DNA of 50,534 nt from Prochlorococcus sp. AG-402-I20 (GTDB taxonomy: Bacteria > Cyanobacteriota > Cyanobacteriia > PCC-6307 > Cyanobiaceae): NCBI GenBank assembly GCA_003216975.1, contig QCHY01000011.1:1-50534 (forward strand), in the 5' to 3' direction. Under the pieces are notes generated by a model. It searched no databases. It was not told the DNA's origin and saw only the letters and a list, made by a program, of their open reading frames with translations. Positions 1 through 50,534 of this stretch are shown piece by piece (the stretch's first letter is position 1; the number at the start of each line of letters is the position of its first letter). Position numbers and translations under genes: made by a program.

Positions 1-1
1 A

Positions 2-178
2 AGAGGATCCTGGAGGGGAGGTTTTACTTATAAAAAAGATGATAATCCAGGTGTTCTTATTCAAAATCCGTCATATGTTCAATGTCGTGTTCCCGATTGG
101 CGCATAAGTACTACGGAGCCCTTAGATAAATACAAAGGGCCAGAAATACCAGTGAATTCTGTATGGAAAATTTTATAA
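2..178 (+). CDS. 3' end of an unidentified protein (5' cut by window edge)
   Basis: An open frame enters from the window edge and runs 58 codons to a TAA stop. The visible residues are rich in Trp, Pro and charged residues (begins RGSWRGGFTYKK, ends VNSVWKIL) and contain no membrane segment. I do not recognise the family. The composition fits a soluble, globular C-terminus. The next gene is on the opposite strand and converges on it, with about 50 bases between the stops. Confidence 0.6.
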   Translation, partial: RGSWRGGFTYKKDDNPGVLIQNPSYVQCRVPDWRISTTEPLDKYKGPEIPVNSVWKIL

Positions 179-229
179 AGTTAAAAAGTTTTTTTTGAAT
201 AATTGTTTTTACTTTTTACTAGTATATTT

Positions 230-742
230 CTAACTAGCATTAACAAGTGGAGCTAAATACTTAACCACAGCTGGAGTGATTAATAAAACCGCTATTAATC
301 TAAATGCATGAATTGCTGCAACGGCAGCTCCAACTCCAAGTTCGGCGCCAACAAGACTCATGCCAAGAGTTCCTCCAGGCGCAGATCCTAACAAGGCTAT
401 TAAAGGATCAATTCCAAAGAAATGTGCTACTAACAATCCAATAGCTAGACCAGTAAGTATCAAAGTAATTGTAATCAAGATGGCTGGCTTCCAAAGAGTT
501 TGCAGCTCTGCAAGAGTATCTTTATTAATACCAGTCCCAATAACGGTCCCTACTCCAATACCTAGAAAAGTTTTTGTACCAATGGGCCATTGAGCAGGTT
601 CAAATTGACCAGTGATGCTTAAGCATCCTGCGGCCAAAATTGAGCCTAAAAGAGGAGCTGCAGGAATACCGCTTAGCAACATCAAACTTCCTAGAGCAGC
701 TCCGCTAAGAATGTATATGATCAAATTCATTGGAGGATTCAT
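230..742 (-). CDS. AbrB-family (AbrB_dup) membrane protein, half-size
   Basis: A 170-residue, very hydrophobic protein of the AbrB/AbrB_dup membrane family (often annotated 'ammonia monooxygenase-like'). It shows the typical PAAPLLGSILAA segment near residue 30 and the SAPGGTLGMSLVGAELG motif in the second half, with about five membrane segments. Full-length relatives of about 350 residues contain two such halves; this is a single-repeat version, which is common in cyanobacteria and so not necessarily truncated. The transported substrate is not known for the family. Start is ATG at 742, with another Met four codons later. It is transcribed away from the radical SAM gene, and the 291-base spacer between them shows no clear regulatory motif to me. 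Confidence 0.75.
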   Translation of the reverse strand: MNPPMNLIIYILSGAALGSLMLLSGIPAAPLLGSILAAGCLSITGQFEPAQWPIGTKTFLGIGVGTVIGTGINKDTLAELQTLWKPAILITITLILTGLAIGLLVAHFFGIDPLIALLGSAPGGTLGMSLVGAELGVGAAVAAIHAFRLIAVLLITPAVVKYLAPLVNAS

Positions 743-1033
743 AATCCAAGCATTAAATCTATTTGGTTAGTCTGATCTATTTTTTGTTTTTTAAACCAAT
801 TGTTCAATATCAATTAAAAAAGCTTCTAAAAAAAATTTCTTCTTTCAATTAAATTATTAAATTACTGCTTACAAAAAACATGAGAAAAGCCTGTGGAACT
901 ATGTTTTGACTAGATTTGGAATGGATTTAAATTTTTTTCCTTTTAACTATTAATCTAATTTTCAATCAAAAAGGTCAACAAATTGTTAGTGTTTATCTCT
1001 AAATGACTATTTTTTGTATCAATTGATGTCCTA

Positions 1034-2647
1034 ATGAAAGCAAAGGTGACCTCTGAATTCAAACTTCTTAAACCCCAATCAGAGGTGAAGATCTTATATG
1101 TCAGGCTGCCTTGTAATCCAATTTTTCCAATTGGACCAATTTATTTAGCAGACCATGTCCATAAATGCTTTCCAAAGATTCAACAATTAATTGTAGATTT
1201 AGCTTCATTACCCATTTTAGATGTCGAAAGAATACTAATAAATAGCATAAAAAGTTTTAAACCTACCCTATTAGTTTATTCATGGAGAGATATACAAATT
1301 TATGCCCCTGTAGATGGAAGAGGAGGAAATCCATTACAAAATTCATTTGAAGTTTTTTATGCTCGAAATCCTCTCAAAAAAATTCGAGGTGCTTTAGGTG
1401 GTTTTCAACTTTTGAAAAGTCACTACGGAGAAATATGGAGAAACCAAAGATTAATTAGAAAGGGATTAAAATATGCTAAGAAATATGAACCAAATGCTCA
1501 AGTAATATTAGGTGGAGGTGCTGTTAGTGTTTTTTATAATCAATTAAAAAAATCACTCCCTAAAGGTACTATTATCTCACTAGGAGAAGGAGAACTATTA
1601 ATAGAGAAATTAATAAGAAATGAATCTCTTATGGATGAAAGATGTTTTATAGTTGGGGAATCTCCCAGAGAAAAACTAATTCACGAGAAACCAAATAATA
1701 TAATCAAAAGTGCATGTGATTATAGTTATATCGAATCAATTTGGCCTGAATTTAAATGGTACTTAGACGGTGGAGACTTTTATATTGGAGTTCAAACTAA
1801 AAGAGGTTGCCCACATAACTGTTGTTATTGTATTTACACTGTTATTGAAGGTAAAAAAGTAAGACTTAATCCAGTAAGTGAGGTCATTAAAGAAATCAAA
1901 CAACTTTATGAACTTGGAGTTCGAGGCTTTTGGTTTACAGATGCGCAATTCATACCTTCCAGAGGACATATTCAAAATGCTAAAGATATCCTTCAAGCTA
2001 TCTATAATGAAGGCTTGCATGATATTCACTGGGCCGCATATATACGAGCCGACAATTTAGATGAAGAATTGGCTGAATTAATGGTAATGACAGGTATGAG
2101 TTATTTCGAAATTGGCATCACTTCTGGTTCCCAAGAACTTGTCAGAAAAATGAGAATGGGATACAACTTAAAAACTGTCCTGAAAAATTGCGAACTGCTA
2201 GCAAAGGCAGGTTTTAAATCACAGGTTTCAGTAAATTACTCATTTAATGTTATTGATGAGCGTCCAGAAACCATAAGGCAAACAGTTGCTTATCATAGAG
2301 AATTAGAGAAGATTTTTGGGGCTGATATTGTTGAGCCTTCTATATTTTTTATAGGACTTCAACCCCATACATTATTAGAAGAGTATGGTCTAAAGAATGG
2401 CCTGCTCAAGCCTGGTTATAATCCTATGAGTTTGATGCCTTGGACTGCTAGAAAACTCCTCTGGAATCCAGAGCCAATGGGCAAGGAATTTGGAAGAGTA
2501 TGCTTAGAAGCCTTTGATAAGAACCCAACTGATTTCGGTAGAACCGTTATGAACTTATTAGAAAGAGATTATGGAGTATCATCTTTAAATGAAGCGTTAA
2601 CTGTCGAAGCCAAAAATCGACCAGTTCTTGCAAAAAGCCTTCGTTGA
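1034..2647 (+). CDS. B12-binding-domain radical SAM protein
   Basis: A 537-residue cytoplasmic protein with an N-terminal Rossmann-like cobalamin-binding region (residues about 20-200, including ILGGGAVSVF) followed by a radical SAM barrel. The [4Fe-4S] cysteines are in RGCPHNCCYC (CX3CX2C, about residue 258), and the barrel continues through GFWFTDAQF and EIGITSGSQ. Members of this class use SAM and a cobalamin cofactor for methylations or rearrangements; the substrate here cannot be read from the sequence. Start is the ATG at 1034. The last 79 bases overlap, tail to tail, the 3' end of the convergent CPBP protease gene. Confident on class, not on reaction. Confidence 0.85.
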   Translation: MKAKVTSEFKLLKPQSEVKILYVRLPCNPIFPIGPIYLADHVHKCFPKIQQLIVDLASLPILDVERILINSIKSFKPTLLVYSWRDIQIYAPVDGRGGNPLQNSFEVFYARNPLKKIRGALGGFQLLKSHYGEIWRNQRLIRKGLKYAKKYEPNAQVILGGGAVSVFYNQLKKSLPKGTIISLGEGELLIEKLIRNESLMDERCFIVGESPREKLIHEKPNNIIKSACDYSYIESIWPEFKWYLDGGDFYIGVQTKRGCPHNCCYCIYTVIEGKKVRLNPVSEVIKEIKQLYELGVRGFWFTDAQFIPSRGHIQNAKDILQAIYNEGLHDIHWAAYIRADNLDEELAELMVMTGMSYFEIGITSGSQELVRKMRMGYNLKTVLKNCELLAKAGFKSQVSVNYSFNVIDERPETIRQTVAYHRELEKIFGADIVEPSIFFIGLQPHTLLEEYGLKNGLLKPGYNPMSLMPWTARKLLWNPEPMGKEFGRVCLEAFDKNPTDFGRTVMNLLERDYGVSSLNEALTVEAKNRPVLAKSLR

Positions 2648-3420
2648 ATAAATATAATTATCAATAAAATTGTGATTCCAATAATGCCACCAATTGGATT
2701 GACCATGTATTGACTTGGTCCCAATAAAAAATAAGGCGTATCAACAGAAAAAATAATCATTCCGCAATCAAATAGATACCAAATACCTACTAAACCTCCA
2801 TGCAAACCAATACAGCCCCATATGGATCCTTTATCAATTGTTCGTCTTAACGTTAGAACTAATCCAAAAAGAAAAAGACCGCCCAAAAAAGGGATTAAAG
2901 CTAACAAGCCAATATCAGATCTGTAATGAGCGAGACTAAAAATTATAGATTGATAAATAATTCCTCTTCTCAAACCAAATAAAAGAACCATTTCCTCAAT
3001 CAACCATCCTCGAAAAACTACTTCTTCAGCAAACACAATGCCCACTATCAATAATATTGCATTTAATAATTCAATAAATTTAATATTGTCAATTCTATCA
3101 ACCCAGCCGCAAAAGAAAAAAAATAAAAAAAGAACAAATAGAAGAAGAGCTGAAAAAATAAATCCACTAAAAAATATTTTTAACGCTAATAATTTATTTT
3201 TAAAATCTAATCCTATAGATGCCCAAAAATGATTAGTTTTCCATCTAACCCTACCCCAACTAGGTAGAACACTTAGAAACAATATAAATGTTAATATAGT
3301 GCCTATAATACTTAAATTATTGGGACTAATATCTCGATTAAATATATAAAAGAAATGACTAATAAGCCATCCAGTAGGATATAAAAATAAGAAAAGAGTA
3401 AATGTTGGTATCCATTGCAT
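2569..3420 (-). CDS. CPBP (CAAX/Abi) intramembrane metalloprotease
   Basis: A 283-residue polytopic membrane protein of the CPBP/Rce1-like family. The conserved motifs are present in order: EEVVFRGWL (EExxxR), then FSLAHYR (FxxxH), then HGGLVGIW with the third conserved His; these residues would bind the catalytic metal. Cyanobacterial members have been linked to protein maturation and thylakoid roles, but the target is unknown. I chose the ATG at 3420 over the in-frame TTG at 3432 because AGAAG lies just upstream of it. The gene ends inside the 3' end of the convergent radical SAM gene. Confidence 0.8.
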   Translation of the reverse strand: MQWIPTFTLFLFLYPTGWLISHFFYIFNRDISPNNLSIIGTILTFILFLSVLPSWGRVRWKTNHFWASIGLDFKNKLLALKIFFSGFIFSALLLFVLFLFFFFCGWVDRIDNIKFIELLNAILLIVGIVFAEEVVFRGWLIEEMVLLFGLRRGIIYQSIIFSLAHYRSDIGLLALIPFLGGLFLFGLVLTLRRTIDKGSIWGCIGLHGGLVGIWYLFDCGMIIFSVDTPYFLLGPSQYMVNPIGGIIGITILLIIIFIQRRLFARTGRFLASTVNASFKDDTP

Positions 3421-3464
3421 CTTCTGATGCAACCATCTATTCCAAAAACTGGTAATTGAAAATT

Positions 3465-3836
3465 TCAGCTTTCTAATTCTATGGAACTTGTAAGGCCCTT
3501 TGCCTTTAAAGATTCCGAGTAAAACTCAGCAGGTTCTAAGTCACAGGTAATAACAAGTCCAATTCCATTATTGTGCGTTTCTAACATAATATTCAAAGCA
3601 TCTTGTTCACTTAATTGTGGAACTACCTGCCTTAAAGTTTCAACGACATAATCCATCGTATTAACTGGATCATTATGAAGTAAAACCTTATATTTGGGCG
3701 ATAATTTCCTAACTCGCTGAACTTCCCTATCAATAACAGCAGTGTCTCCATCAGTTTGATTTGCAGAATCAACCATAATTAAACTGCGAGGATGAATAGC
3801 ACTTTTTAACAAGAAACTTACCATGTAATTACGCAT
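3465..3836 (-). CDS. clpS: ATP-dependent Clp protease adaptor ClpS
   Basis: ClpS adaptor, which delivers N-degron substrates to the ClpCP protease. The family core is clear: YKVLLHNDPVNTMDYVVETL and the later Met/His region LETHNNGIGLV. Two starts are possible. ATG at 3836 gives 123 residues and overlaps the dapL stop (TAATG), suggesting translational coupling. The inner ATG at 3776 gives 103 residues beginning MVDSANQTDG, nearer the usual family length. The 20 extra residues ([10 protein letters not shown]...) look unlike a typical ClpS N-terminus, so the shorter form is a real alternative. It follows dapL in the same transcription unit. Confidence 0.85.
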   Translation of the reverse strand: MRNYMVSFLLKSAIHPRSLIMVDSANQTDGDTAVIDREVQRVRKLSPKYKVLLHNDPVNTMDYVVETLRQVVPQLSEQDALNIMLETHNNGIGLVITCDLEPAEFYSESLKAKGLTSSIELES

Positions 3837-5059
3837 TAAAGTTTTACGATCCTTTTCATAGCTTTTTCGACATTTTCTCTACTGTTGAAGGCAGACAATC
3901 TAAAATAGCCTTCTCCCGCAGCTCCAAAACCACTCCCTGGTGTACCCACGACATTTGCCTTTTCAAGCAAGAAATCAAAGAAATCCCATGAATTCATGTT
4001 TTTCGGTGTTTTTATCCATGCATAAGGTGCATTAACAGCACCAAAAACTTCAAATCCTGCAGCAGTCAAATTTGATTTAATGATTTGAGCATTATCCATA
4101 TAAAAACTTACTAATTTTTTAATTTGTATTTGCCCTTCTTTAGAGTAAACAGCTTCCGCACCTCTTTGAACAACATAACTTACACCATTGAATTTAGTAC
4201 TCTGTCTACGATTCCATAATGACCACAAATCAACTTCTTCTAATCCTGCTTGACCTTTTAAACACCTTGGTATAACTGTAAAAGCACATCTTGTCCCAGT
4301 AAAACCAGCATTTTTTGAAAAAGAACGAAACTCAATTGCACAATCTTTAGATCCCTCAATTTCAAAAATCGAATGAGGAATCGAGTCATCTTTAATGAAA
4401 GCCTCATAAGCAGCATCAAAAAGAATCAAAGAATTATTTTCTTTAGCATATTTAACCCAAGAAGCCAATTGTTCTCTAGTTGCTACCGCCCCAGTTGGAT
4501 TATTGGGAAAACAAAGATATATCAAATCAAATTTTTCTTTTGGTATTGCGGCCTCAAATCCATTCTCTGAATTAATTGGGATATAACTTAAACCTTGATA
4601 TTCTCCTGCCAAGTTGGCTTCGCCTGTCCTACCCGTCATCACATTCGTATCAACGTATACAGGATAAACAGGGTCCGTTACTGCTATTTTGTTGTCCTTT
4701 CCCAAAATATCCAAAATATTACTGCTATCGCATTTTGAGCCATCTGAGACGAAGATTTCTTCTGCTGAGATATCGCAACCACGCGATAAATAATCATTTT
4801 TAGAAATGCTCTCTCGGAGCCATTGGTAACCCTGCTCTGGCCCATACCCCCGAAAGCCCTCCTCTGTTCCCATTTCTTCAATAGCCGCTTTCATCGCATC
4901 ACGACAAGCTAAAGGCAGGGGTTCAGTAACATCACCAATACCTAGGCGGATTAAATCAACATTTTGATTCTTAGAGCTAAAGTCTTTAATTCTTCTAGAA
5001 ATCTCTGGGAACAGATAGCCTGCTTTTAACTTCAGGTAATTAGTGTTAACTTGTACCAC
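3836..5059 (-). CDS. dapL: LL-diaminopimelate aminotransferase
   Basis: DapL, a fold-type I PLP aminotransferase of 407 residues, converts tetrahydrodipicolinate directly to LL-diaminopimelate for lysine and peptidoglycan synthesis. This is the route used by cyanobacteria and plants. Family signatures are [10 protein letters not shown] near residue 40, FVSDGSKCD near 105, [10 protein letters not shown] near 180 and the PLP-lysine region [15 protein letters not shown] near 250. Length matches the family. It is first of a two-gene unit with clpS, whose possible start overlaps its stop, and is divergent from rne. Confidence 0.95.
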
Positions 5060-5449
5060 TTAAAAATCATCAAGATTTAATTTAAGGATAATCCCTTAAA
5101 TGCCTAGAAATATTCAAACATAAATGATTCCATAATAAGAACTAATTTTTACAGGTAACCAAGTTGAAAGCAGTTAGCTAAAAAGTGATGCTGTGATAGT
5201 ATCAATTGAGAACTAAGAAAAGGGTTTAAGCCCCTAATGTTCTTACATTAACGTCATTTTCTCTTAAAGGGACACCTAGATTAAACGTTGGCATCTCCAT
5301 CGATTTCAACTGGATTATATTTAATTCCACTTCCAAACAGTATTCAAAAATCTCTTTAAGTTTGTTTGGCGTTATAAATTTCCAAAAGTTCTACTTGCAG
5401 TTTTTCTGCTAATCAATTTTTAATAGCTTGAAAAAGCTCAACATTGTAT
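5060..5449. promoter_or_regulatory. Divergent dapL/rne spacer with rne leader hairpin
   Basis: A 390-base non-coding stretch between dapL (minus) and rne (plus). I see no credible small gene in it. A hairpin with a GAAA loop, AGCTT-GAAA-AAGCT, lies at 5425-5438, ending 11 bases before the rne ATG. A shorter GGG/CCC stem with loop TTTAAG lies near 5226-5237. Long 5' leaders on rne that control its expression are known in bacteria, including cyanobacteria. That this one is autoregulatory is inference from its length and the hairpin. Confidence 0.4.
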
Positions 5450-7372
5450 ATGCCCCAGCAAATTTTAATTGCTGAGCATTTGCGAATTGCCGCTTTGCTC
5501 ACTGATGAGAGAATAGATGAATTAATCGTGGCTCAAGGTAGCTACCAAATTGGTGATATTTTCTTTGGAACAGTTGAAAATGTTCTGCCTGGAATAGATG
5601 CTGCTTTTGTCAATATTGGAGAAAGTGAAAAAAATGGTTTTATTCATGTCAATGATTTAGGGCCTCTCAGATTAAAAAAAGCAACTGCAGGAATAACAGA
5701 ATTACTCGAACCAAGGCAAAAGGTTCTGGTTCAAGTAATGAAAGAGCCCACAGGATCAAAAGGACCTAGATTAACTGGAAATATAGCTCTTCCTGGTAGA
5801 TATCTTGTACTACAGCCTTATGGACAAGGTGTAAATATTTCGAGAAGAATAAGCACAGAAAGTGAAAGAAATCGACTGAGAGCATTAGGTGTACTAGTGA
5901 AATCTCCTAGTACTGGACTTTTAATAAGGACAGAAGCAGAAGATATTTCGGAAGAACTTTTAATTGATGATCTTGAAAATCTTCTCAAGCAATGGGAGCT
6001 TATTCAACAAGCATCTGAAAATTGCACCCCGCCAATTCTTTTAAATAGAGATGAAGACTTTATTCATAGAATTCTTAGAGATAATGTTGGTCAAAATGTT
6101 ACTCAGGTTGTTGTAGATAATACTGAAGCAATTGGTCGAGTTAAAAATTTCCTCGGTAAGGATAGTAAAGAATTAACAATAGAATTACATAGTGATTCGC
6201 AAAACATATTAGAAAAATATAGAGTCATTTCTGCAATTAATGATGCATTAAAGCCAAGGGTAGATCTACCTTCTGGTGGTTATATAATAATAGAACCAAC
6301 AGAAGCATTGACAGTCATTGATGTGAATTCAGGCTCATTTACACGCTCTGCAAATTCCAGAGAAACAGTTTTATGGACTAATTGTGAAGCAGCGATTGAA
6401 ATAGCAAGGCAATTAAAACTAAGAAATATTGGTGGGGTTATTATTATAGATTTTATAGATATGGATACAAAAAGAGATCAACTTCAATTATTAGAACATT
6501 TCACATCTGCTATTAATGGAGACTCAGCGCGGCCACAAATTGCTTCACTTACAGAACTTGGGCTTGTTGAGCTAACGAGAAAAAGACAAGGGCAAAATAT
6601 ATATGAATTATTCGGGAAAAATTCTCCCAATTCTCAAGGGCAAGATCAGCTTCCAAATATCACTCTTCAAGATATAAACCCAACGACTTCATCTGAAGTT
6701 GGGGTGATTAACTCTACTTTCTTATCAGGAGAAGATACACAATCTTTACAGGAGAATAATACAAAAAAGAAGCGTATAAATAAAACTAAAGATCTAGAAA
6801 TAAATTTAACTAATGAAGAGCATAGATCATATTTAGATAATTCAAAATCTATTTCCAGAGAGACAACTAAAGAAGATATTCTTAAAGACAGCTATACTAG
6901 AAAGAAAGAAAATAAAATGATTAATATAAATATGGATGAAAATGAAGAAATTGTATATAGTTCAATGGGATTAGATCCTATTTTAATTCTAGATGAACCA
7001 CCACTATCTGAAAACTACACGGTTAATATAGTTAGGCCTGGAGTAGCGATAGAGGGAGAAGAAAAAAATAAAATACTTGAGGAAAAGCAACCAAAAATAG
7101 CTGATAATTCTAACCACAAAAATAAAAAAAATAGCAAAGATATTAATCACCTTAATAGCATCAATACCCTGGAACAAAATCCAGCCACTTCTGCAGAACA
7201 AGAAAATACCGAAGAAGAAAATGTTAATGTGGATTTAGATGAAGAAACAAGTGAATTAATTATTGTTGAAAATATTTCAATCAATGAAAAGGATGAATTA
7301 AGTTCCACCGAATCACAAGAAGTTAATGATGATCCAAGACGAAAAAGAAGAAGGTCTTCCGCTTCTTCTTAA
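5450..7372 (+). CDS. rne: Ribonuclease E/G
   Basis: Cyanobacterial RNase E/G, the main endonuclease of mRNA decay and RNA processing. Residues are numbered from the ATG at 5450 (640 residues); the in-frame TTG at 5444 would add two. An S1 RNA-binding region spans about 33-120. The DNase I-like catalytic part carries the metal-binding aspartates in VIDVNSGSFTRS (about 289-300) and DFIDMD (about 334-339). The CPxC zinc-link of proteobacterial RNase E is absent; TRKRQGQNIYELFG is in its place. From about residue 385 the protein is an acidic/Asn-rich disordered region ending RRKRRRSSASS, like the cyanobacterial Arg-rich tail that docks PNPase. rnhB follows two bases after the stop. Confidence 0.95.
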   Translation: MPQQILIAEHLRIAALLTDERIDELIVAQGSYQIGDIFFGTVENVLPGIDAAFVNIGESEKNGFIHVNDLGPLRLKKATAGITELLEPRQKVLVQVMKEPTGSKGPRLTGNIALPGRYLVLQPYGQGVNISRRISTESERNRLRALGVLVKSPSTGLLIRTEAEDISEELLIDDLENLLKQWELIQQASENCTPPILLNRDEDFIHRILRDNVGQNVTQVVVDNTEAIGRVKNFLGKDSKELTIELHSDSQNILEKYRVISAINDALKPRVDLPSGGYIIIEPTEALTVIDVNSGSFTRSANSRETVLWTNCEAAIEIARQLKLRNIGGVIIIDFIDMDTKRDQLQLLEHFTSAINGDSARPQIASLTELGLVELTRKRQGQNIYELFGKNSPNSQGQDQLPNITLQDINPTTSSEVGVINSTFLSGEDTQSLQENNTKKKRINKTKDLEINLTNEEHRSYLDNSKSISRETTKEDILKDSYTRKKENKMININMDENEEIVYSSMGLDPILILDEPPLSENYTVNIVRPGVAIEGEEKNKILEEKQPKIADNSNHKNKKNSKDINHLNSINTLEQNPATSAEQENTEEENVNVDLDEETSELIIVENISINEKDELSSTESQEVNDDPRRKRRRSSASS

Positions 7373-7374
7373 AT

Positions 7375-7962
7375 ATGGAAGCTAAGAAATTTCTGATTGC
7401 AGGAATTGATGAAGTAGGGAAAGGTGCTTTATTTGGCCCTGTTTTCGCTGGGGCTGTAATACTAAATAAAACGAACGAAACAAAGCTCTTGAATCAAGGC
7501 TTGAAAGACAGTAAAAAATTAAGCCCCCTACAAAGACAGCATTTAGTTCCTTTAATTAAAAAAAACTCAATAGCTTGGTCAATAGGCCAAGCTTCAGCTA
7601 GAGAAATTGATGCTATTGGCATCCGAGAGGCTACTGAAAAAGCAATGCTAAGAGCATTAGAAAAGTTTTCATTTCCACCAGACTTAATTCTCGTAGACGG
7701 AATATTGCCTATGCGCATCTGGCCAGGGAAACAAAAAACACAGGTTAGAGGTGAGAGTTATTTTCCTTCAATTGCTGCTGCCAGTGTTTTAGCAAAAGAA
7801 GCAAGAGATGAATTAATTAAACGACTAGCATGCCAATACAGCAATTATGAACTAGAAAAAAACAAAGGTTATGGAACTCAAATCCATAGAACAAACTTAA
7901 TCAAAGCAGGAGCAACCAAACTCCACAGAAAAAGTTTTCTATCCAGATTAGTAATAGACTAA
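7375..7962 (+). CDS. rnhB: Ribonuclease HII
   Basis: RNase HII, 195 residues, removes ribonucleotides and RNA from RNA-DNA hybrids. The N-terminal catalytic motif GIDEVGKGALFGP supplies the Asp/Glu pair, LILVDGI near residue 105 supplies the next acidic residue, and SIAAASVLAKEARDE is the conserved helix. Length is normal. The ATG lies two bases after the rne stop, so it is almost certainly cotranscribed with rne. This rne-rnhB pairing is common in cyanobacteria. Confidence 0.95.
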   Translation: MEAKKFLIAGIDEVGKGALFGPVFAGAVILNKTNETKLLNQGLKDSKKLSPLQRQHLVPLIKKNSIAWSIGQASAREIDAIGIREATEKAMLRALEKFSFPPDLILVDGILPMRIWPGKQKTQVRGESYFPSIAAASVLAKEARDELIKRLACQYSNYELEKNKGYGTQIHRTNLIKAGATKLHRKSFLSRLVID

Positions 7963-7970
7963 TAATTAGC

Positions 7971-8489
7971 TTACAACGAATTTTCTTTACACCAATTATT
8001 AAAGTCAACAATTAGCTGCTTCTCAACCCTTGACTTAATTCCTAACAAAATTCCATTTAATATTGATTGCCCAGTAGTCTCAAGCACTTTAGGAGGAATT
8101 AATCTCAATAGCTGAGGCTGACTGACAGTCACCCCCAAAAGAGCTTCGCCTTCAAGAGCTGATGGTTTTGCCTCCAGAATTGCATCTAAGGTTAAATCAA
8201 AATCCTCAACTAATCCCAAGCCATCCAGATGACTTTCAGTAACATACATTCTGATTTTCCTATCAGTATTTTCTACCCCTATTGATACGACTGGATTTAT
8301 TTGAAGTTGAAAAACTTTGAAACTTGTGACTTCGTACTTAAAGCTACCTGGGCCTAAAGGAGTCAATTTCTTTGGATCAAGCATTGCGCCAACAACTCTC
8401 TCCTGTTGTAGGAGATAATCAGGTAGTTGCTCCTTGTTATCTTGAACAACTAGATCAATTTTTTGTCGTGCTGTAAAGGCAAGAGCCAT
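7971..8489 (-). CDS. DUF1997 family protein
   Basis: A 172-residue soluble protein of the cyanobacterial/plant DUF1997 family (START-like fold by family knowledge); function unknown. Recognisable features are LPDYLLQQERVVGAML near residue 22, the region GPGSFKYEVTSF, and the closing LIVDFNNWC. I chose ATG 8489 (MALAFTARQKIDL); a TTG at 8552 is in frame but would overlap the start of the divergent pheA. It converges on rnhB with only eight bases between the stops. Confidence 0.8.
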   Translation of the reverse strand: MALAFTARQKIDLVVQDNKEQLPDYLLQQERVVGAMLDPKKLTPLGPGSFKYEVTSFKVFQLQINPVVSIGVENTDRKIRMYVTESHLDGLGLVEDFDLTLDAILEAKPSALEGEALLGVTVSQPQLLRLIPPKVLETTGQSILNGILLGIKSRVEKQLIVDFNNWCKENSL

Positions 8490-8545
8490 TATCAAAAATT
8501 TGCTCAACTTGATCTTATCGGCATTTACCCCTTTTTTTTTATCTA

Positions 8546-9376
8546 ATGTCAACTCGAGTGGCCTATCTAGGGCCTAAAGGAACATACGCTGAGAAGGCTG
8601 CAAAAGCTCTAGCAGCCTTAGAAAAGCTTGATTCACCACAGTTCTCTCCATGCAAAGGCTTAAGAACTGTAGTAGATAATCTTGCAAACAATCTTTGTGA
8701 AGCAGCAGTAGTTCCAATTGAAAATTCAGTAGAAGGTGGAGTTACCACAACATTAGATTCTCTATGGAGACATCAAAATCTATTTATTCATAGAGCCCTA
8801 GTACTGCCTATTAAACACTCATTAATGAGCAGCGGATCAATATCAACTATTTCAGAGGTCCTTTCCCATCCTCAGGCAATAGCCCAATGCAGCCAGTGGC
8901 TAAACGACAATATCCCAAATGCAGTTCATTTACCCACTAATTCAACGGCAGAAGCGATAAGGATGGTAAAAGGTAGCTCATTTAGAGCAGCGATAGGATC
9001 CAAAGATGCAAGTGAAGATCTAAATATTCTTGCTTATCCTATTAATGATATTGAAGGTAATTGCACTAGATTCGTTATTCTAAGTAAAAACAACATCAAA
9101 GTTGATGGCAATAAGGCGAGTATGGCTTTTTCTCTTAAGTCAAATACTCCAGGTGCGTTACTCCAAGCATTGAATTGCATCGCAAATCTTGGCCTAAATA
9201 TGAGTCGAATTGAATCCCGACCCTCTAAAAGAGAACTAGGAGAATATATCTTTTTCATAGACCTTGATTTAAATCAGTCTAATAAAAAAGACTTTGAAAA
9301 AATTACTGAAAAGTTATCTCCACTTTGCAATCAAATCATTAATTTTGGATGTTATTTCGGATCAGAAGTTGAGTAA
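8546..9376 (+). CDS. pheA: Prephenate dehydratase
   Basis: Monofunctional prephenate dehydratase, 276 residues, converts prephenate to phenylpyruvate for phenylalanine synthesis. Residues 1-180 form the catalytic domain: VAYLGPKGTYAE at the start, VPIENSVEGGV near residue 57 and the catalytic GNCTRFVIL near 172. An ACT regulatory domain follows with NTPGALLQAL and MSRIESRPSK, the Phe-binding GALV and ESRP motifs, so feedback inhibition by phenylalanine is expected. Divergent from the DUF1997 gene. Confidence 0.95.
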   Translation: MSTRVAYLGPKGTYAEKAAKALAALEKLDSPQFSPCKGLRTVVDNLANNLCEAAVVPIENSVEGGVTTTLDSLWRHQNLFIHRALVLPIKHSLMSSGSISTISEVLSHPQAIAQCSQWLNDNIPNAVHLPTNSTAEAIRMVKGSSFRAAIGSKDASEDLNILAYPINDIEGNCTRFVILSKNNIKVDGNKASMAFSLKSNTPGALLQALNCIANLGLNMSRIESRPSKRELGEYIFFIDLDLNQSNKKDFEKITEKLSPLCNQIINFGCYFGSEVE

Positions 9377-9377
9377 T

Positions 9378-10310
9378 TTATCCTCTTGATTTGAAAACTC
9401 CAAACTCCATCAAACCTTTTGAGAAAGACCACCTCATCATTAGTATTGTTGGTATTTCTCTAAATGCCTTTAGGATCGATCTAGGGCCTAGTTTCAATAT
9501 AGTTGAAGGTCTTCTAAACCCTTCGTATATCGATTCATTCCAAGATTGAATTGTGTATTTTGTCCAATTAGAGGACTGAACAGAACTTCCACAATAAGGA
9601 CTGTTTAATAAGTTTTTTTTAAATCCTTCAATACTTGAAAATGCAGGATGGGTCCATTGAATTAGTAATTGATTCATAATGAACTTTTCCAAAGAATTTA
9701 AGGGTTGTTTACTTGAATCTCTTTGATTCCAATCTGCAATTGCCAAAACTCCACCAGGTCTAAGAACTCTGAGCATCTCATCTGCAAAGGTTTGTTTATC
9801 AAAGATATGAGGGCCAGCTTCAACACTCCAAACACCATCAAAACTACCTTTTTCAAACTTTAAGTCAAGTGCATTCATCACCTCAAAACGACAAAAATCA
9901 TTATTAGCTGTTAATTCATTTGCTCTTTTAATTTGTTCTTGACTTATGGAAATACCAATGACGTCAAATCCATAATAGTTAGATAATATTCTTGAACTAC
10001 CGCCTATTCCACAGCCTACATCTAATATCCTCGAGCCTTTTGGTAATTTATCCAAACCACTCCATCGAACTAATTCATGAACAAAATCAACCTTAGCTTT
10101 CCTAAAATCTTTTTTTAATCTCGGTTTTTCATAAAAACCAAGATGAATATGCTCTCCCCAGAGATTTTCTAATAAGCGATCATTAGTCCATGAATCATAT
10201 GAAGAGGCAACGCTATTAACAGACTCATATTTGCGACTTTTTCTTAGCCATAGAGTACTCAAAGTAAATAGAAATACGGCACTAAATATAAAAATTACAA
10301 TCCATTGCAT
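9378..10310 (-). CDS. MPBQ/MSBQ methyltransferase (prenylquinol methyltransferase)
   Basis: A 310-residue class I SAM methyltransferase closely resembling, as I recall it, Synechocystis Slr0418, which methylates 2-methyl-6-phytylbenzoquinol in tocopherol synthesis. One N-terminal membrane anchor (residues about 3-22) is followed by the SAM-binding loop ILDVGCGIGGSSRIL (about 94-108) and the family signatures NLWGEHIHLGFY, VWSVEAGPHIFDK and IADWNQRD. It is expected to act at the membrane on prenylated quinols. It ends one base from the convergent pheA stop and starts two bases after the LON-domain gene, suggesting cotranscription with it. Confidence 0.88.
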   Translation of the reverse strand: MQWIVIFIFSAVFLFTLSTLWLRKSRKYESVNSVASSYDSWTNDRLLENLWGEHIHLGFYEKPRLKKDFRKAKVDFVHELVRWSGLDKLPKGSRILDVGCGIGGSSRILSNYYGFDVIGISISQEQIKRANELTANNDFCRFEVMNALDLKFEKGSFDGVWSVEAGPHIFDKQTFADEMLRVLRPGGVLAIADWNQRDSSKQPLNSLEKFIMNQLLIQWTHPAFSSIEGFKKNLLNSPYCGSSVQSSNWTKYTIQSWNESIYEGFRRPSTILKLGPRSILKAFREIPTILMMRWSFSKGLMEFGVFKSRG

Positions 10311-10312
10311 AA

Positions 10313-10975
10313 TTAATTGTTAGCCTGATCAGCGTTTGAAAAAGTATCTTTTAAGGCAGTTCTGGCCGCTAATTGTCTTCTTGTGTGATCAAGAAGTTCA
10401 TATTCTCTTTCCAATCGGTGGTAAGTATTTGTTAATTCTAATAAATTTTGCTGTTCACTTGCTACGGGACCTCCAAGATGAGCAGCTATCCAAAAAGACA
10501 ATTCTCTAGGGATCTCGGGCAAAGAATCAGGAAGTTCTTTCTCTGATTCAGTCAATTTTGAAGTAAGCGAAACTACATCCTTTAAAGCAATAGAAACGGA
10601 ATCCTTGAGTTCCAATAGCTTTGTTTGATCTATTATTTGATCATCATCAACCCAACTCACTAGAGCGTTAATAAAAGGAGTTTCACTAATAATTTCTAGA
10701 ATTCTAAATCTTTGTTGTCCAATAGTGACAATGTTACTTCTCCCATCTTGTGAAGTTTGATGTTTAATGATCTCAGCACAACAACCAACATCTGCCATTT
10801 TTTTTGCAATTGGATCCCATCTCACAACACCAAAACGGCTGTCTGATTTCAACACAGATTGAAGCATAACCCTGTAACGAGTCTCGAAAATATGAAGTGG
10901 TAAGTACTCCTGAGGAAAAAGCACAACCTCAGGCAATGGGAAAAGTGGTAGCTCCCTAACTGAAAGTTCGCTCAA
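10313..10975 (-). CDS. LON substrate-binding domain protein
   Basis: A 220-residue protein consisting of only the N-terminal substrate-binding domain of Lon protease (PUA-like). It starts with ELPLFPLPEVVLFPQEYLPLHI and has RYRVMLQSVL and the IGQQRFRILE strand. It has no ATPase or protease domain, so it is not Lon itself. Such proteins are widespread in cyanobacteria and their partner is unknown. The start is a TTG at 10975. It lies downstream of rpsJ at the end of the str operon and is followed after two bases by the methyltransferase gene. Confidence 0.85.
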   Translation of the reverse strand: MSELSVRELPLFPLPEVVLFPQEYLPLHIFETRYRVMLQSVLKSDSRFGVVRWDPIAKKMADVGCCAEIIKHQTSQDGRSNIVTIGQQRFRILEIISETPFINALVSWVDDDQIIDQTKLLELKDSVSIALKDVVSLTSKLTESEKELPDSLPEIPRELSFWIAAHLGGPVASEQQNLLELTNTYHRLEREYELLDHTRRQLAARTALKDTFSNADQANN

Positions 10976-11035
10976 ATGGTTATTTCTAATTAAACATATC
11001 CTAGATAATCAATCTCTGGTTTGAGAGAAAAAGAT

Positions 11036-11356
11036 CTAGAGCTTAACTTCTATATCAACTCCGCTTGGAAGGTCCAACTTCATTAAAGCATCAATAGTCT
11101 TCGCAGATGGACTGTAAATATCAATAATTCGTCTATGTGTTCTTGTTTCAAAATGCTCTCTTGAATCTTTATCAACATGAGGCGAACGTAGAACACAATA
11201 AATTTTTCTTTTTGTAGGAAGAGGTATAGGGCCTATTGCTGAAGCAGCGGTTGTATCTGCAGTCTCAATTATTTTATCGCAAGATAAATCTAGCATTCTC
11301 CTATCAAAAGCCTTTAGACGAATGCGAATTTTTTGCTGTGCAATTGCAGTTGACAT
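11036..11356 (-). CDS. rpsJ: 30S ribosomal protein S10
   Basis: S10, 106 residues, with the typical core [20 protein letters not shown] and [31 protein letters not shown] (shown in part). It belongs to the 30S head and is also the NusE antitermination factor. As in other cyanobacteria it ends the str operon, after tuf, instead of leading an S10 operon. A 121-base spacer with two hairpins separates it from tuf. Confidence 0.97.
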
Positions 11357-11402
11357 AATGGTGATACCAAAAGCTAATTAAGTTTTCTAGGTTCTTTGAA
11401 GG

Positions 11403-11469
11403 ATGAACTAATGAGTTCATTTGTTGGTTTAATTTAGAGGATGACCTGAATAATTTACAAGTCATCCTC
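11403..11469 (-). terminator. Two stem-loops in the tuf-rpsJ spacer
   Basis: Two perfect stems lie between tuf and rpsJ. The first downstream of tuf pairs GAGGATGAC (11437-11445) with GTCATCCTC (11461-11469), nine base pairs with a 15-base loop. The second pairs ATGAACT (11403-11409) with AGTTCAT (11414-11420), seven pairs with a four-base loop. Neither is followed by a strong T-tract on the minus strand, so partial attenuation or an RNA-processing site is more likely than full termination. That would adjust rpsJ output relative to tuf. This role is inferred. Confidence 0.5.
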
Positions 11470-11477
11470 AGAAACAA

Positions 11478-12677
11478 TTACTCAAGAATTTTTGAGACCA
11501 CTCCTGCTCCAATAGTACGTCCACCTTCACGAATTGCGAATCTCATTCCTTGCTCAATAGCAACAGGAGATATTAATTCTCCAGTCATTTTTATTCTGTC
11601 ACCAGGCATAACCATTTCAACATTACTGCCATCATCAGATGTGAAAGCTGTAATTTGACCTGTTACATCAGTAGTACGAATATAAAACTGTGGACGATAT
11701 CCAGCAAAGAAAGGGGTATGACGACCACCCTCTTCTTTTTTCAATACATAAACCTCACCTTCGAATTTAGTGTGGGGGGTAATAGATCCTTTTTTAACAA
11801 GCACCATCCCTCTTTCAATATCTTCTTTTTGAATACCTCTCAAGAGAAGACCAACATTATCTCCAGCCATACCTTCATCGAGAAGCTTTCTAAACATCTC
11901 TACTCCAGTAACGGTTGTAACTCTCGTATCTCTGATACCTACAATTTCAACCTCCTCTCCTACTGTTACTTTTCCTCTTTCAATTCGACCAGTAGCAACG
12001 GTTCCACGACCAGTTATTGAGAAAACGTCTTCAACAGCCATTAGGAAAGGCTTATCAATTTCACGTTCTGGTTCTGGAATTGAAGAATCAACAGCAGTCA
12101 TCAATTCATCTATTTTTGTCTCCCAATCTGCTTCTCCTTCAATAGCTTTTAATCCTGAAACTTGAACAACTGGAATATCATCGCCAGGGAAGTCATAACT
12201 TGTTAGAAGTTCACGTATCTCCATTTCTACAAGTTCTATCATTTCTTCATCATCAACCATGTCGCATTTGTTTAGTGCAACAACCAATGCAGGGACACCA
12301 ACCTGCTTGGCCAAAAGGATATGTTCTTTTGTTTGTGCCATTGCTCCATCGGTAGCTGCTACAACAAGAATTGCACCGTCCATCTGAGCAGCACCTGTGA
12401 TCATGTTTTTTACATAATCAGCGTGACCTGGACAATCCACATGAGCGTAATGCCTACCATCAGTTTCATATTCAACGTGGGCAGTGTTGATTGTGATACC
12501 GCGTTCGCGCTCTTCTGGAGCTCCATCAATTTCAGCATAATCTTGCGCTTCGGCTTGACCTTTTTTGGCTAAAACCTTTGTAATTGCAGCAGTAAGTGTT
12601 GTTTTGCCATGGTCAACGTGGCCAATAGTACCTATGTTGACATGAGGTTTGTTCCTCTCAAACTTCTCGCGAGCCAT
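11478..12677 (-). CDS. tuf: Elongation factor Tu
   Basis: EF-Tu, 399 residues, delivers aminoacyl-tRNA to the ribosome. G-domain motifs are complete: [10 protein letters not shown] (G1), RGITIN (G2), DCPGHADY (G3), NKCD (G4), followed by the two beta-barrel domains ending [10 protein letters not shown]. Start is ATG ([10 protein letters not shown]). It follows fusA by 41 bases in the str operon. Confidence 0.98.
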
Positions 12678-12718
12678 TTTTTTTAAAGAATCGGGGGTTG
12701 GTTAGTAAATTTTAGAGA

Positions 12719-14794
12719 TCAGGAATTGCCCTGATTCTTGGAGATAATTGCTTCAGCAACATTACGAGGAACTTCCTCGTAGGTACTGAACTCCATTGAG
12801 AAAATACCCCGACCTTGAGTCATTGATCGGAGTTGAGTGGCATAGCCAAACATTTCGGCTAATGGCACTTTTGCCTGGACTTTGGATTGTCCATCGTCGA
12901 TGGATTGACCTTCAACCTGACCTCGTCTAGAGGACAGATCTCCAATTATAGAACCTAGGAAGTCCTCAGGCACTTCTACCTCAACTTTCATCATAGGTTC
13001 TAGAAGGACAGGATTGCACTTCTTGATTCCATCTTTGAAAGCCATTGAGCCAGCAATCTTGAAAGCCATTTCTGATGAGTCAACATCATGATAAGAGCCA
13101 TCAACCAATGTAACTTTTACATCAATTAAAGGATAGCCGGCTATTACACCAGACTCACATGTTTCTTTCATTCCTGATTCAGCGGGCTTTATATATTCTT
13201 TTGGAACAGAACCTCCGACGATTTTATTGATAAACTCAAAACCAGTTCCTGGTTCACCTGGCTCAACTTCGATAACAACATGACCATACTGACCTTTACC
13301 CCCTGTTTGTCTCGCAAACTTTCCTTCACCTGAAGAGCTAGCTCGAATGGTTTCTCTATAAGAAACTTGGGGTGCTCCAATATTGGCCTCTACCTTAAAT
13401 TCTCTCAACATACGATCGACCAAGATTTCCAGGTGCAGTTCACCCATACCCGCAATCACTGTTTGATTTGTCTCTTGATCAGTGCTGACTCTGAATGTTG
13501 GATCTTCCTCAGAAAGAGATGTTAGAGCTTTCCCTAATTTTTCCATATCACTCTTAGTCTTGGGTTCTACGGCAACTGAAATAACTGGCTCAGGAATATA
13601 TAAAGTTTCAAGAACAATTGCCTCTTCGGAAGCGCATAAAGTATCTCCCGTTGTTGTGTTTTTCAGGCCAAGCACAGCACCAAGATCCCCAGCTCTTAAT
13701 TCATCGACTTCCTCACGATCATCAGCTTTCAAAATTATCAATCTAGATATTCTCTCTTTTGCATCCTTAGTTGAGTTGAGAACATAACTTCCTTTTTCAA
13801 GGACACCGGAATACATACGAACAAAAGTCAATTTTCCATATGGATCAGCCATTACCTTGAATGCAAGCGCGCTAAATGGAGCGCTATCATCCGAAGGTCT
13901 TACAGCTTCTTTTCCATTTGGAAGTAAACCCTGAATCGGAGGGACATCAACAGGAGCAGGAAGATAATTAACTACTGCATCTAGTAATAACTGAACCCCT
14001 TTATTTTTAAAAGCTGAACCACATAACATTGGTACCAAACCATGTTTAAGAACTCCTTCCCTAATACCAGTTTTGAGTTGTTCAATAGTTAATTCACCAT
14101 TTTCTAGAAAAGAATCAAGTAATTCTTCCTCAGTTTCTGCTATTGACTCCATTAATTTTGCTCGCCAATCAGATACTAAATCAACCATGTCTGATGGAAC
14201 ATCAGTCTGCTCAATATCTTTTCCAAGATCATCTTTATAAATATATGCTTTATTTTCTACGAGATCGATAATGCCCTTCAAATCATTTTCTGCTCCAATA
14301 GGTAACTGTATTGGAACTGCGTTAGCTTTCAATCTATCTTTGATTTGACCATGGACTTTAAGAAAATCTGCTCCAGTTCTATCCATTTTATTGACAAATA
14401 CCATTCTCGGTACTGAATACCTATCGGCTTGACGCCAAACTGTTTCAGATTGAGGCTGCACTCCGCCAACCGCGCAAAAGACAGCAATTACACCATCAAG
14501 AACTCTCATCGAGCGCTCAACTTCAATCGTGAAGTCAACGTGACCAGGAGTATCGATGATGTTTATACGGTGATCGTCCCATGTAGTTGAAATCGCCGCA
14601 GCGGTAATGGTGATTCCTCGCTCTCTCTCTTGGGCCATCCAATCAGTGACAGCTGCGCCATCATGGACCTCTCCCATCTTATGAACGACACCTGAATAGA
14701 AAAGAATTCTTTCAGTACAAGTGGTTTTACCAGCATCAATATGTGCAGCAATCCCGATATTTCTTATTCGTTCCAAAGGAAAGGCGCGTGCCAC
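12719..14794 (-). CDS. fusA: Elongation factor G
   Basis: EF-G, 691 residues, drives ribosome translocation. G motifs [23 protein letters not shown] and NKMDR are present, then domains II-V, with GMGELHLEI in domain III and [10 protein letters not shown] at the start of domain IV. The start codon is GTG at 14794 ([14 protein letters not shown]). Standard position between rpsG and tuf in the str operon. Confidence 0.98.
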
Positions 14795-14899
14795 AGAAAA
14801 TACTCCGACTAAAGGGCTTTAAAATGCGCATGGACTCTACAACTAAGCATGCTAAAAAAGAAATCTTTTGAGGATTTAAATAGAAAAATTTGACCTAAA

Positions 14900-15370
14900 T
14901 CAATAGCGATAATGAGCAAAAGCTTTATTTGCTTCGGCCATCTTGTGGGTCTCTTCCCTCTTCCTCACTGCATTTCCAGCTTCATTGGCTGCATCCATAA
15001 GCTCCCCAGCAAGTTTTTGAGCCATGCTTCTACCATTTCTTGATCTTGAGAAATTTACCAACCATCTTAGTGCCATTGCAGTCCCTCTCTCTTGACGGAC
15101 CTCCATTGGAACCTGATATGTAGCTCCACCAACTCTTCTTGCTCTCACTTCAACAAGAGGTGTGACATTTTTTACTGCTGTTTCAAATAATTCAATCGGG
15201 TCTGAGCCAGTTCTCTCGTTAATCAAACCAAAGGCATCAGAAAGAATTTTTTGCGCTGTTGATTTCTTCCCGTGCTTCATCAATCGATGGACCATCATAC
15301 TTGCCAAACGATTATTGAACTGAGGATCAGGGAGAACAGGTCTTTTTTCTGCTGCGTTTCTTCTTGACAT
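14900..15370 (-). CDS. rpsG: 30S ribosomal protein S7
   Basis: S7, 156 residues, a primary binder of the 3' domain of 16S rRNA. It has the typical [16 protein letters not shown] start, [13 protein letters not shown] and [13 protein letters not shown], and ends [12 protein letters not shown]. It lies 49 bases after rpsL. A spacer of about 105 bases separates it from fusA; a short AAAAGA...TCTTTT stem may occur there. Confidence 0.97.
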
Positions 15371-15419
15371 GAAATTAGATTTGTATGGTGGAGAAAATTC
15401 AATGAATCAAAATAAGTTT

Positions 15420-15794
15420 TTATTCCTTAGGAGATTTAGCTCCATATTTTGATCTTGACTGTCTACGGTCTTTAACCCCAGCGGTATCAAGAGTTCCTCT
15501 GACTATGTGATATCTCACTCCTGGTAGGTCCTTAACTCTTCCACCTCTCAGCAAAACCACAGAGTGCTCTTGAAGGTTGTGACCGATACCACCTATGTAA
15601 GCAGTCACTTCAAATCCTGATGTTAATCTAACACGAGCGACTTTTCTTAGAGCAGAGTTAGGTTTTTTAGGAGTGGAGGTGTAAACCCTGGTACAAACTC
15701 CTCTCCTTTCTGGACAACCTCGCAAAGCAGGAGATTTTGTCTTTGTTTTTAGAGTCTTTCGCTCTGTTCTTATCAACTGTTGAATGGTTGGCAT
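15420..15794 (-). CDS. rpsL: 30S ribosomal protein S12
   Basis: S12, 124 residues, decoding-centre protein. The start is ATG at 15794 ([16 protein letters not shown]), which matches the family. An open frame extends 13 codons further upstream to 15833 but is not needed. Conserved [30 protein letters not shown] and [11 protein letters not shown] are present. First gene of the str operon, divergent from gltB across about 280 bases. Confidence 0.97.
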
Positions 15795-15978
15795 TAATTT
15801 TATATTTGGTCTAGGTTCGACCAGATTCAACAATTCTCCAGATTACTTGGTCAAGCGCCCAAATTAGTTTTTTTTTTTAATTAATAATTTATTTTTATTC
15901 AGGTTTAAGCATAAGAAAGAAATATTTTAAAGAAAGTATTGAATAAAAAACTTGATGGTCGACAAAAATGTTTAAGAT

Positions 15979-15992
15979 GTAACTCTAGGAAC
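15979..15992 (+). promoter_or_regulatory. Possible imperfect NtcA-type site upstream of gltB
   Basis: GTA-N8-AAC lies 82 bases before the gltB ATG and differs from the NtcA consensus GTA-N8-TAC at one position. A-T-rich sequence follows, with a rough -10-like TATTTC about 22 bases downstream. Glutamate synthase is a plausible nitrogen-regulated gene, but a one-mismatch six-base motif occurs often by chance in this composition, so this is weak. Confidence 0.2.
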
Positions 15993-16073
15993 TATCAAAT
16001 CTATCTAATCATCTATTTCACAGGTTACCGATAGCACTTTTGCAAGAAAAGAAAAAATAGTAAGTTAAAAAAC

Positions 16074-19000
16074 ATGCATCAACGACTCTCAAGATCAAAT
16101 TGGCCTTATTGCGATAGCAGCTATCCAGATGCCTTTTCTGGGGAAAAAGATTCTTGTGGAGTTGGCTTCATAGCTAGCGTCGAAGGCAAACAAAATCATT
16201 GGGTCTTGTCTCAGGCTTTACGTGGTCTCAGCTGTATGGAGCACAGAGGAGGATGCGGGGGCGATAGCGATTCAGGTGATGGCGCTGGGATTTTATGTGA
16301 AATTCCATGGTCATATTTAAAGCAAGTTTGGGAAACAGCCAAACAATGCGAAGCCCAACTATCAGGAATAGGTATGATTTTCATGCCTAAAGATTTAAAG
16401 AATAGAGAAATAGCTAAAAAAATATGTGAGCAAGAAGCTGAGTATTTAGGATTGACCTCCCAAGGATGGAGAGATGTTCCTGTTAATGATGAAGTTTTAG
16501 GCAAGCTTGCAAGAGAAAATGAACCCTTTATTACACAATGGATAGTTGATATTAAGGATAAAGAAATTAATCTTGAAGCTTTACTTTTTAGATTAAGGCA
16601 AAGGATTTCAAACCGAGCAAATATAGAATTAAAGAAGGACAAATTAGGACTCTATATATGCTCTTTAAGTAGCAAAACAATTGTATATAAAGGGATGGTT
16701 AGATCTGAAATATTGGCTCCTTTTTATACAGATCTAAAGGACGATAGATTCGAAGTTTCATATGCGGTTTACCATAGAAGATTTAGTACAAATACTTTGC
16801 CTAAATGGCCATTAGCTCAACCCATGAGACTCTTAGGACATAATGGAGAAATAAATACATTACTAGGAAATATAAATTGGGCAAAGGCAACAGAAACAGA
16901 TATAAGTTCGGTATGGGAAAACAATGCAAATGATCTAAAACCAATTGTCAATAATTCCTTTAGTGATTCAGCCAATCTTGATTTAACTCTTGAACTATTA
17001 GTTCGAAGTGGTCGACCAATAACTGACAGCTTATTAACACTTATACCTGAGGCTTTTAGAGATCAACCTGAATTAATCAATAAACCTGAAATAACTGCTT
17101 TTTATGAATATGCAGCAGGAACTCAGGAGCCATGGGACGGCCCAGCATTAATAGTTTTTACTGACGGAAAGAACGTAGGCGCAACTCTTGATAGAAATGG
17201 TTTAAGACCAGCTCGCTATTGCATAACTAAAAATGGATATGTTGTTATGGGATCTGAAACAGGTGTTGTTGAATTAGAAGAAGATCTAATCCAAGAGAAA
17301 GGTCGGCTAGGTCCTGGTCAAATGCTTGCGGTAGATTTAGAAAGCAAGAGAATTTTACGAAACTGGGATGTTAAAGAAGAGTCAGCTAATAGATACCCAT
17401 ACTTAGATTGGTTAAAAGCAAATCGTATAAACCTTAATAACCAAAGTTGGGAAATTAATAATAAATTTGATAAGCAAAAATTGCTTCAGCAACAAATTGC
17501 ATTTGGCTTTAGTGCAGAAGATTTTGATTACATAATTAATAGCATGGCAGCAAATGCAAAAGAACCAACTTATTGCATGGGAGACGATATACCACTAGCA
17601 ATACTTTCTAATAAATCCCATATTCTTTACGACTATTTCAAACAGAGATTTGCACAAGTTACCAATCCACCAATTGATCCTCTTAGAGAAAAGCTAGTCA
17701 CTAGCTTAGAGATGAATCTTGGGGTTAGAAAAGCACCATTAAGGCCTAACGCAGAGGCTGCAAGACTAATTCATATCAAATCACCAATACTTAATGAAAA
17801 AGAATTAACTTCAATAACAAAGTCAGAACTTTCATGCAAGCAGATATCTACATTAATTCCTATTAATGATGATAAAATCAACCTCGAAAAAGGTCTCAAA
17901 AATCTATGCCAAGAAGCAGAAAATAGTGTAATTAATGGTGGCGAAATACTAATCCTTTCGGACAGAAATATTAATCGAGAAAAATCCTACATTCCACCTC
18001 TTCTTGCTGTTGGTGCCGTTCATCATCACTTACTTAGAAAAGGTCTAAGACTAAAAACCTCGATAATTCTAGATACAGCTCAATGCTGGAGTACGCATCA
18101 CATAGCATGTCTGATTGGATTTGGAGCAAGTGCAATTTGTCCGTGGTTGACATGGGAAACCACTCGCCATTGGTGGCAGTTACCTAAAACTCAAAAACTT
18201 ATTTCCGATGGGAAATTATCTAATTTATCTATAGAGATTGCGCAAGATAATGTTAAGAAAGCAATGGAAGATGGATTACGAAAAATACTTTCGAAGATAG
18301 GGATCTCAGTTTTAGCAAGTTATCACGGAGCACAAATCTTTGAAGCTGTAGGTATCGGTGCAGATTTAATTGACTTAGCTTTCAAGGGAACAACAAGTCG
18401 TATAGCAGGACTAACTTTGAGCGAATTATCAATCGAGACAGTTTCATTTCATAAAAAAGCTTTCCCAGAACTAGATCCAAAAAAACTTGATTTTAATGGA
18501 TTTGTTCAATATCGAAATAGTGGAGAATTTCATTTAAACAATCCAGAAATGTCAAAAATTCTTCATGCTGCCGTGAAAGCTGGACCAGGATATAACCACT
18601 TCAAAACTTATCAACAACTTCTAGAAAGTCGTCCCGCTACTACCCTCAGAGATCTCCTTACATTTAAAACAGCCACCCACCCTTTACCCATTGATCAAAT
18701 AGAGAGTGTTGAGAGTATTTGTCAAAGATTTTGCACTGGCGGAATGAGTCTAGGTGCCCTATCTAGGGAAGCGCATGAAGTTCTTGCAATAGCAATGAAT
18801 AGGATTGGAGGCAAAAGTAATAGTGGTGAAGGAGGAGAGGATCCTGCGAGATTCAATGTCCTCGAAGATGTTGATGAAAATAATCAATCAAAAACCTTAC
18901 CTAATCTCAAAGGACTTTTAAATGGAGATACAGCATGTTCTGCAATTAAACAAATTGCGTCTGGCAGATTTGGTGTAACCCCTGAATATTTAACTAGCGG

Positions 19001-20930
19001 CAAGCAATTAGAAATCAAAGTAGCTCAAGGTGCAAAGCCTGGAGAAGGAGGACAATTACCTGGACCCAAGGTTGATGAATACATAGCCAAACTTCGTAAT
19101 AGCAAGCCAGGAGTAGCTCTTATTTCTCCTCCTCCACATCATGATATTTACTCCATAGAAGATCTTGCCCAACTTATTCACGACTTACATCAAATAAATC
19201 CAACTGCAAAAGTCAGTGTGAAATTAGTTGCAGAAATAGGCATTGGCACAATTGCAGGTGGAGTGGCCAAAGCCAATGCTGATGTAATCCAAATTTCAGG
19301 ACATGATGGTGGGACAGGTGCCTCGCCACTGAGTTCAATTAAACATGCTGGTTTACCATGGGAACTTGGATTAACTGAAGTACATCGATCTTTATTAGAA
19401 AATGGTTTGCGCAAAAGGGTTTTATTAAGAGCAGATGGAGGTTTAAAGACAGGATGGGATGTTCTGATTGCGGCTTTACTTGGAGCAGAAGAATATGGTT
19501 TTGGAACAATCGCAATGATTGCCGAAGGTTGCATCATGGCGAGGATTTGCCATACAAATAAATGTCCAGTCGGAGTAGCAACTCAACAAGAAGGCTTAAG
19601 AAAAAGATTCCCAGGATTACCAGAACATGTGGTTAATTTCTTTATCTTCGTAGCTGAGGAAGTCAGACAATTGATGAGTCAAGTTGGTTTAGCAAAGCTA
19701 GAAGATCTTATTGGAAGAACTGATTTATTAATTCCAAGGAAGGTAGACCTAACAAAAACAAAAAAGATCGACCTATCAAGTCTGCTCAAACCTTTAGAGA
19801 GCTCAACAGATCGCTCATGGTTGAGCCACGAAATACAAGCTCATAGCAATGGGGAAGTCCTTGAGAATTCTCTTTTAAAAGATGAAGAAATTTCCAATGC
19901 AATTGAGAATCAGGGAAGCATAACTAAAGAAATTTCAATTGTTAATACAGATAGAAGTGTTTGTGCACGAATCTCTGGAGTAATAGCCAAAAAATATGGA
20001 AATAAAGGTTTTAGTGGAAATTTAAATTTGATATTTAAAGGTCCAGCTGGACAAAGTTTTGGTGCATTTATTTTAAGTGGAATGAATATTTCTTTGATAG
20101 GAGAAGCTAATGACTATGTAGGCAAAGGCATTAACGGAGGATCCATTACGATTGTTCCCGAAATTATTAATGACACATCCAATACACAGGTGATACTTGG
20201 CAATACATGTCTATATGGAGCCACTGGTGGGAAATTATTCGCCCTTGGAATAGCAGGGGAGCGTTTTGGTGTTCGCAATAGTGGAGCTCATGCTGTTATT
20301 GAAGGAGCAGGAGATCATTGTTGCGAATATATGACTGGAGGAGTTGTTGTTACAGCTCCTGGTTGGATGAGAGGTGGAATTGATTTTGTTGGAATTACTT
20401 TTCCTAAAACTCGTCTTTTAATAATCATGATTACTTTAATATCTGTTTTAGTAGTGATTTTCTTTCTTGATAAAACAGCTTGGGGAATGAGAATTCGAGC
20501 AGTAACTCAAAATAGACCTATGAGTGATTGTCTAGGTATATCAACAGAAACAGTAGATATTATTACTTTTGGAATTGGATCTGGTTTGGCTGGTGTCGCG
20601 GGAGTTGCGGTTTCACTCCTTGGCTCAGTGGGACCAAATGTTGGTGGAAATTATATTGTGGGATGTTTTATGGTTGTCGTTCTTGGTGGAGTAGGCAATT
20701 TATTAGGAACAATCCTTGCTTCTTTCTCTATTGGAATAATGACCGACTTAATAGGAGCAGGAAGACTACTTACGATTTGGCCAGAGATGCCATCCCCTCT
20801 TTATTCAACAATAGATTTTTTTGCGACAACAAGCATGGCAAGAGTAATGATATTTGCTCTAATAGTCATATTCCTTCAATTTAGACCAACTGGGATGTTT
20901 CCTCAAAAAGGAAGAATGGTGGAGTCTTGA
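16074..20930 (+). CDS. gltB: Chimeric ORF: glutamate synthase GltB fused in frame to UrtB C-terminus
   Basis: A 1618-codon frame. Residues 1 to about 1424 are ferredoxin-type glutamate synthase, which makes two glutamates from glutamine and 2-oxoglutarate. It has the Ntn amidotransferase with Cys in [12 protein letters not shown] (about residue 28), the central domain, the FMN/synthase domain ([27 protein letters not shown]), the 3Fe-4S cysteines in [15 protein letters not shown] (about 1153-1164), and most of the C-terminal GXGXG beta-helix. At [12 protein letters not shown] the frame switches to UrtB (TAPGWMRGG...). About 100 residues of the GltB beta-helix end are missing, judged from family length (about 1520). 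No stop or frameshift marks the switch. Either a genuine rearrangement or a chimeric assembly. Confidence 0.9.
20346..20930 (+). pseudogene. urtB: UrtB fragment: C-terminal half of urea ABC transporter permease
   Basis: The last 194 codons of the chimeric frame match the C-terminal half of UrtB, a LivH-type inner-membrane permease of the urea transporter. They include [20 protein letters not shown] (the cytoplasmic loop contacting the ATPases), [32 protein letters not shown] and the ending [14 protein letters not shown]. About half of the normal protein, including the first membrane helices, is absent, as is urtA upstream. It lies three bases before urtC, the expected operon order. As it stands the urea permease should not function. 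Confidence 0.85.
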
Positions 20931-20933
20931 TTT

Positions 20934-22061
20934 ATGGGTATTTTTTCTACAAAAAAAAGTTGGATTAACTTAACTATTTGGGTAATAATTATTGCCTTCA
21001 TTATTGCAGCGCCTTCCTTACTTCCTGTTTTTAGATTAAATCTCTTAGGAAGATATTTATCTCTTGCAATAGTGGCTCTTGGAGTTGATTTGATTTGGGG
21101 ATTCACAGGGATGTTGAGTTTAGGTCAAGGAATTTTCTTTGCTCTTGGTGGATATTGTGCTGCGATGTTCCTCCAACTTAATAGTGCAGGAGAATTCCCA
21201 AATGGTATTCCCGAGTTTTTTGGTTTATATGGAGTCGAAACACTTCCATTTTTTTGGGAGCCTTTTAAAAGTTCAATTTTTACTCTTTTTTCTATTTGGT
21301 TGTTACCGGCAATAATTGCGGGACTTCTCGGGTATTTAGTTTTTAGAAATAGAATTAAAGGCGTTTATTTTTCAATTCTTACACAAGCGGCTCTTTTGGT
21401 TTTCTTCAATTTCTTTAATGGGCAGCAGAAATTGATTAATGGAACAAATGGTTTAAAAACAGACGTGACTCAACTTTTTGGACAAATGGTAGGTTCAGAA
21501 ATAATGCAAAGATGGTTTTTTTGGATATCAGCTGTTTTAGTTATACTTGCATGGTTTTTTGCACGGTGGATTGTTCGAGATAGATTTGGAAATATCCTTA
21601 TTGGAATTAGAGATGATGAAGCTCGAGTTCGTTTCACTGGATATAATCCAGTAATTTTTAAAACAATAATTTTTTCAATAGCAGGAGGATTAGCTGGTAT
21701 TTCAGGGGCTTTGTATACAGTTCAATCCGGAATAGTTTCTCCTCAATTTATGACTGTCCCTTTCTCAATAGAAATGGTTATTTGGGTTGCCGTGGGTGGT
21801 AGAGGAACTTTATTAGGTGCAATTCTTGGAGCTGTTTTAATCAATTATGCAAAAAGTTTGGTGAGTGAAGCTTTACCAGCAAGCTGGATGTTTATTCAAG
21901 GTGGATTATTTATTCTTGTTGTAACAGCTCTTCCAGAGGGGGTACTAGGATGGATTAGGAAAGACGGTCCAAAGAAATTATTGTTTTTACTTGGGATTAA
22001 TAAAAAATTAGAAACATATCCAAGTCTTGAAGTCAATGAACAAGGTGAGGTGAAATCATGA
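20934..22061 (+). CDS. urtC: Urea ABC transporter permease UrtC
   Basis: UrtC, 375 residues, LivM-type second permease of the urea transporter, with about eight to ten membrane helices. Signatures are LGRYLSLAIVALGVDLIWGFTGMLSLGQGIFFALGG (in part), the EAA-like loop FGNILIGIRDDEARVRFTGYN and the late MVIWVAVGGRGTLLGAILGA segment. Full length. Its ATG follows the chimeric frame's stop by three bases, and its last four bases overlap urtD (ATGA). In the normal cluster urtA and urtB and an NtcA-regulated promoter would lie upstream; here only gltB sequence does. Confidence 0.95.
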   Translation: MGIFSTKKSWINLTIWVIIIAFIIAAPSLLPVFRLNLLGRYLSLAIVALGVDLIWGFTGMLSLGQGIFFALGGYCAAMFLQLNSAGEFPNGIPEFFGLYGVETLPFFWEPFKSSIFTLFSIWLLPAIIAGLLGYLVFRNRIKGVYFSILTQAALLVFFNFFNGQQKLINGTNGLKTDVTQLFGQMVGSEIMQRWFFWISAVLVILAWFFARWIVRDRFGNILIGIRDDEARVRFTGYNPVIFKTIIFSIAGGLAGISGALYTVQSGIVSPQFMTVPFSIEMVIWVAVGGRGTLLGAILGAVLINYAKSLVSEALPASWMFIQGGLFILVVTALPEGVLGWIRKDGPKKLLFLLGINKKLETYPSLEVNEQGEVKS

Positions 22062-22813
22062 CTTCTCCATTGCTAGAGCTAAAACAAATTTCAGTTAGTT
22101 TTGAAGGATTCCTTGCTCTCAGAGATCTTAATCTGGTTTTGAATCAGGGTGATCTTAGAGCAGTTATTGGGCCCAACGGTGCAGGTAAAACTACATTCTT
22201 AGATGTCATTACAGGGAAAGTAGCACCTACAAAGGGTGACGTGATTTTTAAAGAAAAATCGTTGATTGGTCAAAAAGAGTTTCGTATAGCGCGTAAAGGG
22301 ATTGGAAGAAAATTTCAAAGTCCTAGGATATTTGAGAATTTATCTGTGCAAGAAAACCTAGCTCTAGCAGTGAGTAGACCTAAAACTCCTTTGTCTTTGT
22401 TGATGAAAAGTTTAAAGGTCAAGCATTTAGATCAAATTAAACATTTGATGAGTATTGTCAACCTTCAATCAAAAGCGAATATAAGGGCCGGAGCGCTTTC
22501 TCATGGTCAAAAACAATGGCTTGAGATTGCGATGCTAGTGGGACAAGACCCTGATCTTTTACTTGTTGATGAACCTGTTGCTGGTTTGACTGATGAAGAA
22601 ACAGATTTAACTGCTGATCTTCTTAAATCTTTAGCGGGTGATCATACAGTTTTAGTCATTGATCATGATATGGAATTTATTCGTAGACTTGATTGCCCTG
22701 TTAGTGTTTTACACCAAGGTCATGTATTGAAAGAGGGTTCCATGAGTGACATACAAAAAGATCCTTTAGTGATAGAGGTTTATCTTGGAAAAACTGATGA
22801 GGAAGAACAATGA
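22058..22813 (+). CDS. urtD: Urea ABC transporter ATP-binding protein UrtD
   Basis: UrtD, 251 residues, LivG-type ATPase. Walker A is GPNGAGKTT, the signature is the family's LSHGQKQWLEIAM, Walker B is LLLVDEPVAGLTDEE and the switch His is in VIDHDMEFI. It overlaps urtC by four bases at its start and urtE by four bases at its end, so the three are translationally coupled. Third codon positions are noticeably richer in G than C (28 versus 11 in the first 140 codons by my hand count), unlike the end of gltB. Confidence 0.95.
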   Translation: MTSPLLELKQISVSFEGFLALRDLNLVLNQGDLRAVIGPNGAGKTTFLDVITGKVAPTKGDVIFKEKSLIGQKEFRIARKGIGRKFQSPRIFENLSVQENLALAVSRPKTPLSLLMKSLKVKHLDQIKHLMSIVNLQSKANIRAGALSHGQKQWLEIAMLVGQDPDLLLVDEPVAGLTDEETDLTADLLKSLAGDHTVLVIDHDMEFIRRLDCPVSVLHQGHVLKEGSMSDIQKDPLVIEVYLGKTDEEEQ

Positions 22814-23517
22814 CTATGCTTCAGATAAAAGGCTTGAATACCTACTATGGCGAAAGTCATATTCTTCGAGATGTTGATATGAATATCAATCAAGGTGAGA
22901 TGATTTGTCTTATAGGTCGAAATGGAGTAGGTAAAACAACTTTGCTTAAATCTTTAATAGGATTATTAACTCCACGGCGTGGAGAGATTGTTTTTAATGG
23001 AGATTTGGTTAATAGAAAGCCACCTCATCAAAGGGCTCGTTCTGGAATTGCGTATGTTCCCCAAGGACGAGAAATAATACCTTATTTGACTGTCGAGGAA
23101 AATCTTCAACTTGGATTGGAAGCTTTACCAGGAGGTTTAGCAAAGCATAAACAGATTGATGAATTGGTATATGAACTTTTCCCTGTCTTAAAACAATTTC
23201 TATCTCGTAAAGGAGGTGACTTAAGCGGAGGGCAGCAGCAACAACTTGCAATTGCTCGAGCATTACTTGGGAAACCAAAGTTGCTTTTACTTGATGAACC
23301 AACTGAAGGAATACAACCGAATATCGTTCAAGATATTGAGTCTGCAGTTAAAAGGATCATTCGTGAGACTGGTGTTGGGGTTTTATTGGTAGAGCAACAT
23401 CTGCATTTTGTGAGGCAAGCAGATCGTTATTATGCAATGCAACGCGGAGGCATAGTTGCAAATGGACCAACTAGTGAATTAAGTAAAGCTGTGGTAGAGA
23501 AATTCCTTAGTGTTTAA
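22810..23517 (+). CDS. urtE: Urea ABC transporter ATP-binding protein UrtE
   Basis: UrtE, 235 residues, LivF-type ATPase. Walker A GRNGVGKTT, signature LSGGQQQQLAIARALL, Walker B LLLLDEPTEGIQPNI and switch LVEQHLHFV are all intact. The start ATG overlaps the urtD stop; a second Met two codons later is an alternative. Last gene of the cluster. It is followed within three bases by the stop of a small convergent zinc-ribbon gene, and no terminator hairpin is visible. Confidence 0.95.
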   Translation: MTMLQIKGLNTYYGESHILRDVDMNINQGEMICLIGRNGVGKTTLLKSLIGLLTPRRGEIVFNGDLVNRKPPHQRARSGIAYVPQGREIIPYLTVEENLQLGLEALPGGLAKHKQIDELVYELFPVLKQFLSRKGGDLSGGQQQQLAIARALLGKPKLLLLDEPTEGIQPNIVQDIESAVKRIIRETGVGVLLVEQHLHFVRQADRYYAMQRGGIVANGPTSELSKAVVEKFLSV

Positions 23518-23519
23518 GT

Positions 23520-23663
23520 CTATTTTGTTTGAGTAAAAGCAGTTTCTTGCTCTATTTTGTCTTGGCAAGTAGAGCAAAGAATATGACCTTTTTTTTTCCA
23601 AAAAGTCTTTGTTGACCTTTCGATATTTTGTCCACAGCCAAGGCATTTGAAGAGTGGACTCAT
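23520..23663 (-). CDS. Small zinc-ribbon protein (47 aa)
   Basis: A short gene encoding 47 residues. Two CxxC pairs, CLGC (residues 7-10) and CSTC (30-33), are set 20 residues apart with basic residues between them (FWKKKGH), the pattern of a one-knuckle zinc ribbon binding one Zn. No homologue recognised by name. ATG start and TAG stop are clear. It ends two bases after the urtE stop on the other strand. The function is unknown; nucleic-acid or protein binding is a guess from the fold. Confidence 0.65.
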   Translation of the reverse strand: MSPLFKCLGCGQNIERSTKTFWKKKGHILCSTCQDKIEQETAFTQTK

Positions 23664-23808
23664 TTATTACTGAATCTTTTTTATATATTTCTTTATCATA
23701 CTATTTTCATTCTGTCTTAACAGATACCAGATTTTTTTGGCCGTAGACTTTGATTTTTAAAGATAATACTAATTTATTTAATTAACATTAAAAAGCATTT
23801 TTTGATAC

Positions 23809-23836
23809 TTGCTCTATTTATTTAGTTTGTTATAAG
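23809..23836 (+). promoter_or_regulatory. Candidate sigma-70 promoter for mini-Hli gene
   Basis: TTGCTC (23809-23814), a 16-base spacer, then TATAAG (23831-23836), 21 bases before the ATG of the mini-Hli gene. The match to -35/-10 is moderate and no transcript data are available. Confidence 0.35.
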
Positions 23837-23857
23837 TTGATCAAGTGCTTCTATTGC

Positions 23858-23968
23858 ATGTCCTTCGAAAGATTAAGTAAAACTGAGATAGTCAATGGCA
23901 GAATTGCAATGTCAGGTGTATTAGTTATTTTATTATTTGAAATAGTATCTAAGTTAAGTATTGCTTAG
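23858..23968 (+). CDS. Minimal high-light-inducible (Hli/SCP) protein, 36 aa
   Basis: A 36-residue protein, MSFERLSKTEIVNGRIAMSG followed by a hydrophobic stretch with a conserved Glu (VLVILLFEIV). The ExxNGRxAMxG core is the chlorophyll-binding helix of the Hli/ELIP/CAB superfamily, with Glu and Asn-Gly-Arg as pigment and ion-pair residues. Prochlorococcus carries many Hlis of 35-60 residues that bind pigment and protect photosystems in thylakoids. Here the usual TGKGLLG-like tail is missing; it ends SKLSIA. A -10/-35 pair lies just upstream. Expression is probably stress-linked, by family. Confidence 0.7.
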   Translation: MSFERLSKTEIVNGRIAMSGVLVILLFEIVSKLSIA

Positions 23969-24015
23969 ATACTATATATATGAAATTAATTTGGTTTGAA
24001 TAAAACCTATTTAAA

Positions 24016-24525
24016 TTAAGCTACTTTTAAAAATAGAGAATCTTTTATTCTTTTGATTTCTCCATTTTTCCATAACCAGATAATAGGCTCTGTAGATTTT
24101 GCTTGTTGTAGATCAATTCTGTTCTCAATACTTATAGGATTAAATTCTGTATTCGATTCAAATTGTTTATCTCTAATTGCCTGATTGATAACAATACTTC
24201 CATCTTTTCCAGATATTGATCTATGAAATGTGCCGATAGGTATTTGAAGTGCACCCATGAATCTATGGAGATAAATTATGTGATGGGGTTCATCCCAAAG
24301 AGGATTTAATAGTGTGAAGGTTCTATCTCCCTCAAGTACAAGATTATTATCTGTTTGATGATAGTGTACATAATATTGCTCAAAGCCATTTAAATCAGGA
24401 GGTGAAGTTGCTCCTCCTCTATGAATAACGACATCACTACCGTTTGAACCTTTAACACTGGCATCTAAAAAAGTTACTTCAGGAGTCTCTCGAAAAATAT
24501 TAACCGGTACAAAATTGAGTTTCAT
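24016..24525 (-). CDS. Cupin-like protein of unknown function
   Basis: A 169-residue soluble protein. The two cupin motifs are recognisable. Motif 1 is around YYVHYHQTDNNLVLEGDRTF, with His54, His56 and Glu65. Motif 2 is GALQIPIGTFHRSIS, matching PxGxxH with Pro96, Gly98 and His101. A metal-binding double-stranded beta-helix is therefore likely; the substrate is unknown. The start is ATG 24525; an upstream in-frame TTG at 24546 adds seven residues. It stands alone on the minus strand among small genes. An A-T-rich perfect inverted repeat lies upstream. Confidence 0.6.
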   Translation of the reverse strand: MKLNFVPVNIFRETPEVTFLDASVKGSNGSDVVIHRGGATSPPDLNGFEQYYVHYHQTDNNLVLEGDRTFTLLNPLWDEPHHIIYLHRFMGALQIPIGTFHRSISGKDGSIVINQAIRDKQFESNTEFNPISIENRIDLQQAKSTEPIIWLWKNGEIKRIKDSLFLKVA

Positions 24526-24577
24526 CAAAAAATTTATTTGTTCCAAACATTACTGGAATAAATTTATCTAACTGTAT

Positions 24578-24606
24578 TAATTAATTCACTTTTAGCGAAT
24601 TAATTA
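24578..24606. repeat. Perfect 10-bp inverted repeat upstream of the cupin-like gene
   Basis: TAATTAATTC (24578-24587) and GAATTAATTA (24597-24606) are perfect complements with a nine-base spacer, 53 bases before the cupin-like gene's ATG. It could be an operator or a hairpin followed by TCTTTT on the plus strand. Pure A-T composition makes chance more likely. Confidence 0.3.
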
Positions 24607-24748
24607 TCTTTTGGGAAAGAAGAAAAGTATTTGATTTTACTAAAAGGCATCAAATATGATTTGTTCTAGTTAGCTCACAAAGCAATTAATGATACATAAG
24701 ATTATGAAAAATATTAATAAGTTAGATCACATAAAATATTATTAAGTC

Positions 24749-24859
24749 ATGGCTAAATCAACTATTAAAAATAAAAAACTTTTGGTTGATGAAATGATTA
24801 AAACCTTTAAGTCTATCCCCGCAACAGCGATAACTTTTTCGAACATAAAAAAAAATTAA
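24749..24859 (+). CDS. Possible small basic protein (36 aa)
   Basis: ATG to TAA, 36 residues, Lys-rich at both ends (MAKSTIKNKKLLVDEMIKTF ... NIKKN). No family recognised. There is no obvious ribosome binding site; the sequence before the ATG is A-T-rich. It is 22 bases upstream of the next plus-strand gene and could share its transcript. It may also be a chance frame. Confidence 0.3.
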   Translation: MAKSTIKNKKLLVDEMIKTFKSIPATAITFSNIKKN

Positions 24860-24881
24860 ACTCATAACTTACGATATATTT

Positions 24882-25088
24882 TTGAGATACTTCGCTAGCG
24901 GATTATTTTTATTATCACATGGCCTTTTGGTTTTAGATCATCTAGGAGTAGGAGCAGCTCTTCATGGGATTGGTGAGGTCTTTTTTGCCCCATGGGCTAT
25001 TAAGCAGAAAGCATGGGACTTGGTTTTTATAGCTTTTTTATTTGGCGCATTTGATCTTTGGGGAACTTTGAAATTAGGATTTAATTAG
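24882..25088 (+). CDS. Small membrane protein (68 aa), unknown
   Basis: A 68-residue protein with two probable membrane helices, about residues 3-17 (FASGLFLLSHGLLVL) and about 45-58 (WDLVFIAFLFGAFDLW). Between them is a short Gly/His-rich loop (GVGAALHGIGEV). No known family recognised by me. ATG start, normal codon use for the region. It is followed by the candidate structured RNA at 25127-25196. Confidence 0.5.
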   Translation: MRYFASGLFLLSHGLLVLDHLGVGAALHGIGEVFFAPWAIKQKAWDLVFIAFLFGAFDLWGTLKLGFN

Positions 25089-25126
25089 TAAATTCATTAG
25101 ATAAACTTGTTTTTTTCTTTAAGATT

Positions 25127-25196
25127 GGGGAGGAAGGTCAAAACCCTTCCCAGTAGTGCTGACCTCCCTACAGAAAACTTTGGAACGGGTTTTCTG
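25127..25196 (+). ncRNA. Candidate structured RNA with alternative hairpins
   Basis: An unusually G/C-rich, self-complementary stretch in an A-T-rich spacer between two convergent small genes. Hairpin A: GGAAGG (25132-25137) pairs with CCTTCC (25145-25150). A competing pairing: AGGTC (25135-25139) pairs with GACCT (25161-25165), which can extend to GGGG/TCCC. Hairpin C: CAGAAAAC (25171-25178) pairs perfectly with GTTTTCTG (25189-25196), loop of 10. No T-tract follows on either strand, so a plain terminator is a poor fit. A small RNA or regulatory 3' element is inferred. I do not recognise a named family. Confidence 0.4.
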
Positions 25197-25286
25197 ATAA
25201 AATAGTTATAGGAATTTACTTGAATAAGTTAAGACTTAATTGATACAAAATCAAAAATCTATTAACAATTTGTATATCTTATGAAT

Positions 25287-25496
25287 TTATTTAATCAATT
25301 CTTTATTAGATAGTATTTTTTTTCGTTTGACTTTTTTCAACTCGTGCATACCTTCTATTTGTTGGTAAACAGACTGTAGTTGATCGCAAATATGTTCAGT
25401 ATTTTCTACTTTGTTTAATCTGAGTAGCATTTTCTCTATTTGCTCTTTGCATTCTAAGAAAATATGACAATCTATTGTTCCTGGCTCGTATTGCAT
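25287..25496 (-). CDS. Small hypothetical protein (69 aa)
   Basis: From ATG 25496 it encodes 69 residues beginning MQYEPGTIDCHIFLECKEQI. The middle is probably alpha-helical (LRLNKVENTEHICDQLQSVY) and the C-terminus is strongly basic (HELKKVKRKK). An upstream TTG at 25532 would add 12 hydrophobic residues and is less likely. No family recognised. It converges on the structured RNA candidate. Confidence 0.45.
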   Translation of the reverse strand: MQYEPGTIDCHIFLECKEQIEKMLLRLNKVENTEHICDQLQSVYQQIEGMHELKKVKRKKILSNKELIK

Positions 25497-25666
25497 GTTG
25501 GGAACTAAAGAGTATATAAATAAAGGAATCAAATAATTAAATCTGTATATGTTGATTCAAATAATCAAATCTATTCTGTTATTTATTTTTAAAAAATTAT
25601 AAATCAATGCTATAAAATTAAAAATTCTAATATGTTATAGAAATTAAGTTTTTTGGACTTTATTTA

Positions 25667-25807
25667 TTAACCCATCTCTGCTTTCATTGCTTCATGGATT
25701 CTTTGACTCATGATTTCATGACCACAATATTGCAAGTGCACTTCTTGTGACCCTTTACCGGATTTGTTTTGAGTGTACTTAAGTCCTCTGTAAGTTAGCT
25801 CAGCCAT
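25667..25807 (-). CDS. DUF4278-like small protein (46 aa)
   Basis: A 46-residue protein whose start, MAELTYRGLKYTQ, is the hallmark of cyanobacterial DUF4278 (MxLTYRGxxY); the rest is charged with QYCGHEIMSQR. Function unknown. Such mini-proteins are numerous and often stress-responsive in marine picocyanobacteria. ATG start at 25807, TAA stop at 25667. Monocistronic by position. Confidence 0.6.
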   Translation of the reverse strand: MAELTYRGLKYTQNKSGKGSQEVHLQYCGHEIMSQRIHEAMKAEMG

Positions 25808-26037
25808 TGGAATGATTTTCAATGTTCAAGTCCCCGTTCCATGGCTTGAATCTAACTGCGACTCAAATTGAGCTGAACGTCGTTTGATGATACACAATAC
25901 ACTCCCAATCTGTTGAAGTTTCTTCAAAAATTATTATCAATCTAGATCTGAACTCGTGATGCATTAAAGAATGAGTGGCAATCAGATTGAATATTCCTAA
26001 TGAGAGGTCTTATTAAATGTATGAAATTAGTAATTAA

Positions 26038-26667
26038 CTATCGAGCTAGTCTAGAAATATATGAATCTCTTGAACCGGCATTGATCCATCCGGTCGCGAT
26101 CGTTTTTGGATGAGTCTTATTAACTTGACCTCTATGAATATGTGTAAGGCCAGCGGGAAAAATAACTAGTTTTCCTCGTTCCGCTGTCTCATGATACTCT
26201 TGCCAGTGAAATTCTGTTCCTCCTGAATCGACATCATTGCAATACAGAATCCAAGCTAAGACTCTGTGAACTGGTTCAGTCGCTTCTTCGCTAATAGTCC
26301 AATCACAGTGCCATTTCTTAAACCCCTCCCCAGGAGCATAACGTTGTAGATTGAAAATGGGATTAACAAAGAGAGATTGTTCAGGAGCGCATTCGCTAAA
26401 AAGTGGGCGTTCTTCAAGGTATTTTTGAAGACCAGCATTCACTCCTCTTATTATTACTTCAGACAAAGCAAATGATTCTGGATCAGTTCGATCTATTGCT
26501 ACAAGGCTGATATCTGTAGAAATTTTTGCAGGATCTGAATCATTATTTGTCCCATTACTAAAGGCAATTCCATTGCGATGCAAGTCTGTACGACGATCAA
26601 AAAATGACATCACGCCATCTGCAACAGATTCAAAACCTTTATTTCTATAACTAGCAATTAAATTCAT
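26038..26667 (-). CDS. 2-oxoglutarate/Fe(II)-dependent oxygenase
   Basis: A 209-residue 2OG-Fe(II) dioxygenase of the prolyl-hydroxylase type. It has NLQRYAPGEGFKKWHCDW with the His120-x-Asp122 iron ligands, VLAWILYCNDVDSGGTEFHW, and the distal IFPAGLTHIHRGQVN with His176/178, then the 2-oxoglutarate-binding Lys in HPKTIATGW. Length and motif order fit enzymes hydroxylating protein or free amino-acid residues. The target is unknown. Freestanding on the minus strand. Confidence 0.85.
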   Translation of the reverse strand: MNLIASYRNKGFESVADGVMSFFDRRTDLHRNGIAFSNGTNNDSDPAKISTDISLVAIDRTDPESFALSEVIIRGVNAGLQKYLEERPLFSECAPEQSLFVNPIFNLQRYAPGEGFKKWHCDWTISEEATEPVHRVLAWILYCNDVDSGGTEFHWQEYHETAERGKLVIFPAGLTHIHRGQVNKTHPKTIATGWINAGSRDSYISRLAR

Positions 26668-26820
26668 AGAATTTTTTTAAGGTTTTTTTATCTCTGGAAA
26701 CTCTAAATCGCTTGAAAGTACCATTTCAATGAAAATCTCAAAGGGACAATTTTTCCTTTCTTGGTTGGCTAGCTTTTATGTTTAATTTAGATGAAGTTGT
26801 TTTAATTAAAAGGCTATAAA

Positions 26821-26976
26821 TCAAGCTAAGGCTTTGTCTTTAAGAGACCTTAAGTATCTCTTTCTTTGACCGCTACCTTCTACTTCAAAATTCCAAGTAG
26901 GTTTTTTGTGGTCGGTGTTTTTTAAGTTAACGCCAGAATTGCTAGTGCTTAACTTCTTCTTAATCTGTGTATTCAT
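26821..26976 (-). CDS. Small basic hypothetical protein (51 aa)
   Basis: ATG to TGA, 51 residues, Lys/Arg/Ser-rich (begins MNTQIKKKLSTSNSG, ends RYLRSLKDKALA), with one aromatic patch, KPTWNFEVEGSG. No homologue recognised. It is placed downstream of a clear terminator, which supports an independent unit. The basic composition hints at nucleic acid or ribosome binding, but this is only a guess. Confidence 0.45.
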   Translation of the reverse strand: MNTQIKKKLSTSNSGVNLKNTDHKKPTWNFEVEGSGQRKRYLRSLKDKALA

Positions 26977-27045
26977 GGGACTATTAAAGCACATTCTCTA
27001 ATTCTTTATGGTTCGGTCGTTACTTTTTCTTCTCGTAAATAGATA

Positions 27046-27076
27046 ATAAAAAAGAGGTCCTCTTGAACCCCTCTTT
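27046..27076 (-). terminator. Rho-independent terminator
   Basis: On the minus strand AAAGAGG pairs with CCTCTTT (plus coordinates 27070-27076 and 27051-27057), with a 12-base loop, and is followed by a run of T (complement of the A-run at 27048-27053). It sits 28 bases after the stop of the 47-residue gene above it and would end that transcript. Confidence 0.7.
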
Positions 27077-27103
27077 GAAATTTAAAACAATTTTGACCTT
27101 AAC

Positions 27104-27247
27104 CTATGCAATTCCTCGGTTCTTATAAGGGTCATCTTTGAAAGGCTGCGCCTCAAAACTTGGTGGTGAGTTCTCTTTATAAGGATGAAATAGAGCATTT
27201 CCCATTGAAATCAGTAATTCTTGAAGCCAAAGAATTGTTTTTTCCAT
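27104..27247 (-). CDS. Small hypothetical protein (47 aa)
   Basis: ATG at 27247 to TAG at 27104, 47 residues. A short amphipathic N-terminal helix (MEKTILWLQELLISMGNALF) precedes a polar, Pro-rich tail ending FKDDPYKNRGIA. A recognisable terminator follows at once, supporting a real gene. No function assigned. Confidence 0.5.
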   Translation of the reverse strand: MEKTILWLQELLISMGNALFHPYKENSPPSFEAQPFKDDPYKNRGIA

Positions 27248-27393
27248 TGAGTCCTCTCGCGGCATATAACCATATATAAGTTATGTGGAATATTTATACA
27301 TCAGTAAAAACTCCTCTTTTTAAATTTTTAATTTTCTAAGCAATAGCAATCGAGCAGCTCTCGAGTATCTATTGGAAATAAGAAATTTTGATC

Positions 27394-28467
27394 TTATCCG
27401 AATCCTTGAGATGCTGTTTTTGTCCGAACCTTAAACTCCCAAACCGTAATTCCTCCATTTGCATTTATTGCAGCCAAGGCAGTGTCATCAGGATGCCAAG
27501 CGATTTGGCTGACAAGGTCACCTGCAAATGCACCACCAACTGGATCACCCTGACCATCTTTTTGGAGAAACCAAGAAAAAACTGAACCATCGCGCGCGCC
27601 AGAAGCTAAAAGCATTCCGCTATGTGAGAAAGCAAGGCATGAAATGGGTTCCGTATGAAGCATTAACTCTCCTGGCACAGTGCCCTCAGGGCCATCGCCT
27701 TGAAAACTCCACACCGTCACTCGATCACTACCCCCGGTAGCAAGGACTGTGCCGGTTTGATCAAAAGCTAGATGGCTTGGTTTGCCTGGGTAGCCTGTCA
27801 TCTCTGAATCTTGATTAGTGGAACGACGCCAGAAATGAACAGAATTATCCTGACTTCCGCATGCCACTATGTCTCCATCTGAACTAAGCACCATAGATAC
27901 CAGTGAGCCTCGCCACTCCAACTTTTGATTGACGTTGTCGCTTACTACATCAAAAAAAATTACTTGGCCGTAACATGCTGTGGCTAATTCATTGGAATTA
28001 GACCAAGAAATCGCGCTGACAGTGCTGGGATGCTCCTCTGATCGCCAATGTTCTTGACCATTTTCATCAAAAACATAGACGTATTTAGTAAAAACTACTG
28101 CTAAAAATTTTCCGTCTGGGGACCACTTGATGTGTTCAACCCATCCTTTCCCTAGTTTCAAATTTTTAGTTGACTTACCCTCTTTGCTTTCCCATATACA
28201 CACATGTCCATCCTGGCCAGCAGTTGCAAAAGTATTTCCATCTGGATGAATAGACATTGCTAGTAAGCCACCTTTATGTATGTCTTTTGATTGCCAAATA
28301 AGCTTTCCAGATTTCCCCTCAAATGCGTAAAGCCCTCCAGCAACATCACCTACTAAAAAGGTTTTACCTTGTAATGCCCAGCCGCAGACAATCGCATAGT
28401 CGTCAACTTGAGCAGACCAACCTTCATGAAGCATTCCTTTTGGACTAAATGCTTCTATACCAGACAT
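27394..28467 (-). CDS. WD40-repeat beta-propeller protein in the zinc operon
   Basis: A 357-residue cytoplasmic protein made almost entirely of WD40 repeats, about seven blades. Clear blade cores are SIHPDGNTFATAGQDGHVCIW, KWSPDGKFLAVV, LSSDGDIVACGSQDNSVHFW, AFSHSGMLLASGARDGSVFSW and AWHPDDTALAAINANGGITVW (each shown in part). No catalytic domain or signal peptide. Its ATG overlaps the end of the COG0523 GTPase gene by 13 bases, so the two are translationally coupled. A scaffold for the GTPase or its zinc client is a reasonable inference. Confidence 0.85.
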   Translation of the reverse strand: MSGIEAFSPKGMLHEGWSAQVDDYAIVCGWALQGKTFLVGDVAGGLYAFEGKSGKLIWQSKDIHKGGLLAMSIHPDGNTFATAGQDGHVCIWESKEGKSTKNLKLGKGWVEHIKWSPDGKFLAVVFTKYVYVFDENGQEHWRSEEHPSTVSAISWSNSNELATACYGQVIFFDVVSDNVNQKLEWRGSLVSMVLSSDGDIVACGSQDNSVHFWRRSTNQDSEMTGYPGKPSHLAFDQTGTVLATGGSDRVTVWSFQGDGPEGTVPGELMLHTEPISCLAFSHSGMLLASGARDGSVFSWFLQKDGQGDPVGGAFAGDLVSQIAWHPDDTALAAINANGGITVWEFKVRTKTASQGFG

Positions 28468-29837
28468 TTGTCAAACTCTCTACTCATTTCTGCTTCATCA
28501 AGATTTCTACCGATAAAGACGAGTTGGTTGCGGCGAGGTTCATTGCCCCACTCTTTATCAGGTTGGGCGGTGAAGAGCATATGTACTCCTTGAAAAACTA
28601 TTCGCCGTGACTCCCCTTCATAGCTAATGAATCCTTTCGTACGGAATATGTCCACCCCTTTTTCTGATAGGAGCCTGCTTAACCACCTATTCAGTTTCTC
28701 TGGATCTACATCCCCTATTCGCTCGATAGCAATGGAGCTCACTTCGTCATCATGTTCATGCTCTGCTACCCAAACTCTTTCAGCTATTGGAGAAATCACT
28801 GAAATGCTCTGATCACTATTATTATCTTCAGTAGTTGAGGTTTTTACTTTAGTTATTTTTAAACTGAATTCCTCTGCTGTATGTTGAGTGAATAAACCTA
28901 TATCCCTTGCCTTGTTAACGTCTATAAGGAAGGACTTAGTACCTACAGATTGAAGTTGAAGGCTAACATGCTTCCCCACGGGGACTATGTCGCCTGGCTC
29001 CAAAGGTTGTTCTTTTTCAGCATATAGTCTTACGCATGATTCAGCACCTGAGTTTAAAGATATCTCATCCTTGCCTTGGTCTAATAACAGGACGAGAGAC
29101 ATTGTGGGGTCTGGACCTTCTTCGAGCGTTAGTTCATAGCGACCTTCTTCAAGTGAAAACACACCTGTCCACTCAAATGGGTATTCTGGTTCAAGGAAAG
29201 TTGGACGACGCTGAAGTACTTGATCTAGATCAAAAGCACTTAGATTTAGCACAGTATCAATTGAGACGTCTGCTTGTTTACTGCGTATGACACGAGCCAT
29301 ACGATTCATATCTCGTAGACGTGACTCTAAGTTGTCGAGGGATTCATCTGAAACTAGATCGGTTTTATTTAGAACAAGGACGTCAGCAAAGGCAACTTGC
29401 TCCGAACTCTCATCACTTCGACCAAGTTGTTGCCCTATATGGGCTGCATCAACAAGTGTGACTATGCCATCAAGTGAAAACTCCTCACGGATTTCATCGT
29501 CCATAAAGAATGTCTGAGCAACAGGACCAGGATCAGCAAGGCCAGTAGTTTCAACTAATACATAGTCAAATTTGTCTCGCCTCTTCATGAGGTTTCCAAG
29601 TACACGAATAAGATCACCCCGAACGGTGCAGCAGATGCAGCCATTCGACATCTCGAAGACTTCTTCATCAGCATTGATTACTAATCCCTGATCAATGCCA
29701 ACTTCACCATATTCATTCTCAATAACAGCTATTTTTTTACCATGCTCTTCGCTCAGGATTCGATTGAGTAGTGTTGTTTTGCCAGATCCTAGGAAACCAG
29801 TAAGTATTGTAACCGGTACTTTTTGTTTGGTACTCAT
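28455..29837 (-). CDS. COG0523 (CobW/Zng1-type) GTPase with inserted module
   Basis: A 460-residue G3E-family metallochaperone GTPase. Walker A is GFLGSGKTT (14-22), the metal-binding CxCC is NGCICC (65-70), the base motif is NKTD (157-160), and a CobW C-terminal domain spans about 365-455. Between them, about residues 221-330, lies an unusual module (FEWTGVFSLEEG ... DPTMSLVLL ... FTQHTAEEF). It closely resembles an insertion in the ZnuA of the same operon. A small His/Asp linker, AEHEHDDE, follows. Position after znuA and near a Fur-type regulator points to zinc delivery under starvation. It overlaps the WD40 gene. Confidence 0.9.
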   Translation of the reverse strand: MSTKQKVPVTILTGFLGSGKTTLLNRILSEEHGKKIAVIENEYGEVGIDQGLVINADEEVFEMSNGCICCTVRGDLIRVLGNLMKRRDKFDYVLVETTGLADPGPVAQTFFMDDEIREEFSLDGIVTLVDAAHIGQQLGRSDESSEQVAFADVLVLNKTDLVSDESLDNLESRLRDMNRMARVIRSKQADVSIDTVLNLSAFDLDQVLQRRPTFLEPEYPFEWTGVFSLEEGRYELTLEEGPDPTMSLVLLLDQGKDEISLNSGAESCVRLYAEKEQPLEPGDIVPVGKHVSLQLQSVGTKSFLIDVNKARDIGLFTQHTAEEFSLKITKVKTSTTEDNNSDQSISVISPIAERVWVAEHEHDDEVSSIAIERIGDVDPEKLNRWLSRLLSEKGVDIFRTKGFISYEGESRRIVFQGVHMLFTAQPDKEWGNEPRRNQLVFIGRNLDEAEMSREFDKCLV

Positions 29838-29846
29838 TTTATTTAA

Positions 29847-30164
29847 TTAACGATTTGAACAATGTGAGTTTTCAAGAGAAATATTAGTTAGCCAATTTTC
29901 TTGGATACCCAATAATTCAAGTGATTTTGACTCAAAGTCATCAAGTTCGTGATAATTGTAAGGGACTTTTACTCTTAATGTATATTCCCCATTCTCTTTT
30001 TTAAGCGAATGATTTGAAAATTGAAGTTCTTTTAGATTGGAATCGAAATCAGTTGAGATAATAAGTTTTAGGATCTTATCTTGCTCCCATGGTTGTTTAT
30101 CCATGAAAGCCGCTTGGTCTTCCCAATGTTGTTTGTAAGCTTTATATCCTTTGGTTGGAAACAT
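29847..30164 (-). CDS. Unknown protein (105 aa) in the zinc operon
   Basis: 105 residues, no signal peptide or membrane segment, rich in Trp, Tyr and acidic residues (KQHWEDQAAFMDKQPWEQDK near the N-terminus; TLRVKVPYNYHELDDFE near the middle), ending in HCSNR. No family recognised. It lies 56 bases after znuA and nine bases before the GTPase, so it belongs to the zinc operon. A perfect 15-bp inverted repeat lies directly before its start codon. Confidence 0.65.
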   Translation of the reverse strand: MFPTKGYKAYKQHWEDQAAFMDKQPWEQDKILKLIISTDFDSNLKELQFSNHSLKKENGEYTLRVKVPYNYHELDDFESKSLELLGIQENWLTNISLENSHCSNR

Positions 30165-30166
30165 GT

Positions 30167-30213
30167 AGTTTCAATAATGTCTTCCTTGTTTCAAGTTAGA
30201 CATTATTGAAACT
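30167..30213 (-). repeat. Perfect 15-bp inverted repeat before the 105-aa gene
   Basis: AGTTTCAATAATGTC (30167-30181) and GACATTATTGAAACT (30199-30213) pair without mismatch across a 17-base spacer, between the znuA stop and the next gene's ATG two bases beyond the repeat. As RNA it would form a strong hairpin reaching the start codon, with no T-tract after it. As DNA it is a symmetric pair of AATAATG half-sites. It could be an mRNA-processing or translational control element, or an internal operator. Confidence 0.6.
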
Positions 30214-30220
30214 TTGAATG

Positions 30221-31747
30221 TTAAGGGTTGATTAAATCATTCCATTTACCCTCAAGCTTATCCCCCTCTTTCTCATCACATTCTCCACCAAGCGAATCAA
30301 CAATTGTACATGTATTGTGTACTGCTACTGAAACAGTATTCCCTTCTAGCATTAAACCATCAACAAAGATTTGATTTCTTGCAATAGGGGTGGAAGTTTG
30401 TCTGCTCAAGTTTTTTAATAGCTTGGAAGGAGGCTTTTGCTCAGCGAATAAGACGTTCACGTTTTTTTCCTTGAGCTCAGCTATTACCGTAGAAATAGTC
30501 TCTGGTCTAAGACTAGAAGAATCACCAAGGAAATCTAATAGACTCAAAGTCTTCAAGCCAAATGCATCTCCGTAATATTCCATCGCTTTGTGTTTAGAAA
30601 CGATTGTCCTTCGATCAGTAGGAATTGTAGCAACTTGTTTTTGAGTCCATAAGTCGAGATCTTCCAAAATAGAATTAACGGCTTGAGTTCTTTCTTTTAA
30701 AACTTTTTTTGTTTCTCTGTCAAAGAAGGAAATTTTCTTATTGATATTTTTAGAAATGACATTTCCCATCTTGATGATGTTATGAGGGTCATGCCAGATA
30801 TGAGGATCTAGCCCACCATGGTCATGGTGATGATGATGATCACCTTCATCTGGGACTTGAGCTATAGGTTCAACATCGTCGCCTGAAACATCCTTAAAGA
30901 AATGTTCGTCGGCTTCAAACTCAAAAGGCATATGCTCAGTAAAGAATGAATATTTTCCAGCTTTTTTGATTTCTACAGTAAAGGTTGTGATGTCTTTCTT
31001 CTCATTGAATGAAAGAAAATATGCTTTTTCCTGCGCAACGAGTTTGTCATTATTGCGTTTGGTTTCTGAATCCTTAGATCCTAATAATTCTTTAGCAAGC
31101 TCTTCTGATGCTTCAATATCACCAGAATTGAGAATAACCATTTTCATTGCAGGATCAGCATAGTCTCCATCGACTTTGGCAAAAGACCATTTGTATGTTC
31201 CTGCTGAAAGATCAAAAACACCAGCCCATTCAAAAGCTCCTTCTCCATGGCTATCACCATGATCACCATGATCATCGTGGTCATCATGATCGTCATGTTT
31301 AGCAGCTGAATGATCATCGTGGTCATCATCCTTCGCTGCTGAATGATCATCGTGGTCGTCATGATGATCGTCTATTTCTATTGCACTTACACCAACGACA
31401 ACAGTTAAGGGATTATCTAACCATTTTTTAATTGCAGGGGTCATCTCTGAACCAAGCGTAAATACTTGATTCGCACTTTTTAGTGTTTGAGCTTGCCTTG
31501 GAGTGATCTTGACATCATGAACATCTTGTTTTCTATCAATTAAGCAGGTTACGGGAGTAGAGGGTGGTGCAATTGCAGAAACGACATCGCAGACTAATGG
31601 CTCTACAGCAACAATTGATTTTGAATTTGCCTGTACGCTCTGATGAATTCCCGAAAATAAAAATGCTCCAGCAAGAAAAGAGTTCTTGAGGACTGTTTTA
31701 TTAAATATTGATTTGCTCTTGATGCGTTGATTGAACAATTTCGACAT
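30221..31747 (-). CDS. znuA: Zinc ABC transporter receptor ZnuA with inserted module and His-rich loops
   Basis: A 508-residue periplasmic zinc-binding protein, against about 300-330 for typical ZnuA. Residues 1-40 are a signal peptide ending SVQA. ZnuA ligands appear as His77 (DVHDVKITPRQ), His316 (DPHIWHDP), His386 (SKHKAMEYYGDAFG) and Asp463 (IFVDGLMLEGN). The extra length is at residues about 127-310. It comprises a His/Asp loop with imperfect DDHSAAK repeats (127-168), a module (FEWAGVF 172-178 to FFTEHMPFEF 268-277) shared with the GTPase two genes downstream, and a second loop HHHHHDH (304-310). First gene of a four-gene operon, divergent from znuC. Confidence 0.9.
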   Translation of the reverse strand: MSKLFNQRIKSKSIFNKTVLKNSFLAGAFLFSGIHQSVQANSKSIVAVEPLVCDVVSAIAPPSTPVTCLIDRKQDVHDVKITPRQAQTLKSANQVFTLGSEMTPAIKKWLDNPLTVVVGVSAIEIDDHHDDHDDHSAAKDDDHDDHSAAKHDDHDDHDDHGDHGDSHGEGAFEWAGVFDLSAGTYKWSFAKVDGDYADPAMKMVILNSGDIEASEELAKELLGSKDSETKRNNDKLVAQEKAYFLSFNEKKDITTFTVEIKKAGKYSFFTEHMPFEFEADEHFFKDVSGDDVEPIAQVPDEGDHHHHHDHGGLDPHIWHDPHNIIKMGNVISKNINKKISFFDRETKKVLKERTQAVNSILEDLDLWTQKQVATIPTDRRTIVSKHKAMEYYGDAFGLKTLSLLDFLGDSSSLRPETISTVIAELKEKNVNVLFAEQKPPSKLLKNLSRQTSTPIARNQIFVDGLMLEGNTVSVAVHNTCTIVDSLGGECDEKEGDKLEGKWNDLINP

Positions 31748-31773
31748 TTAATCAGAAATCAATGTATCTAAAA

Positions 31774-31788
31774 CGATAATCATTTCCA
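31774..31788. promoter_or_regulatory. Candidate Zur box between znuA and znuC
   Basis: CGATAATCATTTCCA resembles the 7-1-7 Fur/Zur palindrome TGATAATNATTATCA: the left half matches in GATAAT and the right half differs at two positions. It sits in the 90-base divergent spacer. It overlaps a plausible -35 for znuC (TTTCCA, then TATATT 15 bases on) and lies between -35 and -10-like sequences for znuA, so one repressor could shut both directions. Confidence 0.55.
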
Positions 31789-31837
31789 TTTAAGATTGGC
31801 AAGTATATTATGTTCTTGTCAGCAAATCCTTTGATTG

Positions 31838-32533
31838 ATGTCTAGTTTGATTGCTGAAAATGTGACATATTCCTATTCCAGTAATATCAAGCCTGCTTTA
31901 AGTAAGGTTTCTCTTAAGCTTGAGCCAGGTACTTTGACTGCTCTTGTTGGTCCGAATGGCGCTGGTAAGTCAACATTATTAAGCTTGCTGCAAGGGAGTA
32001 GCACTCCGGATCAAGGAGAAATTACTGTTGACGGAAAACCATTGAGAAATAATCGATCTCAAGTGGCTTTAATGCCTCAGAGGGGAAAGCTGAATTGGAA
32101 TTTTCCAATTACTGTTGAAGGATTAGTCTCTTTAGGTCGAGTAAATCATTCCAAATCGACATGTTGTGAATTAGAAGCTGCCCTTCAACGTGTTGGAATA
32201 TCTCATTTAGCAAAAAGGAGACTGGATGCTTTGTCTGGTGGACAGCAACAAAGAGCATTACTTGCAAAAACATTAATGAATCCAGCCAAAATTTTTCTTC
32301 TTGATGAACCTTGCTCCGCCTTTGATCCTCCCGCTAAAGAAGATTTCATCTTAATCATTCGTCAGCTAGCCGATTCGGGATTCACTGTTTTTGTTAGTAG
32401 TCATGACTGGGGAACATCTTTAAATGCCTATGACAAGGTTGTTGCTTTAGATAAAATTATTTTGGCTTCTGGCAGCCCTCAGGAAGTTCAAGAAAAACTA
32501 AGTTCAATTAATTATTTGAGGTGGAAGTTATAG
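31838..32533 (+). CDS. znuC: Zinc ABC transporter ATP-binding protein ZnuC
   Basis: ZnuC-type ATPase, 231 residues from ATG 31838 (a TTG one codon upstream is also in frame). Walker A GPNGAGKST, signature LSGGQQQRALLAKTL, Walker B IFLLDEPCSAFDPP and switch VSSHDWGT are intact. It powers zinc import with ZnuA and ZnuB. The znuB gene is not adjacent: a regulator on the opposite strand separates them, so znuB must be reached by read-through or its own promoter. Confidence 0.93.
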   Translation: MSSLIAENVTYSYSSNIKPALSKVSLKLEPGTLTALVGPNGAGKSTLLSLLQGSSTPDQGEITVDGKPLRNNRSQVALMPQRGKLNWNFPITVEGLVSLGRVNHSKSTCCELEAALQRVGISHLAKRRLDALSGGQQQRALLAKTLMNPAKIFLLDEPCSAFDPPAKEDFILIIRQLADSGFTVFVSSHDWGTSLNAYDKVVALDKIILASGSPQEVQEKLSSINYLRWKL

Positions 32534-32556
32534 GTTTGATTCATATTCAAATAATC

Positions 32557-32997
32557 TTATCCAGCATTAAGTTGCTGAGAACAATTTTGGCAGAGACCAA
32601 AGTACTCAAGTGTATGAAACAAAAGCTCAAATTTTTTAGAAGTGTTTTCCGACAGATTCATCATTTTGACCGGACATCCCTTCAAGCGTGTGGTTTCTCC
32701 ACAACTTACGCAAGTTAAATGATGAATATCTCTTTCAACTGGCGCATAAAGAACCTCACCATTGGGAAGATGTCTGGAGCGAATCAAACCTTGCTTTACT
32801 AGTACTTGCAGGTTTCGATAGACCGTGGTCAGTCCCATTGCCTTTTCACCACTATGAAGTTGCCTATGCAGTTCTTGCCCACTCAATTCATCAGTACATT
32901 TCTTGAGCTCATTAAGCAGTTGCTGTTGACGTTTAGTGATTTCAGGCTTGCTTTTACTCATTAGCAAGATCTTAACTTGATCTCTATTACTGACCAT
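32557..32997 (-). CDS. zur: Fur-family regulator, probable Zur
   Basis: A 146-residue Fur-family repressor. It has a winged helix with TTVYRNLQVLVKQGLI (57-72), the HHLTCVSCG metal site (92-100) and the second structural zinc pair CQNC (136-139). Placement inside the zinc transporter cluster makes Zur the likely type rather than Fur. ATG 32997 gives 146 residues; ATG 32961 (MSKSKPEITKRQ) is a good alternative. It is antisense to the znuC-znuB direction, converging on znuC with 23 bases between stops, and its start is only 17 bases from the znuB start. Confidence 0.85.
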   Translation of the reverse strand: MVSNRDQVKILLMSKSKPEITKRQQQLLNELKKCTDELSGQELHRQLHSGEKAMGLTTVYRNLQVLVKQGLIRSRHLPNGEVLYAPVERDIHHLTCVSCGETTRLKGCPVKMMNLSENTSKKFELLFHTLEYFGLCQNCSQQLNAG

Positions 32998-33014
32998 ACT
33001 GAATCATTGGCTTA

Positions 33015-33800
33015 ATGTCTTTTTTCAATACAAATTGGTGGATAATTCCTCTTCTGGTAACTTCCTTTTCAGGAATACTTTGCCCTGCCATGGGAACTGT
33101 ATTGATCACTCATAAAAGGCTTCTTCAAGTTAATTTAATTTCACATTGTGTGTTGCCAGGTCTTGCTTTGGCTATGGCGCTTGGTTTGGACCCTTCTATT
33201 GGAGGAGTCGTCAGTGGCTTGGTAGGAGCTATTGCAGCAGAAAGCTTGACAAATAAAAAAAATCAAAATTATGAAGCGGTTATGAATACAATTCTTGCTG
33301 GTTCTATGGGACTCGGTGTTTTGCTTATACCTCTATTAGGAATCAGGATTGATTTGGAGGCTGTTTTATTTGGAGATTTATTAACTGCAAATCTGAGTGA
33401 TCTGCTAAGAACTTTGATCGCTTTCTCGGTATTTCTTTGCTTGATGCTTTTTGGTTACGACAAGCTTGTTCATATTGGCCTAGACCCAGAAGGAGCTGCT
33501 TCAAGTGGAGTTAATGTATCTTTTTTAAATTTGGCTCTTGGTTTTACTACGGCACTTGTCATTGTGAGCTCAATGTCTGCAGTGGGCGTCATTCTTGTAA
33601 TTGCTTTACTTTCAACTCCAACTTTGTTGGGGTTACAGAAAGCAAGATCTTTATGGATTGCGATGGCTAGATCCTCCATATTTGGATTAATTTTATCGCT
33701 TATAGGTTTTTCGCTGGCTATGATTTTGAATTTGCCTCCTGGACCTTTGATTAGTGTTTTTTGTGTGATTTCATTGATCTTGCTCCCAATGAATAAGTAG
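33015..33800 (+). CDS. znuB: Zinc ABC transporter permease ZnuB
   Basis: ABC-3 family inner-membrane permease, 261 residues, about seven to eight helices. It contains CPAMGTVLITHKRLLQVNLISHCVLPGLALA, the hallmark first segment (in part), and SAVGVILVIALLSTPTLLGL near residue 190. It imports Zn2+ passed on by ZnuA. ATG start 17 bases from the zur start on the opposite strand. Confidence 0.93.
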   Translation: MSFFNTNWWIIPLLVTSFSGILCPAMGTVLITHKRLLQVNLISHCVLPGLALAMALGLDPSIGGVVSGLVGAIAAESLTNKKNQNYEAVMNTILAGSMGLGVLLIPLLGIRIDLEAVLFGDLLTANLSDLLRTLIAFSVFLCLMLFGYDKLVHIGLDPEGAASSGVNVSFLNLALGFTTALVIVSSMSAVGVILVIALLSTPTLLGLQKARSLWIAMARSSIFGLILSLIGFSLAMILNLPPGPLISVFCVISLILLPMNK

Positions 33801-33893
33801 ATTTAATTCAAAAATTTCATTTGATTTTGTTCGTTTTTTTAAGAGACTATAAAAAGATGGAATTTCATCAAGATATCTGAAAATAATAACGGT

Positions 33894-33921
33894 TTGATTT
33901 TATTTTGAATAAAGTTATATA
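33894..33921 (+). promoter_or_regulatory. Candidate sigma-70 promoter
   Basis: TTGATT (33894-33899), a 16-base spacer, TATATA (33916-33921), 40 bases before the ATG of the ribbon-helix-helix protein gene. Reasonable match, no other support. Confidence 0.4.
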
Positions 33922-33961
33922 AAGATGATTTCTAATTCGTCCTTTATTGATAGCCTCAATC

Positions 33962-34579
33962 ATGAAGAGAACGCAACTCAATGTAAGTATTGACCCAAAA
34001 CTTTTAGAGAAGATTAAAGAGAGTGCAAGGATTTCGGGAAAATCATTAGTTGCTTATGTCTCTGATTGTTTTGTTAATCAAATAGAGAACCTTCCTGTTA
34101 AATCGATCGAATCTCGATTCGAAGTAATAGAGCAAAGACTTCAATCAATAGAGAAGAAACTTGACTTTCCTGTTTATGAAAGTCAACGTACACAATCTTT
34201 CACACCTCATGAATTAGAGAATTTTAATGAATTCATCAAAGCTGTTTTTAGAAAAGAGTTAAAAAGAAAGGGATATAGATCAATGAAAGAGGCATGGAAT
34301 GATTTTATAAACCATCTAAATTGTTTTGAACAATGGGATGAGACATGTTCTTTTAGGCTAAAAGAGTCTCTTTTTATTGAACATGCTGATCCTCTAACAA
34401 GCGAAGAAATTAATCACCTTAAAGAAGGAGAAGTATGTCCTCAACCAATTAGAACAGGGATAATTAATTGGATAAATAATTCGAATAGAGGAGAGTGTTG
34501 TTGTTCCGATAAAGAGTTCCCTTCACAGGAACAAATTTGCGAAAAGGGTTCAATGTTAGTTGAAGATATATATTCTTAG
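33962..34579 (+). CDS. Ribbon-helix-helix-type protein (205 aa)
   Basis: The N-terminus, MKRTQLNVSIDPKLLEKIKE, then SGKSLVAYVSDCFVNQI, has the beta-strand plus two-helix pattern of a ribbon-helix-helix DNA-binding domain (residues about 3-40). A short coiled coil follows (FEVIEQRLQSIEKKLDF, about 55-75). The remaining 130 residues are charged, with Cys-rich GECCCSD near residue 180. I do not recognise that part. ATG 33962 preferred over 33947. A DNA-binding regulator is likely; its targets are unknown, with the neighbouring metal-related genes as candidates. Confidence 0.55.
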   Translation: MKRTQLNVSIDPKLLEKIKESARISGKSLVAYVSDCFVNQIENLPVKSIESRFEVIEQRLQSIEKKLDFPVYESQRTQSFTPHELENFNEFIKAVFRKELKRKGYRSMKEAWNDFINHLNCFEQWDETCSFRLKESLFIEHADPLTSEEINHLKEGEVCPQPIRTGIINWINNSNRGECCCSDKEFPSQEQICEKGSMLVEDIYS

Positions 34580-34712
34580 ACCAATTAAGATCAATTTTTG
34601 AAAGTTAATTAAATCCTAATTTGTTACAAAACAGGGGGATGAATTGAACCTTTTGTAAATATATTCCCAAGAATTTTATCTCACAACTTTAAAATTCTTA
34701 ATTACTTCAATA

Positions 34713-35156
34713 TTAGTTAGGGTTGATATGGATTGCACAAGGCATCCATAATGCACCCATCTTATGGACACCATTGCATCCGATCTTTTTGGCTTCGATC
34801 TCTGCCTGAGCTTTAGTTGGATATGCATATATATTTTTTGAAGAAGGAGAATGTGAACGATTGATTGACTCGTGAATAGCATTATTTTCCGGACTCCACA
34901 CCTTTAGACCCATAGTTGTTATTCCTGCAGAAAATATTCCCATTCCTACTATTGAGGCATTAACGACTCCCATAGCTACTACGCCTATAGAAACGACACC
35001 CATGGGAACAATCCCAATGGTAACAATTCCCATGGGAACAATTCCAATGGATATAAATCCGAGTGGTGCTATCCCAAATGCAATTTTTTTTGGTTTACTT
35101 CCGCAATGAGAAGGACTTACGGAATTGTTCTGATCGGTACTATTTGAATTTGTCAT
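34713..35156 (-). CDS. Gly-pentamer repeat protein with C-terminal DUF3721 domain
   Basis: A 147-residue protein. Residues 28-86 form about 12 five-residue repeats with Gly every fifth position (e.g. GIVPMGIVTIGIVPMG), hydrophobic on most faces. The C-terminal 35 residues (YPTKAQAEIEAKKIGCNGVH, then KMGALWMPC) are a DUF3721 domain, like that of the neighbouring lipoprotein. No signal peptide is seen, so the repeats may themselves be membrane-associated or a beta-helix. Function unknown; Met, Cys and His in the domain suggest metal or thiol chemistry. Likely cotranscribed with the lipoprotein, 12 bases upstream. Confidence 0.65.
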   Translation of the reverse strand: MTNSNSTDQNNSVSPSHCGSKPKKIAFGIAPLGFISIGIVPMGIVTIGIVPMGVVSIGVVAMGVVNASIVGMGIFSAGITTMGLKVWSPENNAIHESINRSHSPSSKNIYAYPTKAQAEIEAKKIGCNGVHKMGALWMPCAIHINPN

Positions 35157-35168
35157 TATCTAACAATA

Positions 35169-35408
35169 TTAGTGATGATGGTGATGCCCATCATGAGATT
35201 CATGGTCTGTATGACTTTTGCAAGGCATCCATTTATCTCCCATCTTATGAGCTCCAGTGCAATTGAAATTTTTTGCTGCTTTTTCAGCTTCTGCTTTCGT
35301 TTCAAAAAGTGCAGGAGTTCCGTTTGTTTGGGAATTACCTGAGCATCCCATCAGTGAAAACGACATAGAAATAATGATGGCGGTGAAAATAGGCTTGAGA
35401 TTGTTCAT
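35169..35408 (-). CDS. DUF3721 lipoprotein with His-rich tail
   Basis: A 79-residue lipoprotein: signal peptide with lipobox SLMGC (Cys21), then a DUF3721 domain (LFETKAEAEKAAKNFNC, TGAHKMGDKWMPC), ending in a His-rich tail (SHDGHHHHH) typical of metal binding. I chose ATG 35408; the open frame continues to 35504 but without a signal-like start. It is divergent from the His/Met-rich porin. Envelope metal binding is inferred from composition. Confidence 0.7.
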   Translation of the reverse strand: MNNLKPIFTAIIISMSFSLMGCSGNSQTNGTPALFETKAEAEKAAKNFNCTGAHKMGDKWMPCKSHTDHESHDGHHHHH

Positions 35409-35411
35409 CTT

Positions 35412-35436
35412 TCTAGGTTTATCTAGTTCGTCTAGT
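35412..35436 (-). promoter_or_regulatory. ACTAG-type repeats upstream of the DUF3721 lipoprotein
   Basis: Read on the minus strand, ACTAGACGA, ACTAGATAA and ACCTAGA lie in tandem with a nine-base period, ending four bases before the lipoprotein ATG. The same ACTAG-N4-ACTAG spacing occurs in the palindrome at the divergent porin promoter. A shared operator is inferred. Confidence 0.4.
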
Positions 35437-35547
35437 TTTAGATTAATTAAATAGAGAACGTTGTCAGTAAAAGACCTTGAATATTTGTAGCAAAACGCAC
35501 ACAATCAATGTAGCGAAAGGCACATATGTTATCGCTTGCGCATGTTT

Positions 35548-35576
35548 TTGAGGTTATGTTTTAATCCATGTATAGT
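35548..35576 (+). promoter_or_regulatory. Sigma-70-like promoter of the porin gene
   Basis: TTGAGG (35548-35553), an ideal 17-base spacer, TATAGT (35571-35576). The expected start of transcription, about seven bases on, falls inside the palindrome that follows, giving a leader of about 25 bases. This is the best promoter match I see in the window. Confidence 0.6.
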
Positions 35577-35578
35577 TT

Positions 35579-35595
35579 TACTAGTTTAACTAGTA
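35579..35595. promoter_or_regulatory. Perfect 8-1-8 palindrome, candidate repressor operator
   Basis: TACTAGTTTAACTAGTA is a perfect inverted repeat, eight bases each side of one central base. It lies two bases after the -10 box and 12 bases before the porin ATG, a classic repressor position over the transcription start. The 8-1-8 layout resembles Fur-family sites in geometry but not in sequence. Confidence 0.55.
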
Positions 35596-35607
35596 TCTGT
35601 GAGACCT

Positions 35608-36807
35608 ATGAAGCCCTTTTCGCAATTACTCTTGGTTCCTGCTGCGTTAGGCTTAATGGCTCCAATGGCTGTTGAAGCAGGAGGTGGCGATCATAAAGGT
35701 CATCATGATCACCATAGTAGTCATATGAATATGGGAGATTCATACCCCTCAACTATGTTTATGGGTAAAACGACTTTTGTTTTGGGTGGAGTAGATGGCG
35801 TGAGCGATTCTGGAATGGGTGGAATGGGTGGAATGGGTGGAATGGGTGGAATGTCTACTGCTGACGAAAAGGATGGAACAGTTTTTCATTACGATACGAA
35901 GTTAATGTTTATGACCAGTTTTACAGGTCAAGACATGCTTAAAACTGCTGTTCGCATTGGCAATTTTGGCATGATGGAACCCTTTGGCATGATGGGTGAG
36001 GCAAGATTAGATACTGCTTTCAGTAGTAGTGATTCGTTAGAACTTCATAAGGCTTATTATCAGTTCCCTGTTGGAGATGATATTCAAGTAACTTTTGGCC
36101 CCAAGCTTCGTCAAGATGATTTGCTTGGTGTTTGGCCGAGTGCTTACCCAGGCGATGGAGTCTTGTTTGTACTAAACCAGGCAGGAGCCAATGATACTTA
36201 TTCCAAAAAAATGGGAGCGGGTGCTGGTATTACTTGGTCCCATGACAAATTAGTTGCTTCTGCACTCTTCGTTTCAGAAGACGCATCAAATTCTGCGATT
36301 GGCTTTTTAACTGATGAAGGTAAAGATCACATAACAACTCAGTTGGCATGGGTTGATAAGAAATTTACTCTTGCAGCGGCCTATACTCAAGCGGATAACG
36401 GGAATACTGATGATTCTCCTGATGTGAATGATTACTCTTCTTATGGAATTAGTGGTAGTTATCAATTCGGAAACGACTATAGTCTGAGTGCTGGTATTGG
36501 TTGGAAGAATCCTGAAAACGAGGATAGTCCTGATACTGCAATGAATAAGGTAGAGGATGGCAATACATGGTCTGTTGGCTTCCTATGGCATGATGCGTTT
36601 ATTGAGGGGAATAAGTTTGGGTTTGGTATTGGAACAGCCGAAACTCATAGAGATGACAGTGGCTATGATGATCCTTTGGCTTGGGAAGCTTTTTATGATT
36701 TCACGGTGAACGATAGCGTCACAGTTTCTCCAGCTATTTTTGTTATTGAACAAGATGGTAAGGAGGACGTTAATGGAGCTTTAGTGAAAACTACTTTTAA
36801 GTTCTGA
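35608..36807 (+). CDS. Outer-membrane porin-like protein with His/Met-rich N-terminus
   Basis: 399 residues from ATG 35608 (an in-frame GTG at 35599 adds three). Signal peptide about 1-24 (LLLVPAALGLMAPMAVEA). The mature start is His-rich (DHKGHHDHHSSHMNMG), then a GMGGMGGMGGMGGM tract. The rest has alternating beta-strand patterns with Gly and aromatic girdle residues and ends KTTFKF, the C-terminal Phe of outer-membrane beta-barrels. It lacks the SLH domain of the usual cyanobacterial porins. The His and Met suggest binding of Zn or Cu; passage of a metal or its complex is inference. Divergent from the DUF3721 lipoprotein. Confidence 0.7.
   Translation: MKPFSQLLLVPAALGLMAPMAVEAGGGDHKGHHDHHSSHMNMGDSYPSTMFMGKTTFVLGGVDGVSDSGMGGMGGMGGMGGMSTADEKDGTVFHYDTKLMFMTSFTGQDMLKTAVRIGNFGMMEPFGMMGEARLDTAFSSSDSLELHKAYYQFPVGDDIQVTFGPKLRQDDLLGVWPSAYPGDGVLFVLNQAGANDTYSKKMGAGAGITWSHDKLVASALFVSEDASNSAIGFLTDEGKDHITTQLAWVDKKFTLAAAYTQADNGNTDDSPDVNDYSSYGISGSYQFGNDYSLSAGIGWKNPENEDSPDTAMNKVEDGNTWSVGFLWHDAFIEGNKFGFGIGTAETHRDDSGYDDPLAWEAFYDFTVNDSVTVSPAIFVIEQDGKEDVNGALVKTTFKF
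35812..35853 (+). repeat. 9-bp tandem repeat coding for GMG
   Basis: GGAATGGGT repeats 4.7 times within the porin gene and encodes Gly-Met-Gly units. Unit gain or loss stays in frame, so the Met-rich tract may vary in length between strains. Confidence 0.85.
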
Positions 36808-36958
36808 TGCAAATTTTATTTATCTCGATTAAGCTAATTGCTTAGTCAATATTAAAGTCATTATCTCAATTCTATAGATTCAATTTCTGAAGAGTGGAAA
36901 CAATGACTACTTATATATAGAGATTTATTATCAAGATTAAACAGGGTTCAATTTAACT

Positions 36959-37441
36959 ATGAAAAAGGCTCCTAAATATATTTAGATTATAGTTTTTGCT
37001 TTTCTTATTCAAGTTTTCTCTCAACCAGTTGATGCTTGTGTTAAAGGGTTGAAATGGGGAATGGATTTACCAAATGTAGAGACTCATCTTGGTGTCTCTT
37101 TAATTCCTATGAAAGAAAAAACAAATCAGAATCTTTTCGAAGTGAAAGATATACAAATAAGTGGTTTACCTGTAGAGGCTTTGAGAGTTCGCATCGACAA
37201 GGAGGCTGGATTCAGACAACTTGCTTATGAAATTGACAACGAAAATATGACAGAGCTCATAGCAGGATTGCGTTATCGTTTTGGTCCTCCAGTTGGAACA
37301 AATGTTGATGTTGAATATGGTTCGTCTGAGCAACAATGGATATGGCACACAGGGGAAGATTTGATTGTCGCAGTTAAGAGTAGTCATAGTCCTTTCTTGC
37401 TTTTTTATCGACCCTCACTATTAGATCCCTCATTTCTCTAG
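36959..37441 (+). pseudogene. Secreted protein gene interrupted by TAG in the signal peptide
   Basis: Reading from ATG 36959 gives MKKAPKYI, a TAG at 36983-36985, then IIVFAFLIQVFSQPVDA and about 135 further codons open to the stop at 37441. Without the TAG this is a standard signal peptide (basic, hydrophobic, cleavage after VDA) on a mature domain of about 135 residues starting CVKGLKWGMDLPNV. The mature domain alone remains open from a TTG at 37049. I do not recognise it. Options are a recent nonsense mutation, a sequencing error, or an internal start losing secretion. Confidence 0.6.
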
Positions 37442-37491
37442 GAGAGATTTTTCAAAACTTGTAGGTAGCAACGCCCCCCCCTTTTAATTAA

Positions 37492-38238
37492 CTAGTAATT
37501 TTTACCGAAGTTTGACTGCTGTTTAACAAGTTCGAAGAACTCCTGCTTCAAGCTTGCATCATGGCGAAAATCACCCCTAACGATTGAGTTAATCATGCTG
37601 GTTTCAGGTTCTTTTACTCCTCGCCATTTCATGCAATAGTGTTGAGCTTTAACAAGGATTGCAAGACCTTTGGGTTCGCACAATCGTTCTATTTCATCGG
37701 CAAGAATCATTACAGCCTCTTCTTGAATGTGTGGCCTAGAGAAGACCCAATCAGCTACTCTTGCAAACTTCGAGATTCCAATAACTTTTTCTCCAGGTTT
37801 TATTCCTATCCAGCAGTCTCCAAGAATTGGAACTAAGTGATGAGAACATGCAGATCTAACAGTAATGGGGCCAAGTGTATAGATCTCATCTAAATTTCTA
37901 TCATTAGGGAAATTAGTAACCTTAGGTTGAGGGTGATATCGGCCTTTAAATACTTCATTTAGATACATTCTTGAAACGCGTTCTGCAGTTTCTTGAGTGT
38001 TGTGGTCATTATCAACATCAATCAATAATGTTTTCAGCAAATCTCTAACTCTTGTGGCAACTTCTCTCTCAAGAGTTTCTAGTTCCCCTGGCTGAATAAA
38101 ATTTGAAATATTATCATTTGCATGGAATCTTGCTCCATTTTCTTGTATGCGTTCGCGAATTATTTCTGAGACTAATTTGCAAGAAATTTGTTCCTTTAAA
38201 TTATCCTTAACATTCTCATTAGGAGCAGTAGAAGTCAT
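37492..38238 (-). CDS. folE: GTP cyclohydrolase I
   Basis: A 248-residue FolE, converting GTP to dihydroneopterin triphosphate for folate and pterin synthesis. Conserved parts are ACSHHLVPI and AQHYCMKWRGV, carrying the Cys and His residues that bind zinc and act in catalysis (Cys110, His113, Cys181 in E. coli), and GISKFARVADWVFSRPHIQE. The Glu of the usual CEHH motif is Ser here. The first 60 residues are an ill-conserved extension. A zinc-dependent enzyme near a zinc cluster is suggestive only. It is convergent with the interrupted gene. Confidence 0.92.
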   Translation of the reverse strand: MTSTAPNENVKDNLKEQISCKLVSEIIRERIQENGARFHANDNISNFIQPGELETLEREVATRVRDLLKTLLIDVDNDHNTQETAERVSRMYLNEVFKGRYHPQPKVTNFPNDRNLDEIYTLGPITVRSACSHHLVPILGDCWIGIKPGEKVIGISKFARVADWVFSRPHIQEEAVMILADEIERLCEPKGLAILVKAQHYCMKWRGVKEPETSMINSIVRGDFRHDASLKQEFFELVKQQSNFGKNY

Positions 38239-38496
38239 AACCTTTGTTTGTAAGGGGAAAAACCGATGACATACATTTAGAGCGCTAAGACCCTAACATA
38301 TCGAGATGACTTTCGTTATGAAGAGAATACCTAGGCTGTTTTCTTTGAATCATAAGTCACAGTGATTTTCAAAGGGAAAGGCCTTAGTTATTTCAGCACT
38401 TGTTACGGCTTATATAAAAAAACAATATCTGATTAAGGTTTTTATTACGGGGACCTTTTTTCAGGAAAATTTTCTTAAAGCCAATTAATAACTTTA

Positions 38497-38568
38497 TGCC
38501 GATGAGTGGAATTGAACCACCGACCTACTGGTTACGAATCAGTTGCTCTACCCCTGAGCTACACCGGC
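38497..38568 (-). tRNA. tRNA-Thr (anticodon CGT)
   Basis: A 72-base cloverleaf on the minus strand. Acceptor GCCGGTG pairs with CATCGGC (one G-T pair), discriminator A, D-arm GCTCAGGGGTAGAGC, anticodon loop TTCGTAA with anticodon CGT, and T-arm GTGGTTCAATTCCAC. The CCA end is not encoded. It lies between folE and the DUF3493 gene. Confidence 0.95.
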
Positions 38569-38602
38569 ATTAGAATCAAATTATCATCTTTCGATTTATT
38601 TT

Positions 38603-38857
38603 TTGAATAATCCTAATAAGCCTGAATCCAATTTGGATCCCAATTTAAGAGCTCGACTTTTGAAGGAGTCAAAAAACCCATATCGGGGATTACGAAGAGC
38701 TGTTTGGATAGCGCTTTTCGGGTCAGCTGCTTTAGGCTTTTTTATTATGGTTACAAATATCATTGCGGGAGATACTGTCTCAATTAATGATCTTGCAATC
38801 CAAAGCTCAGCATTATTAATTCTTGGTTTTTTATTATTTAATGATAGAAATAAGTAA
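38603..38857 (+). CDS. DUF3493 (LPA3-like) membrane protein
   Basis: 84 residues from a TTG start at 38603; no ATG is available upstream. The motif LDPNLRARLLKESKNPYRGLRR followed by a two-helix hydrophobic part (in part WIALFGSAALGFFIMV) is DUF3493, a family in cyanobacteria and plastids related to the plant photosystem II assembly factor LPA3. Two membrane spans predicted by eye. It converges on infB. Confidence 0.7.
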   Translation: MNNPNKPESNLDPNLRARLLKESKNPYRGLRRAVWIALFGSAALGFFIMVTNIIAGDTVSINDLAIQSSALLILGFLLFNDRNK

Positions 38858-38929
38858 ATTTCGGACTAGTTTTCTGCCTTTAATTAATTGCATTTATTCA
38901 GATTTATTAGATCAGAAATAAAACCTAAT

Positions 38930-41900
38930 TTAATTGGTCAATTTTCTTCTCTGGGTTACGAGCTTAAAGGCTTCTATTTGATCCCCCTCTTCCCAGTTTG
39001 CAAATCGATCACATCCTATTCCGCATTCGAATCCTGTTGATACATCTTTAACATCATCTTTATTTCTTTTCAGGGAATCTAGATCGCCTTCAAAGACGAC
39101 TTGGTTTCCTCTCTTGACCCTTGCTCGGCAATTCCGTTGTATTTTTCCATTTGTTACATAGCAACCAGCAACGGCACTTTTGCCAATTGAGAATATTGCT
39201 CTAACCTCAGCAATCCCTAGAGCTTCTTCTATCATCTCTGGTTCTAAAAGACCCTCCATAGCTAGTTGGATATCTTCTAAAAGTTTATAAATAACTTCGT
39301 AATCCCTTACATCAACGCCATTCGCATCAGCTGCGCGTTTAGCACCCGATGCCATTGAAGTGTTGAAACCAACTATTACTGCACCAGAAGCTGCAGCTAG
39401 GTCAACATCAGTCTCAGTAATTTCACCTGGAGCTGATAACAATACTCTTACTTGGACTTCGTCTTTGGGGAGCTGTTCTAGAGAACCTAGTATTGCCTCT
39501 AAACTTCCTTGAACATCAGCTTTTAGGATGATATTTAATTCTTTAAGTTCCCCTTCACTGGCTTGGCCAGACATTGAAGAAAGTGAAACCCGTCTGGAAG
39601 CCATCTGCTGCGCAAGCCGTGCGGCACGAGCATCAGTAGCTCGTTCTCCCACAACTGCTCTCGCTGACTTCTCATCAGGATAAACTTCAAATTCATCTCC
39701 AGCTGTTGGTACTTCGCTGAAACCAAGAGCCTCTACCGGACAAGAGGGACCTGCCGCTTTTATTCTGGATCCATTTTCATCTACCATCGCCCTAACTTTT
39801 CCAAGCACTGGACCAGCTGCAACTACATCTCCTGATTGAAGGGTTCCGTTTTGAACTAGTAATGTTGCTACGGGGCCTTTAGCTTTATCTAAGTGTGCTT
39901 CTATAACTGTGCCTTTTGCCAATCTATCTGGGTTGGCTTGTAAATCCTCTACTTCAGTTACCAGTAAAACCATTTCTAAAAGTTTATCTATGTTGTCGCC
40001 TTTAATGGCACTGACTGGAACCATAACTACATCTCCTCCCCATTCTTCTGACAATAAATCTTGCTCTGATAATTCTTGTTTTACTCGGTCCGGAGATGCT
40101 CCTTCTTTATCAATTTTGTTAATTGCTACGACAATGGGAACTTTTGCTGCTCTTGCATGGCTAATAGCCTCAAGGGTTTGAGGCCTAACGCCGTCATCAG
40201 CGGCAACAACCAAAATCGCTACATCGGTCACCCTGGTTCCTCTGGCTCTCATAGCCGTAAAAGCTTCATGCCCAGGGGTGTCAAGGAAAGTTAGCTTTTT
40301 AGTCGATCCATCATGTTCAGTCTCAATTTGATAAGCACCAATGTGTTGAGTTATACCTCCAGCTTCTCCTGCAGCCACTCTGGCTTTCCTAATAGCATCA
40401 AGTAAAGATGTTTTCCCATGGTCCACATGGCCCATCACGGTAACAACGGGAGGTCTTCTAATTAAGTGTTTTAAATCCTCCTCCTCAATCATTACACCTG
40501 TCTTCTTAGCAGCCTCTTCAACATCATCTTGAAGAACAGGTACCCCGAATTCCTCAGCAACTGTTTCTATTGTTGCCAGATCAAGTGATTGAGTGACAGT
40601 TGCAGTAATCCCTTTGAAAAACAATGATTTAATGATTTCAGAGCTTTCAACACTCAACATATCAGCGAGTTCTTGAACTGTGAGATTGTCTTCTGGAACA
40701 ACAATCATTTCTGGTCTTACAAGTTTTGCTTCTCGAGCTGCCCTTAATTCCATGGCCCGTCTTCGTTGTCTTTGACGTGTTGTTTCTTTTTTACGTTTTT
40801 TCAGAGCAGTTAAAGGCTTGCCATTGTTTTTCTTGCCAGATTTTGGCTTCGATGGTCTAGCCAAGCTTGCTGACAGAACTACTGCTTGTTGTTCCCCTGC
40901 AAATCCACTTGTCTCTGCCGTTAAAGCATCATCATTTTCTCCGATGATATGAACTTTTTGACGCTGTTTTTGAGGAGATTTATTTCTTAAAGCATCGAGT
41001 TTTGCACTGTCATCCCAATCAGGTCTACCTGTCCTTCTTGGTGCAGCAGCGGTGCCACCAGGTCTATGAGATGGCTTTTTAGGAGCTGCCGGAGTTGGCC
41101 TATTGACTGGTGGCCTTGCTCCATTTGAATTTTCTCGTTTAGGCCTGGTATTGGTTGGAGAATCAGATTTTCTTTGCGGAGCACTTGGTCTGGCCTGTGG
41201 CTTTTGTAGTTGCATCAATTCACTAGGTGCAACTGGTTTTCTCATGCCAGATGGAACACCTGGTCGGTTGTTAGAACGGTTTGCTCCACTAGCTGGCCTG
41301 GTGGGAACGCCAGGTCTATTTTGCACACCGCCTCTAGCTGGAGATCCAGAACGAACGATCCCTCCAGCTCGATTATTAGACCCTGGGCGATTTTGACCTT
41401 GAGCAGGTCGATTGGCTACTCCACCTCGATTAGGACCTGGACGATTTATTGCCCCGGGGCGACTTGGGCCTCCTCCACCTGGTCTGTTATTAGGACCAGG
41501 TCGATTTGATGCGCCTTGACGATTTGCAGGAACTGGCGGTTTTGGCGCACCAGGTCTAGATGATATAAATGGTTTATTTTTTGCTTCTTTAGTCTGAGGT
41601 TTGTTTACAGGTTTTTCTCTTCGTATAGGAGCACCTACAAGCTCAAGAGTATTGCCTTTCATTGGAGGCTGAGGTGTTTTTGAAGGCGAATTCTGTTTGT
41701 TTTGACTTTTAAATTTTTGAAAATTCCTTGGACCAACTTTTTGAGTAGAAATATCTCCTCGATTAATCCTTGTTTTAGAACTTTGGTCGTTCGGTTGTAA
41801 TTCCTTTTTATCTTGGTTATTTATTTTTGGTCTGCTTGGTGGTGCTAATGGTCTCTTAGGTTCCTTTTGATAAGTTTGTTTTGGTTGATTTATGATTTTG

Positions 41901-42448
41901 CTATCTTTTTTTTGTTCGATAAGGGTGATTCCTCTATCAGTTTTGGGTTGGGGCTTAGAAATCTTTGGGGTTACTTCTTGTCTTGGCTTAGGAGGTAATG
42001 GTTTATTTGGTTTAGAAGGTGATGTTATTTGTCGTTGTGTTGGGTAATTAGTTTTTAAAGTTTTTTGATTATTGGATGAAATCGATTCATTATTGTTAAT
42101 TCTAGTTTGACTGGGCTTTAAAGGGACATTTAACTTAGCTTCTGAAACCTTTGATGGATTAGGAGGATTTTGTTTAAGTTCAACCTTCTCATTCTTTTGG
42201 TTTTTGACAGGACTTTTTTTAACGGAAAGAATTTTTTTATCTAATTTTTTGCTTGGTGTATTTGTCGTTTTTTTGTTATCGCTTGTTTTTAGAAAATCTT
42301 TTATTTGATTAGCCTCAAGGATGCTTATAGAACTGCTATGGCTCTTTGCTGCTATGGCAAGTTTACGAGCTGCATTTAGCACATCCTTATTGTCAAGGCT
42401 TAAGTCCTTGGACAATTCATAAATTCTGATTTTGCCGCTGCTGGTCAT
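38930..42448 (-). CDS. infB: Translation initiation factor IF-2
   Basis: IF-2, 1172 residues, places initiator tRNA on the ribosome. An N-terminal IF2N domain ([20 protein letters not shown]) is followed by a long disordered linker, about residues 60-560, rich in Lys/Pro/Asn and, about 290-480, in repeats of Asn-Arg-Pro-Gly type. A second IF2N region lies near 600. The G domain starts about residue 670 ([22 protein letters not shown]), then the C1/C2 domains. Last gene of the rimP-nusA-ylxR-infB operon. The linker is long even for cyanobacteria. Confidence 0.97.
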
Positions 42449-42508
42449 TAATGTTGTGCTTGAACTTTAGATTTGGTTTTTGAGTTAACTGAGTTCTCTT
42501 AATGAACA

Positions 42509-42784
42509 TCATGCCTCAGTATTTGAATCAATGCAGGTATTAAGTTGTTTTTGGAGCATATTGAAAACGCTTGAGTGGATATCACATCTCAAGGCTTTTT
42601 GTAATCGTTTACGCTTCAAAGCCTCCTCAAAACATGACTCAGTAGGGCAAAGATAGGCTGATCTTCCCATCCCGTCTGAGAGAACTACTCCATTCTGAAA
42701 ATCTCTAGTAACTTTTAAAAGAAACTTGCGATCAAGAACTTTTTTACAAGCTACACATCTACGCAGAATGGGGCTTTGACTCAC
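42509..42784 (-). CDS. ylxR: YlxR/RnpM RNA-binding protein
   Basis: 91 residues of the YlxR (DUF448) family, an RNA-binding protein reported to modulate RNase P in Bacillus. Conserved RRCVACKK at the start, then LLKVTRD and the GRSAYLCPTESCFEEALKRK region. It starts with GTG overlapping the nusA stop (GTGA), so it is translationally coupled to nusA, and is followed after 60 bases by infB, the usual order. Confidence 0.9.
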   Translation of the reverse strand: MSQSPILRRCVACKKVLDRKFLLKVTRDFQNGVVLSDGMGRSAYLCPTESCFEEALKRKRLQKALRCDIHSSVFNMLQKQLNTCIDSNTEA

Positions 42785-44247
42785 CGGGTTCCTTCCTCTT
42801 CTGAAATTATTTTATCTTCATCAGAGATCGCTTCTTCAGTTGTTTCTTCAATATCACTTTCATTAGTATCGATATTTGAATCACTTTCAGAAGATTCAAT
42901 TTCAGTTTCATTAGTATTCATCTCTGATAGTTGATCATCTTGAAAGTCTTCTTCGTCTTCTGGTAAGGGATAAAGCTCCCTTAATCTTGCATCTTCTTCA
43001 GCTCTAGCTGCCTGTTCTGCTTCTAATCTCTGTTCAGCTTCTCTCTGTAAAGCTTCTTCTTCTTCCCTTTGAGAAATTAATTCTGCAACCTCAGAATCTT
43101 CTGTGGCTTGATCATATTCTTGAGAATTTTTAATATCTATCTTCCATCCCGTAAGCCTTGCGGCAAGTCTTACATTTTGCCCTTCTCTACCAATGGCAAG
43201 ACTAAGTTGATCTGGAGGAACTAGAACATGGGCGTGCTGACCTTCTGGATCGACAAGCCTTACTACTTCAACTTTTGCAGGACTTAATGAATTACAGATG
43301 TATTGAATAGGGTCAGAAGACCAACGAATTACATCTATTTTTTCACCACGAAGTTCATTAACTACTTGTTGAATTCGTGATCCTCTAGCACCGATACATG
43401 CTCCAACCGGGTCTACCTCTCTTTCAATACTATCAACAGCTACTTTTGTTCTAGGACCTACTGCTCTAGATGGTGGATTTGCTTCACGAGCAACAGCAAC
43501 AATTCGGACTGAACCTTCTTGAATTTCAGGAACTTCATTCTCAAATAAATAAACAACTAGTCCAGCATTTGATCTGCTTACGAAAAGTTGAGGCCCTCTC
43601 CTAGGGATTTCACTAACTTCTTTAAGGAAAACTTTAAATGTTGCATTTGCTCGATAATTGTCATTGGGCAATTGATCTCTTCTTGGAAGTTCTGCTTCAA
43701 CCTCTGGTCTCCCCAAGCCTGAACTTACTGCCATAATTACTGATTGTCTTTCAAATCTTATGACTCTGGCAGTAAGCACAGGATCTTCTAAATCAGCAAA
43801 TTCCTCTTGAATCATTCTTCTTTGCTGATCTCTCAATTTTTGGGCTAAAACTTGTTTTGTTGTAGCTGCAGCCATTCTTCCAAAATCTTCTTTCTCCGGC
43901 GTCACGTCTAGTACAACTGTATCTCCAACCTGAGCATCATCAGCAACTTGCATAACCTCAGCTATTGCTATTTGATGATCATCGCTTTCAACTTCTTCAA
44001 CTATTATTTTACTTGCTAAAACTCTATAGCCTTCCTCCTCTAAATCCAAACCAACATCAAAGTTACTAAAATAATCTTCTTCAAAAGGATCTTCACTTAT
44101 TCCCAAATAAAGAGTCCTTCGATATCGTTCATAACCTTTTAGAAGCGCTTCTCTTAAAGCAGCTTCGACAACTTGTGATGGAAGTTTTTTTTCCTCACTA
44201 ATGTCTTCAATTAAGTTATTTAAGCCTGGGAGTAGAACAAGAGCCAT
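42781..44247 (-). CDS. nusA: Transcription termination/antitermination factor NusA
   Basis: NusA, 488 residues. It has the N-terminal RNA polymerase-binding domain (VVEAALREALLKGYERYRRT), an S1 domain (VIRFERQSVIMAVSSG), and KH domains with IGARGSRIQQVVNELRGEKI and AIGREGQNVRLAARLTGWKI. About 80 residues of acidic, Glu/Ser-rich tail replace the C-terminal repeats of E. coli NusA, as is usual in cyanobacteria. Second gene of the operon after rimP. Confidence 0.96.
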   Translation of the reverse strand: MALVLLPGLNNLIEDISEEKKLPSQVVEAALREALLKGYERYRRTLYLGISEDPFEEDYFSNFDVGLDLEEEGYRVLASKIIVEEVESDDHQIAIAEVMQVADDAQVGDTVVLDVTPEKEDFGRMAAATTKQVLAQKLRDQQRRMIQEEFADLEDPVLTARVIRFERQSVIMAVSSGLGRPEVEAELPRRDQLPNDNYRANATFKVFLKEVSEIPRRGPQLFVSRSNAGLVVYLFENEVPEIQEGSVRIVAVAREANPPSRAVGPRTKVAVDSIEREVDPVGACIGARGSRIQQVVNELRGEKIDVIRWSSDPIQYICNSLSPAKVEVVRLVDPEGQHAHVLVPPDQLSLAIGREGQNVRLAARLTGWKIDIKNSQEYDQATEDSEVAELISQREEEEALQREAEQRLEAEQAARAEEDARLRELYPLPEDEEDFQDDQLSEMNTNETEIESSESDSNIDTNESDIEETTEEAISDEDKIISEEEGTR

Positions 44248-44302
44248 CGATGATGGGATATAAAGATTAGAAAGATTGAATGAGACAGTCGTTATCTAAA
44301 TT

Positions 44303-44773
44303 TTAACCAGAAGGGGTTATGAGTCGGACTTGGATAACGTCTTCGATCGGGATTCGGTGGGTTTTCCCTTTTTGATTTATTTGTAAATCAATATTTGTCC
44401 TTTTTAGAAGCAAACCATTTGTTTGTTGTTCAATTTTTTTTAAATCCTGATAAGTAACTTCAATTGGAAAACCTTTAAAAACTTGAAAATCTTTTTCCTC
44501 AGTTAAGATTTCACCAACACCCTCGCTACTGATTTCTAAAATGAAAGGCTGATGAAGGATAGAAGAACTTTGAATAGCCTCGTCAATGCATTGACTGAGA
44601 GTCGAGCAGTCATGAATAGTAACTTTTTTTTTAGGATTTTTGTGTCGGATATGTACTTGAATTGACAAGGGATTTAGATGAGTGAACATCTTGAAATCCG
44701 TTACATCAAAGCCATTATTAGTAGCTGACTTTGCTGTTAGAACTTTCAATTCTGTAACGGTTTGATTAGACAA
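44303..44773 (-). CDS. rimP: Ribosome maturation factor RimP
   Basis: RimP, 30S assembly factor. I take the TTG at 44773 (LSNQTVTELKVLTAKSATNN) as start, giving 156 residues, the family length. The frame stays open up to a TTG at 44854, but those 27 codons overlie the leader hairpins and do not look like RimP. Core parts are FEVT-like GFDVTDFKMF, FILEISSEGVGEIL and FPIEVTYQDLKKIE. First gene of rimP-nusA-ylxR-infB. Confidence 0.85.
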   Translation of the reverse strand: MSNQTVTELKVLTAKSATNNGFDVTDFKMFTHLNPLSIQVHIRHKNPKKKVTIHDCSTLSQCIDEAIQSSSILHQPFILEISSEGVGEILTEEKDFQVFKGFPIEVTYQDLKKIEQQTNGLLLKRTNIDLQINQKGKTHRIPIEDVIQVRLITPSG

Positions 44774-44789
44774 AAGGCAGTGTCGAAGT

Positions 44790-44841
44790 CGGGCAGGAAG
44801 CCCGAGCGGTTTAAGTTTTGACCCGCCTCTAGTTAAAGAGG
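44790..44841 (-). promoter_or_regulatory. Structured leader of the rimP-nusA-infB operon
   Basis: Two hairpins lie just before the rimP start. CGGGC pairs with GCCCG around a five-base loop (44790-44804), 16 bases upstream of the TTG. CCTCT pairs with AGAGG around a six-base loop (44826-44841). G+C is far above the surroundings. The location suggests autogenous control of the operon by one of its RNA-binding products. No named leader family is recognised. If the longer rimP start is used, these lie in coding sequence. Confidence 0.4.
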
Positions 44842-44868
44842 TACCGTCAGGCAATTCAATATTACTAG

Positions 44869-46098
<1,230 letters not shown>

Positions 46099-46134
46099 AT
46101 ATTTTGCTACTGTCACTTGAAAAGGTAAGTCTAA

Positions 46135-46845
46135 ATGGATCTTCAAAATCAGATGAAAAAAGCAGTTGCTCAAGCTGCTGTAGATCAAATTCAAAACGGG
46201 ATGATTCTTGGTCTTGGCTCTGGCTCTACAGCAGCTTTGATGATTGAGGCACTTGCTATGAAAATAAAATCAGGGGAAATCAAAGATGTTGTTGGAGTGA
46301 CTACATCTTTCCAGGGTGAAGTTCTTGCTTCCGAATTGGGGGTACCACTTAAATCTCTTTCCTCAGTTTCAGAAATTGATCTTGCAATTGATGGTGCAGA
46401 TGAAGTTGACCCCAAGTTTCAACTTATTAAAGGAGGAGGTGCTTGTCATGTTCAAGAAAAACTTGTGGCAGCATTGGCTAAAAAATTTATAGTTGTTGTT
46501 GACTCAACAAAACTAGTTGAAAAATTGAACCTTGATTTCAAATTACCTGTAGAGGTGCTTCCTTCTGCCTGGAAACAAGTAGAGCAAACTTTAAAAAATA
46601 TTGGTGGAGAAGGGATTCTTAGGATGGCCCAAAAAAAGGCTGGACCTGTAGTTACTGATCAAGGAAATTTGATACTTGATATAACTTTTAGGAATGGCAT
46701 TGATCAACCTGAACTATTGGAGAGTCAAATCAACAACATCCCAGGGGTACTAGAAAATGGACTTTTTGTAAATTTGACAGACGAGGTTTTAGTTGGAAAA
46801 GTAGAAAATGATGTAGTGGGTGTTGAATCACTTAATAAGATTTGA
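46135..46845 (+). CDS. rpiA: Ribose-5-phosphate isomerase A
   Basis: RpiA, 236 residues, interconverts ribose 5-phosphate and ribulose 5-phosphate in the Calvin and pentose phosphate cycles. Motifs [20 protein letters not shown] and [15 protein letters not shown] (with catalytic Asp and Glu) and [12 protein letters not shown] are complete. It follows htrA by 36 bases and its last 18 bases overlap the end of the convergent hisD. Confidence 0.96.
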
Positions 46846-48180
46846 ATCTCTAATTCGTATTGATTCTGAGTGACTATGCAACCCCTCGCTATTGGCTAAA
46901 TGCATTACAGCATTTTTAGTTTCATTAAAGGCTTCTTTTGAAAAATCGATAATTGAAGTGTTTTTCATAAAAGTTTCTACCCCAAGAGCGCCAGCAAATC
47001 TTGCAGTGCCAGAAGTGGGAAGAGTATGATTTGGTCCACCAAGATAATCTCCAATAGCCTCTGGACTCCATGTTCCCATGAATATTGCCCCCGCATTCTT
47101 GATGCTTTTTGATAATTCTTTAGGATCTTCTACAAGTAATTCAAGATGTTCTGGAGCAAAAGTATCGCTTAATTTTGCACACGTTTCTAAATCATCACAA
47201 AGTACTATTAACCCCCAATCAGAAATTGACTTTTGGCATATTTCAAATCTTGGATGATTAATTAATTGACGTTCAATTTCTGAGGGTATTTCCTCCGCTA
47301 ATTTTTTATTAGTAGTAATTAGTATTGCCGAAGCTAAAGGATCATGTTCCGATTGAGCTAACATATCTGATGCGACATGTTCCAATCTTGCTGATCCATC
47401 AGCAATGATTAGGATTTCACTTGGACCAGCCAAAGAATCAATCCCTACCTTCCCATAAACTTTTTTCTTCGCCAAAGTGACATAAATATTTCCTGGTCCG
47501 GTGATTACATCTACTTTTGGAATGGATTCCGTTCCAATAGCAAGCGCGCCAATAGCTTGGGCGCCTCCAATACGAAAAACTTTATTGATACCTGTAATAT
47601 GCGCTGCAGCTAATACGGTTTGGTTTAATTCTCCTTGAGAGTTGGCCGGTGAAACCATGATGGTTTGACTTACTCCTGCAACATAAGCAGGAATAGCATT
47701 CATTAATACGGTACTTGGATAGGCGGCTCTTCCTCCAGGGACATATATACCCGCTTTTTCAACAGGGCTCCATCTTCGTCCTAATGATTCACCATGGGGT
47801 CCGGTATAAGTGATATTTTTTGGTACCTGCAGATTATGAAAATTTTCAATTCTTTTTTTGGCTAATAAAAGTGAATCTTGTAACTCTTTAGGAGTCTCTT
47901 GCCACGCTTTAAGTATTAAATCTGATGGAACTTGAAATTGTTCCGCTACAAATCCATCAAAGCGAGAAGTGTATTCCTTAAGAGCCTCATCCCCCCTTTC
48001 ACTAACGTTTCTAAGAATATCTTCAACTACATTTATAGCTGTATTTTGAATTACTCCAGATGTTCTATCAGTAATTGTCTTGAGCGCAAACTGAGCTTCA
48101 TCAATATTGTTAGCCCTTTTTATGGTCAATTTTTTTGAAGAGGTTTCCGGAGCCTCATCTTTATTAATTATTTGCGTCAT
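46828..48180 (-). CDS. hisD: Histidinol dehydrogenase
   Basis: HisD, 450 residues, performs the last two oxidations of histidine synthesis, NAD- and zinc-dependent. Typical parts are [55 protein letters not shown] and [15 protein letters not shown] with the catalytic and zinc-binding His/Glu. Length is slightly over the usual 430 owing to a 20-residue N-terminal extension. Converges on rpiA with an 18-base overlap. Confidence 0.96.
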
Positions 48181-48207
48181 GAACTTTTGGCTATTGGTTC
48201 ATTTTGA

Positions 48208-48594
<387 letters not shown>

Positions 48595-48643
48595 GTAGAT
48601 CTATCCTAAGATTTAATATTCGAAGAACTTTTTATTTTGTATT

Positions 48644-49435
48644 TTGAGCTATTCAAGCAGTTCAATAATTGATAGTCACTGTCATCTTGTCTTCTCTAAC
48701 TTTAACGAAGATAGAGAAGTTGTTGCAGAAAGGTGGAGGTCTCAAGGGGTTAAAGCTCTCTTACACGCTTGTGTAGAACCATCTGAAATCCCAGCTATTA
48801 AGTCAATTGCTGATCAATTTAAGGAAATAAGGTATTCAGTTGGAGTACATCCATTGGATGTCCACCATTGGAAACCTGAAACTATTAATATTTTAAAAAA
48901 AGCTGCTCTTGATGACAGTCGAGTTGTAGCGATAGGAGAATTAGGACTTGATCTTTTTAAAGCAGAGAACTTGAGTGAGCAGCTATCAATTCTCATGCCG
49001 CAATTAAATCTAGCGTTTGAATTGAATTTGCCTGTAATTGTTCATTGCAGAGATGCAGCAAAAGAAATGTTAGAAGTTTTTTCAAAGTTGGCTAAAGATG
49101 ATTGCTGTCCAAAAGGTGTCATGCATTGCTGGAGTGGAAGAGTTCAAGAGATGAGACAGTTCCTTGATCTTGGCTTTTACATAAGTTTTAGTGGAAATGT
49201 AACTTTTAAAAACGCGATTGATATCCATGAATGTGCAAAAGAAGTTCCGCCTAGTAAGTTTTTAGTTGAAACTGACAGTCCTTTCTTGTCACCCGTTCCT
49301 CATAGAGGGGAAAGGAATGAACCTTCTTATGTAAAGCATGTGGTAGAAAAAATTTCAGAGCTTAGAGGTGAAAGTTTTTCTGAAATTGCAGAAAAAACTA
49401 CTCAAAATGCACGCGAATTGTTTGCGTTGCCTTAA
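48644..49435 (+). CDS. tatD: TatD-family metal-dependent deoxyribonuclease
   Basis: TatD, 263 residues, a TIM-barrel metal-dependent hydrolase with 3'-5' exonuclease activity in characterised members. Metal ligands appear in IDSHCHLVF, GELGLDLF, VIVHCRDA, MHCWSGR and VETDSPFLSP. The start is TTG at 48644. It lies between rpsT and rpoB, the usual picocyanobacterial arrangement as I recall it. Confidence 0.93.
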   Translation: MSYSSSSIIDSHCHLVFSNFNEDREVVAERWRSQGVKALLHACVEPSEIPAIKSIADQFKEIRYSVGVHPLDVHHWKPETINILKKAALDDSRVVAIGELGLDLFKAENLSEQLSILMPQLNLAFELNLPVIVHCRDAAKEMLEVFSKLAKDDCCPKGVMHCWSGRVQEMRQFLDLGFYISFSGNVTFKNAIDIHECAKEVPPSKFLVETDSPFLSPVPHRGERNEPSYVKHVVEKISELRGESFSEIAEKTTQNARELFALP

Positions 49436-49689
49436 AAATCATCATTAACCCTAGTTAATTATCTGATTTGAGTGTAGAGTTATTTATTGTCTTGGATAGC
49501 GTGGTATCTGCGCTTAACCCTTTAAGGTTCTGCCTTTTGAGTCAGTTTGTTCGTTGATTAAGTAAATTCATTTTCTGATCTCAGTCTTTTCGGAGATTGT
49601 TTTTTTGTTTTTTCTTATTTAATGCTCACTTTTTGACCCACAGGACAAGACATCAACCCCGTCCTCTAAATATAAACGCAGGTTCTCGA

Positions 49690-50534
49690 ATGAGCAGAAG
49701 CGCGATTCAGGTAGCCAAAGCAGCTACATATCTGCCTGATTTGGTTGAGGTGCAAAGATCAAGTTTTAAGTGGTTTTTGGATAAAGGATTGATAGAAGAA
49801 TTAGACAATTTTTCTCCTATTACTGACTATACTGGTAAGCTTGAATTACATTTTATAGGTTCAGAATATAAGCTTAAGCGTCCTAGACATGATGTAGAAG
49901 AAGCAAAAAGAAGAGATGCAACTTTTGCATCACAGATGTATGTTACTTGTCGTTTGGTTAATAAAGAAACTGGAGAGATAAAGGAACAAGAAGTTTTTAT
50001 AGGTGAACTCCCTTTAATGACTGAACGAGGAACTTTTATAATAAATGGTGCTGAAAGAGTAATTGTCAACCAAATTGTTAGAAGTCCTGGAGTTTATTTC
50101 AAAGATGAGCAAGATAAAAATGGTAGGAGAACTTATAACGCAAGTGTTATTCCTAATCGCGGTGCATGGTTAAAGTTTGAAACAGATAAAAATGATTTGT
50201 TGCATGTTCGTGTCGATAAAACAAGAAAAATCAATGCGCATGTCCTTATGAGGGCAATGGGTTTATCAGATAATGATGTGATAGATAAATTACGGCACCC
50301 TGAGTTTTATAAAAAGTCAATTGAAGCTGCAAATGAAGAAGGTATAAGTTCAGAAGATCAAGCATTATTAGAGCTTTATAAAAAATTAAGACCAGGTGAA
50401 CCTCCATCAGTAAGTGGTGGACAACAGCTTCTTCAAACACGATTTTTTGATCCAAAACGATATGACCTAGGAAGAGTTGGTAGATACAAAATAAATAAGA
50501 AATTACGCCTAACTATTCCTGATACGGTAAGAAC
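49690..50534 (+). CDS. rpoB: RNA polymerase beta subunit (5' part, cut by window end)
   Basis: The first 281 codons of RpoB from ATG 49690 ([20 protein letters not shown]). Conserved beta protrusion/lobe sequence: [24 protein letters not shown] and SQLVRSPG-type [10 protein letters not shown], later [19 protein letters not shown]. It continues past the window. A 254-base spacer after tatD has no gene and probably holds the rpoBC promoter; I see only short A-T-rich -10-like sequences there. Confidence 0.97.

Follow-up and report, generated by a model that had tools for sequence, protein, structure and literature searches.

In the parts of the study by Lasken & Stockwell (2007, PMC1855051) on which we draw, 406 of 475 chimeras from single-cell MDA were inverted, 76.8% of MDA chimeras had at least 2, and up to 21, complementary bases at the join, and chimeras occurred at a frequency of about one junction per 22 kb; the cause proposed there is that displaced 3' ends prime on displaced strands. 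The joined segments lay less than 10 kb apart in 337 of the 406 inverted chimeras and farther apart in 69. Beyond 10 kb, according to the same parts of that study, inverted and direct chimeras were about equal in number (69 and 58, respectively), proximity being without influence, and complementary bases were seen in only 34.8% of the inverted ones. As described in the sections of a second paper used here, the single-cell data set that includes plate AG-402 was produced with MDA or WGA-X, and its workflow had 1.5 misassemblies per 100 kb when benchmarked (PMC6122165). At the rate given in those sections, about 25 misassemblies would be expected in 1.7 Mb, if the assembly studied here is of the AG-402 data-set kind.

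The window that we analyzed is the whole of contig C11 (QCHY01000011.1, Prochlorococcus sp. AG-402-I20), a stretch of 50,534 bases. The assembly to which it belongs (GCA_003216975.1, hereafter the own assembly) consists of 43 contigs and 1.70 Mb, with a completeness estimate of 92.15%, and we infer that it represents a single amplified genome.

Results

The window contains an ORF at 16074-20930 (+) that encodes 1618 amino acids and stays open where GltB sequence gives way to the second half of UrtB, as the original prediction had stated. Pfam domains on both sides support this assignment. Specifically, GATase_2, Glu_syn_central, Glu_synthase and a truncated GXGXG domain precede the join, and BPD_transp_2 positions 135-269 of 269, that is, the second half of a permease, follow it. 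The GXGXG match covers profile positions 2-142 of 190 and ends at residue 1426, indicating that the C-terminal GXGXG domain of a glutamate synthase is incomplete here. We take the gltB of the window to encode a "ferredoxin-type" glutamate synthase. The protein thus comprises 1426 GltB residues and then the part of UrtB that starts near residue 206 of a 400-codon frame; GltB runs on for 103 residues past the break point in the four relatives checked, and the codon at 20343 corresponds to residue 206 of the UrtB frame in the two relatives checked. The name UrtB for the part after the join is a probable one, given on the basis of the BPD_transp_2 match and of gene order. The three ORFs after the fused frame (375, 251 and 235 amino acids) were taken as urtC, urtD and urtE by their position and by the naming in the original prediction, whose list of what is gone (the end of GltB, the first half of UrtB and all of urtA, with urtCDE intact) is correct for the contig. 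The coordinates of the features are collected in Table 1.

Table 1. Features of the window on either side of the gltB-urtB join
Feature	Position	Strand	Evidence
gltB (glutamate synthase), first 1426 codons; without the last 103 codons of relatives	16074..20351	+	ORF; Pfam; collinear with G011 C1 (+) and G016 C1 (+)
Join: common TGTT; imperfect match over 20343-20351	20348..20351	+	comparison with relatives' loci
urtB (urea ABC transporter permease), 3' half only	20352..20930	+	ORF; Pfam; relatives' frame
urtC, urtD, urtE, intact ORFs, putative names	20934..23517	+	ORF calls
Left arm	11..20351	+	collinear with G011 C1 1033548-1053880 (+); 89.0 and 92.5% identity, two pieces
Right arm, inverted relative to the left arm	20343..50522	+	collinear with G011 C1 1022726-992427 (-); 90.8 and 87.9% identity, two pieces

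We mapped the join by comparing the window with 31 loci of relatives (9 gltB and 22 urtB). The base after 20351 is G in all nine gltB copies and A in the window, and the window's T at 20347 occurs in none of the 22 urtB copies, indicating that the switch lies within 20348-20351. The TGTT at these positions is common to 9/9 gltB and 20/22 urtB copies, so that the complementary sequence at the join, as read from the relatives, falls within the 2-21 bases of inverted MDA chimeras. It had been proposed that both parents share a GTT-type sequence and that microhomology drove the joining. The GTT-type sequence is borne out only in part, and the shared sequence is shorter and less exact than supposed: 18 of the 22 urtB copies read GTTGATGTT, and this commonest form is identical to the window's GTTGTTGTT over 20343-20351 at only 8 of 9 bases. 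The gltB and urtB parents of G011, a single-contig relative, are identical to each other at 7 of these 9 bases. As the cell's own unbroken genes are unassembled, the microhomology was judged from the relatives and is to that extent a probable one. Among 400,000 random site pairs drawn from G011 stretches, 2.1% shared at least 4 bases, and 0.012% of 400,000 random G011 pairs showed 8 of 9 matching bases with the last four exact, a pattern that was picked after the join had been seen. At the join, the window's GltB has Val-Val-Val and the UrtB of G011 and G016, a further relative, has Val-Asp-Val in the same codon phase, which is why the frame stays open. At 20361-20363, ten bases past the join, the window encodes Gly (GGT) where 21 of the 22 urtB copies encode Ser and the remaining one (L086) Ala; the difference may reflect ordinary variation or may have arisen at the switch itself.

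We then searched a 501-base probe spanning the join in 60 genomes, namely the own genome together with 36 same-genus genomes and 23 from other families of the class. None of the 36 same-genus genomes had a match that spans the join, and among all 60 only the own genome did. Both halves were found as separate matches in 27 of the 36, one half in 8 and neither in 1. In 11 of the 36, both halves lay on one contig, and in all 11 the two were separated by 30.9-31.1 kb, urtB being on the - strand and gltB on the + strand. Alignment to relatives, which had been suggested together with the original prediction, showed that each arm of the window is collinear with G011 and G016, but that the arms are inverted to each other (Table 1); in G016 the left arm is on the + strand and the right arm on the - strand, as in G011, over the G016 stretches compared. 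The distance from break to break is 31.2 kb in G011 and 31.3 kb in G016, and the join is the sole break of collinearity at the scale of these alignments. The second segment is thus inverted, as in inverted MDA chimeras, by comparison with G011, G016 and all 11 same-genus genomes that carry both genes on one contig. Among the 80 of 591 loci listed, the two named relatives with more than 90% protein identity, L047 (93%) and L061 (92%), are Prochlorococcus records from plate AG-402. Contamination by another organism was rejected, as the two arms have their matches in the same relatives, at comparable identity, and differ little in G+C content (36.6% and 37.5%).

The sequences expected beyond the two breaks were largely absent from the own assembly. 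For most of these searches, 40 of the first-look candidates were scored. The 3.8 kb expected after the gltB break were not found (40 of 70 candidates scored in one of the searches), save for one match on contig C4 (C4:51895-51968; 77%, 74 bases), which lies inside the radical-SAM gene of this stretch. Likewise, the 10.8 kb expected from the urtB break to the window's left end were not found in the own assembly save for matches at C21:24128-25096 (81%), C10:51994-52084 (86%, 91 bases) and C3:132088-132171 (76%). We took these four matches as probable paralogues, because three of them are at 76-81% identity compared with 88-93% for the arms, and the C10 match, although at 86%, covers only 91 bases. 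In G011, the missing 10.8 kb hold the 5' part of urtB, urtA (Peripla_BP_5) and ureC (Urease_alpha), and the missing stretches also include a putative porin-like gene and further genes that we take, from their proteins, to be urease genes. The missing 3.8 kb hold the gltB 3' end, a radical-SAM gene, whose protein is read as lipA, and a CbiG/TP-methylase gene. The own assembly resumes with contig C30 at about G011 1057713, 0.2 kb before a gene that is presumably psaA.

No reciprocal junction (urtB 5' to gltB 3') was seen in the own assembly, which is about 92% complete. The search for a second gltB and urtAB that had been proposed alongside the original prediction likewise found no second gltB, urtA or urtB there; the sole GltB match was C11. 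GXGXG was found at one place of the own assembly, again in C11, with a control match in 13 of 14 genomes, Synechococcus elongatus not being among them. In addition, no ELFV-type glutamate dehydrogenase was found in the own assembly (control match in 14/14 genomes, 12 of them over the cut-off). The single GltB and GXGXG place, together with this result, indicates that the own assembly holds no backup for glutamate synthesis among the families searched. Loss of urea uptake by the cell, as claimed earlier, is not a necessary consequence, since the missing sequence may simply be unassembled.

Two side observations were made in these alignments. About 267 bases of C30 (C30:4606-4872 of the own assembly, G000; L133 and L134) align to two successive places of G011 after the gltB locus, as if there were a tandem duplicate in G011 or a collapsed copy in the own assembly. 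Furthermore, the region around 1069.4-1069.9 kb of G011 has at least 40 matches in the own genome (C2, C6, C10, C13, C24 and C26), often 102 bases apart, which suggests genes with 34-residue repeats.

Discussion

From these sequence comparisons, the join is very probably an inverted amplification chimera that was carried into the assembly. The original prediction had offered two possibilities, a real fusion or an assembly or amplification chimera; the second is favoured over the first, because the join is inverted, both continuations are missing from the assembly, none of the 36 same-genus genomes has the join and no second GltB was found. The apparent GltB-UrtB fusion is therefore most likely not a real gene. 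Phi29-type amplification (MDA or WGA-X) of the single cell would have displaced a gltB copy with TGTT at its 3' end, and this end may have annealed to a single strand with urtB, on the same or another amplified molecule, and been extended there. If the true continuations were covered too thinly, the assembler would have followed the chimeric path, and the cell's chromosome would hold a separate, intact gltB and urtABCDE. An amplification chimera is expected to leave poor coverage of both true continuations.

The join fits an MDA chimera in orientation, microhomology and missing continuations, and less well in distance, given that the segments of inverted MDA chimeras usually lie less than 10 kb apart, which is a tendency rather than a strict rule, and those joined here are about 31 kb apart in G011 and G016. 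As inverted and direct MDA joins are about equal in number beyond 10 kb, orientation is not diagnostic at 31 kb, and orientation and microhomology together give weaker support at this distance than was first apparent. Also counting against a chimera are the matches to parts of the missing stretches (C4, C21, C10 and C3), and the frame kept across the join, which would be expected by chance in 1 of 3 cases for two sense strands.

The 31-kb distance, long for an MDA inversion, would be no difficulty for a real inversion of the chromosome with short inverted matches in gltB and urtB as its end points; the window would contain one junction of this inversion. The geometry fits as well: inverting G011 1022727-1053880 yields the join seen in the window and would bring the missing 10.8 and 3.8 kb together in one gap. 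The other junction would be expected inside this unassembled stretch of about 14.7 kb, which would reach from the window's left end to C30. However, such an inversion would break urtB and the only GltB found, in a genome where no ELFV-type glutamate dehydrogenase was found, and its reciprocal junction would have to lie, by chance, within the unassembled part of the genome, roughly 8% (as estimated from the completeness of 92.15%). It is also seen in 0/11 same-genus genomes with both genes on one contig. We consider a real inversion unlikely. If it were true, a lethal rearrangement would have been caught in one natural Prochlorococcus cell, with its only GOGAT and its urea transporter broken, and the cell would be dependent on outside glutamate, or doomed.

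A purely computational misassembly, in which two unlinked pieces were joined at a short overlap without any chimeric molecule, could make use of the short GTT-rich stretch common to both at the join. Short-read assemblers use overlaps far longer than 4 bases, and the exact overlap here is only 4 bases; moreover, chance alone would have to account for both pieces lying within 31 kb of each other in relatives, making this explanation highly improbable. Least credible of all is a functional GltB-UrtB fusion, or a natural deletion that removed urtA and half of urtB, the fused frame then being kept by selection: the frame is indeed open for 1618 codons, but GXGXG is cut short, only half a permease is left, no match extends past query residue 1439 among the matches listed (80 of 591 loci), and a simple deletion cannot yield the join because gltB and urtB are on opposite strands in relatives.

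An amplification chimera at this place would have practical consequences. Automatic annotation would enter a fused GltB-UrtB and the loss of urtA for this contig, and surveys that tally urea use or gene fusions in such genomes should regard it as a probable chimera at 20348-20351. A simple way to detect such joins is to see whether each arm is collinear with a finished relative and to search for the absent continuations.

Compared with the gltB locus and the urt-ure cluster of same-genus genomes, the window is alike in that both arms are collinear with G011 and G016 at 88-93% nucleotide identity, and differs in that its arms are joined to each other and not to their normal neighbours. With the inverted MDA chimeras with an intervening deletion, as described in the parts of PMC1855051 used here, it shares the inverted join, the few complementary bases and the absence of the true continuations. 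It differs from the chimeras of those parts of the study in that its segments are 31 kb apart, whereas theirs were less than 10 kb apart in 337 of 406 cases, and in that its join lies in a 50-kb contig, whereas theirs were in reads.
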